From contig JAUIDB010000001.1 in assembly GCA_030429235.1 (NCBI GenBank), forward strand, positions 1 to 64,000: DNA of 64,000 nucleotides, given 5' to 3'. The notes under the pieces were generated by a model. The model saw only the letters and a list, made by a program, of their open reading frames with translations, did not search any database and was not told the DNA's origin. Of this stretch, positions 1 through 64,000 are shown one piece after another. Position 1 is the stretch's first letter. Each line of letters begins with the position of its first letter. The translations under genes were made by a program, and so were the position numbers. The DNA is from Thermoanaerobaculia bacterium (GTDB taxonomy: Bacteria; Acidobacteriota; Thermoanaerobaculia; Multivoradales; JAIOJS01).

Positions 1-2
1 GG

Positions 3-1016
3 GCGGGACGGGTCCTCGCCTCGGTGGTCGCTAGACAGCTGGAACCGCATCGACCCTACGGCGGGGTGGTGCCCGAGATCGCCTCCCGCGAGCACCTCGC
101 AAACTGGCCCGCAGTCTGCTCCGAAGCCCTCGCCCGAGCCGGTCTCACCCTCGGACAGGTCGATCTGGTGGCCGCCACCCGAGGGCCCGGCCTGGTCGGC
201 TCGCTGCTGGTCGGACTGGCCACCGGCAAGGCCATCGCCTGGAGCCTGAACCGCCCCTTCTTCGGCATCCACCACATCGCTGGACACATCTTCTCCCCCT
301 TTCTCGACGTCGACGGGGCGCCCGCTCACCCCCTCCCCGCACGCTTCGTCGCCCTGGTCGTATCGGGCGGTCACACGAGTCTGTTCGAAGTGGAAGGGGG
401 CGAACCGAGGATGGTGGTCGAGACCCGGGACGACGCCATCGGCGAGGTCTTCGACAAGGTCGGCAAGCGGCTCGGCCTTCCCTTCCCCCAGGGCCCCGTG
501 GTTGATCGCCTGGCCGAGGACTACGGGGGCCCCGCGCCCTCGATCGACCTACCGGTGCCGAAACTCTCTCGCGGAGAGCTGTTCTTCTCGTACTCGGGCC
601 TCAAGAGCGCCACCATCCGGCACCTCGAGGCGATCGAGCGGGCCACCCCCGACCTCGCACCATCGACCGAACTCCTGCCGTCACAGATCGCTCTGCTGGT
701 GGCCTTTCGGCAAGCCGCGATCGGGCAGCTGGTCGACCGCCTGAACCGACTGCACCGCGAGCGTCCCTTCGACCAGCTCGCCGTCTCGGGCGGTGTGGCC
801 GCGAACCGATTGTTGCGGCGCGAGCTGACCGCCTGGAGCCTCCGCCAGGGCGTCGATCTGCGGCTCGTGCCGCTCCCCTACTGCGGCGACAACGCGGCCA
901 TGATCGCGCATGTTGCCCTCCTGCGCTACCGAACCTCGGGGCGTCGGCCCGAGGAGCTGGGCGATCCCCTGGACATCGAGGCCGCGGGCCGTCTGCCAGT
1001 CGGAGTGTCGCGCTGA
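3..1016 (+). CDS. tsaD: tRNA N6-adenosine threonylcarbamoyltransferase TsaD, 5'-truncated by the window
   Basis: TsaD (Kae1/Gcp family) transfers the threonylcarbamoyl group to A37 of ANN-decoding tRNAs together with TsaB and TsaE. The frame is open from base 3, and the visible protein begins inside the conserved PYGGVVPE region. The usual N-terminal start (the MxILGIETSCDE-like segment of about 25 residues) therefore lies upstream of the window; the GTG at 24 is internal, not a start. Metal-binding HIAGH is encoded at 273-287. Other visible family motifs are VVSGGHTSL, the DDAIGEVFDK block, FSYSGLK, AVSGGVAANR and the metal aspartate in YCGDNAAM. The C-terminus looks complete. thiI follows on the same strand after 53 nt, so the two tRNA-modification genes may be co-expressed. 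The family call is certain. Confidence 0.96.
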   Translation, partial: AGRVLASVVARQLEPHRPYGGVVPEIASREHLANWPAVCSEALARAGLTLGQVDLVAATRGPGLVGSLLVGLATGKAIAWSLNRPFFGIHHIAGHIFSPFLDVDGAPAHPLPARFVALVVSGGHTSLFEVEGGEPRMVVETRDDAIGEVFDKVGKRLGLPFPQGPVVDRLAEDYGGPAPSIDLPVPKLSRGELFFSYSGLKSATIRHLEAIERATPDLAPSTELLPSQIALLVAFRQAAIGQLVDRLNRLHRERPFDQLAVSGGVAANRLLRRELTAWSLRQGVDLRLVPLPYCGDNAAMIAHVALLRYRTSGRRPEELGDPLDIEAAGRLPVGVSR

Positions 1017-1069
1017 GATAGGATTGGGGATTGTCTCGGCTCTCCCCAACTGCACAGCACTCGATCTCG

Positions 1070-2575
1070 ATGGACCTCTTTCTCCTCCGTTACTCCGGCG
1101 AAGTCACCACCAAGGGCAAGGGTACGCGCCTCCAGTTCCAACGCCGACTGGCCCGCAACGTGGCCGCGGCTCTCGAGGCCGCGGGTTCGGAGGCGCACCA
1201 GGTCGACCGCGAATGGAGTCGGATCTTCGTCGAAGCCGAGGCGGCCAGTGCCCTCGACGCGCTACCCCGGGTCTTCGGTCTGCAATCGCTTTCCCCCGTC
1301 GTGCGGCGACCCTGGAAGACGCTCGACGACGTCGTCGACGCCGGAGAGGAGCTCTTCGGCGAGGCCGTGCAGGATCACGTCTTCGCCGTGCGGACCCGAC
1401 GCACCGGCAACAAGACCTGGATCCCGTTCCGCTCTTCCGACGTCGACCAGGCGCTGGGCGGTCGGCTCTTCGAGCGCTCCGCCGGGGTCGACCTCACGAA
1501 CCCCGAAGTCCCGATCCGGATCGAGATTCGCGAGGGCGAGGCGTTCTTCTTCCAGCGGTCGATCGCCGCCCCCGGTGGACTTCCGTTGGGCACCGAAGGA
1601 CGCGCCTTGGCCCTCGTCTCCGGTGGCTTCGACTCCGGAGTCGCCGCCTGGAGCCTCTTGAAGCGTGGGGTCAAGCTCGACTACCTGTTCTGCAACCTCG
1701 GCGGCCAGGCCCATCTCGAAGGCGTGCTCCGGGTGATGAAGTTGATCTCCGAGCGCTGGAGCTACGGCTATCGCCCCCGTCTCTACTCGGTGGACCTGCA
1801 GCCGGTAGTCCAGGAGATGCAATCGCTGGCCGAACCCCGCTACTGGCAAGTTCTACTGAAACGTCGCATGTTCCAGGTTGCCGACCGGCTGGCCCGTCGA
1901 CTCAGGGTGGAGGCTCTCGTCACCGGGGAGGCGGTCGGCCAGGTCTCCTCCCAGACCCTGCGGAATCTCCGGGTCATCGAAGAGTGCACCGACTTCGTGG
2001 TGCTCCGACCCCTGGTCGGGCTCAACAAGGAGGAGATCATCGACCAGGCCCGGCGCATCGGCACCTACGAACTCTCGGCGGTGGTACCCGAGTACTGTGC
2101 CCTGGCTGCCAAACGGCCCGCGACCCACGCCCGGCTGGACGAGGTGCTGACGGAAGAGGCCAAACTCTCTCCCGAGCTGTTGGAGAAGGCGATCGGAGAC
2201 GGAGAAACGATCCACCTCGCAACCCTCGATGCCGCCGAGCTGATCGACCCGGAGCTCGCCACCGACTCGATCCCGGAAGGGTCCAGAGTCATCGATCTCC
2301 GTTCCGAGGCCGCCTACCGCGGCTGGCACTACCCGGGAGCCCGCCACCTCGACTACTTCGACGCCCAACGATCGATCGACCGCTTCGACTCCGACCAGAC
2401 CTACGTGTTCTACTGCGAGGTAGGGCTCAAGAGCGCCCACGCCGCCGAGGTCTTGCGAGCCCGCGGCAAGAAGGCCATGCACTTCGCGGGCGGCCTGCGG
2501 GCACTGCTGCGCTACACCCACGAACGGGACGCCGCTCTGGCCGCCCTCGCCTCACCCGTGTGGTTCGGCGATTGA
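1070..2575 (+). CDS. thiI: ThiI: tRNA 4-thiouridine synthetase with C-terminal rhodanese domain
   Basis: ThiI adenylates U8 of tRNA and inserts sulfur to make s4U; the rhodanese domain relays persulfide sulfur from IscS-type desulfurases. The 501-residue protein has an N-terminal ferredoxin-like/THUMP part, a PP-loop ATP-binding motif SGGFDS at residues 184-189, a conserved Cys343 (EYCALAAK, matching E. coli Cys344) and a rhodanese domain with Cys449 in VFYCEVG (matching E. coli Cys456). Both sulfur-transfer cysteines are present, so it should be a complete two-cysteine enzyme. The ATG at 1070 is chosen because homologues begin at this strand; a TTG at 1031 sits 6 nt after a TAGGAT hexamer and would add 13 residues. 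It lies just downstream of tsaD. Confidence 0.94.
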   Translation: MDLFLLRYSGEVTTKGKGTRLQFQRRLARNVAAALEAAGSEAHQVDREWSRIFVEAEAASALDALPRVFGLQSLSPVVRRPWKTLDDVVDAGEELFGEAVQDHVFAVRTRRTGNKTWIPFRSSDVDQALGGRLFERSAGVDLTNPEVPIRIEIREGEAFFFQRSIAAPGGLPLGTEGRALALVSGGFDSGVAAWSLLKRGVKLDYLFCNLGGQAHLEGVLRVMKLISERWSYGYRPRLYSVDLQPVVQEMQSLAEPRYWQVLLKRRMFQVADRLARRLRVEALVTGEAVGQVSSQTLRNLRVIEECTDFVVLRPLVGLNKEEIIDQARRIGTYELSAVVPEYCALAAKRPATHARLDEVLTEEAKLSPELLEKAIGDGETIHLATLDAAELIDPELATDSIPEGSRVIDLRSEAAYRGWHYPGARHLDYFDAQRSIDRFDSDQTYVFYCEVGLKSAHAAEVLRARGKKAMHFAGGLRALLRYTHERDAALAALASPVWFGD

Positions 2576-5047
2576 GCGGTCCGGCCGATCGAGAGGACCG
2601 ATGACGGAGCGCAACCCCGCGCGCCCGACGCCCTCCGTCCCGCCCCTCGTGGTCGAGCGAGAGACCGTGGAGCGGCTGGCCGAGATCTCGGTCACCGGTC
2701 TGGTGGTTTTCGACGCCGAGCGCATCCACTTCGCCAACGAGCTGTTCCGCCAGCAGATCGGGTCTTCGGCCGACGAGCTGGCCGCGCGGACGCCCGAGCA
2801 GATCTTCTTCGGCCAGGCGATCCACCAGCCCCCGGTCGAAGGCGAGACCCTGTACGTGGTGGTGCGACACCGCCAGGGCCAGCACCACACCTTGGCGGTC
2901 CGCCGACAGCCGGTCGTCTACGAGGGCACGTCCTGCTACCTGGCCTCGACCACCGACCTCACGCCGTCGATCCTCTCCGACCAACCGAGCCCACCTCCGA
3001 CGTCGGATCTGGAGATCAGCCAGGAGTGGCTCCAGCTGGCCCAACGCGCCGGTCGATCTCTGGTCTGGGACTGGGACATCACCAGCGACGCGATGTACCT
3101 TTCGGACTCCGCCGTCGAGGTTTTCGGCTTCCACCCCGACCGCATTCCGCGCACCGGGGAAGAGCTGATGCAGTTCATTCCTGCCGACGACCAGGTGGTC
3201 ATCCACGAAGCCCTCCGTGCCACCATGCGCGGCGAAAGGCCCTACGTAGTCGAGCATCGGGTCACGCTGCCGATGGGAGTCCGCTGGCTGGCGGTGCGCG
3301 GGCAGCTGTTCCACGGCGAGGAGGGCACCCGGATCCTGGGCGTCTCGACCGATATTACCGAGCATCGCCTGGCGGAAGAGGCACTACACCGCGAACAGCT
3401 ACGGGCCCAGGTGACCCTCGCCGCCATCGGCGACAGTGTCATCCGCACCGATCCCGAGGGGCGCATCGACTACATGAACCGGGTCGCCGAGCAGCTGACG
3501 GGGTACAGCCTCGACGAAGCGCTCGACCAGCCGCTGACCGAGATCTATCGGGTGGTCGACGAAGAGGACCGACGCCCCCGGGTCGATCCGATTCGCCTCT
3601 GCCTCAGCGAAGACCGGGTAGTCATCCTGCCCAATGCTGCGCTCCTCCGTTCGCGACAGGGTCGCGAGTACTCGGTGCGGGACTCCGCCGCCCCGATCCG
3701 CGCCGCCGATGGCCAGGTCCTCGGCGCCGTGCTCGTCACTCAGGACGTCACCGAACTCCGCAAGCTAGAGCGCGAGATGACCTTCCTCGCCCAGCACGAC
3801 CCGCTCACCGGATTGATCAATCGGCGTGAGTTCGAGCGCGAACTCGCCGATACCCTGGTCGACGCTCGTCTGCGGCACCGGCGCCACGCCCTCTGCTACC
3901 TCGACCTGGACGAATTCAAGGTCGTCAACGACACCTGCGGTCACGTCGCGGGAGACGAACTGCTCCGCCAGTTGACCGCCGTTCTCGACGGCGCGGTCCG
4001 AGAGTCGGACGTGCTGGCCCGACTGGGCGGGGACGAGTTCGGCATCCTGCTGCGCGATTGCGAGGACGAAGCCGCGGTCGCCGTCGCCCAGAAGTTGTGC
4101 GCTACGGTCCGTCAGTTCCGTTTCATCTGGGAGGCGAGGCTCTTCAACGTCGGCGTTTCGATCGGAATCGTCCCGATCTCGGGGGTCAGCGGCTCTCTCG
4201 ACCAGGTACTTTCCGCCGCCGACGCCGCCTGTTACGTGGCCAAGGAACGGGGACGAGGACGGGTTCATCTCTACCAGCCCGACGACGATGCTCTGGCCCG
4301 GCGCTACGGGGAGATGCAGTGGGTCGAGAGGATCCACCAGGCCTTCGACGAAGAACTCTTCCGACTCTACTGCCAGGACATCCAGCCGATCGGTGCTGGT
4401 GCTCGTGACGGTTCCCCCCCGATGGCCGAAGTCCTACTGCGAATGCTCGGTGATCACGGAGAACCGATCCCGGCGGCAGCCTTCATCGCCGCCGCCGAAC
4501 GGTACCACCTGATCGGCGCGATCGATCGTTGGGTGGTCGAGCACGCCATCTCTGCCATCGCCCTCGACAAAGGCACAACCCTGTTTACGCTCAACCTCTC
4601 CGGCCACTCGCTGAGCGATGTCAGCTTCTTGGGATTCGTCGAGAACCTCCTCGACCGTTCGGGAGTGGACGCATCACGGATCTGCTTCGAGGTCACCGAG
4701 ACCGCAGCGATCACCAACCTCAAGGGCGCGCGCCGCTTGATGGGCACGCTAAAGCAGCGCGGCTGCCGTTTCGTCCTCGACGATTTCGGAACCGGACTCT
4801 CCTCGTTCGCCTACCTTCGGAGCCTCGAGGTCGACTACCTGAAGATCGACGGCGAGTTCGTACGCCACATGGTCGGCGACGCCGTCGAGCGGGCGCTGGT
4901 GGGATCGATCGATCAGATCGGGCACATCCTGGGCCTCTCGACCATCGCCGAATCGGTCGAGGATCAGGAGACGCTGGACGCGCTCGTCGAGCTGGGAGTC
5001 GACTACGCGCAGGGGTACCACATCGGCACTCCCTACGCCTGGCCGGG

Positions 5048-6661
<1,614 letters not shown>

Positions 6662-6716
6662 CGTCCTAGCCGTCCTCTCTTGGAAGTAGGGCGGGGTCAC
6701 CCGCCGGGAAGCGCCG

Positions 6717-6722
6717 ATTGTA
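6717..6722 (-). promoter_or_regulatory. Candidate -10 element of pckA
   Basis: TACAAT on the minus strand, 55 nt before the pckA ATG. The hexamer about 17 nt upstream (TGGGCC) is only a weak -35 match. The predicted leader contains a short GGCGGG/CCCGCC hairpin with a TGAC loop. Confidence 0.4.
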
Positions 6723-6780
6723 GCAGTCCGCCGAGGGTCGGCCCAGCGCCCTCACGGGCCGTCCCCGCGGCGGCCCGCGC

Positions 6781-6786
6781 TATAGT
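6781..6786 (+). promoter_or_regulatory. Candidate -10 element of the Ser/Thr kinase gene
   Basis: TATAGT 12 nt before the ATG at 6799. A transcript starting the usual 6-7 nt downstream would have a leader of about 6 nt and no room for a Shine-Dalgarno site. None is visible. Confidence 0.5.
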
Positions 6787-6798
6787 CGAGGCACCAAG

Positions 6799-9111
6799 AT
6801 GCCACTCGAAGTCGACCGTCTCCTGGGTCCCTACCGCATCGAGCGCCTGCTGGGCTCGGGTGGAATGGGGGAGGTCTACGTCGCGACCGACACCCGGCTC
6901 GGACGCCGGGTGGCGATCAAGGTCCTGCCGCCCGCGCTCGCCCGTGACCCCGAAGCCCTGGCTCGCTTCTCACGGGAAGCGCGGGCCGTAGCGGCGCTCG
7001 ATCATCCCCACATCGTCGTTCTCCACGATGTGGGGCTCGAAGGGGAGCTTCACTACGTGGTCACCGAGTTTCTGCGGGGCACGTCCCTCGACCAGCTCGT
7101 CGAGCGAGGGCCGCTGACCTGGCGGCAGGCGACCGACTACGGTGTGGCGATCGCCGACGGGTTGGCGGCGATCCATGCCGCCGGCATCGTCCACCGGGAC
7201 CTCAAGCCGGGCAACGTGTTCGTGACCCGACAGGGCCAGGTCAAGATCCTGGACTTCGGAATCGCACGCTACACCAACGATCCCAAGCAGAGCGGGGAGC
7301 TCTTCGAGACCGACCCCGGAATGGTCCTGGGAAGCGTCGGCTACATGTCGCCGGAGCAGGCTCAGGGCCTCCCCGTCGGTGCTCCATCCGACGTCTTCGT
7401 GCTGGGGTGCCTGCTGTTCGAGATGCTCACCGGCGAGCGGGCCTTCGCGGCGGAGAATCCGCTCCGGACCCTGGCCAGCATCGTGCACGACAAGCCACCA
7501 CCCCTGGACCGGAAGGTCCCGGAGGCTCCAGACGAGCTCGTGGCCGTGGTCGAGCGATGCCTCGAGAAGGATCCGGCCGCGCGCTACGAGAACGGCGAGG
7601 CGGTGGCCCGAGTCCTCCGCGCCGTCCCCACGATCGAGCGACCGGCGCCACCCCCCGCGGATCGGTTCTCGCTGGCCAAGGTGCTGCGGCGCCTCTGGCC
7701 CGCCGCGCGGCGCCGCCTGTCGTTGGCGGTGCTACCGCTCCGCGACGAGCAGCCCGGCCCCGACAGCGCCTACCTGACCGACGGCATCTCCGAGAACCTG
7801 ACCCGACTGTTGAGCAGTGCGCCGCATCTCGATGTGCGCGCCTGGAAAACCGTTCGTCGCTCGGCATCGGAGACGGACGACCCGCTGGCCCTCGGGCGGC
7901 AACTCGGGGTCAAGAGGATTCTCACCGGCCGACTGGTGCGCGAAGCGAACGACCTCGTGATCCAGGTCCAGCTGCTCGACGTCGCGAGCGGCGCGCCGCT
8001 GTGGTCCACGCGCCAGCGGTACCGAGAGCACCAGTTGCCTCGCCTAGAGGAAGAGGTGGCCGAGGCGATCGCGCGGCAACTCCAGGTCGACTACGACCCC
8101 GTCGAGCGCCGCTGGCAACGGCAGACCACCACCATCGACCCGGCAGCCTATCGGCTCTACCTGCAGGGGCGCTACCACTGGAACCGAAGGTCGGCCGCCA
8201 GCCTCGCGACCGCGGCCGAGCGTTTCGCCAGCGCCTTGCAGCGCGAGCCGGAGTTCGCTCTCGCCCACGTCGGCCTGGCCGATGTCGCCTGTGTCCGCCC
8301 CTTCTGGGGCTTGGAGGCTCCCGCGACCGCCGTCCCGCGCGCCCGGGAGGCGCTGCACCGAGCGCTCGACCTCGCCCCCGACCTGGCCGAGGCGCACTCG
8401 ACCCTCGGCTACCTCGAGTTCTACTTCGACCGCAACTGGACGGCCGCCGCCCGCCGCTTCGAACTCGCCCTCACCAACAACCCGGCCGACCCCGGCACGC
8501 ACCACCGGCACGCAGTCTGCCTGGGACTCAGCCGCCAGTTCGATCTGGCTCTGACCGCCTTCGATCGGGCCCTTCGGCTCGATCCGGGAGAGGCCATGTT
8601 GCTCGCCGATCGCGCCCTGATCCACTGCCTGCAGGGCAACCTGGAACAGGCCGAAGAGGAGTGTTCGGCCCTGCTCCGGACCGACCCGAACTTCATTCCG
8701 GCACTCTACTACCGGGGCATCGTCGCCATCGCCGATGGCCGACTTCGCGATGCCGTTCGGTGGTACCAGGAGGCCGGACGGTTCGCCGAATCGCCCCATC
8801 TCCGCGCCTCGATGGCTCACGCCCTCGGTCGACTCGGCCGCCGCGACGCCGCCCTCGTGCTGATCCACGACCTGCTCCGGACTCCACCGGACACCTACGT
8901 TTCCCCCTACCTGATCGCAGTCGCCTACGCCGGACTCGAGGACCGACCCAGGACGCTCGAGTGGTTGACGCGGGCCGAGAGCGAGGTGTGCGAGTCTCTG
9001 GTCTGGATTCACAGCGATCCGCGTCTCGAGAAGGTCCGCGACGAGCCAGGGATCGCCACCCTGGCGGCCCGGGTCGATCCCCGGCGGGGACCGTCGGTTG
9101 TTCCCCGGTAA
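6799..9111 (+). CDS. Ser/Thr protein kinase with FlgO/TolB-like domain and TPR repeats
   Basis: A 770-residue Hanks-type kinase. The kinase domain (about residues 10-275) has the glycine loop GSGGMGEV, VAIK lysine, HRDLKPGN catalytic loop, DFG and a GYMSPEQ activation segment; all key residues are present. Residues about 308-420 resemble the FlgO/TolB-N-like domain seen in acidobacterial kinases and adenylate cyclases (AVLPLRD, LTDGISENL). About residues 440-740 form tetratricopeptide-like repeats. No transmembrane helix is evident, so unlike many PknB-type receptors it should be cytoplasmic and sense through protein contacts. It is divergent from pckA. Substrates are not indicated by the context. 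Confidence 0.92.
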   Translation: MPLEVDRLLGPYRIERLLGSGGMGEVYVATDTRLGRRVAIKVLPPALARDPEALARFSREARAVAALDHPHIVVLHDVGLEGELHYVVTEFLRGTSLDQLVERGPLTWRQATDYGVAIADGLAAIHAAGIVHRDLKPGNVFVTRQGQVKILDFGIARYTNDPKQSGELFETDPGMVLGSVGYMSPEQAQGLPVGAPSDVFVLGCLLFEMLTGERAFAAENPLRTLASIVHDKPPPLDRKVPEAPDELVAVVERCLEKDPAARYENGEAVARVLRAVPTIERPAPPPADRFSLAKVLRRLWPAARRRLSLAVLPLRDEQPGPDSAYLTDGISENLTRLLSSAPHLDVRAWKTVRRSASETDDPLALGRQLGVKRILTGRLVREANDLVIQVQLLDVASGAPLWSTRQRYREHQLPRLEEEVAEAIARQLQVDYDPVERRWQRQTTTIDPAAYRLYLQGRYHWNRRSAASLATAAERFASALQREPEFALAHVGLADVACVRPFWGLEAPATAVPRAREALHRALDLAPDLAEAHSTLGYLEFYFDRNWTAAARRFELALTNNPADPGTHHRHAVCLGLSRQFDLALTAFDRALRLDPGEAMLLADRALIHCLQGNLEQAEEECSALLRTDPNFIPALYYRGIVAIADGRLRDAVRWYQEAGRFAESPHLRASMAHALGRLGRRDAALVLIHDLLRTPPDTYVSPYLIAVAYAGLEDRPRTLEWLTRAESEVCESLVWIHSDPRLEKVRDEPGIATLAARVDPRRGPSVVPR

Positions 9112-9127
9112 CCCGACCGGGTAGAGT
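9098..9127 (+). promoter_or_regulatory. Candidate promoter of the gene at 9280
   Basis: TTGTTC (9098-9103), 18-nt spacer, TAGAGT (9122-9127). The spacer contains CCCGGT/ACCGGG, a 6-bp hairpin that overlaps the kinase stop codon. This promoter would give a leader of about 145 nt. Confidence 0.4.
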
Positions 9128-9279
9128 AGCCATCTCGGCGCTGGCCCCATCCGTCCTGGAGCGGGCCGCGCCCCGACGCCGCGAGCCGGTCCCTCCGACC
9201 GCAACCCGGCACCCACAGTAAGCCCCGGCCGGCCGCAGCGGTTCTGCGCTCGCGACGGACGGTGAAGGAGCGTGCAGCG

Positions 9280-10929
9280 TTGAACATCGAAGGCAAGAAG
9301 ATCCTCGTCCTCGGCGGCTACGGGTTGGTCGGAACCGCCATGTGCCGCGAACTGCTGGCCCGGCATCCGCGGGAGATCCAGATCCACAGCCTGCGGGCCG
9401 AGGAATCGGAACAGGCTCGGGAGGAGCTGCTTCCCGAGGCGGCGCGCACCGAGCTGACCCTGTCGTCGGGCGATATCTTCGGCCTCGACCAGGAGGTCGA
9501 GCCCCTCGCGGCCATCCGAGCGCAAGTCGGACCGCTCGACGACGCTCGGCTGCCGGAGTATCGACTGTATCGACTCCTCCTGGAGAGCCGGCCCGACGTC
9601 GTGATCGACTGCGTCAACACGGCCACCGCCATCGCCTACCGAGATACCTTCCGGGCCGCCGGTCGCGTCCTCGACCGCCTCTCGGGACTCGACCCTTCCA
9701 CCCCCGAGGGCACTGACTCCGCCGAGGTCGAGGAACTGCTGAGCGCCCTCTACATGCCACGGCTCATCCGCCATATCCAGGTTCTCTACCGCGGCATGAT
9801 GGACGCTGGAACCCGCGTCTATACCAAGGTCGGCACCTCGGGTACCGGAGGAATGGGGCTGAACATTCCCTACACCCACTCCGAGGAGAAGCCGAGCCGC
9901 ATGCTGCTGTCCAAGAGCGCCATCGCCGGCGCCCACTCGATGCTGCTCTTCCTCATGGCCCGGACGCCCGACGCTCCGATCACCAAGGAGATCAAACCCG
10001 CCGCCGCGATCGCCTGGAAGCGGATCGCCCACGGCCCGATCTCGCGCAAGGGCACCCCGCTCACCCTGGTCCACGCCGAACCGCGTGCGCTCGGAGCGAC
10101 CTTCTCGACCCACGACCCCGAGGCCGCCGCCGAGCGACCCGACGAACCGCTCGAGACGGTGTTCATCGATACCGGCGAGAACGGCATCTTCAGCCTCGAG
10201 GAGTTCGCCCTGCTCACCACCGCCGAGCAAATGGAGTTCGTCACGCCGGAGGAGATCGCCCGCTACATGATCTTCGAGATCGAAGGCGGCAATACCGGGC
10301 ACGACATCATCAACGCCCTCGACAACGCCGTGCTCGGCCCCACCTACCGCGCCGGACTCTTACGGCACTGGGCCCTCGAGTACATGACCGAGTTGGAACG
10401 CGAACACGAAACCCGGAGCGTCGCCTTCGAGATGCTGGGCCCACCCCGCAACTCCAAGCTCCTGTTCGAAGCACACCTGCTCCGCCTGGCGTTCTCCACC
10501 ATGAAGGCTGTCCGCATCGCGACGCCCGAGGAGGTGCGCGATGGTCTCGACCGCCTGGTTCGTGAGGAGCCAGAGGAGGCCAACCGCGTGGTGGCGGTGG
10601 GCATACCGATCCTCCTCGATTCCGGCGAGGTGATTCGGGGTACCCGAGTCATCGTCCCCGCCGAGGCCGACGACACTCCGGTCGAGGCCGAGGTTCTAGA
10701 GAACTGGGTCTACGACGGTTGGGTCGACCTTCGACTGGCCAACTGCCGACGCTGGGTCGAACGCTTTCGGGCGATCCACGACGATGTCGAAGCGATCTCG
10801 CCGACCGACACCTCCTCGCGGTACGTTCGCAACCGCCGTTTCTGGCACGAGGACCTCGGCATTCAGCCCGGCAAGATCGTCGGCTGGATCCTCTCCGAAG
10901 AGGAACGCGGAGGACGGTTCAAGCGCTAG
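9280..10929 (+). CDS. Unrecognised Rossmann-fold (SDR-like) protein
   Basis: I do not recognise a named family. The N-terminus (KKILVLGGYGLVGTAM) is a typical dinucleotide-binding beta-alpha-beta with GGYGLVG. Later blocks (DVVIDCVNTATA; TKVGTSGTGGMGLN; HSEEKPSR) suggest an NAD(P)-dependent enzyme or an SDR-derived protein, but no YxxxK catalytic pair is obvious. The remaining 350 residues are soluble, without signal peptide or membrane segment. The TTG at 9280 is chosen because AAGGAG (9265-9270) stands 9 nt upstream, an ideal ribosome site; the GTG at 9262 would lie before that site. Product 549 residues. It sits between the kinase gene and glutamate dehydrogenase, all on the same strand but with wide gaps. 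Confidence 0.8.
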   Translation: MNIEGKKILVLGGYGLVGTAMCRELLARHPREIQIHSLRAEESEQAREELLPEAARTELTLSSGDIFGLDQEVEPLAAIRAQVGPLDDARLPEYRLYRLLLESRPDVVIDCVNTATAIAYRDTFRAAGRVLDRLSGLDPSTPEGTDSAEVEELLSALYMPRLIRHIQVLYRGMMDAGTRVYTKVGTSGTGGMGLNIPYTHSEEKPSRMLLSKSAIAGAHSMLLFLMARTPDAPITKEIKPAAAIAWKRIAHGPISRKGTPLTLVHAEPRALGATFSTHDPEAAAERPDEPLETVFIDTGENGIFSLEEFALLTTAEQMEFVTPEEIARYMIFEIEGGNTGHDIINALDNAVLGPTYRAGLLRHWALEYMTELEREHETRSVAFEMLGPPRNSKLLFEAHLLRLAFSTMKAVRIATPEEVRDGLDRLVREEPEEANRVVAVGIPILLDSGEVIRGTRVIVPAEADDTPVEAEVLENWVYDGWVDLRLANCRRWVERFRAIHDDVEAISPTDTSSRYVRNRRFWHEDLGIQPGKIVGWILSEEERGGRFKR

Positions 10930-10936
10930 TGCCCCG

Positions 10937-10965
10937 TTGGGCCCCCGCCCCCGGTGCGATAGGAT
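10937..10965 (+). promoter_or_regulatory. Candidate promoter of glutamate dehydrogenase
   Basis: TTGGGC (10937-10942), 17-nt spacer, TAGGAT (10960-10965). The predicted leader is about 63 nt and carries a GGGAG ribosome site before the ATG at 11035. Confidence 0.45.
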
Positions 10966-11034
10966 CTCACTCGGAATCCGAATCAGCCACCGGCCGTGCC
11001 GCGAAGGTGCGCCGACCAGTTTGGGAGCGGACGA

Positions 11035-12453
11035 ATGAGTGCGCCGACGATCAGCTTCTTCGATCAGGTCAACCAGAACTTCGACAAGGCGGCCTCCCTC
11101 ACCGATCACGATCCCAGGCTACTGAACCAGATCAAGGCCTGCAACAGCGTCTACCGCGTCGCCTTCCCGCTCAAGCGGGACGACGGGTCGATCGAGGTGA
11201 TCCACGGCTGGCGGGCCGAGCACAGTCAGCACAAACTGCCCACCAAGGGCGGCATACGCTATAGCCTCGCCGTCAACGAGGACGAGGTGATGGCCCTCGC
11301 CGCCCTGATGACCTACAAGTGCGCCGTGGTCGACGTTCCCTTCGGCGGTGCCAAAGGCGGGATCGCCATCAATCGCCACGAGTACTCGACAGGCGAGCTC
11401 GAGCGGATCACTCGCCGCTTCACCTTCGAGCTCTACCGCAAGAGTTTCATCGGCCCCAGTATCGACGTGCCGGCCCCCGACTTCGGCACCGGGCCCCAGG
11501 AGATGTCGTGGATCGCCGACACCTACCAGGCGCTGAACAAGGAGGACCTCAACGGCTTGGGGTGCGTCACCGGCAAGCCGCTGCCTCAGGGTGGAATCCG
11601 GGGCCGAGTCGAAGCCACCGGTCGCGGCGTCATGATCGGGATCCGCGAAGCCTGCTCGAACCCGGAGGACATGAAGGCTCTCGGACTGGCGCCGGGACTG
11701 GACGGCAAGCGCGTCATCATCCAGGGCCTCGGCAACGTCGGGTACCACGCGGCACGTCTGCTCGCCGACGAAGGCGCCATCCTGGTCGGCTTCGCCGAGT
11801 ACGAGGGAGCAATCTACGATGCCAAGGGGCTCGACCTGGAAGAGGTCCTGACTCGGCGACGAGAGACCGGCTCGATCCTGAACTACGAAGCCGAGCTGAC
11901 CACCGAGAAGAGCCGGCAGGCGCTCGAGTGGGACTGCGATATCTTGATTCCCGCCGCCCTGGAGAACCAGATCACCGAAGAGAACGTCGATCGGGTGCAG
12001 GCCAAGATCATCGGTGAGGCGGCCAACGGACCGGTCACGGCTGCGGCCAACGAGAAGCTCCTCGAACGCGGGGTCTGGATCATCCCCGACACCTTCCTCA
12101 ACGCCGGCGGGGTGACGGTGAGCTACTTCGAGTGGCTCAAGAATCTGTCGCACGTCCGCTTCGGGCGGATGGGAAAGCGGTTCGAAGAGGAAGCCTACGC
12201 CCGCCTGCTGGACGCCGTCGAGGTTGCCACCGAGCGCTCCTTCACTGATCGCGAGCGCTTCTTCTTCACTCGCGGGGCCGGCGAGGTCGACATCGTGCGC
12301 TCGGGACTGGAGGAGACGATGGCCAGCGCCTACGCCGAACTGCGTCGGATCCGCGAGCTGCACGACAACGCCATCGATCTGCGAACCGCGGCCTTCATCA
12401 ACGCCATCGACAAGATCGCGCTCTGCTACGGCGATCTGGGGATCTTCCCCTAG
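11035..12453 (+). CDS. Glu/Leu/Phe/Val dehydrogenase family, probable glutamate dehydrogenase
   Basis: Interconverts glutamate and 2-oxoglutarate + ammonia using NAD(P). The 472-residue protein shows the substrate-lysine block KGGIRY, the catalytic block VPFGGAKGGI, the IDVPAPDFGTG segment and a Rossmann motif IQGLGNVGYHAA in the C-terminal half. EAANGPVTAAA and PDTFLNAGGVTVSYFEW follow, as in bacterial GDHs. The acidic residue following the glycine motif was not resolved, so NAD versus NADP preference is left open. ATG at 11035 is favoured by GGGAG 7 nt upstream; an upstream in-frame start at 10996 lacks such a site. C-terminal conservation makes truncation unlikely. Confidence 0.93.
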   Translation: MSAPTISFFDQVNQNFDKAASLTDHDPRLLNQIKACNSVYRVAFPLKRDDGSIEVIHGWRAEHSQHKLPTKGGIRYSLAVNEDEVMALAALMTYKCAVVDVPFGGAKGGIAINRHEYSTGELERITRRFTFELYRKSFIGPSIDVPAPDFGTGPQEMSWIADTYQALNKEDLNGLGCVTGKPLPQGGIRGRVEATGRGVMIGIREACSNPEDMKALGLAPGLDGKRVIIQGLGNVGYHAARLLADEGAILVGFAEYEGAIYDAKGLDLEEVLTRRRETGSILNYEAELTTEKSRQALEWDCDILIPAALENQITEENVDRVQAKIIGEAANGPVTAAANEKLLERGVWIIPDTFLNAGGVTVSYFEWLKNLSHVRFGRMGKRFEEEAYARLLDAVEVATERSFTDRERFFFTRGAGEVDIVRSGLEETMASAYAELRRIRELHDNAIDLRTAAFINAIDKIALCYGDLGIFP

Positions 12454-12544
12454 ACCCGAGCCCGACCATCGTTTCGACTCCAGCTCGCCCCGGACCACTC
12501 GAGACGGGAGCCACCCGGCCCCGTCCGCCGGTTTGTCGACCGAC

Positions 12545-12573
12545 TTGGATATTCCGTCACGACATGGCACAAT
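12545..12573 (+). promoter_or_regulatory. Candidate promoter of the PIN-PhoH gene
   Basis: TTGGAT (12545-12550), 17-nt spacer, CACAAT (12568-12573), within a locally AT-richer stretch. It is the only promoter-like signal seen in the 294-bp gap 12454-12747. The long leader is consistent with the strong Shine-Dalgarno site of the next gene. Confidence 0.35.
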
Positions 12574-12747
12574 ACTGGCCGGCACCCGATGTCGTGGATC
12601 TTTAACCCTGGCGCTACGCCCCGTTCGACCTTCCGACGCCTCGCTCAGGCCGGTTTTCCGACGAACCCGCCCGATCGAACCCGGCGTTGGCTCGAACCTC
12701 CACCATCCAAACGACCGAACCCCCGCTGACCGGCGGGAGGAGAACGC

Positions 12748-14181
12748 ATGTTCGAAAACGGGAATCCGAAGCACGATCAATCCTCGACGGAGAACGGCTT
12801 CGGCCCCGTTCCCCATCTCGGCGCGAGTCTCGACGGGACTCCAGCCCTGTCGGATCGGAAGATCTTCGTCCTCGACACTTCGGTGATCCTGTTCGACGGA
12901 GAGGCCCTCGACAACTTCGCCGAACACGACGTGGTGATCCCACTCACGGTGCTCGAGGAACTCGACCAGTTCAAGAAGGGCAGCTCGGTGATGAACCTGC
13001 AGGCCCGCGAGTTCATTCGCCAGCTCGACGCGCTGTCGGGTGACAACCTGTTGCGTGAGTGGATCCCCCTGAACGGCACGGCCGGCGGCCGGGTCCGCGT
13101 CCTGACCGAGGAACCGGGGAACGACGGCACCGGCAATCGGATCGATGCCAGCAAGGTTTTCGGCAGCCACAAGAACGACCACCGCATTCTCAACACTGCG
13201 CTGCGGCTGGAGAACGAAGCGGGGGACCGGCCGGTGATCCTGGTCTCCAAGGACATCAACCTCCGACTGAAGGCACGAGCCCTCAATCTCGTGGCGGAGG
13301 ACTACAAGACGATCGAGGTGACCGACCCGCAGCTGCACCGCGGCCACGCCACGCTCGATGTGCGGCCCGAACTGATCGATCGGCTCTACGGCGAAGGACC
13401 CCTGAACCCGCTCGAACTCGGCCTCGAGACCCCTTGCCGGAACCACTACTACATCCTGCGGTCCCCCCGAAAGTCGGCTCTCGCCGTGCTCGACGGCGAG
13501 ACCGGGCTCGTCGCCCCGCTACAGAAGGGCAGCGCCTACGGCGTCACGCCCCGCAACGCCGAACAGACCTTTGCCCTGCACGCCATCACCAATCCCCACG
13601 TCAAGGTGGTGACGCTCTCCGGCGCCGCCGGCACCGGCAAGACCCTGATCGCCCTGGCCGGCGCGCTGGAACGCCGTCGCGACTACCGCCAGATCTACCT
13701 GGCTCGTCCGATCGTGCCGCTCTCCAACCGCGACATCGGCTACCTGCCCGGCGACATCCACTCGAAGATCAATCCCTACATGCAACCCCTGTGGGACAAC
13801 CTGTCGTTCATCAAGAACCAGTTCGAGAACCGACAGAAGGAGTACAAGCGGCTCGAGGAGATGGTCGAGAACGAGAAGCTGCAGGTCATTCCCTTGGCCT
13901 ACATCCGCGGCCGCAGCTTCTCCAAGGTGATGTTCATCATCGACGAGGCGCAAAATCTCACGCCACACGAGGTCAAGACCATCATCACCCGCGCGGGCGA
14001 GGACACCAAGATCGTCCTCACCGGCGATATCTACCAGATCGACACGCCCTATCTCGACACCCGCAGCAACGGGCTGTCGTATCTGATCGACCGGCTCAAG
14101 GGGCACCCGCTCCACGCCCACGTCAACCTGGAGAAGGGTGAGCGCTCCGAACTCGCCAACCTGGCGAGCGAGCTGCTGTAG
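12748..14181 (+). CDS. PhoH-family ATPase with N-terminal PIN domain (PhoH2-like)
   Basis: PIN-PhoH proteins are predicted RNA helicase/ribonucleases. The N-terminal PIN domain (about residues 35-170) shows acidic positions in FVLDTSVILFD, LEELDQFK and the VSKDINLRLKA block. The C-terminal PhoH ATPase (about 265-475) has Walker A SGAAGTGKTLIAL and Walker B MFIIDEAQNLTP followed by VLTGDIYQIDTP. The two domains are joined in one 477-residue chain, the usual size for PhoH2. GGAGGAG lies 5 nt before the ATG. No small antitoxin-like gene precedes it, unlike the mycobacterial phoAT-phoH2 arrangement; the nearest upstream gene is glutamate dehydrogenase, 294 bp away. Confidence 0.93.
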   Translation: MFENGNPKHDQSSTENGFGPVPHLGASLDGTPALSDRKIFVLDTSVILFDGEALDNFAEHDVVIPLTVLEELDQFKKGSSVMNLQAREFIRQLDALSGDNLLREWIPLNGTAGGRVRVLTEEPGNDGTGNRIDASKVFGSHKNDHRILNTALRLENEAGDRPVILVSKDINLRLKARALNLVAEDYKTIEVTDPQLHRGHATLDVRPELIDRLYGEGPLNPLELGLETPCRNHYYILRSPRKSALAVLDGETGLVAPLQKGSAYGVTPRNAEQTFALHAITNPHVKVVTLSGAAGTGKTLIALAGALERRRDYRQIYLARPIVPLSNRDIGYLPGDIHSKINPYMQPLWDNLSFIKNQFENRQKEYKRLEEMVENEKLQVIPLAYIRGRSFSKVMFIIDEAQNLTPHEVKTIITRAGEDTKIVLTGDIYQIDTPYLDTRSNGLSYLIDRLKGHPLHAHVNLEKGERSELANLASELL

Positions 14182-14218
14182 TTCTCCGGAATCGCCGACC
14201 CCACCTCCGAGGTCTGCC

Positions 14219-15598
14219 TCAGCGGCTCTCGATCTCTGCCGCCAGATCGGACAGGAGTTCGATCGCGGCTTCGATGTCGTCGTCGCCGGTTCGCCACGAC
14301 GAGACGCTGAGACGCACCGCCGCCCGACCCTGCCAGTGGGTTGAGCCGAACCAGATCCGACCACTCGCCTCCGCCGCCCGCTGGAGAGCCAACGTCGCTT
14401 CGTCGGTGGCCAGTCGCACCAGAACCTGGTTCAGGTCGATCGAGTTGAGAACCTCGAAACCGGCGCCAGCCAGGCCCGCGGCCAGTCGCCGGGCCTGCCG
14501 ACAGTGGCGCTCGACCAGTTCGGCCACTCCTCGCCGACCGAGGGTCCGGAGGGCAGCCCAAACGGCGACCCCGCGGGCTCGGCGTGAGAACTCCAGACCC
14601 AGGTTCTTCTGACTGTCGGCCGAGGCCGAAGCGTACACGGCGTCCGAGTTCATCGCTCCGGCCAGGGCGTCGGGATCCCGACAGATGCCCATCGCTCCGT
14701 CGTAGGGGGTATTGAGCCACTTGTGGCCATCGGTCGTCCAGCTGTCCGCCCGCTCGACTCCCGTCGTGAGATACCTCCGGCTCTCGCTGGCCCGCGCCCA
14801 CAACCCGAACGCGCCGTCGACGTGAACCCAAGCTCCGGCCTCCCGGGCCCGTGGAATCAACCGCTCGAAGGGATCGAAACCACCGGTGTTGACCTCCCCC
14901 GCCTGCAAGCAGAGGATCGTGCTGGCGTCCAACCGAGGCAGCCGCTCGGGATCCACTCGGCCCTTCGGATCGACCGGCGCCCGGACCAGATTTCGAGTAC
15001 CGAAGCCGAGCAGTCGAAGCGCTTTGACCACCGTGACGTGGGCCAGATCGGGAAGCACGACGCGCACCGCGGGGGCCCCGGCGAGCCCATCGGCATCGAA
15101 GTCCCAGCCCTGGCCCTCCAGGAGTCGGCGACGAGCGGCGACGAGGCAGGCCACACCGACCGCCGAGGCCGACGTGCCGAAACTGACCGCACTCTCCCGC
15201 GGCAGATCGAGCACTTCGAGCACCCAACGTCCGGCCTGCCGCTCGATGGCGTCGGCGGCGGGGGAGTTGGTAAACGACGAGGCACATTGATCCCAGGCCA
15301 GGGCGAGCCGCTCGGCCGCCGCCGCCACCGGCAGGCTCGCCCCGATGACGAACCCGAAGTAGCGCGGCCCGTTGGAGACCACGGTGGCCGGTGAGCCCAC
15401 TTCGTCGAGCAGCCGCAGCGTGTCGACAGCCGGCCGGCCCTCTGCGGGTAGATCCTCGACCAGCTGCTCCAGGGCCGCCACGGCCTCGGGAGGCGGGAAC
15501 ACCGGCCGTCGATCGAGACTCTCGAGGTAGCGGCAGGCCCGTTCTTCGGCCTCCGCCGCCAGAGCGAGCTCCTCGCGCGTTCGGGAGTCCGAGCTCAC
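14219..15598 (-). CDS. PLP-dependent group II decarboxylase family protein
   Basis: A 459-residue fold-type I PLP enzyme resembling aromatic-L-amino-acid/glutamate decarboxylases. Visible motifs are the HVDGAFG aspartate contacting the PLP ring nitrogen and the Schiff-base lysine in DGHKWLNTPYDG. SFGTSASAVG forms the phosphate-binding region. Substrate cannot be read from the sequence. The GTG start at 15598 overlaps the TGA of the upstream PhzF gene (GTGA), so the two are translationally coupled; longer upstream starts would run through phzF antisense reading and are rejected. It converges with the PhoH gene (37-nt gap). The pairing with an isomerase/epimerase-like PhzF protein suggests a shared small-molecule pathway. 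Confidence 0.9.
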   Translation of the reverse strand: MSSDSRTREELALAAEAEERACRYLESLDRRPVFPPPEAVAALEQLVEDLPAEGRPAVDTLRLLDEVGSPATVVSNGPRYFGFVIGASLPVAAAAERLALAWDQCASSFTNSPAADAIERQAGRWVLEVLDLPRESAVSFGTSASAVGVACLVAARRRLLEGQGWDFDADGLAGAPAVRVVLPDLAHVTVVKALRLLGFGTRNLVRAPVDPKGRVDPERLPRLDASTILCLQAGEVNTGGFDPFERLIPRAREAGAWVHVDGAFGLWARASESRRYLTTGVERADSWTTDGHKWLNTPYDGAMGICRDPDALAGAMNSDAVYASASADSQKNLGLEFSRRARGVAVWAALRTLGRRGVAELVERHCRQARRLAAGLAGAGFEVLNSIDLNQVLVRLATDEATLALQRAAEASGRIWFGSTHWQGRAAVRLSVSSWRTGDDDIEAAIELLSDLAAEIESR

Positions 15599-16434
15599 GG
15601 CCGCGTCTCCTCTGCGAGGGCGACCGCTGTGCCACTGACCACGACTCCACCCGCGGCCGGTACTTCCACTCGCAGCCGGCTCGGTCGCCCCATCGCCCGC
15701 CCCTGCTCGATCTCGAAGCGCGCCGGTACCGCCAGCAACCCGGCGTCGCGGAGGTAACCACCCAGTGCGGCCGCCGCCGCTCCCGTGGCCGGGTCCTCGA
15801 CCACGCCGCCGACCGGGAAGGGGTTGCGGGAGTGGAACCGACCGGATCGCTCCCGCCAGACCAGCTGCAGTGTCGTCAGGTCCGACGCCAACATCGCAGC
15901 CCGCAAGCGCTCGAAGTCGTAGTCGAGGCCGTCGAGGGTCGCGAGCTCCCGCACCGCCAGCACCAGGTGCCAGGCCCCGGCGTAGGCGATGGCCGGAGGG
16001 ATCGACGGATCGAGCAGGTCCGCGGTCCAACCCAGCGCCCCCTCCGGAGTCCGGTGGCGCGTCGCCACCGAGGTCAACGAGGCCTCCCATCCATCGTCGC
16101 GGTGAGACACCGCCACCGGGACCATTCCCACCTTCGAGTCGAGCCGGTAGGTCCCCTCGCCCTCCCGTTGACCGAGGAGCACCCCGGCGGCGATGGTGGC
16201 ATGACCACAGAAGGAGACCTCGGCCGCCGGACTGTAGTACCGGATGGTGCGATCGCTCCCCGTCGCCGGGGCGAGAAAGGCGGTCTCGGAGTAGCCGACT
16301 TCGGTCGCAATCTCCTGCATCGCGGCCTCCGATGGCAGGTCTTCGCCGAGCCACACGCCGGCCGGGTTGCCGCCGGCCGGGTCTTTGGTGAACGCGGCGA
16401 GTCGCCACAGGGCGGAGGTTGGAGGATCAGACAT
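15595..16434 (-). CDS. PhzF-family isomerase/epimerase-like protein
   Basis: PhzF proteins have a diaminopimelate-epimerase-like double fold; PhzF itself isomerises an intermediate of phenazine synthesis, but most homologues have unknown substrates. The 279-residue protein carries the family signatures FTKDPAGGNPAGV at the N-terminus, the general acid/base glutamate in GYSETAFL, SFCGHATIAA, and GVVEDPATGAAAAALG in the second half. Start ATG 16434 has GGGAG 7 nt upstream; a TAGCAT hexamer at 16485-16480 is the likely -10. First gene of a two-gene unit with the PLP decarboxylase (4-nt overlap). No other phenazine genes are present, so phenazine synthesis is not implied. Confidence 0.92.
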   Translation of the reverse strand: MSDPPTSALWRLAAFTKDPAGGNPAGVWLGEDLPSEAAMQEIATEVGYSETAFLAPATGSDRTIRYYSPAAEVSFCGHATIAAGVLLGQREGEGTYRLDSKVGMVPVAVSHRDDGWEASLTSVATRHRTPEGALGWTADLLDPSIPPAIAYAGAWHLVLAVRELATLDGLDYDFERLRAAMLASDLTTLQLVWRERSGRFHSRNPFPVGGVVEDPATGAAAAALGGYLRDAGLLAVPARFEIEQGRAMGRPSRLRVEVPAAGGVVVSGTAVALAEETRP

Positions 16435-16530
16435 CGGCTCACTCCCGGAGGTCGTGGTTCGTGGAGCATCGAAGGGATGATGCTAGACCACCCTCGGCTC
16501 TCGACCAACGGGAGGATGGTCGATCCACAC

Positions 16531-16536
16531 TAGAAT
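16531..16536 (+). promoter_or_regulatory. -10 element for a leaderless ligA transcript
   Basis: TAGAAT followed by 6 nt and then the ligA ATG at 16543. Normal -10 geometry places the transcription start on the A of the ATG. No convincing -35 is seen. Confidence 0.55.
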
Positions 16537-16542
16537 CCCCAC

Positions 16543-18546
16543 ATGACCGCCGCCGAACGCGCCCGCGAGCTGCGCGCCCTGCTCCAGCACCACGATGACC
16601 TCTACTATCTGCGAGACGCGCCGGAGATCTCGGACGAAGCGTACGACGAGCTCTTTCGAGAGCTGCGATCGATCGAGGCCGACCACCCGGAGCTGGTGAC
16701 CCTCGACTCTCCCACCCAGCGGGTCGGCGGCGCGCCGCTCGATGGATTCCCCACCATCGAGCACGCCGCTCCCATGCTGTCCCTCGACTCGGACAAGGAG
16801 CCCGACGCCTTGCGCCGGTTCGACGAGCGCCTGGCCAAGCTGCTCGGAGAGCCTCCAACCTACGTGGTCGAGCCCAAGCTCGATGGCCTGTCGATCGAAC
16901 TGGTGTACGAGCAGGGAGTGCTGGTGCGAGCCGTCACCCGCGGTGACGGGCGCCGGGGCGAAGGCGTGACCGAGAACGTTCGCACCATCAGCTCGCTGGC
17001 CCTGCGCCTGCGGGACGACCGACGCCCCGTCCCTCCGTTCCTCTCGCTGCGCGGCGAGATCATCTTGCGGATCGCTCCCTTCGAGGCGTTGAACGAACGA
17101 CTGCTCGCCGAGGGCAAGTCTCCCTTCGCCAACCCCCGCAACGCCGCCGCGGGCTCGCTCCGGCAGCTCGACCCGCAGCTGACCGCCTCGCGACCGCTCG
17201 ACATCTACCTCTACGACATCCTCTCGGCCCCGGGACTGGAGCTGGCGAGCCAGCGCGAGGTCCACCAGGCCTTGACCGACTGGGGGCTGCGCAGCAACGA
17301 ACTGGTCGAGAGCGCCGACTCGGTCGACCAGGTCCTGGCCTACCACGCCCGGCTGGGCGCCGCTCGCGACGATCTGCCCTACGAGATCGACGGCATCGTG
17401 ATCAAGCTCGACGATCTCGCCGCGCGCGAGGGACTCGGGACAACCGCCCGCTTTCCCCGTTGGGCCTTCGCCTTCAAGTACCCTCCCCGCCGCGAGGTCA
17501 CCCGTATCCTCGACATCATCCCCAGCGTCGGACGGACCGGCGTGGTGACTCCGGTCGCCCTCATGCGACCGGTGGAGATCGGCGGCGTCACGGTGTCGCG
17601 CGCCACCCTGCACAACCGCGAGGAGGTCGAGCGCAAGGACGTGCGCAAGGGCGACCTGATCCGCATTCAACGCGCCGGCGACGTCATCCCCCAGGTGGTG
17701 GAGTGGGTGGAGGAGCCGGGACGCGAGCGCTCCGAGCCCTTTCGGATGCCGGAGCTCTGCCCCTCCTGCGACACTCCCCTGGTCGAACGCGGACCCTACA
17801 CTGTCTGCCCCAACGCCCTCGACTGCCGAGCGCAGTTGGTCGGCCGCATCGTCCATCTCGGCTCCCGCGACGCCCTCGACATCGAGGGGCTCGGCGAGGA
17901 GACGGCTCGCCTGCTCGTCGACCAGGAGCTGGTCCGCCACCTGCCGCAACTCTTCGATCTCCAGGCCGCCGACCTGGTCGAACTCGAGGGGTTCGCCGAG
18001 CTCTCGGCCAACAACCTCGTCGCCGGAATCGCCCGCTCTGGCGACGGCGCCGAGTTCGCTCGTTTCCTCTACGGGCTCGGCATTCCGGAGGTCGGGGTCA
18101 AAGTCGCGCAAGACCTGGCGCGAGCCTTCGGCTCGTTGGCCAATCTCCGTCAGGCCAATGTCGAACAACTGATGGAGGTGCGTGGCGTCGGTCCGCGCAT
18201 GTCCGAGGCGGTCACCGCCTTCTTCGCCCAGCCCGACAACGCAGAGCTGCTCGACAGCCTGCTAGACCGAGTTTCGCTGCAGGAAGGGCCGCCGGTCTCG
18301 ACGCCGGCCGCCGACGGCCCACTGGCCGGCCTCAAGGTCGTATTCACCGGGACCCTGCCGACCCTCGGTCGACGGCAGGCCAAGGAGCTCGCCGAAGCAG
18401 CTGGCGCCGAGGTCACCGGCTCGGTGAGCCGCACGACCGGACTCGTGGTCGCGGGCGAGAAGGCGGGCTCCAAACTCGAGCGAGCGGAGGCCCTCGGCGT
18501 CACGGTGGTGGACGAGGCGGAGTTCCTGCACCGACTCGAGAAGTAG
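16543..18546 (+). CDS. ligA: NAD-dependent DNA ligase
   Basis: Seals nicks in duplex DNA during replication and repair using NAD+. The 667-residue protein has the complete LigA layout: Ia domain, adenylation domain with the lysine nucleophile Lys112 in KLDGLSIEL, OB fold, a C4 zinc finger (CPSC then CPNALDC), helix-hairpin-helix repeats and a C-terminal BRCT domain (GLKVVFTGTLP). Length matches the family. The ATG is placed by a TAGAAT hexamer 6 nt upstream, which implies a leaderless mRNA; no Shine-Dalgarno is present. It is divergent from the phzF unit and followed on the same strand, after 49 nt, by the Rieske-fusion gene, which has its own strong ribosome site. Confidence 0.97.
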   Translation: MTAAERARELRALLQHHDDLYYLRDAPEISDEAYDELFRELRSIEADHPELVTLDSPTQRVGGAPLDGFPTIEHAAPMLSLDSDKEPDALRRFDERLAKLLGEPPTYVVEPKLDGLSIELVYEQGVLVRAVTRGDGRRGEGVTENVRTISSLALRLRDDRRPVPPFLSLRGEIILRIAPFEALNERLLAEGKSPFANPRNAAAGSLRQLDPQLTASRPLDIYLYDILSAPGLELASQREVHQALTDWGLRSNELVESADSVDQVLAYHARLGAARDDLPYEIDGIVIKLDDLAAREGLGTTARFPRWAFAFKYPPRREVTRILDIIPSVGRTGVVTPVALMRPVEIGGVTVSRATLHNREEVERKDVRKGDLIRIQRAGDVIPQVVEWVEEPGRERSEPFRMPELCPSCDTPLVERGPYTVCPNALDCRAQLVGRIVHLGSRDALDIEGLGEETARLLVDQELVRHLPQLFDLQAADLVELEGFAELSANNLVAGIARSGDGAEFARFLYGLGIPEVGVKVAQDLARAFGSLANLRQANVEQLMEVRGVGPRMSEAVTAFFAQPDNAELLDSLLDRVSLQEGPPVSTPAADGPLAGLKVVFTGTLPTLGRRQAKELAEAAGAEVTGSVSRTTGLVVAGEKAGSKLERAEALGVTVVDEAEFLHRLEK

Positions 18547-18595
18547 GAGATCCACGACGGCCCCACCGCCCCCCCAACTGGAAAGGAGACGACCG

Positions 18596-20212
18596 ATGAC
18601 TCGACAATCCGTGGCCCGCTGGAGCGAACTCGAAGACCGCAAGCCCGCCCACGCCCTGGTCGGCACCGTCGACCTGGTGGTCACTCGGTACGACGGCCGG
18701 GTCTCCGTCCTGTACGGCCGCTGCGCCCATCGGGGTGCCTTGATGTCCGATGGACACGTCGATGGACCCAACCTGATCTGCGGACTCCACGGCTGGGACT
18801 ACCGACTCGACACCGGGGTCTCCGAATACGACAACTCCGAGGTTCTGCCGCGCTTCGAGAGTTGGATCGAAGACGATGAGGTCTGGATCGATGCCGACGA
18901 GATCGCCCGTTGGGCGGAGGACCACCCCCAACCGTACGACCGCAGCAGTTATCAAGGGGCCTACCAGGATCCCACGGGCACGGCGGACGAGCCGCACGTG
19001 AAGCTGATCCGCAAGCTGGCCAGCGACGGGCTCGAGAAGACGGGGCACCACGGACCCAGCGCCGCGATGGGCGTGTCCCGCCGAGCGCTACCGACCTGGG
19101 AGGACCTCCAGTTCGTGGTGGCCCAGCTCCACCGCCTACCGCTGCTCGATGACGAACCGGTGGGCTCTCGACTCACCATCGGTCCGCGGGCGGCCAAGCC
19201 GCTCGAACTCGAGATCCCGATCTTCGTCTCCGACATGAGCTTCGGGGCCCTCTCCGAGGAAGCCAAGGTAGCGCTGGCCCGGGGCGCCGAACTCGCCGGC
19301 ACGGGAATCTGCTCCGGAGAAGGGGGCATGCTGCCCGACGAACAGGCCGCGAACTCACGCTACTTCTACGAACTCGCCTCCGCCCGTTTCGGCTACTCAC
19401 CGGACAAACTCCAACTCGTACAAGCCTTCCACTTCAAGGGCGGGCAGGGAGCCAAGACGGGCACCGGCGGACACCTGCCGGGAGAGAAGGTGCAGGGACG
19501 GATTGCCGAGGTGCGCAATCTCTCCCCGGGGCAGCCCGCGATCTCGCCGGCGCGGTTCCCCGACTGGACCACGATCGCCGACTTCCGGGACTTCGCGACC
19601 GAGGTCCGGGAACGAACCGGTGGCATCCCGGTGGGTTTCAAGCTCTCGGCCCAGCAGATCGAGAAGGACCTCGACGCGGCCCTCGAGATCGGGGTCGACT
19701 ACCTGATCCTCGATGGTCGCGGCGGCGGCACCGGCGCGGCACCGTTGATCTTCCGCGACAACATCTCGGTGCCCACCCTACCCGCCCTGGCCCGGGCCCG
19801 GCGCCATCTGGACCGTCGCGAGGCGAGCGACGTCACGCTGATCATCACCGGCGGTCTCCGCACCCCGGCCGACTTCGCCAAGGCACTGGCCCTGGGAGCC
19901 GATGGCGTGGCGATCGCCAACTCGGCCCTCCAGGCGATCGGTTGTCTCGGCATGCGGGCCTGCCACACCAACAACTGCCCCGTCGGCATCGCGACGCAGA
20001 AGCCACACCTGCGGCAGCGCTTGGTCATCGAACCGGCGGCGGAGCGGCTCGACCGTTTCCTCCGCGCTGCGGTGGAGCTGATGAAGGTGCTGGCCCGAGC
20101 GTGCGGGCACCGCAATCTGGCCGACTTTTCTCCCGACGACCTCACCACCTGGAAGCGGGACGTCGCCGACCTGGTCGGCGTGCCGTTTGGCGGCGTCGGC
20201 CGCACCACCTAG
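18596..20212 (+). CDS. Rieske [2Fe-2S] domain fused to glutamate-synthase-like FMN domain
   Basis: A 538-residue fusion. The N-terminal Rieske domain (about residues 5-105) has both cluster boxes: C43-x-H45 (RCAHRG) and C62-xx-H65 (CGLHGW). After a linker, residues about 150-530 match the FMN-binding glutamate synthase central domain: GEGGMLP, the QGAKTGTGGHLPG loop, GRGGGTGAAP and the cysteine segment CHTNNCPVGIATQ, where GltB ligates its iron-sulfur cluster. There is no amidotransferase domain, so it is not a complete glutamate synthase. Function is unknown; by inference the Rieske cluster feeds or drains electrons from the FMN. AAAGGAG stands 6 nt before the ATG. The stop is well defined and no partner gene is adjacent. 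Confidence 0.9.
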   Translation: MTRQSVARWSELEDRKPAHALVGTVDLVVTRYDGRVSVLYGRCAHRGALMSDGHVDGPNLICGLHGWDYRLDTGVSEYDNSEVLPRFESWIEDDEVWIDADEIARWAEDHPQPYDRSSYQGAYQDPTGTADEPHVKLIRKLASDGLEKTGHHGPSAAMGVSRRALPTWEDLQFVVAQLHRLPLLDDEPVGSRLTIGPRAAKPLELEIPIFVSDMSFGALSEEAKVALARGAELAGTGICSGEGGMLPDEQAANSRYFYELASARFGYSPDKLQLVQAFHFKGGQGAKTGTGGHLPGEKVQGRIAEVRNLSPGQPAISPARFPDWTTIADFRDFATEVRERTGGIPVGFKLSAQQIEKDLDAALEIGVDYLILDGRGGGTGAAPLIFRDNISVPTLPALARARRHLDRREASDVTLIITGGLRTPADFAKALALGADGVAIANSALQAIGCLGMRACHTNNCPVGIATQKPHLRQRLVIEPAAERLDRFLRAAVELMKVLARACGHRNLADFSPDDLTTWKRDVADLVGVPFGGVGRTT

Positions 20213-20350
20213 AAGGCGGCGTCTCCTGGTGCGGGAAACTCCGCAATTCAGCCCTGCGTAGTACTCAAGCCAACGGGCCACGGTTCGCGGTGCGTCCGTT
20301 CGATTCCGCGCTTCTTGCTCTTCTCTCGTTCACGTTTAGGAGATCCGATC

Positions 20351-22990
20351 ATGGTTCGACCGTACAGAGTTCGCTCGCCACGCCGTGCCGCTGGCCTCGC
20401 TGGGGCCATCCTGGCGCTCACCTTCTCTCTCGTCCCACCCCTGGCCGCAGGCGACGACTTCCGCCTCAGCCACCAGGTAGTGCCGACGGCGCAGTCCATC
20501 GATCTGCGCCTCGACCCCAGTCTCGACGACTACCGTGGCTCGACCTCGATCCAACTGGAAGTCAAGGAGCCGACGGACTCCTTCATGCTGCACTCCGAGG
20601 AGACGACCATCACCAAGGCCAACCTCCAGGGTGCGGCGGGGGCCGTCGAGGTCTCGTTCGCCGACGCTGGGCAGAACCGCACCCGGTTCACCAGTAGCCA
20701 GGCCCTCAGCCCCGGTACTTACACCCTCGACCTCCAGTTCGAGAGCCCCTACAACACCCAGGCGATCGGGCTCTACCGCATGGAGAGCGAAGGAGTCGGC
20801 TACGCCTTCACCCAGTTCGAGCCCGACGATGCACGGCTCGCCTTTCCCTGCTGGGACGAGCCCGAGTTCAAGATCCCTTTCACGGTAGCCATCAGCGTGC
20901 CGGAGGGTCAGCTGGCGGTCTCCAACACCCCGATCGTCGAGCAGACCACCGCGGACGGTTGGACCCGCTTCGCCTTCGCCCAGACCAAACCCCTGCCGAC
21001 CTATCTGGTCGCCATCGCCGCCGGCCCCCTCGAAACGACTCCGATGAACGGTCTCGGCGTCCCCGGCAAGATCGTCACCGTCGCCGGCCAGAGTCAGTAC
21101 ACCCAGCTCGCCAAGGAGATGACTCCGCCGATCTTGCGCGCCCTCGAGGAGTACTTCGGCGGCCCCTATCCCTACGAGAAGCTCGACTTCATCGCCATCC
21201 CCGAGTACTGGCCGGGGGCGATGGAGCATCCCGGAGCCGTCACCTTCGCCGACCGCGTCCTGATCCTGGATCCCGAGACCGCCAGCCTGTCGGCGCGCCG
21301 CCGACTGGCCCGCATCATCGCCCACGAACTCGCACACCAGTGGTTCGGGGATCTGGTGACGATGCAGTGGTGGGACGATCTCTGGCTCAACGAGTCGTTC
21401 GCCGACTGGATGGGCGACCGCATCACCCACCAGGTCTTCCCCGAGTTCCGCCAGGACCTCTCCACCCTTCGCAGTGCCCAGGGAGTCCTCGGTTCGGACG
21501 CAAGCCCGCAACAGCGCGCCATCCGGCAGCCGGTGGTGTCGACCGACAGCCTGCTGCAGTCGGTGGGACTGGCCTACAACAAGGGCAAGACCGTGATCGC
21601 CATGTTCGAGCACTGGATGGGTCCCGAGGCGTTCCGCGCCGGCGTCAACCACTACCTGGCCGAGAACGCCTGGGGCAACGCCACGGCAGAAGATCTCTGG
21701 AAGGCATTGGATGAAAAGTCCGGCCGTGACGTATCGCAGCACATCGACACCTTCATCAGCCAGCCCGGCGTCCCCCTGGTGACCGTCGAGCCGCTGGCCG
21801 AGGGTCGGATCAAGCTGACGCAACGCCGCTTCGCCAATCACGGGGTCGAGATCGAGCCCAAACAGTGGGATATCCCAGTCGGTCTCAAGTTCCCAGCCGG
21901 CGACGAACTCGCCACCCGGACGGTACTCCTCACCGGGGGTGAGACGGTGGTCGACCTCGGGACCGGCGAGACCCCGGCCTGGATCTTCCCCAACGCGGGT
22001 GGACGAGGCTACTACCGCTGGTCGGTTCCCACCAGCATGCTCACCGACCTGGCAGCCCGGGCCCCCGAGCTGCTCACCGATGGAGAGCGGATCGGTTTCC
22101 TCGGCAACCTCGGCGCTCTGATGGCGGGCGGTCTGGTCGACGGCGGGACCTATCTCGAGGCCCTCTCCGGCTTCGCGGCCGATCCCGAGCCGATGGTCAT
22201 CTCCGACGCCCTCGGCCGCCTCGACGGCACCGAGAATGCCTTTGTTACGGAAGAGCTGGAAGACGAGTTCGCAGTGTACGTACAACGGCTGCTGGGACCG
22301 GCGTTCGAGCGCTACGGAGTCGAGGCGAAACCGGGTGAAGCCGAGACCGTCGCTCTCCTCCGGCCGCGAATCCTGGGCTGGCTCGGGGAGACCGGCCAGG
22401 ATCCCCGCGTGATCTCCTGGGCCAAGGAGACCACCAAGGCGTTCCTGAACGACCCCCGCTCGGTCGACCCGTCGCTGGTGGGAGTGGCCCTCGCCCTCGC
22501 CGCCCACGACGGCGACGAGAAGCTCTTCAACGAGTTCAAGAAGCGGTTCGAGGAAGCTCAGGTTCCCGCCCTGCGGTCCGCCTACCTCTCGGCCCTCGGT
22601 CAGTTCCGTGAGCCCGGCATCGTCGACCAGGCGCTGGCCTACAACCTCACGGGACCGATGCGGCCCAACGAGCTGTTCACCATCACCACCGGCGTCGGGG
22701 GAGCCGACAACGGGGCCGACCTGGTGTGGGACTGGACGACGAGCAACCTCGAGACCATCGCCGCCCGACTGCCCCCCGGCTACATGGCGTACCTGCCCTT
22801 CATCGGCTCCGGCTGTTCGACCGAACGGTTGGAGAAGACCATGGAGTTCTTCTCGCATCCCGAGCATCAGGCGCCCGGCATGGATCGCACCATGGCGCGG
22901 GTAGCCGAGGGGGTCGAGCAGTGTGTCGCCCTGCGGGCCCGGGAGGGTCAGGCCGTCGCGGCCTACGTCACCTCGTTCGCCGCCGAATAA
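20351..22990 (+). CDS. Secreted M1-family metallopeptidase (aminopeptidase N-like)
   Basis: An 879-residue zinc aminopeptidase. A basic start followed by a hydrophobic stretch (LAGAILALTFSLVPPLA) is a signal peptide ending near residue 34, so the enzyme acts outside the cytoplasm. The zinc site is complete: HELAH at 325-329 and Glu348 in NESFAD. The exopeptidase motif, usually GAMEN, is GAMEH (residues 289-293). The C-terminal half is the helical ERAP1-like domain. AGGAGA lies 8 nt before the ATG; an earlier start at 20315 would place extra residues before the signal peptide and lacks such a site. A strong hairpin (23011-23048) follows the stop. Likely role: peptide nutrition or processing. 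Confidence 0.94.
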   Translation: MVRPYRVRSPRRAAGLAGAILALTFSLVPPLAAGDDFRLSHQVVPTAQSIDLRLDPSLDDYRGSTSIQLEVKEPTDSFMLHSEETTITKANLQGAAGAVEVSFADAGQNRTRFTSSQALSPGTYTLDLQFESPYNTQAIGLYRMESEGVGYAFTQFEPDDARLAFPCWDEPEFKIPFTVAISVPEGQLAVSNTPIVEQTTADGWTRFAFAQTKPLPTYLVAIAAGPLETTPMNGLGVPGKIVTVAGQSQYTQLAKEMTPPILRALEEYFGGPYPYEKLDFIAIPEYWPGAMEHPGAVTFADRVLILDPETASLSARRRLARIIAHELAHQWFGDLVTMQWWDDLWLNESFADWMGDRITHQVFPEFRQDLSTLRSAQGVLGSDASPQQRAIRQPVVSTDSLLQSVGLAYNKGKTVIAMFEHWMGPEAFRAGVNHYLAENAWGNATAEDLWKALDEKSGRDVSQHIDTFISQPGVPLVTVEPLAEGRIKLTQRRFANHGVEIEPKQWDIPVGLKFPAGDELATRTVLLTGGETVVDLGTGETPAWIFPNAGGRGYYRWSVPTSMLTDLAARAPELLTDGERIGFLGNLGALMAGGLVDGGTYLEALSGFAADPEPMVISDALGRLDGTENAFVTEELEDEFAVYVQRLLGPAFERYGVEAKPGEAETVALLRPRILGWLGETGQDPRVISWAKETTKAFLNDPRSVDPSLVGVALALAAHDGDEKLFNEFKKRFEEAQVPALRSAYLSALGQFREPGIVDQALAYNLTGPMRPNELFTITTGVGGADNGADLVWDWTTSNLETIAARLPPGYMAYLPFIGSGCSTERLEKTMEFFSHPEHQAPGMDRTMARVAEGVEQCVALRAREGQAVAAYVTSFAAE

Positions 22991-23010
22991 GTAGCGGCGG
23001 TCGATTCGAG

Positions 23011-23048
23011 GACCAGAACGGGGAGAGTTCGCGCTCCCCGCTCTGGTC
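23011..23048. terminator. Bidirectional hairpin between convergent genes
   Basis: A 15-bp stem with one mismatch (GACCAGA-A-CGGGGAG against CTCCCCG-C-TCTGGTC) and an 8-nt loop, lying between the stop of the M1 peptidase and the stop of the minus-strand DUF4910 gene. There is no T-run on either side, so termination may be partial or rely on Rho. Confidence 0.6.
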
Positions 23049-23061
23049 GCGGCCCCCGGCG

Positions 23062-24396
23062 CTAGCTGGGGCCGTCCACCGATCGCAGGAGCCCCGCCTC
23101 CGCCAGCGTCTCGGCCGCCCAGCGCACCCGGGCAAACGGAACGCCGGCACGCTCCGCGATGTCGAGCAGGCTGTGCCCGCCATCCGACTGGTTCAACACC
23201 CAGAGCAGGGCGAGTTCTCGGTCGCGACCGCCCGCCCCGCCCAACGACCCGTAGAGACCACGGCGGCCCAGCTGTGGTTCGCCATGGGGGGCGAGGTTCA
23301 GCCAGCGACCTTCGCCCTCCAGCACCTCGCACACCTCCAACAATCGCGCCACGGCCCCTGCCAGACGCTCGGGCCGCACCAGCGCCGGAGCGTCGGCCGA
23401 GGTGTGGTACTCCGGAAAGGTCCCGTGCGGAGTGCCGGAGAACTGGCCAACCGCGAGGTCGAAACCGGGCGAACCGTACTGGCGTTCGTCGTAACCCCAG
23501 GGGATGAAGTCGCGCACCTGGTGCTCACGGCACCGGGTGGCCAGGACGTGGGCCACCGCCCGGTCGATCAGCGCATCGCCGCGCCGGCTCCGCTTGTAGT
23601 GCCAGGAACCCGCCCCGAGACAGGCCAGCACCAGACCGCCTTCGACCCGACGGGCCTCCTCCCGGTGCTGAGCCAGCCAGGTGATCGCTCCGATGGTGCC
23701 CGGAGCCCAGACAAAGCGGTAGCTCAACCGACGGGGCTGGCGGGCGAGGTGCCGCGCCAGGGCCACGCTCACCGCGATCCCCGACAGGTTGTCGTTGGCC
23801 AGCGAAGGGTGGCAGACGTGCGCCGAGAAGAGGATCTCCGACGGTTCCTCTCCGGGGAGGAGCAACTCGGCGTAGGACAGGTGACCAGCGAGCAGTTCGG
23901 TATCGACCACCACCTGGTACTCCCCGTCGGGCAGGCTTTCGAGCTGCCGGTGGGGCAGGCAGAACCCCCAGGTCTCGCGGTAGTAGGAGGTCCGGTAGGG
24001 GATCAGGTCGGGCTGATCGGGCAGGCTGTGGAGATGGGGTAAGAGGTCGGCGCGGCGCAACGTACCGCGAAACGGCGCACTGTAGCCGACGAGGTGCAGA
24101 TTGTGCTCGGCGAAGTCGACCACCCTTTTGCCGTCCGGGCCGATGATGTAGGCCTGGTGCACGTGCCACTCGCGCGGTACCTGCCAGTCGAGGACCTCGG
24201 TGCCGGTCGGCACTTCGTGTCGACGGACGGCCGGCGCCTCCGCCGGAGCCAGGACCTCTTCGATCCAGTCGAGGGTCGACCGCACCCCGGGCCCGGTCAG
24301 GCTGCGATCGAGGGGGTAGAGGTGCTCGACCCAGGCGTGGAGCTCGGCCCCCAGGGCCGGCTCGTCGGGCACCGCGAAGCGCAGCGTCTCGCTCAC
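23062..24396 (-). CDS. DUF4910/DUF2172 aminopeptidase-like protein with C-terminal winged helix
   Basis: A 444-residue protein of the aminopeptidase-like family often found in polysaccharide clusters. The peptidase-like core shows metal-ligand-type residues in SAHVCHPSLANDNLSG and EYHTSADAP, and the catalytic region resembles M28 peptidases. The last 60 residues (from about RELALLWVLNQ) form a winged helix, as in the known DUF2172-DUF4910-HTH order. No signal peptide, so it is cytoplasmic. The GTG at 24396 overlaps the TGA of rmlC (GTGA); the long upstream open frame is antisense shadow. Last gene of the C-methyltransferase/RmlC operon, which suggests a role in modifying an activated sugar or its substituent. 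True substrate unknown. Confidence 0.85.
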   Translation of the reverse strand: MSETLRFAVPDEPALGAELHAWVEHLYPLDRSLTGPGVRSTLDWIEEVLAPAEAPAVRRHEVPTGTEVLDWQVPREWHVHQAYIIGPDGKRVVDFAEHNLHLVGYSAPFRGTLRRADLLPHLHSLPDQPDLIPYRTSYYRETWGFCLPHRQLESLPDGEYQVVVDTELLAGHLSYAELLLPGEEPSEILFSAHVCHPSLANDNLSGIAVSVALARHLARQPRRLSYRFVWAPGTIGAITWLAQHREEARRVEGGLVLACLGAGSWHYKRSRRGDALIDRAVAHVLATRCREHQVRDFIPWGYDERQYGSPGFDLAVGQFSGTPHGTFPEYHTSADAPALVRPERLAGAVARLLEVCEVLEGEGRWLNLAPHGEPQLGRRGLYGSLGGAGGRDRELALLWVLNQSDGGHSLLDIAERAGVPFARVRWAAETLAEAGLLRSVDGPS

Positions 24397-24932
24397 GCCG
24401 GCGCTCCGCCGAAGTCGGGATAGCTGGCGTCGCGCTCCGAAATCACTTGGGGCGTGGCCGGCCACTCGATCGCGAAGGCCGGGTCGTCCCACCGCACCCC
24501 GCGCCCCGCCCCCGCCACGTAGGGCGTGGTCATCTGGTACAGGATCTCGGTATCCGCCTCCAGGGTCAAGAAGCCGTGCGCGAAGCCGGCCGGTACGTAG
24601 AGAAGCTCCGGCCGTTCGGCATCGAGCACCTGCGCGTGGTGCGAGCCGAAGGTCGGAGAGCCCTGGCGCAGGTCGAGGATCACGTCGAACAGCCGCCCTC
24701 GGGTACAGTGGATCCACTTCACCTCGCCGTGAGGCGTGGCCTGAAAGTGCAGCCCCCGCAGAGTGCCGTGGTGTGGGTTGCGCGACAGGCTCGCTTGCAC
24801 GATGTCGGTGTCGAGGCCGTGGTCGCGGCAGATCTCGCGGTCGAAGAGCCGGGCGAAGGAGCCGCGTGCATCGGTGATCGGCTCGGCGACGATCCGCCAG
24901 ACTCCGGGCACGGCTGCCTCCTGGAAGATCAC
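24393..24932 (-). CDS. rfbC: dTDP-4-dehydrorhamnose 3,5-epimerase family (RmlC)
   Basis: RmlC epimerises C3 and C5 of dTDP-4-keto-6-deoxyglucose on the way to rhamnose and related deoxysugars. The 179-residue cupin has the signatures GSFARLFD, NPHHGTLRGLHFQ with the catalytic histidine, LYVPAGFAHGF and EILYQMT. GTG 24932 overlaps the TGA of the methyltransferase by 4 nt, which fixes the start; translation from further upstream is shadow. rmlA, rmlB and rmlD are not in this window, so either they lie elsewhere or this protein serves a C-methylated branched sugar together with the adjacent C-methyltransferase, a combination known from antibiotic sugar pathways. 3,5- versus 3- or 5-specific epimerase activity cannot be told apart here. 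Confidence 0.9.
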   Translation of the reverse strand: MIFQEAAVPGVWRIVAEPITDARGSFARLFDREICRDHGLDTDIVQASLSRNPHHGTLRGLHFQATPHGEVKWIHCTRGRLFDVILDLRQGSPTFGSHHAQVLDAERPELLYVPAGFAHGFLTLEADTEILYQMTTPYVAGAGRGVRWDDPAFAIEWPATPQVISERDASYPDFGGAPA

Positions 24933-26158
24933 GGCAGGACCGTGACCTCGGGAATCGCCACCACGAACCTCCCCCCCCAATCGCGTACGCCCGCCATCTG
25001 TTCCGAAATCTCCTGGCGCAGATTCCAGGGCAGGATCAGCACGTAGTCGGGCCGGGTCTCGAAGATCCGCTCGGGGGCCAGAATCGGAATTCGAACTCCC
25101 GGCAGGAAAAGGCCCTGCTTGTAGTCACTCCGATCGACGGTGTAGTCGAGGAAGTCGCAACCGACACCGCAGTAGTTGAGCAGGGTGTTGCCCTTGGCCG
25201 GAGCGCCGTACCCGACGATCGACTTGCCGTCGCGTTTTGCCGCGATCAGGAACTCCAGCAGCTTGCGTTTGGTCTCGCGGACCCGCTCGGCGAATCCATC
25301 GTAGAGTTCGACCGTCAGGTAGCCGAGCTGCTCTTCCCGGCCCAGCAGCTCGTCGACCGAGTCGCTGATCGCACCCTCGACCGTCGAGTGTCGAGCCGCG
25401 ACCCGCAACGAACCGCCGTGAGTCGGCAGCTCCTCGACGTCGTAGATCGTCAGGCCGTGGGCGGCGAAGACCCGGTGCACCGCCAAGAAGGAGAAGTACG
25501 AAAAGTGCTCGTGGTAGATGGTGTCGAACTGGTTCTCCTCCACCAGCCGCTGCAGGTGAGGAAACTCCATCGATAGCGTGCCACCCTCGGCGAGGAGGAG
25601 CGCCAGCCCCGCTACCACGTCGTTGAGATCGGGCACGTGGGCGAGCACGTTGTTGCCGATCAGCAGATCGGCCCGGAACCCCTCGTCGACCAGCTGCCGC
25701 GCGCACTCCGTACCGAAAAACTGGACTCGGGTCGGAACCCCCTCCTCGACCGCTCGGGTCGCGACGTTCGCCGCCGGCTCGATCCCGAGCACCGGAATCC
25801 CCCGCTCGACGAACCCCTTGAGCAGGTAACCATCGTTGCTAGCGATCTCGATCACTTGGCTGCCGGGGCCGAGTTCGAATCGCGGTATCGAGCGTTCGGC
25901 GAAGGCCCGGGCGTGGGCCACCCAGCTCGAAGAAACCGACGAGAAGTAGGCGTACTCGCTGAAGATCTCCTGCGGCGACGCGGCCTCGGGCAGCTGCACC
26001 AGGAAACACTCTTCGCAAACGTAAACGTGCAACGGATAGTGCGTCTCTCCCTGCGCCAGCTGCTCTCCCTGCAGGTAGGAGTTGGCGAGCGGCGTCGCGC
26101 GCAGGTCGGCAAAGCTGCGGGAGAGAGGAGCGGAGCAGAAGCGGCAAGTGGGTTGCAT
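24929..26158 (-). CDS. Sugar C-methyltransferase family (NovU/TylCIII-like)
   Basis: A 409-residue class I SAM-dependent methyltransferase with three parts: an N-terminal zinc-binding domain (CRFC at residues 4-7 and VCEEC further on), a central SAM domain (VIEIASNDGYLLKGF, GIEPA, NNVLAHVPDL) and a C-terminal domain (VGYGAPAKGNTLLNY) typical of sugar C-methyltransferases such as TylCIII/NovU. These methylate C3 or C5 of dTDP-4-keto-6-deoxysugars. The ATG at 26158 begins the zinc-finger region. A TAGCAT hexamer at 26211-26206 is the likely -10, giving a leader of about 40 nt. First gene of the three-gene operon with rmlC and the DUF4910 gene. Confidence 0.9.
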   Translation of the reverse strand: MQPTCRFCSAPLSRSFADLRATPLANSYLQGEQLAQGETHYPLHVYVCEECFLVQLPEAASPQEIFSEYAYFSSVSSSWVAHARAFAERSIPRFELGPGSQVIEIASNDGYLLKGFVERGIPVLGIEPAANVATRAVEEGVPTRVQFFGTECARQLVDEGFRADLLIGNNVLAHVPDLNDVVAGLALLLAEGGTLSMEFPHLQRLVEENQFDTIYHEHFSYFSFLAVHRVFAAHGLTIYDVEELPTHGGSLRVAARHSTVEGAISDSVDELLGREEQLGYLTVELYDGFAERVRETKRKLLEFLIAAKRDGKSIVGYGAPAKGNTLLNYCGVGCDFLDYTVDRSDYKQGLFLPGVRIPILAPERIFETRPDYVLILPWNLRQEISEQMAGVRDWGGRFVVAIPEVTVLP

Positions 26159-26205
26159 GGGAGAGGTTTCGAAACGAGGGTGGCCAGGACCCCGGTCGCG
26201 GCTGG

Positions 26206-26263
26206 ATGCTAGCAGAAACGGCACCCTTTCCCGCCCGAGCGTGTCCCCTCTCCGCGGTAGACT
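26206..26263. promoter_or_regulatory. Divergent -10 elements between the C-methyltransferase and GT39-like genes
   Basis: Minus strand: TAGCAT at 26211-26206, driving the methyltransferase operon. Plus strand: TAGACT at 26258-26263, then 7 nt and the GTG at 26271, the leaderless geometry. Confidence 0.5.
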
Positions 26264-26270
26264 CCGGCTC

Positions 26271-28445
26271 GTGTCCGAGCCGCTCCGCCACCGTCTTCCT
26301 TGGGTCCTTCTCGGGGGTCTACTCGGCGCTCTGCTGCTCGCCGCGGTGAGTTTCGACCGGGCCAGTTGGCCCCGGCTGGTGGGAGACGAAGCCACCTACC
26401 TGATGCAGGCCGAGAGCCTCGCCTTCGACTTCGACCTGGTGTACGAACTCGGCGACTACCAGCGGTTCGTCGACCACTGGGGATTCGCTCCCGAGGGTTT
26501 GATCCTGCAGAGCGGCGACGCCGGACAGACCATCACCTACGGCAAGCCGGCCATCTATCCCCTGGCCATCGCCCCCTTCGTGCGCTTCGCCCCCCGCCGC
26601 GGCGCCGCAATCGGCAACGCCTTCTACCTCGCCCTGGCCGGATGGCTCGTGGCTATGACCTTGCGGCGTTTCGCCGACGCCACCGCCCCTCTCTGGGTTG
26701 CCGCCTTCCTGTTCGGCTCCGTGACCTTCGGGCACGTGTTCTGGGCTCATGCCGACCTGTTCTTGCTCTGCCTGGTAGCCACGGCTCTGGCGTTGATCTA
26801 TCGCCAGCCGAGCGCTGACAGAGACCCCGACGAGACCCTCTCTCTCGCCCTGGCCGGGGTGCTCCTCGCACTGGTCGGTCTGTCGCGGCCCCTCTACCTA
26901 TCCCTGCTCCTCCCCGCCTGCCTGGCCACCGGGCGGCAGCGCCGAGCGCAGCGCTCGCTGGCCCTGGTGGCAGGGTTCGGGCTGGTGCTCGTCGCCAGTA
27001 TCCTGGTCAACCTCGGGGTCCGCGGCTCGTGGACCCCCTACGGCGGCCAACGGATGGGCTTCTACACCGAGACCGGTTTCCCGGCCGTCGACTTCGCCAC
27101 CGAGAGCTGGGAGACCAAGCTCGGGGAGCGTCCGGGGACCGGGTCCTGGGTCGATCGCGACAAGTTCCTCTTCCACTTCAGCCCCCGCCTCGCCGCCTAC
27201 GACCTCTACTACTACTTGACCGGCCGCAGCATCGGTCTGGTCCCCTATTTCCTGCCGGGCCTGTTTGCCTTCGTCGCCTGGCGGTCGGCGCGGGGCCGGT
27301 GGGCCCTGCCCCTGGCCGTCGCCCTGACGGCCGCGGGCTTCTTCTACCTGCGGGCCTTCAACTTCTACGGCGGCGGCGGCGCCCTGGCGAACCGCTACTT
27401 CCTGCCGATGTATCCCGCCCTCTGGTTCGTGGTCGCGCGCCGGCGCCACTGGTTGTGGCCCGTCGGAGCGACCCTGCTCGCCGCCCCCTTCCTCTGGCCG
27501 CTGTGGACCGCGCCCCGGGCCTTCCCAATGCACCCCGAGGGAGGGTTGCGCTACGTTTCGAGCGCCGCGGTCTCGCTCTTGCCCTACGAAACCTCGCTCT
27601 CGCACCTCAAACCGGCGGGCCGCGAAGACGTCTCCACCGGCGGCCTATGGGTGAAGTTTCTGAGTCGCGGCCTCGGTTTCGACCCCGACGCCAAGCGCTT
27701 TCGCCAGCCCGAACCGCGCGCGGTGGAACTCCTGGTCGGAGCCGATCGACCGCTCACTACCATCGAACTCTTCCTGGACCGGCCGGCCGCCGCCGTCCCC
27801 GAGGTCGGGGGCGCGATCCGCGACCTGACTCCCGCCGCGGCGGGGAGCAGTCGCTACACCCTCCGTCTGGGCCAACCGAGCGCCCAGCATCGCATGTGGT
27901 GGACCTTCGAGCCGGTCTACCTCTACCGGCTCGAACTCGACCAACTGGCATCCGGGCGGGGCTCGGTCAGCTTCGCCCTCTTCGCCCCGACCGAGCCTTC
28001 GGCCGAGCTATCGCCAGCGCAACCCGTCGTCGAGACGTCCCGCCGCCAGGTGTTGCTGGATCGTCCCCAGGCGCTTGAACGACGGACCGTCGAAGGCCTC
28101 GAAGGTCAACCCCGCGGCGCGGTAGGCGTCGTACAGTTCCCGCGCCCCGCGGCGCGCCGTCCACTGCAACTCGAGATCGGGAAAGGTCCGGGCGAGCTTC
28201 TCGAAGTCGACCCGGTAGCTGCGCTTGTCCGGCCCGGCATCGGGCGCCATGGTGAGCGAACAGCCCGGTACCGTTTCCGCCACGATCTCGGCCAGGTCCC
28301 GAATGCGGAAGTTCTCGTCGCTGCGGCCAACGTTGAAGGCCTCGTCGTGGATCCGGTCGCGAGGCGCCTCGAGCAGGGCGAGGAACACCCGGCAGATGTC
28401 CTCGACGTGTACCACCGGTCGCCAGGGACTGCCGTCGGAGAGTAG
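26271..28445 (+). CDS. Membrane glycosyltransferase, GT39/mannosyltransferase-like, with dubious C-terminal extension
   Basis: A polytopic protein that probably transfers a sugar or similar group from a lipid-linked donor outside the membrane. The first periplasmic loop has the acidic pair in GDEATYLMQAES, as in GT39/ArnT-like enzymes, followed by about ten hydrophobic segments and a soluble domain from about residue 400. GTG 26271 is set by a TAGACT hexamer 7 nt upstream. The first roughly 585 residues look native. The final 146 codons (28008-28445) are read antisense through the epimerase gene and look like shadow sequence, so either the gene has lost its natural stop or a frameshift near 28000 hides it. 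Neighbours are all polysaccharide genes. Confidence 0.75.
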   Translation: MSEPLRHRLPWVLLGGLLGALLLAAVSFDRASWPRLVGDEATYLMQAESLAFDFDLVYELGDYQRFVDHWGFAPEGLILQSGDAGQTITYGKPAIYPLAIAPFVRFAPRRGAAIGNAFYLALAGWLVAMTLRRFADATAPLWVAAFLFGSVTFGHVFWAHADLFLLCLVATALALIYRQPSADRDPDETLSLALAGVLLALVGLSRPLYLSLLLPACLATGRQRRAQRSLALVAGFGLVLVASILVNLGVRGSWTPYGGQRMGFYTETGFPAVDFATESWETKLGERPGTGSWVDRDKFLFHFSPRLAAYDLYYYLTGRSIGLVPYFLPGLFAFVAWRSARGRWALPLAVALTAAGFFYLRAFNFYGGGGALANRYFLPMYPALWFVVARRRHWLWPVGATLLAAPFLWPLWTAPRAFPMHPEGGLRYVSSAAVSLLPYETSLSHLKPAGREDVSTGGLWVKFLSRGLGFDPDAKRFRQPEPRAVELLVGADRPLTTIELFLDRPAAAVPEVGGAIRDLTPAAAGSSRYTLRLGQPSAQHRMWWTFEPVYLYRLELDQLASGRGSVSFALFAPTEPSAELSPAQPVVETSRRQVLLDRPQALERRTVEGLEGQPRGAVGVVQFPRPAARRPLQLEIGKGPGELLEVDPVAALVRPGIGRHGERTARYRFRHDLGQVPNAEVLVAAANVEGLVVDPVARRLEQGEEHPADVLDVYHRSPGTAVGE

Positions 28446-29033
28446 CCGGACCTCCCCTCGGGTATGGGCCCAGGCCACCAGGTTGTTCAACACGATGTCG
28501 ACCCGCAGCCGCGGCGACACGCCGTAGGCGGTCGCGTTGCGGAGGTAGGCGGGAGAGAAGTCGTCGTCGGCCATCTCCGACAGGGCCGCTTCCATCGCTA
28601 CCTTGGACACCGCGTAGGGGGTCACCGGGTTGAACGCAGCGGTCTCGTCGAGGGCCGCCTCCCCCGCCGCCCCGTAGGTCGAGCAGGAGGACGAGAAGAG
28701 GAACCTGCGCACCCCGGCCTGCTTAGCGATCTCGGCCAAGCGGACGGAGGCCACCGTGTTGATCTGGTGCGTGAGGTCGGCGTCGATGTCGCCGAGCGGG
28801 TCGTTCGACAACCCGGCGAGATGGAGGACGGCTTCGATCCCCTCGAAGTCGGAGACCGTGACATCGCGCAGATCGCCGCCGACCGTGGGGGTCGAAATCG
28901 CGGCATCGTCACCGAATCGCTGCTGCTCGAACCAACCACTATCGAGTCCGACCACGTCGTATCCCGCGCGCTCTAGCATCGGCACCAGGAGCGCTCCGAT
29001 GTATCCCTGGTGTCCGGTAACCAGTACCTTCAT
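28008..29033 (-). CDS. NAD-dependent epimerase/dehydratase (extended SDR)
   Basis: A 341-residue extended SDR acting on a nucleotide sugar. It has the N-terminal NAD motif TGHQGYIGALLV, the catalytic serine region FSSSCSTYG and the YAVSK tyrosine-lysine pair; PWRPVVHVEDI and NVGRSDENFRI follow as in nucleotide-sugar epimerases. Substrate cannot be assigned. The ATG at 29033 is supported by GGAGG 6 nt upstream; a TTG two codons earlier is possible but overlaps that site. A TACCCT hexamer at 29081-29076 may be the -10. The whole 3' part (28008-28445) overlaps the open frame of the convergent glycosyltransferase gene. Confidence 0.93.
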   Translation of the reverse strand: MKVLVTGHQGYIGALLVPMLERAGYDVVGLDSGWFEQQRFGDDAAISTPTVGGDLRDVTVSDFEGIEAVLHLAGLSNDPLGDIDADLTHQINTVASVRLAEIAKQAGVRRFLFSSSCSTYGAAGEAALDETAAFNPVTPYAVSKVAMEAALSEMADDDFSPAYLRNATAYGVSPRLRVDIVLNNLVAWAHTRGEVRLLSDGSPWRPVVHVEDICRVFLALLEAPRDRIHDEAFNVGRSDENFRIRDLAEIVAETVPGCSLTMAPDAGPDKRSYRVDFEKLARTFPDLELQWTARRGARELYDAYRAAGLTFEAFDGPSFKRLGTIQQHLAAGRLDDGLRWR

Positions 29034-29099
29034 TTCCAACCTCCGATCGATCGTTCAGGCCCAGAGGGCCGGCGAAGGGTAACAGATCGCGGAGGCTGG

Positions 29100-29879
29100 C
29101 TACAGCTGCCGCTGGATCCAGTCGAGGTCGCTCGGCTTGTACCACGGCCAACGCCGTGCCCGACCGGAGCGCAGCAACTCGGGAACGGTGACGAACCGGT
29201 ATTCGTTCCCGTGACGATGCAACAGTTCGGCTACGGCATCGACCGAGGCCGTGCGGTCCCGCGCCCGAACGTCGTGCGTGCAGAAGAGGCGGTCGTGAAG
29301 CAACGCGATCGCTCCCGGGCGGAGGCCCGCTTCCAGCCGCTGCACCAACGCCGTAGCCGGCTCCGGATGCCAGTCCTCGGCCATCACGCTCCAGGCCACG
29401 ACGTCGACCCCGGCGCGGGCCGCATCGAGGCGCGAGCGCCAGGTCTGATGCCCCCAGGGCGGCCGAAAGAGCGCCGGCTCCTCCGGAGGACGGGGGGGCA
29501 ACACCTCCTCGCACCAGGCGATCTGGCGCCGCCGCCAGGCCGAGGTGAGGAGTGGCATCGAGCTATGGTCCCAGGAGTGGTTGGCTACGCAGTGACCCTC
29601 GTCCCGGGCCCGACCGACGATCTCGGGATGGGCTCGTGCCGCCTTGCCCACCACGAAGAAGGTCGCCTGCGCTCCCGCCGCCCCCAGGACGTCGAGCAGA
29701 CGAGGTGTCGTTTCTGGATCGGGACCGTCGTCGAAGGTCAAAGCCACCAGCGGCTGCTCGGTGTCGACATGGGTGATGGTTCCGACGGACCAGCGTCCCC
29801 CGGCCAGTGACGCCAGATCCTCGATCCGCCGCTTGACGAACTCTCGGGCGGCAGAGCCCTTGGCCCAGGGTGCTGGCAT
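29100..29879 (-). CDS. Polysaccharide deacetylase (NodB/CE4 family)
   Basis: A 259-residue CE4-fold deacetylase removing N- or O-acetyl groups from surface glycans. The NodB signatures are present: ALTFDDGPDPE with the catalytic and metal aspartates, the HxxxH metal site NHSWDHSS, RPPWG and a late LLHD. No clear signal peptide from the chosen start, so it may act in the cytoplasm or leave by another route. ATG 29879 is fixed by TATCTT (29891-29886) exactly 6 nt upstream, the leaderless geometry; the longer frame up to 29933 would cross that promoter. It is divergent from the GT2 gene and co-oriented with the epimerase. Confidence 0.9.
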   Translation of the reverse strand: MPAPWAKGSAAREFVKRRIEDLASLAGGRWSVGTITHVDTEQPLVALTFDDGPDPETTPRLLDVLGAAGAQATFFVVGKAARAHPEIVGRARDEGHCVANHSWDHSSMPLLTSAWRRRQIAWCEEVLPPRPPEEPALFRPPWGHQTWRSRLDAARAGVDVVAWSVMAEDWHPEPATALVQRLEAGLRPGAIALLHDRLFCTHDVRARDRTASVDAVAELLHRHGNEYRFVTVPELLRSGRARRWPWYKPSDLDWIQRQL

Positions 29880-29885
29880 GGCGGC

Positions 29886-29980
29886 AAGATACCACAGAGG
29901 ATCGAGCCCCGATCTCGCCGGGAAACCCGGCACTTTCTACCGGTGGGCGCTTGTCCGGCCCTTCCTCGACCGGCTATGGT
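29886..29980. promoter_or_regulatory. Divergent leaderless promoters: deacetylase and GT2
   Basis: Minus: TATCTT 29891-29886, 6 nt before ATG 29879. Plus: TTGTCC 29951-29956, 18-nt spacer, TATGGT 29975-29980, 6 nt before GTG 29987. Both starts coincide with the predicted +1. Confidence 0.55.
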
Positions 29981-29986
29981 GCGGGC

Positions 29987-30889
29987 GTGACGCAACCTTC
30001 CCCTTCGCACTCCGAGTCCACCCCGCCCCTGGTGAGCGTCGTGATCCCGGCCAAAGACGCCGCGCACACGCTACCCGAACAGCTGGAAGCTCTCTGTGGT
30101 CAGGAGACGCCGCGAGCCTGGGAGCTGGTCGTGGCCGATAACGGCTCGCGCGATACCACCCGACAGATTGCCGAGTCGTACGCCTCACGCCTCCCGGCGC
30201 TGACCGTGGTCGATGCCTCCGAACGCCGGGGAGCGGCTCACGCCCGCAACCGTGGCGCCGAAGTCGCGCGGGGGGAGATCCTGCTGTTCTGTGATGCCGA
30301 CGACGTGGTGGCGCCAGGCTGGCTCGAGGCGATGGCCCGAGGGGTGGAGGAGGGGGGCTTCGTGGCCTCCCGCTTCGAGGTCCACCGATTGAACCGAGCC
30401 GCCGTCGCGGCCGCCCATCGCCATCCGCAAGAGAGCGGTCTGAACCCCTACACCTACCCCGACTTCCTGCCCCACGCCGGCGGCGCGGGACTCGGGGTGC
30501 GGCGGGACCTCCATCGCGAGATCGGTGGCTTCGACGAAGCACGACTCGCCCTCGAGGACACCGACTACTGCTGGCGTTTGCAGTTGGCGGGGCAACCGTT
30601 GGCCTTCGCCGGCGATGCCGTCGTTCACGTGCGCTTCAAACCGAGCCTGGGCGGCGATTTCCGACAGCTCTTCGGCTACGGTGTCGAAAACGTGAGAATC
30701 TACCGAGACTATCGAGCGCGCGGCATGAAGCGCCTGTCGCCGATCGCGGGGCCACTGCGCTGGATCAAGCTGATCCTGACCTCCTGGAGCATGCTGTCGA
30801 ACCGGCGCCGTGCCGGCTGGGTGGCGCAGCTCGGCTGGCGGCTCGGGCGAGCCGTCGGTTGCCTCCGCTTTCGGGTCTGGGCGCCGTAG
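29987..30889 (+). CDS. Family 2 glycosyltransferase
   Basis: A 300-residue GT-A fold glycosyltransferase using a nucleotide-sugar donor. Visible are SVVIPAKDAAHTL, VVADNGSRD, the DxD-type metal motif in LLFCDADDVV, GAGLGVRRDL and the acceptor-side LALEDTDYCWRL (the ED of the catalytic base region). It has no real membrane helix, so it probably works at the inner face of the membrane. GTG 29987 is set by TATGGT 6 nt upstream; the longer frame from 29870 would read through the promoter. It converges with the lipoprotein gene (8-nt gap). Confidence 0.92.
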   Translation: MTQPSPSHSESTPPLVSVVIPAKDAAHTLPEQLEALCGQETPRAWELVVADNGSRDTTRQIAESYASRLPALTVVDASERRGAAHARNRGAEVARGEILLFCDADDVVAPGWLEAMARGVEEGGFVASRFEVHRLNRAAVAAAHRHPQESGLNPYTYPDFLPHAGGAGLGVRRDLHREIGGFDEARLALEDTDYCWRLQLAGQPLAFAGDAVVHVRFKPSLGGDFRQLFGYGVENVRIYRDYRARGMKRLSPIAGPLRWIKLILTSWSMLSNRRRAGWVAQLGWRLGRAVGCLRFRVWAP

Positions 30890-30897
30890 CCTTTCCG

Positions 30898-32037
30898 CTA
30901 GGGAGGAATCAGCCGTCGCAACGGTTGCCAGCCGTCGGCCTGCCACTCGACGATATGGAGTGGCCGGTCCGCATCGTGGCTCGGGTCGAACCGCCACTCT
31001 CCCCCGACCCCCTCGAGGGTCTTGCGTTGGCTGATCGCCCGCTCGAGGTAGCGGCGAATGCCCTCTCGGGTCGGGCCCTCCTGGACCATCGCCCGTCGCA
31101 GGAGCTGCACCGCGTCGTAGGCGAAGACCTCCTCGCCCACCGGTGCGCTACCGAACCGTTCGAGGTATTGACTGAAAAACGGCTCCTGGCGATCGACCGC
31201 GGGCACGTAGAAGCGGGCGGCGCGCAGGGACGACTCCACCGCCGCCGAGCGGACCATCGGCTGCCGCGACAGGTCCTCGCCTCCGAGCATGGGCAGGTCG
31301 AGATCCAGCTCGGCGAGGATCCCCAAGGTCCAACTCGCCGACTCTGGACGGTGAAAGAGAGCCAGGAGATCGGGAGGGTCGGTGGTGAGTTCCGCCAGCT
31401 CCCGGCGGATCAGCTCGCGGTCGATCGGCCGCAGGGGTTCGCGGTGGAAGATGTGTCCCACCACACGTCCCCCGGCCCGCTCGACGGTCCGCTCGAACAC
31501 CTCGGCCAGACCTCGTCCGTAGGCATCGTTGACGTACACCATGACGATCTCCTGCCGGTCCCAGGTCTCCACCGCATAGCGTCCCAGAAGCTCTCCCTGG
31601 CGGGCGTCGGAAAGACAGAGCCTGTAGGTCCACTCCCCCTTGGTAATCGCCGGGTTGGTCGCACTGGTGACCAGGTGAGGTACCGCAGCCTGGTCGTAGA
31701 GGGGAGTGACCGCGAGGGTGCTGTCGCTGTTGGCACTGCCGACGACCGCCACCAGGTCCTCATCTCCCACCAGGCGGCTGGCCCAGTCGACCAGATCTGC
31801 AGTGGAGCCGGCGGCGATCGCCTCCGAGGTCTCGAGGCTCAGTGGCACGCCACCGACCCCTCCCGAGCGATTGATCTCGTCGACCGCCAATTGCACGCCC
31901 AGGATTCCGGGGCCGTCGGTGGTCAGACCGATGACGATCCGCTCGGGGGAGTCGCGGGAACAGGCCTGGGCCAACAGCAGCAGGCCGCAGGCCCACCACC
32001 AGCCGGAGGGTCGGCGAGCCCACCGCGGGCGGATCAC
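30898..32037 (-). CDS. Type I periplasmic-binding lipoprotein (branched-chain amino-acid-binding LivK-like)
   Basis: A 379-residue receptor-type protein. The N-terminus has an arginine-rich n-region, a hydrophobic core and the lipobox LAQAC (Cys26), so it should be lipid-anchored outside the cytoplasm. The rest is the two-lobed peripla_BP_6 fold: IVIGLTTDGPGILG, AVDEINRSGGVGG, VVGSANSD, VTSATNPAI and VYVNDAYGRG match LivK/AmiC-like proteins. No ABC permease or ATPase gene is nearby; instead it is the third gene after a hybrid histidine kinase, whose TGA overlaps its GTG start (GTGA). By inference it presents a small ligand to that kinase rather than to a transporter. Confidence 0.88.
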   Translation of the reverse strand: MIRPRWARRPSGWWWACGLLLLAQACSRDSPERIVIGLTTDGPGILGVQLAVDEINRSGGVGGVPLSLETSEAIAAGSTADLVDWASRLVGDEDLVAVVGSANSDSTLAVTPLYDQAAVPHLVTSATNPAITKGEWTYRLCLSDARQGELLGRYAVETWDRQEIVMVYVNDAYGRGLAEVFERTVERAGGRVVGHIFHREPLRPIDRELIRRELAELTTDPPDLLALFHRPESASWTLGILAELDLDLPMLGGEDLSRQPMVRSAAVESSLRAARFYVPAVDRQEPFFSQYLERFGSAPVGEEVFAYDAVQLLRRAMVQEGPTREGIRRYLERAISQRKTLEGVGGEWRFDPSHDADRPLHIVEWQADGWQPLRRLIPP

Positions 32038-34061
32038 GCCTCGACCTCGGCCCCCAGAGGACGGTTCAGGGCACCCCCCAGGACCCGTTCGTAGGCGGTC
32101 CAGGTGAAGGGCTTCTCGAGGTAAGGCATCGTCAGCTTCTCCCGGTAGTGCTGGATTCCCACGATGTCGGCGGTGATGAGCACAAAGCGCTCCACCAGGT
32201 CCGATCGGTGGACCTGGATCCACCGGTAGAGATCGAGACCCGACAGGCGGCCGGGGATCTTGAAGTCGGCCACCACCAGATCGACCTGCTCTCGCCGCAG
32301 GACCGCGATCGCCTCTTCGATCGTCAGGGCCTGGCGCACCTCCAGCCCGCGCTGCGACAGGAACTGGGTCTGGAGCTCCAGGAGCGGAATCTCGTCCTCC
32401 ACCACCAGGACCATGGCTTCCCTTCCCTTCAGCGAGGGTACGGAACGCGGCTCCTCTTCACCCTCGGCCCTCGCCTGACGCACTCTCGGCAGGCGGACCG
32501 TCAGCCGAGCTCCGACCTCCAGGTTCTCGGCCTGGATCTCGCCGTCGTGCTCCTCGACGATCCGATGACTGACCGCCAGTCCCATCCCCATCCCTTCACC
32601 CGTTGCCTTGGTCGAGTAGAAGGGATCGAAGGCCCGCTCCGGATCGTCCAGACCCGGACCATCGTCTTCGACCATCAGACTCACCACGTCGCGGTCGGCG
32701 GCGATCCGCAACTCGACCCGGCCCGCGCCCGCACGCGAGGCCACGGCCTCGAAGGCGTTGCGGAGAAGGTTGACCACGACTTGCTCCAGCCGGAAGGGGT
32801 CGGCAAAGACCAGTCTGGCCTCGTCGACCTGGTCGACCACCACCGTCACCGCCGGATCCTGCAAGAAGGGATTCGCCGCCAGGATGCCTCGGCAGAGCTC
32901 CCCCAGGTCTACTTCGACCCGCTCGAGTTTCGGCGGTCGCGCGTACTCGGCCAGCTGGGCCACGATCCTCTGGCAACGCTCCGCCTGGTGGAGCACCGTC
33001 TCCAGATCGCGGCGCTGCTCGTCGCTGACCTCCTCACGATCGGCCAGGAGCTGGCTGATGCCCATGATCACCGTCAGCGGATTGTTGAGCTCGTGCGCCA
33101 CTCCGCTGACCAGCTGACCCATCGCCGTACGACTCGCCGTGCGCTGCAGTTGCCGCTGGAGACTCTCGAGCTCCGACCCGCGTTGGGCGAAGCGCGTCTC
33201 GAGCTCGACGTGGTCGCGGGCCAGCTCGTCGGCCATGAAGTTGAAGTCCTCGGCCAGCTGCCCCAGTTCGTCGGGCCGGACGACCGGAGCTCGGGCCGCA
33301 AAGTCCCCCTCTCGCAACCGGCTGGCGGCCTCGGTCAAGCCGGCGATGGGGGCGAGAAACCAGCGCCGCAGGAGCGCCAGGAGAACCAGCGGGAGGAGGA
33401 GAACGCCAACCGCCAGCATCGGTAGGGTGGTCTGACTCTGGTCCGAGCTCCGCTGAATCGCCTCGATCGCCGCCGCCAGGCCGGCGAGTTGCAGCTGTCC
33501 CAACCGATCGAGTTCCTCCCCCGCCCGCCGGCCCAGATCCTCGACCTCCTGCCGGGAAACCAGGGCACGCTCACGTTCGCCGGCCTCGAGTTGGGTGTGA
33601 CTGATGAGGGCGAGGTTGCCGGAGGCCGAGAGCAGTTCGCTGATCCGTCCCACGGTCTGGCGCTCCTCGACCCCGACGTCGATCTCGAGGTAGCGGTTCT
33701 CGAGCCGTCCGAGCAGGAAGTTGATCCGCGCCAGCTGGATCGGGAACTCGGCGTCGATCCGCTCGAACTGGCTCCGCAGCAGGTCGAGCTCCTGGCGCAG
33801 AGCCACCCGCATGTCGAGCTCCAACTCGGTAGTCTGTTGGAACGTCCTGGTCAACGCGAGCGCTTCTTCCGCTTGTCGGTCGACGCGACGCGTCAGGGCG
33901 TAGGCAAACGCCAACAGACAGGCGCAACTGATCAGGACGAAGAGGAGGATCTCGCGGAGAACCGAGGGTCTTCGGCCCACCAATCCCCCGCGGGGCACCT
34001 TCGAATCCCCGGCCGGTGGCACTCTGGGATCTGGCCTGACCCGACCGCGCCCCTCGCTCAT
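32034..34061 (-). CDS. Hybrid sensor histidine kinase with C-terminal receiver domain
   Basis: A 675-residue membrane sensor: TM1 about residues 37-58, an extracytoplasmic mostly helical region 60-210, TM2 about 212-231, HAMP, coiled coil, HisKA with His323 in VAHELNNPL, HATPase_c (NLLRNAFEA, DDGPGL, GMGMGLAVS) and a receiver at about 549-665. The receiver has the acidic pair (VVEDE), phosphoacceptor Asp599 (VVADFKIPG), a Thr (LITAD) and Lys (LEKPF), so it is complete. No separate response regulator or DNA-binding output is in the operon. ATG 34061 overlaps the TGA of the methyltransferase gene (ATGA), and its own TGA overlaps the lipoprotein start. Confidence 0.94.
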   Translation of the reverse strand: MSEGRGRVRPDPRVPPAGDSKVPRGGLVGRRPSVLREILLFVLISCACLLAFAYALTRRVDRQAEEALALTRTFQQTTELELDMRVALRQELDLLRSQFERIDAEFPIQLARINFLLGRLENRYLEIDVGVEERQTVGRISELLSASGNLALISHTQLEAGERERALVSRQEVEDLGRRAGEELDRLGQLQLAGLAAAIEAIQRSSDQSQTTLPMLAVGVLLLPLVLLALLRRWFLAPIAGLTEAASRLREGDFAARAPVVRPDELGQLAEDFNFMADELARDHVELETRFAQRGSELESLQRQLQRTASRTAMGQLVSGVAHELNNPLTVIMGISQLLADREEVSDEQRRDLETVLHQAERCQRIVAQLAEYARPPKLERVEVDLGELCRGILAANPFLQDPAVTVVVDQVDEARLVFADPFRLEQVVVNLLRNAFEAVASRAGAGRVELRIAADRDVVSLMVEDDGPGLDDPERAFDPFYSTKATGEGMGMGLAVSHRIVEEHDGEIQAENLEVGARLTVRLPRVRQARAEGEEEPRSVPSLKGREAMVLVVEDEIPLLELQTQFLSQRGLEVRQALTIEEAIAVLRREQVDLVVADFKIPGRLSGLDLYRWIQVHRSDLVERFVLITADIVGIQHYREKLTMPYLEKPFTWTAYERVLGGALNRPLGAEVEA

Positions 34062-34855
34062 CGGCTAGCCGACACAGTGGCGGTCGCCGTTCCCCCCGCT
34101 GCTCCCCGGTCCACGGCTTCGATCCGGGACACCTCGCCGCTCGAGGCACCGCGGGCGGCGAAGACTCCCATCCACCAACTACCGCCGCGGTCCGCCGGCA
34201 CGACCGTCTGTTCGAGGGCGGGTAGCACCTCGAGGAGTCGCCGACGAATCGCCTGCGAGCGCGGGGTCTCGAACATTGACACGATCAACACGCCCTCCGC
34301 TGCGAGCTCCCCGCGGAAGCGTTCCACCGTCTCGATCGGGTCTTCGAAGTAGTACACGCACTCGTTGAGCACGATCGCGTCCAGCGCTTCGTCGGGCTGC
34401 CACCGCTCGGCGTCCGCCGCCAGGAGACGATCGCCGGGCTGTAGCCGCGACTGCCCCCGCTCCACTGCCGCTGCCGACAGATCGACCCCCAGGTAGCGAG
34501 CCGCCGTGGGTAGGTACGGGCGCAGCACCGCGTCTCCGGCCCCGATGTCGAGCAGCGAGCCGGCCCCAGCGTGGCGACGCCAGAGCTCCACCAATCGCTC
34601 GTAGCGCGGAATCTCGGCGGTGTCCTGGAGTAGGTCCCACTCGCCCTGGCGATACTGCTGGTCCCAGGCCTCGGCGCTCTGTGGCGCGTCGCCGCGAGTC
34701 GACAGGTCTTCCCAGGCTCGAACCCAACGTCGCAGCGCCCCGTGCCCGGGGAAGGTCCGGCCCCAGAGGTACCGATAGTAGAGCGGGTACAGGGGCCGGA
34801 AGCCCTTGCGAAGGATGCGCTTCGGGAGCGACGGAGGGGTTGAGCCGGTGGCCAT
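34058..34855 (-). CDS. Class I SAM-dependent methyltransferase
   Basis: A 265-residue soluble methyltransferase. The SAM site is LLDIGAGDAVLRPYL, followed by YLGVDLSAAAV, LLAADAERW and the post-motif LNECVYYFEDP. The N-terminal 75 residues are basic and aromatic and not typical of the fold. Substrate unknown. It is the first gene of a tightly coupled operon with the hybrid kinase and the binding lipoprotein (both junctions are 4-nt overlaps), so it may modify a component of that sensory pathway or its signal. A TAGGAT hexamer at 34873-34868 lies 12 nt upstream, giving a leader of only about 6 nt. Divergent from the flippase gene. Confidence 0.85.
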   Translation of the reverse strand: MATGSTPPSLPKRILRKGFRPLYPLYYRYLWGRTFPGHGALRRWVRAWEDLSTRGDAPQSAEAWDQQYRQGEWDLLQDTAEIPRYERLVELWRRHAGAGSLLDIGAGDAVLRPYLPTAARYLGVDLSAAAVERGQSRLQPGDRLLAADAERWQPDEALDAIVLNECVYYFEDPIETVERFRGELAAEGVLIVSMFETPRSQAIRRRLLEVLPALEQTVVPADRGGSWWMGVFAARGASSGEVSRIEAVDRGAAGGTATATVSASR

Positions 34856-34866
34856 CGGAATCGAGC

Positions 34867-34873
34867 TATCCTA
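34867..34873. promoter_or_regulatory. Symmetric -10 element serving both strands
   Basis: TATCCTA reads TATCCT on the plus strand (toward the flippase, ATG 34917) and TAGGAT on the minus strand (toward the methyltransferase, ATG 34855). One AT-rich core can thus serve two divergent transcripts. Confidence 0.45.
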
Positions 34874-34916
34874 CCTCGCGAGCGGCCCCTGCGCTTGCCC
34901 ACCCACTCCACACGTC

Positions 34917-36308
34917 ATGAGTCAGACCACCGGCCGCCGATTCCTCCACTCGACCATCGCTTCGTACGCCAGCCTGGCGGTGCGACTCGTGGTCCGGCTG
35001 GGCTCGCAGATGGCACTCGGCCGATTGGTGCTGCCCGAGGGCCACGGCAGCTACGAGCTCGCCTTCCGGCTCGTCATCATCTGCTCGGCGCTGCGCGACC
35101 TGGGGCTCAACTTTCATCTGATCCGCGATCGGCGGGAACCGTACGGCACGGTCTGCGCCTTCGGAATGATGCAGTCCCTGCTGGTGATTCTGCTGCTCTT
35201 CTTGGCGGCTCCTCTGCTCGGCGCTGTCGACCCTGCCTTGCCCACCGTACTCCGCGTGCTGGCCCTGTGGGTACTCTTCGACGGGCTGGTGGTGGCACCT
35301 CGAACCTACTTCGAACGCCAGCTCCAGATCGGCGAACTCGCCCTCCCCGAGGTCGGTCGCGGAGTCCTCAACGCGGCCGTCGCCATCACCCTGGCGGCGT
35401 TCGGATGGGAGGTGTGGAGCCTGGTGGCGGGAGAGCTGGTGGCGACCGCCGCCTTCGCCGGCTTCGTCTGGTACCGCGCGCGGGGCCGCATGCCGTGGGA
35501 GGTGAACCTCTCGCTGTTGCCCGACCTCCTGCGGCAGAGCCGCTGGCTGTTCTGCATCTGGGTCGTCCTGCAGGCCGTGGAGTACGTCGACGTGTTCATC
35601 GTGGGAGCGGTGACGCTCGACCCCGAGACGGTAGGCTACTACTCCAAGGCCTACCTCATCGCCTTCCTGGTACCGCAGATCGTGGCGCCGCGGGCGTTGA
35701 TCCCGGCCCTGGTCGAGCTGCGCGACGACGCCGCGCGATTCCTCCTCGCCTTCCGGCTCGGCACTCTGCTGCTCATGGTCTTCCAGGTGGTGGCCGGCTA
35801 CTTCCTCTTCTGGAACGCCGAGCGGGTGGTCGAGATCCTGCTGGGAGGGCAGTGGGAGCCGGCGGTGGCGATCCTCCGCGTCCTCTGCTTCGTCCCCTTC
35901 CTCGACATCTTCAAGGACCTCGGGGGCGAGGTGCTCAAGGTGGTCCATCAGGACCGTGCCTGGCTGGCGGTCGGCCTCGTCAACCTGCTCTGCTTGCTGG
36001 TCTTCGGTGCCCTGTTCACGGCGTGGTGGGGAGGGCGGGGAATGGCCCTGGCCAACCTGCTGCTGTTGGGCAACTGGTTGATGGCGCGACGCATGGCCCG
36101 GATCTTCGGAGCCGGCTTCTGGCAACTGGGCCGCGATCTCCTGCAGGTCTACCTGCTGCCGTTGCCGCTCTTCGCCCTGGCAGCGTGGTGGCTTCCCGCC
36201 GCATCCTGGGGCCTCTTCGCGGCCCATCTGCTGGTCGCCGCCAGCTCGGTGGCCCTCCTCGGCTGGCGTTTCTGGGAACCACTGCAGCGATTCCTCGCCG
36301 ACCGCTGA
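34917..36308 (+). CDS. Wzx-like polysaccharide flippase (MATE/MVF superfamily)
   Basis: A 463-residue membrane protein with about 12-14 hydrophobic segments along its whole length and the N-terminal pattern of O-antigen flippases (FLHSTIASYASLAVRLVVRL). Such proteins move lipid-linked oligosaccharides from the inner to the outer leaflet. It fits the surrounding glycosyltransferase, epimerase and deacetylase genes. ATG 34917 gives a natural N-terminus; longer readings add residues that cross the divergent promoter. No clear Shine-Dalgarno site is present. It ends 8 nt before the stop of the convergent alkaline-phosphatase-superfamily gene. Confidence 0.9.
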   Translation: MSQTTGRRFLHSTIASYASLAVRLVVRLGSQMALGRLVLPEGHGSYELAFRLVIICSALRDLGLNFHLIRDRREPYGTVCAFGMMQSLLVILLLFLAAPLLGAVDPALPTVLRVLALWVLFDGLVVAPRTYFERQLQIGELALPEVGRGVLNAAVAITLAAFGWEVWSLVAGELVATAAFAGFVWYRARGRMPWEVNLSLLPDLLRQSRWLFCIWVVLQAVEYVDVFIVGAVTLDPETVGYYSKAYLIAFLVPQIVAPRALIPALVELRDDAARFLLAFRLGTLLLMVFQVVAGYFLFWNAERVVEILLGGQWEPAVAILRVLCFVPFLDIFKDLGGEVLKVVHQDRAWLAVGLVNLLCLLVFGALFTAWWGGRGMALANLLLLGNWLMARRMARIFGAGFWQLGRDLLQVYLLPLPLFALAAWWLPAASWGLFAAHLLVAASSVALLGWRFWEPLQRFLADR

Positions 36309-36316
36309 TCCGACCG

Positions 36317-38125
36317 TCAGCGATCGATGTAGCCCAACGCCTCCAACTGCTCCAACGCTTCTTCCGACAGCTCCAGGGGCGTGCCCGGGCGCCAGGCTTC
36401 GACCAGGGCATCGAGTTCCGCCTGGCGCTCCGCCGGGGTCGAGTCCAGTTCGGTGATCCGGTTGCGCCGCTCCCCCGGGTCGCGCTGGCGGTCGTAGAGT
36501 TCCCAGCTGTCGCCGTAGGCCGACCAGATCAGTTTCCGACCCCCCTCCTCGACAGTCCGCATAGCGACCTCGGCGATGTAGGGGCGCAGGAGCAACCGGC
36601 CTTCGCTCGAATAGTAGATCGAGGCGTACCGGCGGGTCCGGTGGCGGCGCTGAGACCACTCTTCCAGCCCGCTGGCACCCTGCTCGGCCAAGACCTGCAC
36701 CAGGTCGTGCACATCGCGACCCTCGAGCCGCGCGGCGTCCACCGCCGGCTCCACCCCGGCTCCCCACACCGCCAGCGGCACCCGAAGCACCTCGTCGTAG
36801 AGTGAGAAACCGTGACCGAACAACTCGTGTTCGTAGAACTCCTCGCCGTGATCCGACACCAGCACGAAGAGGGTCGACCCGCCCAGTGCCGCCTCGAGCC
36901 GGGTCAACGTCTCGTCGAGTTCCACGTCGAGGTAGGCGAGTTCGGCCCGGTAGGCCCGCCACATCTCTCGAGCCGTCGGCCGCCGCGGGGTCACGCCGGC
37001 CAGATAGGGCTCGTGCGGGTCGAGGTAGTGGAGGTAGAGGAACTGGGGTTGGGTCGTGAGCTGCGTCGACGGCTGGTCCAGCCAGGCCTCCACCGCCCTT
37101 CCCACGGTCTCCGCCCGGGCGTAGGGGGTGGCCCGGAACTCTCGGAAGGTGTCGAAACCCTGGTCGAACCCGACTTCGGCTCCGACCGCCGCCCAGTTGG
37201 TGACGAGAGCGGTGGTCGCGTAACCGAGTCCGTGCAGACGCTCGGCCAAGGTGGTGTGCTCCCGGGCCAGACCGTCCTCGATGCCGCGCGCTCCGTGGGC
37301 CTCGGGCTGCAATCCCGTGAAGAAGCTGGCCATCGCCGGTCGCGTCCAGGTCGCGGCGCTCCACAGATCGGTGTAGCGCCGGGCCTGCTCCAACCGCGCC
37401 TCGAGCCGCGGCATCGATTCGCCCGACCCGCCCCAGTCCGAGAGCGCATCCGCCCGCAGGGTATCCAACAGGACGAACACCACGTGGGGCCGTGGTTGCG
37501 CGTCGAGAGCGGCTTCTGCGCCGTCGGCATGGATGGACACGGCGGCCTGAGTGGACACGGCCACCTGGCCCTCCGCCCCGTGCCGGGCGAACAGGGCATG
37601 GCGCGCTTCGGCGACCGAGGAACCCGACAGGTAGTAGGCCGGGGTGCCCAGCAGGGTGTTGTGGCGCAGCAGGTGCCAGCCCCAGGGGCCGGCACTCTGC
37701 AGGACGCCGAGGGCAACGACCGCCACCCCGGCGCCCAGGGTCAAAGCCCACCAGAGGTCCCGCCAGCCCGCCCGCTCCTCGGCCAGGTGCCGGCAGAGCG
37801 GCAGGAGCAGCAGGCTCGACAGAAGCAACCCGAGAGCGAGAGCACCAAAACCCTCCGGCCACCGGGTCGTTTCGCGCAGCTGCCACCAGAGGACCAGCGC
37901 CAGGCCACCTGCCGCCAGGAATCGTCCCGCGTGCCCCCCCGCCAGCCATCTCGCCCCGAGGACCACGGCGGCGGCCAGCAGAAGGTAGAGGCCGGAGAAG
38001 AGCAGGCCGGCCGACACGTCCCAGTCACTCGAGCTGCCCACCCAGGCGAGCCCTACCAGGACCAGCCCGAGCAGGGTGGTCGCGGTCAGGGTCCAGAACG
38101 GTCGCCAGGGAGTCTTCGGTTGCAC
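36317..38125 (-). CDS. Membrane-anchored alkaline-phosphatase-superfamily (sulfatase-like) enzyme without the sulfatase cysteine
   Basis: A 602-residue protein: four or so N-terminal transmembrane helices (to about residue 155), a linker, then an extracytoplasmic sulfatase-fold domain. Metal residues are seen in VFVLLDTLRADAL and VSDHGEEFYEHELFGHG. The nucleophile region reads WTRPAMASFFTG: there is no CxPSR, so the formylglycine of true sulfatases cannot form, and a threonine may act as in phosphoethanolamine transferases and phosphonate hydrolases. The C-terminus EQLEALGYI recurs in the second such protein at 42284. GTG 38125 is set by TAGCTT (38138-38133) 7 nt upstream. Likely role: adding or removing phospho-groups on surface glycans. 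Confidence 0.85.
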   Translation of the reverse strand: MQPKTPWRPFWTLTATTLLGLVLVGLAWVGSSSDWDVSAGLLFSGLYLLLAAAVVLGARWLAGGHAGRFLAAGGLALVLWWQLRETTRWPEGFGALALGLLLSSLLLLPLCRHLAEERAGWRDLWWALTLGAGVAVVALGVLQSAGPWGWHLLRHNTLLGTPAYYLSGSSVAEARHALFARHGAEGQVAVSTQAAVSIHADGAEAALDAQPRPHVVFVLLDTLRADALSDWGGSGESMPRLEARLEQARRYTDLWSAATWTRPAMASFFTGLQPEAHGARGIEDGLAREHTTLAERLHGLGYATTALVTNWAAVGAEVGFDQGFDTFREFRATPYARAETVGRAVEAWLDQPSTQLTTQPQFLYLHYLDPHEPYLAGVTPRRPTAREMWRAYRAELAYLDVELDETLTRLEAALGGSTLFVLVSDHGEEFYEHELFGHGFSLYDEVLRVPLAVWGAGVEPAVDAARLEGRDVHDLVQVLAEQGASGLEEWSQRRHRTRRYASIYYSSEGRLLLRPYIAEVAMRTVEEGGRKLIWSAYGDSWELYDRQRDPGERRNRITELDSTPAERQAELDALVEAWRPGTPLELSEEALEQLEALGYIDR

Positions 38126-38132
38126 GCGCGGC

Positions 38133-38138
38133 AAGCTA
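38133..38138 (-). promoter_or_regulatory. -10 element for a leaderless transcript of the gene at 38125
   Basis: TAGCTT, then 7 nt, then GTG 38125. No -35 match. Confidence 0.5.
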
Positions 38139-38182
38139 CCACAGCCTCAGGGTCGATTCGTCTCGCCGGCATCCGGGCGGCC

Positions 38183-38224
38183 AAAACGACGAAGGCCCGA
38201 CGCCGCCAGCTGGCGGGCCGGGCC
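38183..38224 (-). terminator. Probable intrinsic terminator of the secreted protein gene at 38247
   Basis: On the minus strand a GC-rich hairpin (38224-38194, built around the perfect palindrome CCGCCAGCTGGCGG) is followed by a T-rich tract ending in TTTT at 38186-38183. It lies 22 nt past the stop. Confidence 0.55.
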
Positions 38225-38246
38225 TCGAAGAGGACGATCGCTGCCC

Positions 38247-39593
38247 TTACGGCTGGATCGTCATGGTCAGGTTCGAGTACTCCCACCCGAAGGTCGGCGG
38301 CTCGTTCGGGTTGATCCCGAGGAAACCGAAGTCCATCAACACGATCTCGTTGTTGGTCACGCGGATCTTGTTGGTGTCCGGGCTGTGGAAGATCTGGGCC
38401 ACGATCTGTCCCGAGGCGTCTCGGATGATCAGGTCGATGGCCCCGATGTTGGTGTCGAACACGTAGTCGAAGTTGTAGGTCTGACCCGGTACGAAGATCG
38501 CCGGCACCGTGACCTTGGCCTTGTCCTCCTGCGGCTGACCAAAACCGTGGCGGAAGAGCACCGTGTTGGCGTTCGGACCCTTGAGGTTCACGTAGCCGAT
38601 CAGGTTGCGGTTGCGATCCAGCGCCAGCCAGAAGATGTTGTGGAGACCGCTCGACGGAGTCTGCCAGTTGGCCAGCTTGACGTTCAGGTTCACGTGCAGG
38701 CGGTTGTAGTCACCGGGCGGGGTCGGGAACTCGAGACGCTTGACCTTGTTGCCGTTAACCGGCACGTGGAATACACCGTCGGTGCGGAAGCAGAAGGCAC
38801 CCGCCGGGCAGGGGACTTCGAGACCCGGCGGCTGGAACGCGGAGTCGGTGTTGGCCGCGGCGTCGATGAAGACCGACTGCTCGGTGTGCGGCTGGTGGCT
38901 CACCGAGTAGACGTAGAAGGGGCCAGTGCAAGAGAAGCGCGCCCGGACGTTGCCGGCGTCGGCATTGCCGAGGACGGCGACCAGACCGTCGTCAAAGGCA
39001 CTCACCGAAAGCGATGGGCGAGCGGGCAGGTTGATGAACCCTCCCAACACGCCGCCGGTGCTGTTCTGCAGCGTCACATTGCAGTCTTCACTCGCCTTGG
39101 AGAGATTGACCAGTCGGACGTTGCTGGAGATGGTGCCGTTGACCTCGCGCTGCAGACCCTGCAGGTAGAGGTTCTCCCCCCCCTGGGCCGCGTTGTCCGA
39201 GGTGATGACCGGTACCGACGGACCCATGATCGACTCGAAGGTGTCGTCGACCTTGCCCAATCGGGCGGTGACCGGCAGGTGCGCCGCAGAGTAGACCTCG
39301 AGTAGGCCCCGCTGTCCCAGCGGCAGCTGGCTGCGCAGCACGATCGTCTGCCCCGGGTCGAGGAACCGGATGGGCAGTTCGTCGGGGCGGTCGTCGACGC
39401 CACTGACGTTCTGGCCGATCAGGTAGTAGGTGAAGTTGACCTGCTCCGCCGTCGGATTCGATACGCTGACGAACACCTGGTCATCGGAAGCCATCGGATC
39501 GATGGGCACGTACACCGCGCCGGCGTGCAATGGGGAGGAAGCGAGGCCGATCAGGACGGCGGCGGCAAACAGGAAACAGGTGAGCTTTCGCAT
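38247..39593 (-). CDS. Secreted protein of unknown function
   Basis: I do not recognise a family. The 448-residue protein starts with a good Sec signal peptide (MRKLTCFLFAAAVLIGLASS, cleavage after LHAG-like). The first 220 mature residues are beta-rich with a pattern of VFVSVSNPTAEQVNF and IVLRSQLPLGQRG resembling bacterial Ig-like/adhesin domains; the second half (from about PCPAGAFCFRTDG) resembles a lectin- or carbohydrate-binding-type jelly roll. Few cysteines, no membrane anchor and no catalytic motif. ATG 39593 is preferred by the signal peptide and an AAAGGAT about 12 nt upstream. A probable terminator follows. It stands alone and lies divergent from the SGNH-dockerin gene. Confidence 0.8.
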   Translation of the reverse strand: MRKLTCFLFAAAVLIGLASSPLHAGAVYVPIDPMASDDQVFVSVSNPTAEQVNFTYYLIGQNVSGVDDRPDELPIRFLDPGQTIVLRSQLPLGQRGLLEVYSAAHLPVTARLGKVDDTFESIMGPSVPVITSDNAAQGGENLYLQGLQREVNGTISSNVRLVNLSKASEDCNVTLQNSTGGVLGGFINLPARPSLSVSAFDDGLVAVLGNADAGNVRARFSCTGPFYVYSVSHQPHTEQSVFIDAAANTDSAFQPPGLEVPCPAGAFCFRTDGVFHVPVNGNKVKRLEFPTPPGDYNRLHVNLNVKLANWQTPSSGLHNIFWLALDRNRNLIGYVNLKGPNANTVLFRHGFGQPQEDKAKVTVPAIFVPGQTYNFDYVFDTNIGAIDLIIRDASGQIVAQIFHSPDTNKIRVTNNEIVLMDFGFLGINPNEPPTFGWEYSNLTMTIQP

Positions 39594-39666
39594 CGTAGGG
39601 GCGAATCCTTTCACTCTGGGTTTGGAAGAGCTGTGGGCAGAGTTCTGCATCGAGAGGCGTCGATCG

Positions 39667-39689
39667 GGAACGGTGGGAGACCACGTTCC
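39667..39689 (-). other. Hairpin in the predicted leader of the gene at 39593
   Basis: GGAAC and GTGG pair with CCAC and GTTCC around a 4-nt loop, with one bulged base. It sits about midway in the roughly 180-nt leader predicted from the TATTAT promoter. It may be an mRNA structure; function unknown. Confidence 0.3.
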
Positions 39690-39782
39690 GCGCGGGCGCC
39701 GATCCTAACCCCCTCCTACCTCGAGATCAAGGGTCGGAGCGGAGTCGCAGCGCTCGCCACGGAACAAATATGCTGCTACATC

Positions 39783-39809
39783 ATAATACGACCTGGCGAG
39801 TCTTCTCAA
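39783..39809 (-). promoter_or_regulatory. Candidate promoter of the secreted protein gene
   Basis: On the minus strand TTGAGA (39809-39804), 15-nt spacer, TATTAT (39788-39783). The stretch 39760-39830 is the most AT-rich part of the surroundings. Confidence 0.4.
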
Positions 39810-39844
39810 CCCCTGAATAACCCAATGCCTGCGGCCCCTGCGCG

Positions 39845-39873
39845 TTGACGGCAGCCGGGGGCCTGGGTAGCAT
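39845..39873 (+). promoter_or_regulatory. Near-consensus promoter for the leaderless SGNH-dockerin gene
   Basis: TTGACG (39845-39850), 17-nt spacer, TAGCAT (39868-39873), then 7 nt to ATG 39881. The TTG of the -35 also opens the reading frame, which is why a naive gene call would begin there. Confidence 0.65.
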
Positions 39874-39880
39874 GCGGCGG

Positions 39881-41050
39881 ATGGGCCGACGTCGCTACGC
39901 TTCTCCTGCCGCCACGCTCCGCACCGGGCTCTGGGTCGCCCTGGTCGGCGTGACCCTGCTCGTCGGCCCGGCCACGGCGGAAGAGTACGTCGCCTTCGGC
40001 GACAGCATCACGGAGGGCACCGGAGACGACGAGCCGAAGATCGGCTATCCCGGCAGACTCCAGAACCTGCTGCAGGCAGCAGGTCGCGACGACACGGTTC
40101 GGAACGAGGGGGTCGGCGGCGAGAAGACCCCAGAGGGGCTGACCCGGCTCAACGGGGTCCTGGACGGCGGCGGCGACGTCCTGTTGCTGATGGAGGGCTC
40201 GAACGACATCTCGCGCAACATCTCGCGGGAGACCACCCTGTTCAACCTCCAGAAGATGGCCGAGCGGGCCGAGACCAAGGGCTTCGAGGTGGTGCACGCC
40301 ACCCTGGTCCCGCGCACTCCGATCGCCCGAGTCGACGCCAAGAACGAGCTGAACCAGCGGTTGGTGGAGGCACTCCGCCACGACGCCGGGCTCGCGGGAC
40401 GCCGCGTCGTGGACAACTTCGAGGTCTTTGTCGGCCGTGGCGATTGGTACGAGAATCTCTACCAACACGTTGCCACCGACTTCGTGGGACACCCCAACGC
40501 AGCCGGCTACGACGTGATGGCGCAGGCCTTCTTCGACGTGCTGACCGATGTCGACAGCGTTCCGCCCGTGACCGGGTTGGTCAGCCCGTTCAACGGACAG
40601 AACAACGTCAAGCCAACCTCCGAGATCAACGTCGAGCTGTGGGACTTCGGTCGTGGCATCGACGTGACCAGCCGGGTTCTCCTGATCGACGGCGTCCCGG
40701 TGGAAGCTGAACTCACCGGTGGCCAGCTCCGCAGCCAACTGCGGTTCGTGCCCGGCCAACCCTTGCGGGGTGTGATCCGGGTCGGCATCGAGGCTCGCGA
40801 CCTCGCCTCGCCCGCCAACTCGGTCTCCCGAGAGATCGCGACCTTCGTCATCGCCGGCACCGAGTTTCTCGAGGGCGACATCGATCGCGACGGCCGGGTC
40901 GACGGGATCGACCTGGTCTTGCTGTCGCGCGCCTTCGGGTTCTCGATCGGCAACCCGCGCTACGACGGGACGGCCGATCTCGATTCGAACGGCACCGTCG
41001 ACGGCACCGACCTGGCCATTCTGGCGAGTCGCTTCGGCCAAGAGCTCTGA
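39881..41050 (+). CDS. Secreted SGNH/GDSL esterase with C-terminal dockerin-type repeats
   Basis: A 389-residue exported hydrolase. The signal peptide runs to about residue 33 (LRTGLWVALVGVTLLVGPATA). The SGNH blocks follow: Ser42 in FGDSIT, the glycine region GEKTPEG, Asn in EGSNDI, and the late HPNAAGY where the catalytic His lies. A beta-rich linker domain occupies about 220-325. Residues 333-354 (DIDRDGRVDGIDL) and 366-387 (DLDSNGTVDGTDL) are two EF-hand-like calcium loops in dockerin type I spacing. Likely deacetylates or de-esterifies glycans at the surface. The start is fixed by the promoter 7 nt upstream. The GT4 gene follows after 13 nt. Confidence 0.9.
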   Translation: MGRRRYASPAATLRTGLWVALVGVTLLVGPATAEEYVAFGDSITEGTGDDEPKIGYPGRLQNLLQAAGRDDTVRNEGVGGEKTPEGLTRLNGVLDGGGDVLLLMEGSNDISRNISRETTLFNLQKMAERAETKGFEVVHATLVPRTPIARVDAKNELNQRLVEALRHDAGLAGRRVVDNFEVFVGRGDWYENLYQHVATDFVGHPNAAGYDVMAQAFFDVLTDVDSVPPVTGLVSPFNGQNNVKPTSEINVELWDFGRGIDVTSRVLLIDGVPVEAELTGGQLRSQLRFVPGQPLRGVIRVGIEARDLASPANSVSREIATFVIAGTEFLEGDIDRDGRVDGIDLVLLSRAFGFSIGNPRYDGTADLDSNGTVDGTDLAILASRFGQEL

Positions 41051-41063
41051 CGCCGAGACAGCG

Positions 41064-42287
41064 ATGAACGTCGGCGTTCTCGCCCACAGCTTCCCGCGCT
41101 TCGCCGGGGACACCCACGGGCCCTTCGTCAAGCACCTCTCGGAGGCAATCGCCCGTCGCGGACACCGGGTCGACGCCCTCATCCCCTACGACGACGCCAT
41201 CGCGCCGGACCCGGCGACGCCGCTGACGGTGCACTCCTTTCGCTACATCTGGCCCGACTCCTGGCACGGCCTCGGCTACTCGCGCACCCTGCGCCGCGAC
41301 ATCGCTCTCGCCGGATTCGCCTACCTGCAGTCCCCCTTCTACTTCGCCTTCGGTGAGCGCGCCCTGCGCCGCTTGATTCGGCGCCGCAACCTCGACCTGG
41401 TCCACGCCCACTGGCTGCTGCCGAACGGCTTCCTCGCCGCCCGCGCCGGAGCCGCCCACGGCACCCCGTTCGCCGTGACCTTGCACGGCTCCGACATCTT
41501 CATGGCCGAACGCAATCCGCTGTTTCGCCGGATGGCCCGCTACGCGCTGGAGCGAGCCGCCCACGTGACCTCCTGCAGTGCCGACCTGAGGGACCGCCTG
41601 CTCGCACTCGGCGGCGAACGGCATGCCGACAAGGTCCATCTGGTGGCCAACGGCACCGAATTGCTGCCGCGGTCGGTGGCCACCGAGGGGGTACGGCAGC
41701 GCTGGCAACTGCCGGCCGAGGCGCCGCTGCTGGTGGCCGTCGGGCGACTGGTGGACAAGAAGGGCTTCCGCTACCTGCTGGAAGCGATGCCCAGCCTCCG
41801 CGCCCAGCACCCCGGAGTGCACCTCGCGGTGGGGGGAAGCGGCCCCCTCGCCGAACCCCTGGAGGAGCAGAGCCGCCGACTGGGGCTTACCGAGTGCGTC
41901 ACCTTCACCGGCGGCCTCTCCCACCCCGAGGTCCTGCAGCTCATCGCGGCGGGGGACGTCTTCGTGATGCCCTCGGTGCGGGACCCGAAGGGCAACATCG
42001 ACGGTCTCCCGATCGTGGTGCTCGAGGCGATGGCCGCCGGTCGGCCGGTGGTGGCCACCGACATCGCGGGCATGCCGCTGGCGATCGAGGACGGAGTCTG
42101 CGGACGTCTGGTGCCCGAGAAGTCCCCGGATGCCTTGGCCGCAGCCCTGGGAGACCTCCTGGCCCACCCCGAGTTGGCCCACAAATGGGGCGAGGCCGCC
42201 TGGCATCGGGTGGAGAAGGAGCTCAACTGGGACGCCGTGGCGTCCGTGCACGACGGCCTCTATCGGCGGGCCCTGGGAGCGGCGTGA
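41064..42287 (+). CDS. Family 4 glycosyltransferase
   Basis: A 407-residue GT-B fold retaining transferase. The N-terminal acceptor domain starts with MNVGVLAHSFPRFAGDTHGP; the donor domain has LLVAVGRLVDKKGFRYLLEA, VGGSGPL and the catalytic glutamate block GLPIVVLEAMAAGRPVVATD. It is soluble or peripheral and acts on a lipid-linked glycan from the cytoplasm. It follows the SGNH-dockerin gene by 13 nt and its TGA overlaps the GTG of the next gene (GTGA), so the three form one transcript. Neither ribosome site nor separate promoter is evident. Confidence 0.93.
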   Translation: MNVGVLAHSFPRFAGDTHGPFVKHLSEAIARRGHRVDALIPYDDAIAPDPATPLTVHSFRYIWPDSWHGLGYSRTLRRDIALAGFAYLQSPFYFAFGERALRRLIRRRNLDLVHAHWLLPNGFLAARAGAAHGTPFAVTLHGSDIFMAERNPLFRRMARYALERAAHVTSCSADLRDRLLALGGERHADKVHLVANGTELLPRSVATEGVRQRWQLPAEAPLLVAVGRLVDKKGFRYLLEAMPSLRAQHPGVHLAVGGSGPLAEPLEEQSRRLGLTECVTFTGGLSHPEVLQLIAAGDVFVMPSVRDPKGNIDGLPIVVLEAMAAGRPVVATDIAGMPLAIEDGVCGRLVPEKSPDALAAALGDLLAHPELAHKWGEAAWHRVEKELNWDAVASVHDGLYRRALGAA

Positions 42288-44131
42288 ACGACGGTGGTCC
42301 GAAGGCACCGGGTCTCTCCTGGCTCAGCTCGGGACTGGCTGTCGGCGCCGCCATCGGAGGGGTCGTCGCGACCGTCCGGAGCCGGGCCGGCTTCTCCTAC
42401 GCCTTGGGCCTCGGTTTCGACAGTGCCGTCGGCGACCTGCTGTTCTGGAGCGGAGTCGGCCTCCTGACCGGAGGCCTGGCCTGGGGCGTCCGGGCCGGCC
42501 TGGCCTCGCTGGGCCGCGTCCGCGGGAGCGGGCCGCTGGCCTCCCTCCTGGCGGTCTGCCCCGGGCTGGCCTGGGGCGGCTACGAACTGAACCGGTGGCT
42601 CGGGATTCACCCGCGACAGCTCCTGTCGAGCCACGCCCTGTCTCCGAACCTCGGAATCATCGGCGCCGCCCTCGGCGCAGCGATCCTCCTGACAGTCCTG
42701 GTCGGCCGACGGTGGGGAGGCTCGGGTCGCCCGCTCGCCGTCGCCGGGCTCGTCGGGCTGCTCCTCGCCGGAAGCCATGCCTGGCTGTTTCGCGATGGAC
42801 AGGAGAAGTCGCGACCCGATGTCCTGATCCTGCTGATCGATGCGCTTCGTGCCGACCACGTCGGGGTCTACGGTCACGCTCGCGACACCACCCCCCATCT
42901 CGACCGGTTGGCGGCCGACGGCGTCCGCTTTGCCGAGACCGTCGCCTCCAGCACCTTCACCAAGACCAGCATCGCTTCGCTCTTCACTGGTCGCCACCCC
43001 TACCAACACGGCGTGTACTGGGGAGCCTGGACCGATGCCGACGGACGGGTCCAGGCGGACCTCCTGACGGAGCGGGAAACCACCCTGGCCGAGCACTTCC
43101 GCGAGCGGGGCTACCTGACCGAGGCCTGGGTCCAGAACGGGCACCTGCGGCGGGCCTTCGGCTTCGCCCAGGGGTTCGTGCACTACCGGGACCAACAGGG
43201 ACACTCGCCTCGCATCAATCGGCTCTTTCGAAGGTTCCTGCAACGAGCCGGTCAGCGGTACCCCTACCTCGCGTACCTGCACTACATCGACCTCCACGAT
43301 CCGTATCAGCCGCCAAACTCGTTCCGCGATCGGTTCGGGGACCCTGGTGCCCCCTACGAAGGCATCGACCTGACCCGTTGGGGCTCCTACCTCGAAGCGG
43401 TCCGAGGCGGGAGCGAACGCCCGACCGAGGAGCAGTTGCGCGGCTGGGAGCTTCTCTACGACGCCCAACTCGCGGCCGTCGACGCCGAGATCGGCGAGCT
43501 GCTGGACGCTCTGCGGGCCGAAGGTCGCTACGACGAGACCCTGATCGTGGTCACCTCCGACCACGGCGACGCCTTCGGTGAACACGGGGTGATCTCCCAC
43601 AGCACCGCTCCCTACGACGAGCTGGTCCTGGTTCCCTGGATCGTCAAGCTGCCCGCGAACCGCTTCGCGGGGAAGGTCATCGAGAGCCAGGTCGCGCTCG
43701 TCGACCTCCTCCCGACCGTCGCCGATGCCGTCGGGCTGGCGGGAGGCGTGGGGGCCGCGGGTTGCAGTCGCTGGCCCGAGATCCGGGGCGGAGAACGAGA
43801 CGGCGACGACTGCGCGCTCGCTATCTCGGAGATCGCCGAGGTCGAGGGGCAGGAGGCGACGATCGGACTCCGCCGCCATCAGCGCAAGTACATTCGCTCG
43901 CACGGCGGGCGCGAACAGCTCTTCGACCTCGCCCTTGACCCCGAGGAGCGGATCGACCGCGCCGACGACCCGGTTTTCCAAAGTGAGCTCGAGGAGCTTC
44001 GCCACCTCGCCTTCGAGATCCTCGCAGCCCGCCAACGTGGCGCCCAGCGCATCGACGTCGACCCGGCGACGCTGGAGCAACTCAAGGCCCTCGGCTACAT
44101 CGGCGGAATAGACGATCCGAACGATCCGTAG
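42284..44131 (+). CDS. Membrane-anchored alkaline-phosphatase-superfamily (sulfatase-like) enzyme, second copy
   Basis: A 615-residue protein with about four to five N-terminal hydrophobic segments (to residue 165) and an extracytoplasmic phosphatase/sulfatase-fold domain: ILLIDALRADHVG, TSDHGDAFGEHG with metal residues, HDPYQPP. As in the gene at 36317, the nucleophile region (FTKTSIASLFTG) has threonine and no cysteine, so it is not a formylglycine sulfatase. The C-terminus again carries EQLKALGYI. Start GTG 42284 overlaps the GT4 stop by 4 nt; the frame is open far upstream but only as shadow. Third gene of the SGNH-GT4 operon, so it probably modifies the same glycan. Confidence 0.85.
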   Translation: MNDGGPKAPGLSWLSSGLAVGAAIGGVVATVRSRAGFSYALGLGFDSAVGDLLFWSGVGLLTGGLAWGVRAGLASLGRVRGSGPLASLLAVCPGLAWGGYELNRWLGIHPRQLLSSHALSPNLGIIGAALGAAILLTVLVGRRWGGSGRPLAVAGLVGLLLAGSHAWLFRDGQEKSRPDVLILLIDALRADHVGVYGHARDTTPHLDRLAADGVRFAETVASSTFTKTSIASLFTGRHPYQHGVYWGAWTDADGRVQADLLTERETTLAEHFRERGYLTEAWVQNGHLRRAFGFAQGFVHYRDQQGHSPRINRLFRRFLQRAGQRYPYLAYLHYIDLHDPYQPPNSFRDRFGDPGAPYEGIDLTRWGSYLEAVRGGSERPTEEQLRGWELLYDAQLAAVDAEIGELLDALRAEGRYDETLIVVTSDHGDAFGEHGVISHSTAPYDELVLVPWIVKLPANRFAGKVIESQVALVDLLPTVADAVGLAGGVGAAGCSRWPEIRGGERDGDDCALAISEIAEVEGQEATIGLRRHQRKYIRSHGGREQLFDLALDPEERIDRADDPVFQSELEELRHLAFEILAARQRGAQRIDVDPATLEQLKALGYIGGIDDPNDP

Positions 44132-44136
44132 TGGCT

Positions 44137-44142
44137 TACAAT
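44137..44142 (+). promoter_or_regulatory. Candidate -10 of the ABC exporter operon
   Basis: TACAAT, about 80 nt before the ATPase ATG; -35 not evident. A Shine-Dalgarno site is present before that ATG, as expected for a led transcript. Confidence 0.35.
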
Positions 44143-44222
44143 TCGGCCGCATCTCGCGGCCACGCCGCGGGGAAGCCCGCCAGTCCCAAACCCAACCGCC
44201 GATCTCGGCAGGAGTTCGATCC

Positions 44223-45114
<892 letters not shown>

Positions 45115-45125
<11 letters not shown>

Positions 45126-46386
45126 GGTCCTGACGATCACCAAGCGCGAGTACCTGTCGCGCCTCAAGACGAAGGGCTTCTGGATCTCGACCGTCCTGAT
45201 GCCGCTGATCATGCTCGCCTGGATGGTCCTGCCGTCGTTGATTCTCTCGAAGAGCAAAGGCGGACTGCACCTGGCCCTGGTCGACGAAACCGGCCGCCTC
45301 GAAGCGGGGATCAGCGAAGCGGTGGCCGACCTCGGCAACCGACCCGAACTGCAACTCGCGATCGATCTCGAGGTCGTCCCCCCCGCCGGCCCCGAGCTCT
45401 ACCCGGAGCTCGACCAGCGGATCCTGCGGGGCGAGATCGACGCCTGGCTGGCGATCACCGAGGAGGGTCTGGAGCAGAGGCAGCTCGAGTACCACGGTCG
45501 CTCGGTGTCGAACGTCCTGACCCTCGAGTCGTTGGAGCGCATGATCAGCCGATTGGTCCGCACCGACCGCCTGACCGCGGCCGGCTACGACCCCGACGAG
45601 GTCGCCGAGCTGACGCGGGGCATCGATCTTCAGACCATCCGGGTCTCGGAGGAGGGCAGCGAGGCCGACGCCGGTTGGGGTGACCTCGCCCTGGCGATGG
45701 GGCTGTTTACCCTCCTCTACATGGCGATCATCATCTACGGCAACATGGTGATGCACGGGGTTCTGGAGGAGAAGAGCAACCGAGTGGTCGAGGTGATGGT
45801 GTCGAGCGTGACCCCGTTCGAACTGATGGCCGGCAAACTGCTGGGTATTGGTGCCGCCAGCTTGACGCAGCTCGCCATCTGGATCGGCTCGGCTGCGCTG
45901 CTCACTGCGCCCGGTCTGGTCGCCGCCCTCTCGCTGCTGCCCGCCGACAGTGCGATGCCGACCCTGTCGCTGGGAGTGGTTTTCCACTTTTTCGCGCTCT
46001 TCTTGCTCGGCTATACCCTCTACGCCAGCTTCTACGCGCTCATCGGGGCCGCCTTCAACAACCCCCAGGAGGCCCAGCAGCTGGCCAGCTTCGGAATCGT
46101 CCTGCTGGTGGCTCCTTGGATGGTGTTCATGCCGATCCTCAACGACCCGGATTCGACCCTGGCCGTGGTGATGTCGCTGATCCCGTTCTTCACCCCGTTG
46201 ATCATGATGCTGCGCATCGCGGTGAAGATGCCACCGGACTGGCAGATCGCGCTCGGATACCTGTTCACGATCGGCCTGGACATCCTGATGATCTGGGTCT
46301 GCGCTCGGGTCTATCGCGTCGGGATCTTGATGTACGGCAAGCGACCGACGATCAAAGAGATCTGGAAGTGGGCTCGCTACAGTTGA
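45115..46386 (+). CDS. ABC transporter permease (NatB-like)
   Basis: A 423-residue ABC-2 type permease. One transmembrane helix near the N-terminus (WISTVLMPLIMLAWMVLPSL) is followed by a 160-residue extracytoplasmic domain and then five or six helices after about residue 195; the motif VLEEKSNRVVEVMVSSVTP is typical of NatB. It forms the membrane half of the exporter with the ATPase at 44223 (11-nt overlap). Substrate unknown. A 233-bp gap with several GC-rich inverted repeats follows, none with a T-run. Confidence 0.93.
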
Positions 46387-46573
46387 GGCCTGGTGCCGGC
46401 CGGCAGCCTGCCGACGGCGGGTGCTGCAGACGACGAGGGGGCTGGGCTTTGGGCCTCCGCCGGGTCTGTAGTGCCCAGGCTGAGCCAGGGCGGGCGGGCC
46501 GCTCGACGCGACGTTCCTGATCCGCGGCGACGGGCCGCGGTCCGGACGCGGCGGTGCACTGTCGGCTATCGGT

Positions 46574-46579
46574 TAGACT
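46574..46579 (+). promoter_or_regulatory. Candidate -10 of the triple-repeat gene
   Basis: TAGACT in the sequence GGTTAGACTT, giving a leader of about 34 nt that holds the GGAGG ribosome site at 46611-46615. Confidence 0.4.
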
Positions 46580-46619
46580 TCGGCCTTTGTTCAGCTGGTT
46601 GTCTTGCCCCGGAGGTCTG

Positions 46620-48686
46620 ATGCTGCATCTTCGCTCGCTCTATCGTTTCGGTTTCGCTTCCGTACTCTCCTTGGTCCCCGTCGCGGTCTCGGCCGCGGAC
46701 ATCGAACTCAGGGTCGGCGACCTCACGGTGGTGTCGTCCGAAATGAACGCCATCTCCTGTCTACAGATTCCGGTGTTCGTGCGCGACCCGGATGCGCCGC
46801 GGGACCTTCGCGACCTGACCGTCACCCTGGAGTTGAGCGGTGACACCTTCCATCTGGTGGGTGGACCGATGGCGGAGATGTTCGTGGGCAACGCCTTCAC
46901 CTCGGGCGACCTCACCGGGCTCACCAAGCCGGGCACCAACCTGTCGCCGAACAACAGCGGCACCGGTGCTCCCAGCTGTACTCGCATCTTTAACCAGGCG
47001 ACGGAAGGGTTGGGACCCGCGGTCGGCTTTTGGGGCGGCGCCCAGAACGCCCACTGGTTCGTCAACAACAATCAGGGTGGAGTCGGCCGGAAGTCGGGCT
47101 TCGCGGTGAATCTGTCAGCCGAGTCGATCGGCACGACCGTGCCCGGAGAAGAGCATCTGGTGGCGGTGGTGACGCTCCCGTACTCTCCCACTCCCGGCGC
47201 TTCGAACATCAGCTTGAGCCCGGTCTCGAACCAAGTGGTCACCGACGCCAACATCTTTACCTGGCACGACGGGAACTCTCTCCAGGTCGACGATCTCGAT
47301 CTCTCGGCCGGGCCGGGACAGGTTGACACCCTGGCCACTGCGCCCTTGCGACTTCGGGTCGGCGACCTGACCGTAAGCGAAGCCGCCATCTCCACCTCCT
47401 CCTGCCTCCAGGTGCCCATCTTCGTCGAGGAGTTAGGCAGCTCCGCCCGCGACCTCCGCGACCTCACCGTGACCCTCGAACTAGGCGGCGACACCCACCT
47501 GCTGAGCGGTGGAGTCACGTCGGATATGTTCGTCGGAAACGCCTTCACCAGCGGTAGCTTGACGGGGATCGCAAATCCCCCGGTCACTCTGTCGAACAAC
47601 AACAGCGGGACGCCGGCTCCGACCTGCCCGCAGATCCTCAATCAGGCGACGGAGGGGCTCGGACCTGCCGTCGACTTCGTGGCCGGCGCCCAGAATGCCC
47701 ACTGGTTCGTCAACAACAACCAGGGAGGGGTCGGGCGTAAGACGGGCTTCGCGGTCAATCTCGGGGGCCAGTCGATCGCTACCACCGTACCGGGCCAAGA
47801 GCTGCTGGTGGGGGTGATCGTGTTGCCGGTGCAAGGCTCCGGCGAAGGCCAGATCACGGTCACGCCGACTTCGAACGCGGTGGTGGCGAATGCCAACGTC
47901 TACACCTGGCACGACGGCAATTCATCGCTGATCGAGGAGTTCGACTTCGCCCCTGGAGCCGGCGTGGTCGATATCGTGGTACCCGACCTGGAACTCCGCG
48001 TGGGGTCCTTGACGGTACGGGAGGCGGATCTCACCTCCACCGCCTGCCTGCAGGTACCGATCCTATTGCGCGACCCGGGGTTCTCCCGCGACCTCGTCGA
48101 CCTTTTCGCGACCGTGGAGATCAGCGGTGACACCGGCGTCATCAGCGGTGGAATCACCACCGAGATGTTCGTCGGCAATGGCTTCACCAGCGGCGATCTC
48201 ACCGGCCTCGCCGATCCCGGCGTGAATCTGACCAACAACAGCAGTGGGGCCGGCGCGCCCAGCTGTCCCCTGGTGTTCAATCAGGCCACCGAGGGCTCAG
48301 GGCCAGCCATCGACTTCGAGGCCGGGAACCAGAACGGCGGCTGGACCATCGACAACAACCTGCAGGGCGTGGGCCAAAAGCAGGGCTACGTCTTCAACGG
48401 AAGCGGCCTGGTAACGACCCCGCCCGACGACTGGATGCTGGTGGGAGTCGTGGTGGTTCCGGTGGTCGCCTCCCCGGGCAACGCCAGGCTGCTGGTGCGG
48501 GCGACAACGGTCGCCCAGGTAGCGGACGGCAACAGCTACCAATGGTATCCCCTCGGTGGCGGCGGCCTCGAACTCGACTACACCGAGATCCGCTTCGGAA
48601 CCGGGGTGATCGAGATCGGAGATCCGGTCTTCGCCGACGGATTCGAGAGCGGCAACCTCTGCGCCTGGGGAGGCACCTGCCCCTAG
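46620..48686 (+). CDS. Secreted protein of three tandem repeats with a DGFESG/W C-terminal tag
   Basis: No named family recognised. A 688-residue protein: signal peptide to about residue 25 (SVLSLVPVAVSAA), then three repeats of about 212-215 residues, each opening with LRVGxLTV and containing CLQVP, MFVGNxFTSG, a PxC cysteine, FNQATEG and a TWHDGN-like block. Two cysteines per repeat could form a disulfide. The last 22 residues read VFADGFESGNLCAW, a tail recognisable from secreted proteins of Acidobacteria and some Gammaproteobacteria; it may be a sorting or secretion signal. GGAGG sits 4 nt before the ATG, and a TAGACT hexamer lies 41 nt before it. It stands alone between the ABC exporter and the MHYT gene. 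Confidence 0.85.
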   Translation: MLHLRSLYRFGFASVLSLVPVAVSAADIELRVGDLTVVSSEMNAISCLQIPVFVRDPDAPRDLRDLTVTLELSGDTFHLVGGPMAEMFVGNAFTSGDLTGLTKPGTNLSPNNSGTGAPSCTRIFNQATEGLGPAVGFWGGAQNAHWFVNNNQGGVGRKSGFAVNLSAESIGTTVPGEEHLVAVVTLPYSPTPGASNISLSPVSNQVVTDANIFTWHDGNSLQVDDLDLSAGPGQVDTLATAPLRLRVGDLTVSEAAISTSSCLQVPIFVEELGSSARDLRDLTVTLELGGDTHLLSGGVTSDMFVGNAFTSGSLTGIANPPVTLSNNNSGTPAPTCPQILNQATEGLGPAVDFVAGAQNAHWFVNNNQGGVGRKTGFAVNLGGQSIATTVPGQELLVGVIVLPVQGSGEGQITVTPTSNAVVANANVYTWHDGNSSLIEEFDFAPGAGVVDIVVPDLELRVGSLTVREADLTSTACLQVPILLRDPGFSRDLVDLFATVEISGDTGVISGGITTEMFVGNGFTSGDLTGLADPGVNLTNNSSGAGAPSCPLVFNQATEGSGPAIDFEAGNQNGGWTIDNNLQGVGQKQGYVFNGSGLVTTPPDDWMLVGVVVVPVVASPGNARLLVRATTVAQVADGNSYQWYPLGGGGLELDYTEIRFGTGVIEIGDPVFADGFESGNLCAWGGTCP
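46701..48617 (+). repeat. Three tandem 640-nt coding repeats
   Basis: Units 46701-47345, 47346-47987 and 47988-48617. Units 1 and 2 are similar even in nucleotides (around 47041-47112 and 47689-47760, where the NNNQGGVGRK block is encoded), while unit 3 is more diverged. This order suggests a more recent duplication producing units 1 and 2. Confidence 0.85.
48618..48683 (+). other. C-terminal DGFESG/W tail of the triple-repeat protein
   Basis: Encodes GDP-VFADGFESGN-LCAW-GGTCP, separate from the repeats. The pattern is aromatic, DGFE, small residues, then W about 7 residues later. Tail function is inferred, not known from this sequence. Confidence 0.55.
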
Positions 48687-49000
48687 CGCCCTGCCTCGGG
48701 ACATCGGGCCCGGATACCGTACGAAGGGGCCCGCTGGGGCCTGGACTTGCGGCCCTCGGTATCGGCGCTCATCCGACGGGGGTCGAGCGGGCTCCGAATC
48801 CAGGACCGATGATCTAGCGAAATCGCTCCACGGGTTCGTGACCCAGCCCGGAAGAGGTCGCAGGTCGCATCGGGAGTCCGATCCAGAGATACCGGCCCGC
48901 TGACGCTCGGCCCCGCGGGTTAGACTGTCCAGGTCTGTTCTGCTGTCTTTGCCTTCACGCTGGCACGTTCCACGAGCTGGCCTTTTCCGAGGAGCACCCC
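48687..49000. other. 314-bp gap without a convincing gene
   Basis: Contains a 7-bp inverted repeat CGGGCCC (48705-48711) / GGGCCCG (48727-48733) that may end the repeat gene, and TAGACT (48921-48926) with a CTGACG 15 nt upstream, a candidate promoter for the MHYT gene. No ORF with family features was found. Confidence 0.5.
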
Positions 49001-49732
49001 ATGCAAGAAGTCGTCGGCGCTTGGAGCCTGCCCGTCATCGTTCTCTCCTACCTGGTCTCGGTCGCCGGTTCCTTCACCGCGATCTACTGTGCCCTGAGGA
49101 TCCGCACCGGCCGCGGAACGTCCTGGCCCTGGGTCGGCGCCGCCGGCACCGCCATGGGCGGAGGGGGTATCTGGTCGATGCACTTCCTCGGCATGCTGGC
49201 CTACGACATGGGCATGCCGGTGCGCTACGACCTGGCGATCACGCTCGGTTCCCTCCTCGTGGCCATCCTGGTGACCGCGGTGGGGCTGTGGGTCGCCAGT
49301 ACTGGACCACGGAACCCAGCCCGCCTCGTCGGCGGCGGTGTCATCATGGGCCTGGGTGTCGCCACCATGCACTATCTCGGCATGGCGGGAATGCAGATGG
49401 CGGCGGAGGTGGCCTACGACCAGGCCCTGGTGGCGTTGTCGGTCCTGATCGCCGTCGTAGCGTCGATCGCGGCTCTGTATCTCGCCTTCAACTTCGAGCG
49501 AGCCAGTCAGATCAGTCTGAGTGCGCTGGTGATGGGGGCCGCGGTCTGCGGCATGCACTACACCGGGATGGCCGCGGCGACCTTCACCATGATGCCCGGA
49601 GCGCACCCTAGCGGTGGCGGGGTCTCCGACCTCTGGCTCGGACTGTCGACCTTCATGGTCTCGATCGTCCTCCTGCTCGGGCTGCTGTATCAGGCGCTGT
49701 TCACGGCCGCACCAACGCAGACGACGGCCTAG
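49001..49732 (+). CDS. Stand-alone MHYT-domain membrane sensor
   Basis: A 243-residue integral membrane protein with seven predicted helices. It carries the three MHYT signatures of the domain: MHFLGM, MHYLGM and MHYTGM (near the ends of TM segments 2, 4 and 6), which are proposed to bind copper or another metal and sense gases such as O2, CO or NO. Unlike most MHYT proteins it has no GGDEF, EAL or kinase output, so it may act with a separate partner. GAGGAG lies 6 nt before the ATG. Its TAG stop overlaps the TAG stop of the convergent TetR gene inside a CTAG. Confidence 0.9.
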   Translation: MQEVVGAWSLPVIVLSYLVSVAGSFTAIYCALRIRTGRGTSWPWVGAAGTAMGGGGIWSMHFLGMLAYDMGMPVRYDLAITLGSLLVAILVTAVGLWVASTGPRNPARLVGGGVIMGLGVATMHYLGMAGMQMAAEVAYDQALVALSVLIAVVASIAALYLAFNFERASQISLSALVMGAAVCGMHYTGMAAATFTMMPGAHPSGGGVSDLWLGLSTFMVSIVLLLGLLYQALFTAAPTQTTA

Positions 49733-50337
49733 CTCGGCTCGGGAGAGGGCCGGGAATCCGGCGGCCCGTCTTCCCGCGGGAGGAGAGTCGAAGCCAGTCG
49801 GTCGATCGCCGCATCCGGGGACCGGCGGGGGTACCGGCCGGCACCGAGCCGCTCGACCAGCCCCGGTTGCGGAAGGAGGAAGAGCGCCGAGCCCAGGGTT
49901 CGCAACAGTTCGAAGTGCAACTCGGCCCGATCGAGATCGGGCCGCCGGGGAAGGAGTGCCCCCACCCAGCGCTCCAGGTGATCCGCCAGCTCGGCTGCGA
50001 GCAGGCGGCGATGAGGAGAGTCCGGACCGGTCAGCACCCGGGCGATGAGAGCCGAATCCTCTGGCTGCCGAGCCAGGGCCGCCACGAAGTCGCGGGGCAC
50101 CGCTCCGGACGGCCCGGCGGCTAACAGAACCCGCTCCCAATGGGCCCCGAGGCCGGCCACCGCCTCGAGCAGCACCGCGCGCACCAGCCCAGACCTCGAC
50201 CCGAAGTAGTAGTTGACCGCGGCCAGGTTGGCATCGGCCGCCGCGGTGAGAGCCCGAACCGAAACCCCGTCGAGCCCGTGGCGGAGGAAAAGCCCTCGCG
50301 ACGTCTCGAGCAGGCGCTGGCGGGTGGAAGCGGCCAT
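49729..50337 (-). CDS. TetR-family transcriptional regulator
   Basis: A 202-residue repressor-type regulator. The N-terminal helix-turn-helix is clear (TRQRLLETSRGLF, GVSVRALTAAADANLAAVNYYFGSR); the C-terminal ligand-binding part is less conserved. The NLAAVNYYFGSR recognition helix is typical of the CerR/YbiH-like group. ATG 50337 is favoured because the helix-turn-helix then starts at the usual distance from the N-terminus, and a TACTCT hexamer stands 10 nt upstream. A 21-bp inverted repeat at 50373-50393 is the likely operator, consistent with autoregulation. It converges with the MHYT gene, whose regulation it may or may not control. Confidence 0.92.
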   Translation of the reverse strand: MAASTRQRLLETSRGLFLRHGLDGVSVRALTAAADANLAAVNYYFGSRSGLVRAVLLEAVAGLGAHWERVLLAAGPSGAVPRDFVAALARQPEDSALIARVLTGPDSPHRRLLAAELADHLERWVGALLPRRPDLDRAELHFELLRTLGSALFLLPQPGLVERLGAGRYPRRSPDAAIDRLASTLLPREDGPPDSRPSPEPS

Positions 50338-50659
50338 GGTGGGAACTAGAGTACCACATACAACCGGAACAAACGATTGTTTCAAACGATCGTATCTGAT
50401 CCCGACGGAGACAGAACCACGACAGCGCTCAGCAGTCCAGCCAAAACGCCACCACTCCAGGGCGCCGGGGCGAACCCGAACTCCCCGCCGCCCAAGGGGA
50501 CGAGAGGGCCACGATCACTTGGCGGTTCGCGTCGAACTCGGCCACCAGGACACCCGGTGGACGAGCCGCCGGCGCCACCTCGAGCATCTACGCCAGACCG
50601 TGCCGCTCCACTAGGTTAGGCCACGCCATGGGCCCTTCGCTGGGGGATGCCGGGAGAGA
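50338..50659. other. 322-bp gap: TetR control region and non-coding sequence before tRNA-Asn
   Basis: Holds the putative TetR operator (50373-50393) near its left end. From about 50400 to 50659 I see only open frames without family features, ribosome sites or promoters on the plus strand. A TAGGTT near 50614 is the only other -10-like hexamer. Confidence 0.4.
50373..50393. promoter_or_regulatory. Probable TetR operator
   Basis: An inverted repeat of ACGATTGTTT and AAACGATCGT around a single C; the arms match in 9 of 10 positions. It lies 36 nt before the tetR start, upstream of its putative -10. Size and symmetry fit a TetR dimer site. Confidence 0.6.
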
Positions 50660-50734
50660 TGGCTCCTGGGGAGGGATTTGAACCCCCGACCAATCGGTTA
50701 ACAGCCGACCGCTCTACCACTGAGCTACCCAGGA
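50660..50734 (-). tRNA. tRNA-Asn(GTT)
   Basis: A complete cloverleaf on the minus strand: acceptor TCCTGGG/CCCAGGA, D stem GCTC/GAGC, anticodon stem GTCGG/CCGAT with loop CTGTTAA (anticodon GTT), T arm with TTCAAAT, discriminator G and a genomically encoded CCA. Elements match bacterial tRNA-Asn. No other tRNA is nearby. Confidence 0.95.
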
Positions 50735-50806
50735 AGGATCTCTACGGGGCGCCGCGCGCCCGGGCGTCGGATTCTAGGGGAGGCTCCGAGACCTGTCAAG
50801 AATTGG

Positions 50807-52369
50807 CTAGCCGGTGCGCAGGAAGTGCCAACGCAACGGCCCCTCCATCGGCTGAAAGACCTCCGGCGCGATGGCATCGGCGTACTCGCGAAGCAGTTCT
50901 CCCAGGGACGCCCCGCGAGCCGCCCGCTCGAGAGCCGGGGCGACATCCACCCCGCCCTTCGAGATGTAGGTTTGCCAGACCGCCTGCCGAATCGACAGCT
51001 GGCCGAGCGTAGTGTTGGGTAGGCGGGCGACACCCCGCCGCAGATGCTGGATCTTGCGTTTGAGGTCACGTTGGTCGCCCATCGGGTGGCGTTGCCAAGG
51101 GGTGTACGGCTTGGGGATCAGGATATTGGTACCGAGATGGAGATGGCCCATCACGCCCGTACGGCGTGCGGCCGCCCGCATGATCTCGTAGACCTGCCGG
51201 GCCAGATCGAGGATCCCCTCGATGTCCTCCTCGGTCTCGTCCGGCAGCCCGACCAGGAAATAGAGCTTGAGCTGGGTGAAGCCGTGGTCGAAGATGAGCC
51301 GGATCTTCTCCAGCAGCAACTCATTGGGTACGAATTTGCCCATCTTCCAGCGCAAAGCGTCGGTCCCGGTCTCGGGCGCCAGCGTGATCGACCGATCGCC
51401 CGAGGCGTGGAGAGCTCGCAGTACCCCCTCGGTCACCGCCGGAATCCGGATCGACGAAACCGCGCCTCGAAACCCGAGCTCACAGGCGCTGTTCAGGATG
51501 CGCTCGATCTCGGGATGGTCGCCCACGGCCGTGGCCACGAAACCGAGCTGATCGGTCACCGAGCGGGCCCGCTCCATGGCGGCCAGGATGAACTCGGTGG
51601 GATGCCAGCGGAACTTGCCCATGCCGAACGTAGCCCAACAGTAGCGGCACTTCTCGGGGCAACCCCGCGACATCTCGATCAGGAACTTGTCGCGGAACTC
51701 GGTCCTCGGGGTCACCAGCACCGTCGTCGGCAGGTGCCCGGGTGCCCGCATCTGCTCCGCCGTCAGCTCGAGCTTGCGGAGCTTCCGGCCCGGCTCGTGG
51801 AGCGCTTCGGGTTCGTGGTGGGCTGGAACGTAGAACCCGGGGGTAGTGGCCAGACGAGCGAGCACGGACAGCTTGTCGGGCTCCTCCTCGAGCGCCGCCA
51901 GCAGGGCCGGCAACACGTTCTCGGCCGCCCCCAACGGAAAGGCGTCGACGAACTCCGACATCGGGAGCGGGTTGATCGCGGCGCACGACCCGCCGAGAAC
52001 CACCAGCGGGTCCCACGGATGGCGCTCCCGGCGCCGCAGGGGAATGGAAGCCCGATCGAGCAGCTGCAGCAGATGCACGTAGTCCTGCTCGAACGACACC
52101 GAAAACGCCAGACAGCCGAACTCGGTGATCGCAGTTTCCGTCTCCACCGTGAGCGGCACGCCGGCGCCGTCCAGGAAGAACCGCTCCGACCCCCAACCCG
52201 GTTGGTCGAAAACCAGTTGGTGGGTGCGCTGGAAACCGAGCGACGACATCCCGACGTGGTAGCTGTTGGCGTAGCCGAGAGCGAGGCGGCGGGGGCGATG
52301 CCCGGGTAGTTCGGTGGCAGCCCGCTCCTCCTGCCGCCACTCCTGCCAACGCTGCTGTTCTGCACCCAT
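50807..52369 (-). CDS. Radical SAM protein with N-terminal B12-binding-like domain
   Basis: A 520-residue radical SAM protein of the uncharacterised YgiQ/TIGR03960-like group. The N-terminal half resembles the cobalamin-binding Rossmann-like domain but lacks an obvious DxHxxG. The radical SAM cluster is CPEKCRYC (CxxxCxxC). LAPETGTDALRWKMGK and KLYFLVGLPDETEEDI are typical of this group, and the C-terminal 120 residues are family-specific. Function unknown: tRNA or small-molecule modification are possible. ATG 52369 is fixed by TAGACT 7 nt upstream, which implies a leaderless mRNA. Divergently placed genes are absent; the acyltransferase lies just upstream on the same strand (10 nt gap between its stop and this start). 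Confidence 0.9.
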   Translation of the reverse strand: MGAEQQRWQEWRQEERAATELPGHRPRRLALGYANSYHVGMSSLGFQRTHQLVFDQPGWGSERFFLDGAGVPLTVETETAITEFGCLAFSVSFEQDYVHLLQLLDRASIPLRRRERHPWDPLVVLGGSCAAINPLPMSEFVDAFPLGAAENVLPALLAALEEEPDKLSVLARLATTPGFYVPAHHEPEALHEPGRKLRKLELTAEQMRAPGHLPTTVLVTPRTEFRDKFLIEMSRGCPEKCRYCWATFGMGKFRWHPTEFILAAMERARSVTDQLGFVATAVGDHPEIERILNSACELGFRGAVSSIRIPAVTEGVLRALHASGDRSITLAPETGTDALRWKMGKFVPNELLLEKIRLIFDHGFTQLKLYFLVGLPDETEEDIEGILDLARQVYEIMRAAARRTGVMGHLHLGTNILIPKPYTPWQRHPMGDQRDLKRKIQHLRRGVARLPNTTLGQLSIRQAVWQTYISKGGVDVAPALERAARGASLGELLREYADAIAPEVFQPMEGPLRWHFLRTG

Positions 52370-52376
52370 CCGAACC

Positions 52377-52382
52377 AGTCTA
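52377..52382 (-). promoter_or_regulatory. -10 element of the radical SAM gene
   Basis: TAGACT, then 7 nt to ATG 52369. It overlaps the last codon and stop of the acyltransferase gene. No -35 is visible. Confidence 0.5.
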
Positions 52383-54296
52383 TCGCGAGGACGGCGGGCG
52401 CGGCTCGAGAACCGACAGGGATTGGAGCCTCGCGAGCAGGCGGTCGCCGAAGACGGCGAGCCCCGGTTCGGTCCAATGAGTCCGGTCCCAATAGGTCAGT
52501 GCGCCGGAATGGAGGTAGTCACACACCCCTTGCTGCGGGCAGATCAGGTCGCTCTTCGAGATGAAGGCCGCACCCTGTCGTGCCGCGGCCCGCTGCAGTT
52601 CCGCATCGAGGACCGAGTTGTCGACCCGCTGGTTCCAAGCCTCCTGGTTGACCTGCCACACCGAGCTGAGGTTCTTCAACAGTTGACCAGGCACCTGGTT
52701 GAACGTCTGGTTGAGGCCTAGAACCACGATCCGTGCCGAGGTCTCGCGCCCTAGGATCTCCAGGGTCTGGTCGAGATAGGGTAGGGCTTCGGTGCGCCAG
52801 TTCTCGGAGAACAGGATGACCTGCGGATCCAACCGCTGGATCCAGGGCAGGAGCTGCGGGTGCTCCTTGCCGCACCTCTCCGGCGTGACGGCCCGGTTGG
52901 TGTGGTGAGCGTAGAGCTGCTCGATCTCGACTTCGGTTAGAGGCTGCACCAGCGGATCGCAGATGGTGTGCACGATCTCGACCACCAGCCAACCCCGGGT
53001 CGCCATCTGCAAGGCCAGCCCACCGTCGATCGAGTGGCTGTCTCCCAGGACCGCAACCCGAACCTCCCCCTGTCGCTCGGAGAGGATCTCCGCGTCGAGC
53101 AGACGCTGCTGCATCTCCTCCCGCGGCTCGACGGCAGCCAGCAACGCATCCAGATCTGCTCGGTCGGCGTGGACTCGATCGTAGACCCGCGGCGCGACGG
53201 CCGTCAGGGCCAGGAAGAGCACCACGGTCAGCGGCACCGCCGGCAGAAAGGCTCGCACCGACCACCGGGAACGGAGGAAGGGCCGTTCGACGAACTGCCA
53301 CATCAGGCCACTCGCCAGCAGGATGACTCCGAGCATCAACCCCGTGCGGCCGAATCCCGAGACCTCGCCGTAGGCCTGCGAGTAGAAGACGACGAGGGGC
53401 CAGTGCACGAGGTAGGCGGAGTAGGACACCTTGCCGATCCAGCTCCCAACCCTGGTCAGCGGGTTGTGCACGTTCAGCCATCCGGGCTGGAGCGCGATCA
53501 ACGCCGCGGTACCCAGGCAAATGGGAAGCGCCCCCAGGCCGGGGAAGTGCGATCGGTCGTCGAGGAGAACGGTCGGGGCGGCCAGACTCGCGACCGCCAG
53601 CAGCTGAAGCACTCCGAGCACACGGCGATTCGACGGCAGCCGCCACCAGGGCACCGAGGCCCCGATGGCGAACTCCATCACCCGAAAGGGGAAGAGAAAG
53701 AACGCCGCACTCCCAGCCCCAGCCGCCAGGGCCACCTCGCACGCGGCGAGAGACAGCATGCCCGCGAGCAGGTAGAAACGAAGGCGACGGCGGCCAGGGA
53801 CCAGCAGCAGAAAGAGGGGCCAGAAAAGGTAGAACTGCTCCTCGACCGCCAGGGACCAGGTGTGCAGTAGGGGTTTGCTGAGCGCTTCGGTATCGAAGTA
53901 GCCACTTTGCATCCAGAAGAGAAAATTGCTCAAGTAGGCCGAGGAGTAGACCAGCTCCCGCTGAAGGCTCGCGTGCGCCTCGGCGGTCAACAGCCACACC
54001 CCGGCGATCCCGGTGCAAAGCAGAGTCACCGCAAAAGCCGGCACCAACCGCCGCGCTCGTCGACCGAGAAAAGTAAGGTACGAGAACTCCCGTCGGTCGA
54101 TTTCCGCCTCCGTCTTTCCCGAGATCAGGAAGCCGGAGATCACGAAAAAGACATCGACCCCGACGAATCCACCGGCAGTACCGGGCACTCCGAGGTGGAA
54201 GAGGATCACCTGGAGCACGGCCACGGCTCTCAGGAGATCGATATCGAGGCGTCTTTGCCCCGCGACCCAGCCCTCCCTCGACCCACTTGAACTCAC
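52380..54296 (-). CDS. OafA/YrhL-like acyltransferase with C-terminal SGNH domain
   Basis: A 638-residue membrane acyltransferase. The first 370 residues form the acyltransferase-3 domain with about ten helices: RRLDIDLLRAVAVLQVILFH with the catalytic His, GGFVGVDVFFVISGFLI and HTWSLAVEEQFYLFWPL. The C-terminal 240 residues are an SGNH domain (VAVLGDSHSIDGG). Such proteins O-acetylate surface polysaccharides or peptidoglycan. The start is the GTG at 54296, which overlaps a six-codon upstream ORF; a TAGGAT hexamer (54328-54323) stands 26 nt upstream. Located next to the RND-type exporter gene, and probably connected with the surface glycans made further left in the window. Confidence 0.92.
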   Translation of the reverse strand: MSSSGSREGWVAGQRRLDIDLLRAVAVLQVILFHLGVPGTAGGFVGVDVFFVISGFLISGKTEAEIDRREFSYLTFLGRRARRLVPAFAVTLLCTGIAGVWLLTAEAHASLQRELVYSSAYLSNFLFWMQSGYFDTEALSKPLLHTWSLAVEEQFYLFWPLFLLLVPGRRRLRFYLLAGMLSLAACEVALAAGAGSAAFFLFPFRVMEFAIGASVPWWRLPSNRRVLGVLQLLAVASLAAPTVLLDDRSHFPGLGALPICLGTAALIALQPGWLNVHNPLTRVGSWIGKVSYSAYLVHWPLVVFYSQAYGEVSGFGRTGLMLGVILLASGLMWQFVERPFLRSRWSVRAFLPAVPLTVVLFLALTAVAPRVYDRVHADRADLDALLAAVEPREEMQQRLLDAEILSERQGEVRVAVLGDSHSIDGGLALQMATRGWLVVEIVHTICDPLVQPLTEVEIEQLYAHHTNRAVTPERCGKEHPQLLPWIQRLDPQVILFSENWRTEALPYLDQTLEILGRETSARIVVLGLNQTFNQVPGQLLKNLSSVWQVNQEAWNQRVDNSVLDAELQRAAARQGAAFISKSDLICPQQGVCDYLHSGALTYWDRTHWTEPGLAVFGDRLLARLQSLSVLEPRPPSSR

Positions 54297-54313
54297 GCCA
54301 ACCGCCTCGACAT
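54293..54313 (-). other. Possible six-codon upstream ORF (MSRRLA) before the acyltransferase
   Basis: ATG 54313 lies 9 nt after TAGGAT and its TGA (54295-54293) overlaps the GTG start of the acyltransferase. It has the same GTGA coupling as the operon junctions in this window. Too short to judge by sequence alone. Confidence 0.25.
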
Positions 54314-54322
54314 CTGACGGCT

Positions 54323-54328
54323 ATCCTA
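54323..54328 (-). promoter_or_regulatory. Candidate -10 of the acyltransferase gene
   Basis: TAGGAT on the minus strand; the same symmetric TATCCTA core as at 34867-34873. Confidence 0.4.
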
Positions 54329-54356
54329 CGCTCATTGGGTCGCGGATCGATGGTCC

Positions 54357-56549
54357 CTAGCGTCCCGGGCCGCGAGACTCCGCCAGCAGAGCCGGCAGAA
54401 GGACCAGCGCCCCCACCCACACGAAACCCATGGCCAGGGCCGCCAGGCCACCAAACCGGACGGTGGGAGCGAAATCGGACAGGAGGCAGACTCCGAAGCC
54501 GGCCGCCAGCAGCACCGAGGTCAAGGTGTAGGCCGGAGCCGCCCGACGCAGCACGGTGACGATCGCTTCGTTCTGACCCAGACCTCGCCGTCGAGCGCGC
54601 CCGATCGCAGCCAGGCTATGGACGGTGTCGTCGACGGCGAGACCGAGGATCACCGCCGCCACCATCACCGTCGCGATGTCGAGTGGCCAGCCGCACCACC
54701 CCATCAGGCCGATCACCACGACCACCGGCCAGAGATTGGGCAGGAGTGCCACCAGGGTGCGAAGCGGGCTGCGCGTCAGCAGCAGGAAGAGCAACACGAT
54801 GGCGGCGCTCGACACCACCGCCGACCGCCCGAACACCGCGAGCAAGCGGCGCTGGGTGGCGAGCAACAGCGGATACTCCCCGGTGATCGCGAGACCCGAG
54901 TCACCGAGCTGCTCGTCGGCCGCCCGACCGACGGCGGCGACCAGGCGATCGAAGCCCGCCACTCCCTCGAAATCGACCAGGGCCGTCAACCGGGCGCGAC
55001 AGCCGTCGGCCGAGAGGTGGCTGGCTCGCAGTTCCGCCCCGGCTGGGATCCGCTCGAGAGCGGCCAGCCCCAGCTCGAGAGACGGGAGCCCGACCGCCGC
55101 GGAGGAGACCAGCCCGGGCGTGAGCTTCCGCAGAGAGTCGCTTCCGGCTCGGGCCAGCTCGACCGGGCCGAGCAGGGTAGCGACCCCCGGAATCCCCTCG
55201 ACCTCTCGTCCGAACGCTTCCAGACGAGCGAGTCCCACCGCCCGATCGAAGCGAGCCCGAGCCTCGCAAGGGGTCTCTCCCACCAGGAGTTCCACCGCCG
55301 CCCCCCCCAGGCCGAGCTCTTGCACGGTCGTCATCGAGCGGCGCACCGGATGCTCGGGAGGCAGATAGGTCAGGGCGTTGCTCTCGACCTCGAGCCGCCA
55401 CCAGCCAGCTGCCGCCGCCAGGCCGAGGAGCAGCATGAGCGTGATGACGAGTCGGCGACGGGCCACGGCGAAGGTGGCGAGACGAGCCCCCAGCCACCCC
55501 AGGCGACGGTCGAAGGCAGCCGCTGGCCTGGCCTGCGTCGATCCGGGCGCGAACCGCAGGAGTGCCGGCAGCAGCGTCAACGCCGCGATCGTCAGCAGCG
55601 CGATTCCGGCCGCGCTCGACAGGCCCAGGGTTCGCACCGGCCCCGTCCCCGCCTCGGCCAGTGATCCGAACCCCACCAGTGTCGTGAGCCCAGCCCAGAG
55701 GATCGCCCATCGCTTCTCGGCCAACGCGCGACGGGCGGCCTCGTCCACCGCCATCCCCTCGCTCCGCCGGAGCCGAAAACGGACCAAGAGATGGACCGCG
55801 GTGGCGAGAGCGATCGAGAAGAGGACGGGGGGGAGGACCGCCACCACCAGGTTGAGCCGAACCCCCAGCCAACCCATCGTACCGAGGGTGACCCCGAGGC
55901 AGAAACCCACGTAGAGCAGCGCTGCCACCACTTCGCGCCGGCGGCGCAGCGCCAGACCGAGGAGCACGGTCGCGCTCACGACCAACCAGGGAAAGAACAC
56001 CCGAACGATCTCCTGCGAGGACCGATCGAGGGCGCGGTCCAGCACCGGCAGTCCCGACCAGTGGACCACCAGGTTGCCGGAGCCGCTTCCCGACCGGTCC
56101 ACCCCGCGCAACAGGGACTCGAGCGCCTGCCGGCGCGCCGTGGACGGGTGGTGCGGCAACTCGAAGGCCAGGCTGACTCCGCCGCCGTTCCGGGCCACCA
56201 GGCCGGTGGCGACGGCCAGCACCGGCGGTGTCCCCTTTGCTCTCCTTTCCAATTCCGAGCTCCAACCGAGGCGGCGCGGATCGATGACTCGCACGCCCGG
56301 CACCTGTCGGCCGACGCTGGCCAAACGATCGAGCGCTGCCGACAGTTCGCCGGGCTCGACCCCCTCTCCCACCAGCGTCAATCGCACCCTGCGGTCGGAT
56401 CCAAACTCCTGGCTCAGCTCACGATAGGTGGCCATGGCGGGGGCGTCGGCGTCGAAGAACACCTCGGGAGAGTTGTCGGTCTCGAGCCGGAGGATCCCCG
56501 GCAACGCCAGAGCCAGGGCCAGCAGGGCGACGACCAGGGTCAGCCGCAT
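54357..56549 (-). CDS. RND-superfamily (MMPL/HpnN-like) exporter
   Basis: A 730-residue exporter with the usual twice-repeated RND plan: one helix, a large extracytoplasmic loop (residues about 25-185), five helices, then the same again; in total about 12 helices. The second half has ILGLAVDDTVHSLAAIGRARRRG, with the proton-relay-type acidic pair in TM10 seen in RND/MMPL. Most like hopanoid or lipid exporters (HpnN) and archaeal-type RNDs rather than the AcrB class. No membrane-fusion partner is adjacent. It starts 10 nt after the folA stop, so it shares the thyA-folA transcript. The cargo is unknown. Confidence 0.9.
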   Translation of the reverse strand: MRLTLVVALLALALALPGILRLETDNSPEVFFDADAPAMATYRELSQEFGSDRRVRLTLVGEGVEPGELSAALDRLASVGRQVPGVRVIDPRRLGWSSELERRAKGTPPVLAVATGLVARNGGGVSLAFELPHHPSTARRQALESLLRGVDRSGSGSGNLVVHWSGLPVLDRALDRSSQEIVRVFFPWLVVSATVLLGLALRRRREVVAALLYVGFCLGVTLGTMGWLGVRLNLVVAVLPPVLFSIALATAVHLLVRFRLRRSEGMAVDEAARRALAEKRWAILWAGLTTLVGFGSLAEAGTGPVRTLGLSSAAGIALLTIAALTLLPALLRFAPGSTQARPAAAFDRRLGWLGARLATFAVARRRLVITLMLLLGLAAAAGWWRLEVESNALTYLPPEHPVRRSMTTVQELGLGGAAVELLVGETPCEARARFDRAVGLARLEAFGREVEGIPGVATLLGPVELARAGSDSLRKLTPGLVSSAAVGLPSLELGLAALERIPAGAELRASHLSADGCRARLTALVDFEGVAGFDRLVAAVGRAADEQLGDSGLAITGEYPLLLATQRRLLAVFGRSAVVSSAAIVLLFLLLTRSPLRTLVALLPNLWPVVVVIGLMGWCGWPLDIATVMVAAVILGLAVDDTVHSLAAIGRARRRGLGQNEAIVTVLRRAAPAYTLTSVLLAAGFGVCLLSDFAPTVRFGGLAALAMGFVWVGALVLLPALLAESRGPGR

Positions 56550-56559
56550 GCCGGTCGGC

Positions 56560-57129
56560 TCACCGCAGGCGCTCGTAGCGCAGGAAGCGCAAGGGCCGCG
56601 GGTTCGCCTCGTCGGCGGCCCGCTCGACCACCTCGACCTGCCGCCAGGGCCCCGGATCCCAGGCCGGGAAGCGCACGTCGCCAGGCTGCGCCCCGCGGTC
56701 GGGGGCCGACAGCGAGACCGGCTCGCCGATCTCGGTCACGTACATGCGGTCGGCGGCGGCCAGCGCCTGGCGGTAGATCTCGCCACCGCCGGCCACGAAG
56801 GCCTCGCTCTCTCCCGCGCGCCGGGCCTGGTCGAGGGCGGCCTCCAGCGACGGCGCCAAATCCACCCCTTCTGGGAGCGGCGGCTGCCCCCGCGAGACGA
56901 CGATCATCGGCCGCCCCGGCAGCTTCCGTCCGATCGAGGCGAAGGTCTTGCGGCCGACGATCAAATGGTGCCCCATCGTGGTGTGTTTGAAGTGCGCGAG
57001 ATCCGCCGGCAGGTGCCAGGGCATGCCGCCGTCCCGTCCGATGACTCGTGCCTGGTCGTAGGCGACGATGATCGAGACCACCATGGGTGCAACTCTGGCC
57101 CCCCGCTCGCCGCCGGCCGCGTCGCTCAT
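56560..57129 (-). CDS. folA: Dihydrofolate reductase
   Basis: Reduces dihydrofolate to tetrahydrofolate with NADPH; needed to regenerate folate consumed by ThyA. The 189-residue protein has the N-terminal DHFR block ([14 protein letters not shown], then [15 protein letters not shown] with the catalytic acidic residue), [17 protein letters not shown] and [15 protein letters not shown] 57129 overlaps the TGA of thyA (ATGA), supporting this start even though a Met 15 residues in would be closer to other DHFRs. Second gene of the thyA-folA-RND unit. Confidence 0.94.
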
Positions 57130-57914
57130 ACGGCGATTGGGGCCTTGATATGAGGGTGCGGGTCGTACTCGGTGAGCACGAAATCGTCGTAGACGAACTC
57201 GTCGATCTCACGGCGGGGTGTGAGCGTCATGCGCGGCAAGGTCCGCGGTTCGCGCCCCAGCTGCCGTCGCGCTTGCTCGAGATGGTTCGAATAGAGGTGA
57301 GCGTCGCCGAGCGTCAGGATGAACTCGCCCGGCTGGTAGCCGGTGACCTGCGCCATCATCAGGGTGAGCAGGGAATAGGACGCGATGTTGAAGGGCACGC
57401 CGAGAAACACATCGGCGCTGCGCTGGTAGAGCTGGCAGGAGAGGCGACCCTGCCCGACCCAGAACTGGAAGAGTAGGTGGCAGGGGGGCAGCGCCATACG
57501 CTCCAGGTACCCGACGTTCCAGGCCGAGACGATGTGGCGCCGGGAATCCGGGTCGGAGCGCAGACTCTCCACCACCGCGGCGACCTGGTCGATCCTGCCC
57601 TCCGGCCCCGGCCAGGACCGCCATTGGAAGCCGTAAATCGGTCCGAGCTCTCCCGTGGCGTCGGCCCATTCGTCCCAGATCGTCACCCCGGCCTCGTTGA
57701 GCGAGGCGATGTTGGTCTCGCCGCGCAGGAACCAGAGAAGCTCGTGCACGATCGACTTCAGGTGCAGCTTCTTGGTGGTCAGGAGCGGAAAGCGCGCCGA
57801 CAGGTCGAAGCGCATCTGGTGCCCGAACACGCTTTGGGTACCGGTGCCGGTGCGATCCTCCTTGATCACTCCGTGGTCGAGGATGCGCTGCAACAGGTCG
57901 AGGTAGTTCTGCAT
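57126..57914 (-). CDS. thyA: Thymidylate synthase ThyA
   Basis: Converts dUMP to dTMP with methylene-tetrahydrofolate. The 262-residue length equals the bacterial short form. [15 protein letters not shown] opens the protein, [12 protein letters not shown] follows, the catalytic cysteine lies in [11 protein letters not shown] near residue 144, and the C-terminal [10 protein letters not shown] is present. ATG 57914 is set by a TAACCT hexamer 8 nt upstream. The leaderless promoter is nearly consensus (TTGTCA, 17 nt, TAACCT). First gene of the operon with folA and the RND exporter. Confidence 0.97.
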
Positions 57915-57922
57915 CAAACTGC

Positions 57923-57971
57923 AGGTTACGGCTTCGAGGAGTGCCTGACAAGGGGGCGATTCCGCTATCAT
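57923..57971. promoter_or_regulatory. Overlapping divergent promoters: thyA and the DCC-family gene
   Basis: Minus: TTGTCA (57951-57946), 17 nt, TAACCT (57928-57923), 8 nt to ATG 57914. Plus: CTGACA (57945-57950), 15 nt, TATCAT (57966-57971). The two -35 hexamers occupy the same bases, so RNA polymerase at one would block the other. Confidence 0.55.
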
Positions 57972-58009
57972 GCTCCTGGGAGCCAGGAGATTTCCCCTCG
58001 AGCCCACCC

Positions 58010-58540
58010 ATGACGGCCCCACACCCCTCACCGAGCCCACCCTGCCTGTCGCAGGGCATCTCCACCCAGACCCTCTCCGCGGTCAATCTGACGGCGGAGA
58101 AGCTGGCGGCGGAGAGCCGCACCGCCCCCGGTCCCCACTTGTTGCTGTTCGACGGCGTCTGTCCGATGTGCCACGGCGCGGTACGGCTCCTGCTGCGGCT
58201 CGACCGACGTGGCCTGATCTGCTTTGCTCCCTTACAAGGGGAGACGGCGCGGCGGATCGCCAAACGGCACCAGATCGGCCTCGATCTGTCGACCGCCATC
58301 TACGTTCGCAACCTCTGCGCCCGGGACGAGCGACTCCACTTCGAGTCCAGTGCCGTCCTCCGCGCCCTGGCCGATACCGGAAGCCTGCTCGGACTCCTCG
58401 TCTCTCTGGCTCGGGTCGTACCCCGGCCGCTTCGCAATCTGGCTTACCGTTTCGTCGCCCGCCGTCGGTTCCGCTGGTTTACCCCCTACGACAGCTGCCC
58501 CCTGCCGCGCCCCGAGGACGCCGCGCGCTTCCTGCCCTAG
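58010..58540 (+). CDS. DCC-family thiol-disulfide oxidoreductase-like protein
   Basis: A 176-residue protein of the DUF393/DCC family. The name-giving motif is [14 protein letters not shown] (D-x-x-C-x-x-C), followed by [11 protein letters not shown] and IYVRN, and [10 protein letters not shown] near the C-terminus. The thioredoxin-like fold suggests a redox role; substrates are unknown. ATG 58010 is chosen as the first internal Met of a long frame, but the start is uncertain: AGGAG lies 22 nt upstream, too far for a normal ribosome site, and the first 40 residues are poorly conserved. Divergent from thyA. Confidence 0.8.
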
Positions 58541-58664
58541 GACCCGCCCGCGACCTCGCCGGGGTTCGAAGCGATACGCGGCGCAACCCTGGCCCCGTTT
58601 CTGGCGTAGAGAAACCTGCGGCCGGCTCTTTCTGCCATTTCTGGCCGCCGCTTCGGGGATCTGG

Positions 58665-58670
58665 TAGGTT
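58665..58670 (+). promoter_or_regulatory. Candidate -10 of the tldD-tldE operon
   Basis: TAGGTT, about 55 nt before the tldD start; no good -35. The leader carries the AGGAGGAG ribosome site. Confidence 0.35.
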
Positions 58671-58725
58671 CCGCGGAAAGCTACGTCATCCCCGCGCCAT
58701 GAACAGGGAGTACTAGGAGGAGACT

Positions 58726-60360
58726 TTGGACCGTCGAGACTTTCTTCGTTTGACCGGTATCGGCCTGGGGACCCTGGTGATCCCCGTGTTCGGCCGAGAC
58801 ATCCCTCTGGGGGCCGACACCGTGGCCCTGCCCGTGGGCAGCAAGAAACTGCTCGCCGACGTCGGCTTGCAGACCGCCCGCAAGCGGGGGGCCACCTACG
58901 CCGACGTTCGCATCGGTCGCTACCTCAATCAGTTCGTGATCACCCGCGAGGATCGGGTCCAGAACATCACCAACACCGAGTCGTTCGGAGTCGGCGTGCG
59001 CGTCATCGCGGGCGGCACCTGGGGCTTCGCCGCGACCTCGAACGTGACCAAGGAAGGGATCGCCCAAGCGGCGGAACGTGCGGTCGAAATCGCCAAGGCG
59101 AACTCGAAGCTGTTGATCGAGCCGGTCAAGCTCGCTTCGGTACCGAGCTACGGTGAACAGAGTTGGCGAACGCCGATCAAGAAGGCCTGGGCCGAGGTGC
59201 CGGTCTCGGAGAAGGTCGATCTGCTCATGGAGGTCAACCAGGCGGCCCTCAAGGAGGGTGCGAGTTTCATCAACTCGATGCTTTTCCTGGTCAACGAACA
59301 GAAGTACTTCGCCTCGAGCGAGGGTTCCTACATCGACCAGGACGTCCATCGGATCTGGCCGACCTTTACCGTCACCCGCGTCGACGAAAAGACGGGCAAG
59401 TTCCAGACCCGGCAGGCGATGTCCGCCCCCATGGGACTGGGCTGGGAGTACCTCGACGGCGCCCCGTCTGGCAAGGTCGCCGGGCCCGCCGGTACGCCGA
59501 TGGGATACCGCGACTCCTACGACATGATCGAGGACGCGACGGCCGCGGCCCGCGAGGTCCAAGAGAAGATCGCGGCCAAGTCGGTCGAACCGGGCAAGTA
59601 CGACCTGGTGCTCGAGCCGAACCACCTGGGACTGACGATTCACGAGTCGGTCGGCCACCCCCTAGAGCTCGACCGGGTGCTCGGTTACGAAGCCAACTAC
59701 GCCGGCACCAGCTTCGCCACCCTCGACAAGTGGAAGACCAAGGAGTTCAACTACGGCAACGAGCTGGTCACGCTGTTCGCCGACAAGACCCAGCCGGGTT
59801 CGCTCGGCGCCGTGGGCTGGGACGACGAGGGCGTCAAGACGAAACGCTGGGACCTGGTCAAGGACGGCATCCTGGTCGACTACCAAAAGATCAGAGACCA
59901 GGCTCACATCTTGGGACAGAAGGAGTCCGACGGCTGCTGCTACGGCGACAGCTGGAGTTCGGTCCAGTTCCAGCGCATGCCCAACGTCTCCCTGGCTCCC
60001 GGCAAGCAGGAGCTGACGCCCGATCAGATGATCGCCGGGGTGGAGAAGGGCATCTACATCGCCGGTCGCGGCTCCTACTCGATCGACCAGCAACGCTACA
60101 ACTTCCAGTTCGGCGGGCAGCTGTTCTACGAAATCAAGGACGGCAAGATCGCCGGCATGCTACGCGACGTCGCCTACCAGTCGAACACCCAGGAGTTCTG
60201 GAACTCGGTGAGCGCGATCTGCGACGAGCGCGACTATCGGATGTTCGGTTCGTTTTTCGACGGCAAGGGGCAACCGGGCCAGGTCAGCGCCGTGTCCCAC
60301 GGCAGTAGCACGACCCGCTTCGACGGCGTCAACGTCATCAACACCGAGCGCAAGATCTGA
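58726..60360 (+). CDS. tldD: TldD-family metallopeptidase with Tat signal peptide
   Basis: TldD is the metallopeptidase subunit of the TldD/TldE complex, which degrades or matures peptides. The 544-residue protein begins MDRRDFLRLTGIGLG, a twin-arginine signal (RRDFLR followed by a hydrophobic stretch), so it is probably exported folded; E. coli TldD lacks such a signal. The metal site HESVGH is at residues 306-311. Start TTG 58726 is favoured by AGGAGG 5 nt upstream and places the Tat motif right at the N-terminus. tldE follows after 17 nt. No ribosomal-peptide precursor or radical SAM is adjacent. Confidence 0.93.
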   Translation: MDRRDFLRLTGIGLGTLVIPVFGRDIPLGADTVALPVGSKKLLADVGLQTARKRGATYADVRIGRYLNQFVITREDRVQNITNTESFGVGVRVIAGGTWGFAATSNVTKEGIAQAAERAVEIAKANSKLLIEPVKLASVPSYGEQSWRTPIKKAWAEVPVSEKVDLLMEVNQAALKEGASFINSMLFLVNEQKYFASSEGSYIDQDVHRIWPTFTVTRVDEKTGKFQTRQAMSAPMGLGWEYLDGAPSGKVAGPAGTPMGYRDSYDMIEDATAAAREVQEKIAAKSVEPGKYDLVLEPNHLGLTIHESVGHPLELDRVLGYEANYAGTSFATLDKWKTKEFNYGNELVTLFADKTQPGSLGAVGWDDEGVKTKRWDLVKDGILVDYQKIRDQAHILGQKESDGCCYGDSWSSVQFQRMPNVSLAPGKQELTPDQMIAGVEKGIYIAGRGSYSIDQQRYNFQFGGQLFYEIKDGKIAGMLRDVAYQSNTQEFWNSVSAICDERDYRMFGSFFDGKGQPGQVSAVSHGSSTTRFDGVNVINTERKI

Positions 60361-60377
60361 CCAGGAGCCGACGACAC

Positions 60378-61697
60378 ATGAGCCAGATGACCCGAGACGA
60401 AGCGAAGACGATCCTCGAGAAGGTGATGTCGTACAAGAAGTGCGACGGCCTCGAAGCCAATCTCGACGGTAGTCGCACCGGCAACGTGCGCTACGCCCGC
60501 AACAGTGTGACCACGGCGGGTGTGGTCGAAGACATCAACCTGGTGGTCCAGGCCAACTACGGCAAGAAGGTCGGCACGACCACCATCAACGAACTCGACG
60601 ACGCGTCTCTCGAGAAGGCCGTGCGGGCCGCCGAGAGCATCGCCAAGCTGGCGCCGGAAAACCCCGAGTTCATGGGGATCCTCGGCCCGCAGAAGTACTC
60701 CGCGTCGACCACCTACTTCGATTCGACGGCGGCGATCGACGGAGCCTTCCGCGCCCAGGCCGCGGCCGAGAGCCTGGAACCCTGCCGCGCCAAGAAGCTC
60801 GTCGCGGCCGGCTACCTCGAGGACCAGGCTGGCTTCTCGTCGATGATGAACAGCGCCGGGCTCTTCGCCTACCAGCGCACGACCGGTGCCGAGTTCTCGG
60901 TCACGGTGCGAACCGAGGACGGAACCGGATCCGGCTACGCAGTCCGCGACTACCACGACGCTCGCAAACTCGATACCGGCGCCGCCTCGCAGATCGCCAT
61001 GGAGAAGGCCCTCGGCTCGCGCGAGGCCAAGGCGATCGAGCCGGGCAAGTACACCGTGATCCTCGAGCCGGCCGCGGTCTCGGGCCTACTGGGCCGCATG
61101 ATCGGCAACATGGACGCCCGCTCCGCCGACGAGGGAAGAAGCTTCCTGTCGAAGCAGGGCGGCGGATCGCGGCGCGGCGAGAAGCTGCTCGACGAGCGGA
61201 TCACCATCTACTCCGACCCCGCACACGCCGAGGTTCCGTACCGGCCGTGGGCTGGTGACGGCCAGCCCCGGCCCCAGACCACCTGGATCGAAAAGGGCGT
61301 GGTCAAGAACCTCTACTGCTCGCGCTTCTGGGCCAGCCAGCACGAGCAGTGGGACTGGATCCCCTTCCCCGGCAGCGTCGTCATGACGGGTGGCGACCAG
61401 TCGCTCGACCAGCTGATCGCCGGCACCAAGCGGGGGATCCTGGTCACCCGACTGTGGTACATCCGGAGCGTCGACCCCCAGACCCTGCTGTACACCGGCC
61501 TGACCCGCGATGGGACCTTCTTCATCGAGAACGGCAAGATCTCCTTCCCGGTCAAGAACTTCCGGTTCAACGAGAGTCCCGTGATCATGCTGAACAACCT
61601 CGAGGCGATGGGCCAGCCCCAGCGCATCGGCGGGGACTTCCTGCCGCCGCTCAAGGTCAGGGACTTCACCTTCACGAGTCTCTCGGACGCGGTGTAG
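60378..61697 (+). CDS. tldE: TldE/PmbA-family protein
   Basis: The 439-residue partner of TldD. It has the TldE fold (VRYARNSVTTAGVVED, ILEPAAVSGLLG) but no HExxxH, as expected for the non-catalytic subunit. It carries no signal peptide, although the neighbouring TldD does. AGGAG lies about 10 nt before the ATG. It follows tldD by 17 nt, so they are co-transcribed and presumably form a heterodimer. A gap of 83 nt separates it from the DUF4159 gene. Confidence 0.92.
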   Translation: MSQMTRDEAKTILEKVMSYKKCDGLEANLDGSRTGNVRYARNSVTTAGVVEDINLVVQANYGKKVGTTTINELDDASLEKAVRAAESIAKLAPENPEFMGILGPQKYSASTTYFDSTAAIDGAFRAQAAAESLEPCRAKKLVAAGYLEDQAGFSSMMNSAGLFAYQRTTGAEFSVTVRTEDGTGSGYAVRDYHDARKLDTGAASQIAMEKALGSREAKAIEPGKYTVILEPAAVSGLLGRMIGNMDARSADEGRSFLSKQGGGSRRGEKLLDERITIYSDPAHAEVPYRPWAGDGQPRPQTTWIEKGVVKNLYCSRFWASQHEQWDWIPFPGSVVMTGGDQSLDQLIAGTKRGILVTRLWYIRSVDPQTLLYTGLTRDGTFFIENGKISFPVKNFRFNESPVIMLNNLEAMGQPQRIGGDFLPPLKVRDFTFTSLSDAV

Positions 61698-61780
61698 TGC
61701 CCCGTCCGGCCGGCGACGGTGGCCCCGATCGGGCTCGACGCAGCCCCGTTCGGGGTTCGACCCTCTAGCTCGGAGCGAGC

Positions 61781-62398
61781 GTGGCCCCCTTCACCTTCAA
61801 CCGGCTGCAGTACGACTCGGGAGACTGGAACGTCGACCAGCGGATGCCCTCGAATCTGCTCGATTCGCTGATGCGCTACACCACGATCCCGGTCACTCCC
61901 GAGGAGCGGGTGGTCCCGCTCCGCGACCCGGCCGTCCTCGGCCTCCCCTTTGCCTATCTGGCCGGACACCGTCTGGTCGAGTTCGACCGCACCGAGGCGG
62001 AGCACTTTCGACACCTGGTGGAGCACGGTGGTTTCGTCTTCGTCGACGACTGCAACCACGATATCGACGGCCTCTTCGCCCGTTCCTTCGAAGAGCAGAT
62101 GGCCCAACTGTTCGGGTCGAAGGCCTTGCGCAAGATCCCCAACGACCACGAACTCTACTCGTGCTTCTTTCGTTTCGACGACGGGCCTCCGGCCACGAGC
62201 TTCGAACTCAACGGCTGGGGAGACGACCTGGTGCACGAGTACCTCAAGGCGGTCGAGGTCGACGGCCGGATCGGCGTTCTCTACAGCAACAAGGACTACG
62301 GCTGCGAGTGGGACTACGACTACCGCAACAAACGTTGGTTGGCCCGCGACAACACCCGCTTCGGCGTCAACGTCGTACTGCACGCCCTCACCCGGTAG
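61781..62398 (+). CDS. DUF4159-domain protein
   Basis: A 205-residue protein matching DUF4159, a flavodoxin/glutamine-amidotransferase-like domain of unknown function (FTFNRLQYDSGDWNVD; FAYLAGHRLVEFD; FVFVDDCNHDIDG; NDHELYSCFFRFD; GVLYSNKDYGCEW). No signal peptide, so it is cytoplasmic or lies within a membrane-complex context. GTG 61781 is preceded by CGGAGCGAGC. First gene of a cluster with moxR and DUF58, a grouping common in Acidobacteria and related phyla where DUF4159 accompanies MoxR-VWA systems. Confidence 0.85.
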   Translation: MAPFTFNRLQYDSGDWNVDQRMPSNLLDSLMRYTTIPVTPEERVVPLRDPAVLGLPFAYLAGHRLVEFDRTEAEHFRHLVEHGGFVFVDDCNHDIDGLFARSFEEQMAQLFGSKALRKIPNDHELYSCFFRFDDGPPATSFELNGWGDDLVHEYLKAVEVDGRIGVLYSNKDYGCEWDYDYRNKRWLARDNTRFGVNVVLHALTR

Positions 62399-62417
62399 GG
62401 CCGGAGAGAGAAAGAGT

Positions 62418-63419
62418 ATGAGCCCCGAGATCGAACACGCCGTCGAGCAGCTGAGCGAGGGCCTGAGCCACCTGGAGGCCGAGATCGCCAAGGTGGTCGT
62501 GGGGCAAGAGGAGGTCGTCGAGTCCCTACTGATCGCACTCCTGGCCGGCGGCCACTGCTTGCTCCAAGGTGTGCCAGGACTGGCCAAGACCCTCATGGTG
62601 CGCACGCTGGCCGACGCGCTCGACCTCTCCTTCCACCGCATTCAGTTCACGCCCGACCTGATGCCCTCCGACATCGTCGGCACCGAGATCCTGGAGGAGG
62701 ACCACGGTACGGGCCGCCGGGTGTTCAAGTTCAATCAGGGCCCGATCTTCGCCAACCTGGTCCTGGCCGACGAGATCAACCGCAGCCCCCCCAAGACCCA
62801 GGCAGCACTCCTCGAAGCGATGCAGGAACGGGAGGTCACCTATGGTTCGGTCACCCATGCGCTGCCTCGCCCCTTCTTCGTGCTCGCCACCCAGAATCCG
62901 ATCGAGCAGGCGGGAACTTATCCCCTGCCCGAGGCGCAACTCGACCGTTTCCTGATGTTGGTCCAGGTGCGGTATCCCAGCGCCTCGGAGGAGCTCGAGA
63001 TTCTGCGTCGCACCACCGGCGAGGTCGCGCCCGCGGTCGCTCCGGTGCTCGACGCCGGCGCGATCGTGCACGCCCAGGAGCTCACGCGACAGGTCTTCGT
63101 TTCGTCGACCCTGCTCGACTACGCCACCCGCCTGATCCGCGCGACCCGGCCGACCGACAGCGACGTCGCGGCGGTCTCCCGGCACGTCACCTGGGGGGCC
63201 GGCCCCCGAGCTGGCCAGGCCCTGATTCTCGCGGCCAAGGCCCGCGCCCTGCTGCAGGGCCGGCTGGCCGTGACCCTCGACGACCTCACCGCGCTGCTCG
63301 CCCCGGTCCTGCGCCACCGGATCGTGCTCGGTTTCGAGGCCCAGGCGGAGGGAATCGGCGCCGACGATCTGATCGCGCGCCTGCTCGCCGACGTGCCTGC
63401 ACCCACTAGCCCCCTCTAG
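62418..63419 (+). CDS. MoxR-family AAA+ ATPase
   Basis: A 333-residue MoxR ATPase, a chaperone-like factor that activates or assembles VWA-domain partners. It has Walker A variant GVPGLAKT (a MoxR hallmark in place of GxxGxGKT), IQFTPDLMPSDIVGTEI, Walker B LVLADEINRSPPKTQ and sensor motif ATQNPIEQAGTYPLPEAQLDRF. ATG 62418 has GGAGAGAG upstream; the longer frame from 61950 is shadow of the DUF4159 gene. It lies 19 nt after DUF4159 and 22 nt before the DUF58 gene, one operon. Confidence 0.95.
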   Translation: MSPEIEHAVEQLSEGLSHLEAEIAKVVVGQEEVVESLLIALLAGGHCLLQGVPGLAKTLMVRTLADALDLSFHRIQFTPDLMPSDIVGTEILEEDHGTGRRVFKFNQGPIFANLVLADEINRSPPKTQAALLEAMQEREVTYGSVTHALPRPFFVLATQNPIEQAGTYPLPEAQLDRFLMLVQVRYPSASEELEILRRTTGEVAPAVAPVLDAGAIVHAQELTRQVFVSSTLLDYATRLIRATRPTDSDVAAVSRHVTWGAGPRAGQALILAAKARALLQGRLAVTLDDLTALLAPVLRHRIVLGFEAQAEGIGADDLIARLLADVPAPTSPL

Positions 63420-63441
63420 GGGCAAGCCGTCGAAACGCGTT

Positions 63442-64000
63442 GTGCCGCAACGATCCCGCTTCGTCGATGCACGCGCCCTGGGAAGGGCTCGCCCCCTGGG
63501 GCTGACGGCCCGACGGGTGGTCGACGGCTACCTCGCGGGACACCATGGCAGTCCCCAACCGGGCGAGGGCGTCGAACTGTTGCAGTTTCGGGCCTACGAA
63601 CCGGGCGACGACCTGCGTCGGGTCGATTGGCGAGCCTACGCCCGCTCCGACCGCTTCTTCGTCCGCGAGTCCGAGGTCGAACGAGACATCGTGGTGCGGT
63701 TCGTGCTCGATGCCACCGCCTCGATGGGGGTCGCCGAGTTCGCCTCGGGCGGGCAGCGCGGCGACGCGGCGGCGGGGACCAAGCTCGACGCGGCGCGCGG
63801 TATCGTGGCCACCCTCGGAGTGCTCGCCGACCGGCAGGGCGACCGGGTTGCCCTGCACGTCATCGGTGACGGCGCCCGTGGTGGCCGCGCGGCCCGACTC
63901 GGGGGTCTCTCGATGGTCTTCTCGCAACTCGAGTCGATCACAGCCGGCGGACGTTGGGGTGACCGCGGCCTGGCTCGGGCCGGTCTGCCGCCCCGGCGGC
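63442..64000 (+). CDS. DUF58-domain protein, 3'-truncated by the window
   Basis: The 186 residues seen match the DUF58/VWA-like partner of MoxR: YEPGDDLRRVDWRAYARSD with the conserved RxVDW and RFFVRESEVERDIVVR, then FVLDATASMG (a MIDAS-like DxSxS variant, DATAS). GTG 63442 is 22 nt after the moxR stop; the alternative TTG 63440 is in another frame. The frame remains open at base 64000 and continues beyond the window. By family knowledge such genes often precede BatA-like VWA membrane proteins. Confidence 0.88.
   Translation, partial: MPQRSRFVDARALGRARPLGLTARRVVDGYLAGHHGSPQPGEGVELLQFRAYEPGDDLRRVDWRAYARSDRFFVRESEVERDIVVRFVLDATASMGVAEFASGGQRGDAAAGTKLDAARGIVATLGVLADRQGDRVALHVIGDGARGGRAARLGGLSMVFSQLESITAGGRWGDRGLARAGLPPRR

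Follow-up and report, generated by a model that had tools for sequence, protein, structure and literature searches.

Do three genes that are joined by four-nucleotide overlaps also share a function? This question is raised by positions 30898-34855 of the window, that is, the entire 64,000-nt stretch of Thermoanaerobaculia DNA analyzed here, where a methyltransferase, a hybrid histidine kinase and a Peripla_BP_6 lipoprotein are encoded in that order on the minus strand. The stop codon of the SAM methyltransferase gene (34058-34855; PF13489, 2e-10) overlaps the start of the gene for a 675-residue hybrid sensor histidine kinase (32034-34061) in an ATGA junction, AGCCGATGAGCG. The stop codon of the kinase gene in turn overlaps the GTG start of the gene for a 379-residue LivK-like binding lipoprotein (30898-32037; PF13458, 4.1e-29) in a GTGA junction, GAGGCGTGATCC. 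The coupling described in a sequence-only reading of this DNA is therefore confirmed by both coordinates and junction letters, and it is not a chance observation, because the encoded domains are conserved over their full length and related proteins exist in other genomes. The same reading proposed a single signaling unit, in which the methyltransferase would modify a component by analogy with chemoreceptor adaptation. A tight operon with 4-nt overlaps, however, can bring together genes that differ in origin and in purpose, and the overlap alone is therefore weak evidence for a shared function.

The methyltransferase and the polysaccharide locus

The block is surrounded by a polysaccharide locus, in which Pfam searches identified an NAD-dependent epimerase, a polysaccharide deacetylase, a family-2 glycosyltransferase (GT2), a flippase-like protein and a sulfatase; a large membrane protein of the same locus (26082-28445) has no Pfam match. 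The GT2 gene (29870-30889, plus strand; PF00535, 2.6e-30) forms the left border of the block, and the flippase-like gene (Polysacc_synt_3; 34917-36308, plus strand; PF13440, 1.2e-38) forms the right one. The flippase open reading frame opens at 34806, and the ATG at 34917 agrees with the start of the counterpart gene, 71% identical, in G001, the only other genome of the genus that was compared. The methyltransferase start is divergent from this ATG, at a distance of 61 bp. Two sulfatase-family proteins are encoded in the locus (36317-38134, minus strand, and 41894-44131, plus strand), the second of which adjoins a family-4 glycosyltransferase; this sulfatase and the family-4 glycosyltransferase are also neighbors in G087 (L069). 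Elsewhere in the window (18596-20212, plus strand), an N-terminal Rieske [2Fe-2S] domain is fused to a glutamate synthase FMN domain.

In G001 the cluster is collinear with the window from the DUF4910 gene to the open reading frame at 38247, and it contains no methyltransferase, kinase or lipoprotein. The GT2 gene there adjoins the flippase gene, and the three-gene block (30890-34916 in the window) corresponds to approximately 45 bp between the GT2 stop and the flippase ATG (contig C464). No relatives of the three genes were found elsewhere in this genome at the cut-offs used. The lack of all three together, as from one deletion or insertion, would fit a single functional unit, and so would the two overlaps, which suggest a single transcript and coupled translation. 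The distribution of the methyltransferase argues against such a unit. In five genomes belonging to the same order as the window, relatives of this enzyme (37-42% identity) were found without the kinase-lipoprotein pair, and in all five their neighbors are glycan genes. Two of these genomes, G087 (L069) and G086 (L070), belong to other families of the order and show the genes for flippase, methyltransferase, GT2, deacetylase and membrane protein in this order. As in the window, the methyltransferase gene lies antisense between those of its flippase and GT2 neighbors; no kinase or lipoprotein gene is present at this GT2-flippase site. The methyltransferase relative adjoins the flippase in G085 (L071), the epimerase and GT2 in G089 (L067), and the epimerase in G090 (L068). 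Conversely, no methyltransferase of this type was found near any of the ten kinase-binding protein loci searched. The triple itself is therefore not conserved, an outcome that the sequence-only reading had named as refuting its three-part system; the methyltransferase and the pair occur separately.

The family assignments point the same way. The only Pfam matches of the methyltransferase are to Methyltransf_23/11/12 (2e-10), Methyltransf_25/31 and NodS, none of them a CheR-family entry, and Pfam shows no MCP signaling domain (MCPsignal) in the kinase. Chemoreceptor adaptation, which combines CheR with a methylated receptor, thus differs from the window in both respects: the window has neither a CheR-family methyltransferase nor MCP signaling and methylation helices. 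With relatives among glycan genes, no occurrence near the recurrent pairs and no CheR assignment, the methyltransferase is not supported as an adaptation component, and we regard it as extremely improbable that all three proteins form one signaling unit.

Judging from its gene neighborhoods, the methyltransferase appears to be an ancestral member of the polysaccharide locus, older than the arrival of the pair, and it is probably unrelated to the signaling of the pair. It would modify glycans as an enzyme of a locus that acquired the pair by insertion, and it would probably be co-transcribed with the pair owing to its position and not to a role in signaling. In the simplest history, the pair entered between GT2 and the methyltransferase, and G001 may have lost either the entire block or, in an independent event, the methyltransferase. 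The GC content, GC3 and codon use of the pair resemble those of its neighbors (the flippase values were left out of this comparison), and its entry is therefore not recent enough to show. A detectable recent foreign origin of the pair was rejected on the same grounds.

The kinase and the binding lipoprotein

The kinase has the order TM1, helical sensor, TM2, HAMP (33222-33374; PF00672, 3.2e-15), HisKA with H323 in GVAHELNNPL (32937-33122; PF00512, 1.2e-16), HATPase_c (32484-32801; PF02518, 4e-21) and Response_reg (32103-32411; PF00072, 2.3e-12), all on the minus strand. The H, N, DxG, F and G boxes are kept, as are the acidic pair (ED), the phospho-Asp (VVADFKIP), the Thr (LITAD) and the Lys (LEKPF) of the receiver, so the description of this protein as a two-TM hybrid kinase with a complete receiver was correct. 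Its relatives P0007 (34% identity) and P0006 have an identical domain layout.

The extracytoplasmic sensor (residues ~58-211, approximately 150 residues; 33429-33890) contains no Cache or PAS domain and is predicted by AlphaFold to be a four-helix bundle, with pLDDT >90 over most of the bundle, that continues into TM2 and HAMP. Its best structural matches are the LytS sensors of XylFII-LytS complexes (Z 17.5 and 17.4, 119-121 residues, rmsd 1.7-1.9, VIA-align), tied with the chemoreceptor MCP2201 (Z 17.0). Because the four-helix bundle is a common fold, the modeled sensor is compatible with docking of a binding protein but is no proof of it.

The AlphaFold model of the lipoprotein (pLDDT 88.8) matches best the LivK structure 3td9 (Z 38.8) and the LivJ structure 4gnr (Z 38.5). 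Its description as a LivK-like lipoprotein is supported as regards the Peripla_BP_6 family and is less straightforward as regards the lipid anchor: the lipobox LAQA-C is imperfect, and the presumed lipidation site Cys26 (31960-31962, minus strand) falls in a column that is nearly invariant in 14 relatives. In E. coli, lipoproteins with a residue other than Asp at position +2 are sorted to the outer membrane. The residue at this position is Ser, and the tether comprises approximately 8 residues; if the lipoprotein sits in the outer membrane, such a tether could not reach a kinase in the inner membrane, which would count against docking.

Residues of a LivJ-type amino-acid pocket were identified by alignment with 4GNR and by conservation at Ser104 (31726-31728), Thr127 (31657-31659) and Glu254 (31276-31278), all on the minus strand. 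Allowing for Thr/Ser and Asp/Glu exchange, their equivalents are present in 17 of 17 Liv-adjacent proteins and in 5 of 5 proteins of the kinase clade. We take these positions to hold the amino-acid backbone, as in LivJ/LBP-type structures. The four aligned rows of the kinase clade lack a nine-column stretch of the Liv-type rows, LTGxxAxFG; this loop lines the side-chain pocket. With the backbone residues kept and the LTG loop lost, one would therefore expect a ligand that resembles an amino acid in its backbone but differs in its side chain, and the ligand is probably an amino acid or an amino-acid-like molecule.

The lack of a transporter, noted for the block itself, holds genome-wide with regard to permeases of the LivH/LivM type. 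A search with PF02653 (BPD_transp_2, LivH/LivM and relatives) gave no match in this genome (4.85 Mb, completeness 100), and the same control was positive in 12 of 14 genomes. With no such permease encoded, the binding protein is not part of a LivHMGF-type importer, and this candidate role was rejected; nor was a Liv-type ABC importer with which it could pair found elsewhere in the genome. The genome has one further Peripla_BP_6 gene, a distant one that adjoins the gene for an ABC-2 membrane protein (L047:7804-10948, contig C70 at ~180 kb). A Peripla_BP_6 protein adjoins an ABC-2 type (exporter) membrane protein in G059 as well (L053:5918-8802), and this arrangement, seen in two genomes of the order, is not the layout of a Liv-type importer.

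Recurrence of the kinase-binding protein pair

The binding protein gene is next to, and co-directional with, a kinase gene in the window and at four further loci, L143, L144, L078 and L155. The hybrid kinase gene precedes the binding protein gene with a TGATG overlap in G368 (L143), and a kinase gene precedes it with an ATGA overlap in G365 (L144); the binding protein gene comes before a hybrid kinase gene in G036 (L078, GTGA overlap) and before the gene for a HAMP-GAF-HisKA kinase in G501 (L155). The binding protein of the window is 39-41% identical to those of G368 and G365 (39-52% among all three), the kinases of these two genomes are 31-34% identical to the window kinase, and the window sensor region matches the G365 sensor with 30% identity over 205 residues (E 5e-24). 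When the lipoprotein from G036 was used as a query against 396 genomes of the phylum, the two best matches (G368 and G365) both adjoined a kinase. In a tree of 88 binding protein relatives, the proteins from the window, L143 and L144 form one clade (support 100), which those from L078 and L155 join at 88, and Liv-permease-adjacent binding proteins fall in other clades. The G036 and G501 proteins are on long branches, and the wider group (support 88) is therefore less sure. G368 and G365, two distant genomes of the phylum, carry close pairs in unrelated surroundings that include no methyltransferase of the window's type, and G036 and G501 carry looser ones.

The close pair is rare, being present in 3 of 396 phylum genomes, with only the three known members above a background of ~170 bits; because these three were built into the model used for the scan, their own high scores arise by construction, and it is the absence of further members that is informative. 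A profile search of genome contigs with a single lipoprotein as query found no relative, and with an alignment of the three lipoproteins it found only the G365 contig and distant proteins, one of which (L149) adjoins Liv permeases. When the classes to which G368 and G365 belong were scanned, the single close match in each was the query genome itself, and the distant G501 was found in addition. The G365 contig is identical to the public Acidobacteria MAG contig RPQK01000632.1, which assigns the phylum of the window to Acidobacteriota.

This recurrence bears on whether the kinase neighborhood is incidental and the binding protein an orphan or retired component of Liv-type transport. Its best solved relatives are indeed transport proteins (LivK and LivJ), and a binding protein gene beside a kinase gene does not always mean a functional link: in P. 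aeruginosa, no interaction was found for AgtS and AruS (PMC11113362). However, the genome has no permease of this type, the kinase partner is kept, with tight overlaps, in four further genomes where the surroundings vary, and the paired binding proteins fall in one clade, which makes a transport remnant quite unlikely.

The surroundings are also relevant to another reading, in which the pair is a real sensor that specifically regulates its polysaccharide locus, including the methyltransferase gene. The pair lies inside this locus and overlaps the methyltransferase gene, whose divergent start is 61 bp from the flippase ATG. The neighbors of its relatives, however, are unrelated to such a locus (S9 peptidase, rhodanese, alpha/beta hydrolase), the locus occurs in other genomes without the pair, and no regulator was found among the scanned locus genes. 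We give dedicated control of the locus a modest chance of being correct.

The kinase of G365 (L144:211-1809, plus strand) keeps the sensor, HAMP and the H box, and has no HATPase_c match, no N, DxG or F boxes and no receiver. It is apparently catalytically dead yet coupled to an intact binding protein through its ATGA overlap; kinase activity would therefore not be essential to every version of the pair. Other combinations occur in the same order as the window genome: a Peripla_BP_6 lipoprotein adjoins a dCache-HAMP histidine kinase at L049:7115-11592 (with a receiver-GGDEF gene beside it), L052:5836-9140 and L055:3464-6834, and a Peripla_BP_6 binding protein adjoins a PAS kinase with receiver and Hpt at L050.

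A candidate binding-protein-activated hybrid kinase

Of the signaling unit originally proposed, the kinase and the lipoprotein remain, as their pairing recurs elsewhere and LivH/LivM is lacking, and the methyltransferase drops out. A conserved pair, retained amino-acid-type pocket residues, an intact hybrid kinase and the lack of a Liv-type permease, all read from sequence, suggest that the two genes likely encode a transporter-free sensory module, namely a binding-protein-activated hybrid histidine kinase with an unlinked output regulator, the methyltransferase standing apart.

Such a module is not without precedent. That binding proteins can activate sensor kinases is well established, with approximately ten characterized cases (PMC9602780), and the genes for the binding protein and the activated kinase are often adjacent (PMC11113362), so that the earlier remark that no described system with these three parts was known is wrong for the pair. 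On sequence and model evidence, the pair appears to belong to this class, which includes TorT-TorS, LuxP-LuxQ, XylFII-LytS, BctC-BctE and AioX-AioS: its genes are adjacent and co-directional, and its kinase has two TM segments and an extracytoplasmic domain. XylFII-LytS of Clostridium beijerinckii likewise combines a transporter-free binding protein with a histidine kinase that has a four-helix-bundle sensor, on which XylFII docks and which is the best structural match of the predicted window sensor; in contrast, the window binding protein is LivK-like (Peripla_BP_6) and the window kinase carries a receiver. XylFII binds xylose, and LytS is not a hybrid and works with a response regulator. In TorT-TorS and LuxP-LuxQ, a periplasmic binding protein controls a hybrid histidine kinase that, like the window kinase, carries a receiver. 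TorS, unlike the window kinase, also carries an Hpt domain, LuxQ has a PAS-like periplasmic domain, and TorT and LuxP are of sugar-type families. LivJ/LivK of HAAT-type ABC importers and AmiC share with the window protein the fold, the Pfam family and the pocket Ser, Thr and Asp/Glu; LivJ/LivK differ in that the window genome has no LivH/LivM permease and LTGxxAxFG is missing in the kinase-clade rows. AmiC acts in the cytoplasm, on the antiterminator AmiR. In GlnH-GlnX-PknG of Corynebacterium glutamicum, an amino-acid-binding lipoprotein signals across the membrane to a co-encoded kinase (PMC9769921), although output there is through a soluble Ser/Thr kinase, with GlnX as a separate transmitter in the membrane. 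A search of open-licence papers found no described Peripla_BP_6-hybrid kinase pair.

In the mechanism that we propose, the binding protein, whether it is tethered or moves freely in the periplasm, would close around its amino acid or amino-acid-like ligand and then contact the four-helix-bundle sensor of the dimeric kinase. Such docking would shift the helices through TM2 and HAMP and so change autophosphorylation of His323. The phosphate would pass to the kinase's own receiver, which would most likely tune or drain the signal as an intramolecular gate or sink, and the output would be carried by an unlinked response regulator. No separate response regulator was found among the scanned window genes, in agreement with the sequence-only reading. 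The single Pfam match to Hpt in the genome is a CheA, and divergent Hpt proteins can escape Pfam.

We tentatively suggest that the paired binding proteins may represent a narrowly spread Acidobacteriota receptor family, in which a LivK-type protein was taken from transport, its pocket rebuilt through loss of the LTG loop, and now senses an amino-acid-like signal for a dedicated kinase; in G365 it would act through a dead kinase, as a heterodimer partner or scaffold. The pair offers a compact and testable case of an amino-acid-type binding protein shifted from import to signaling in a little-studied phylum, and the conserved pairs elsewhere allow comparison with that of the window.
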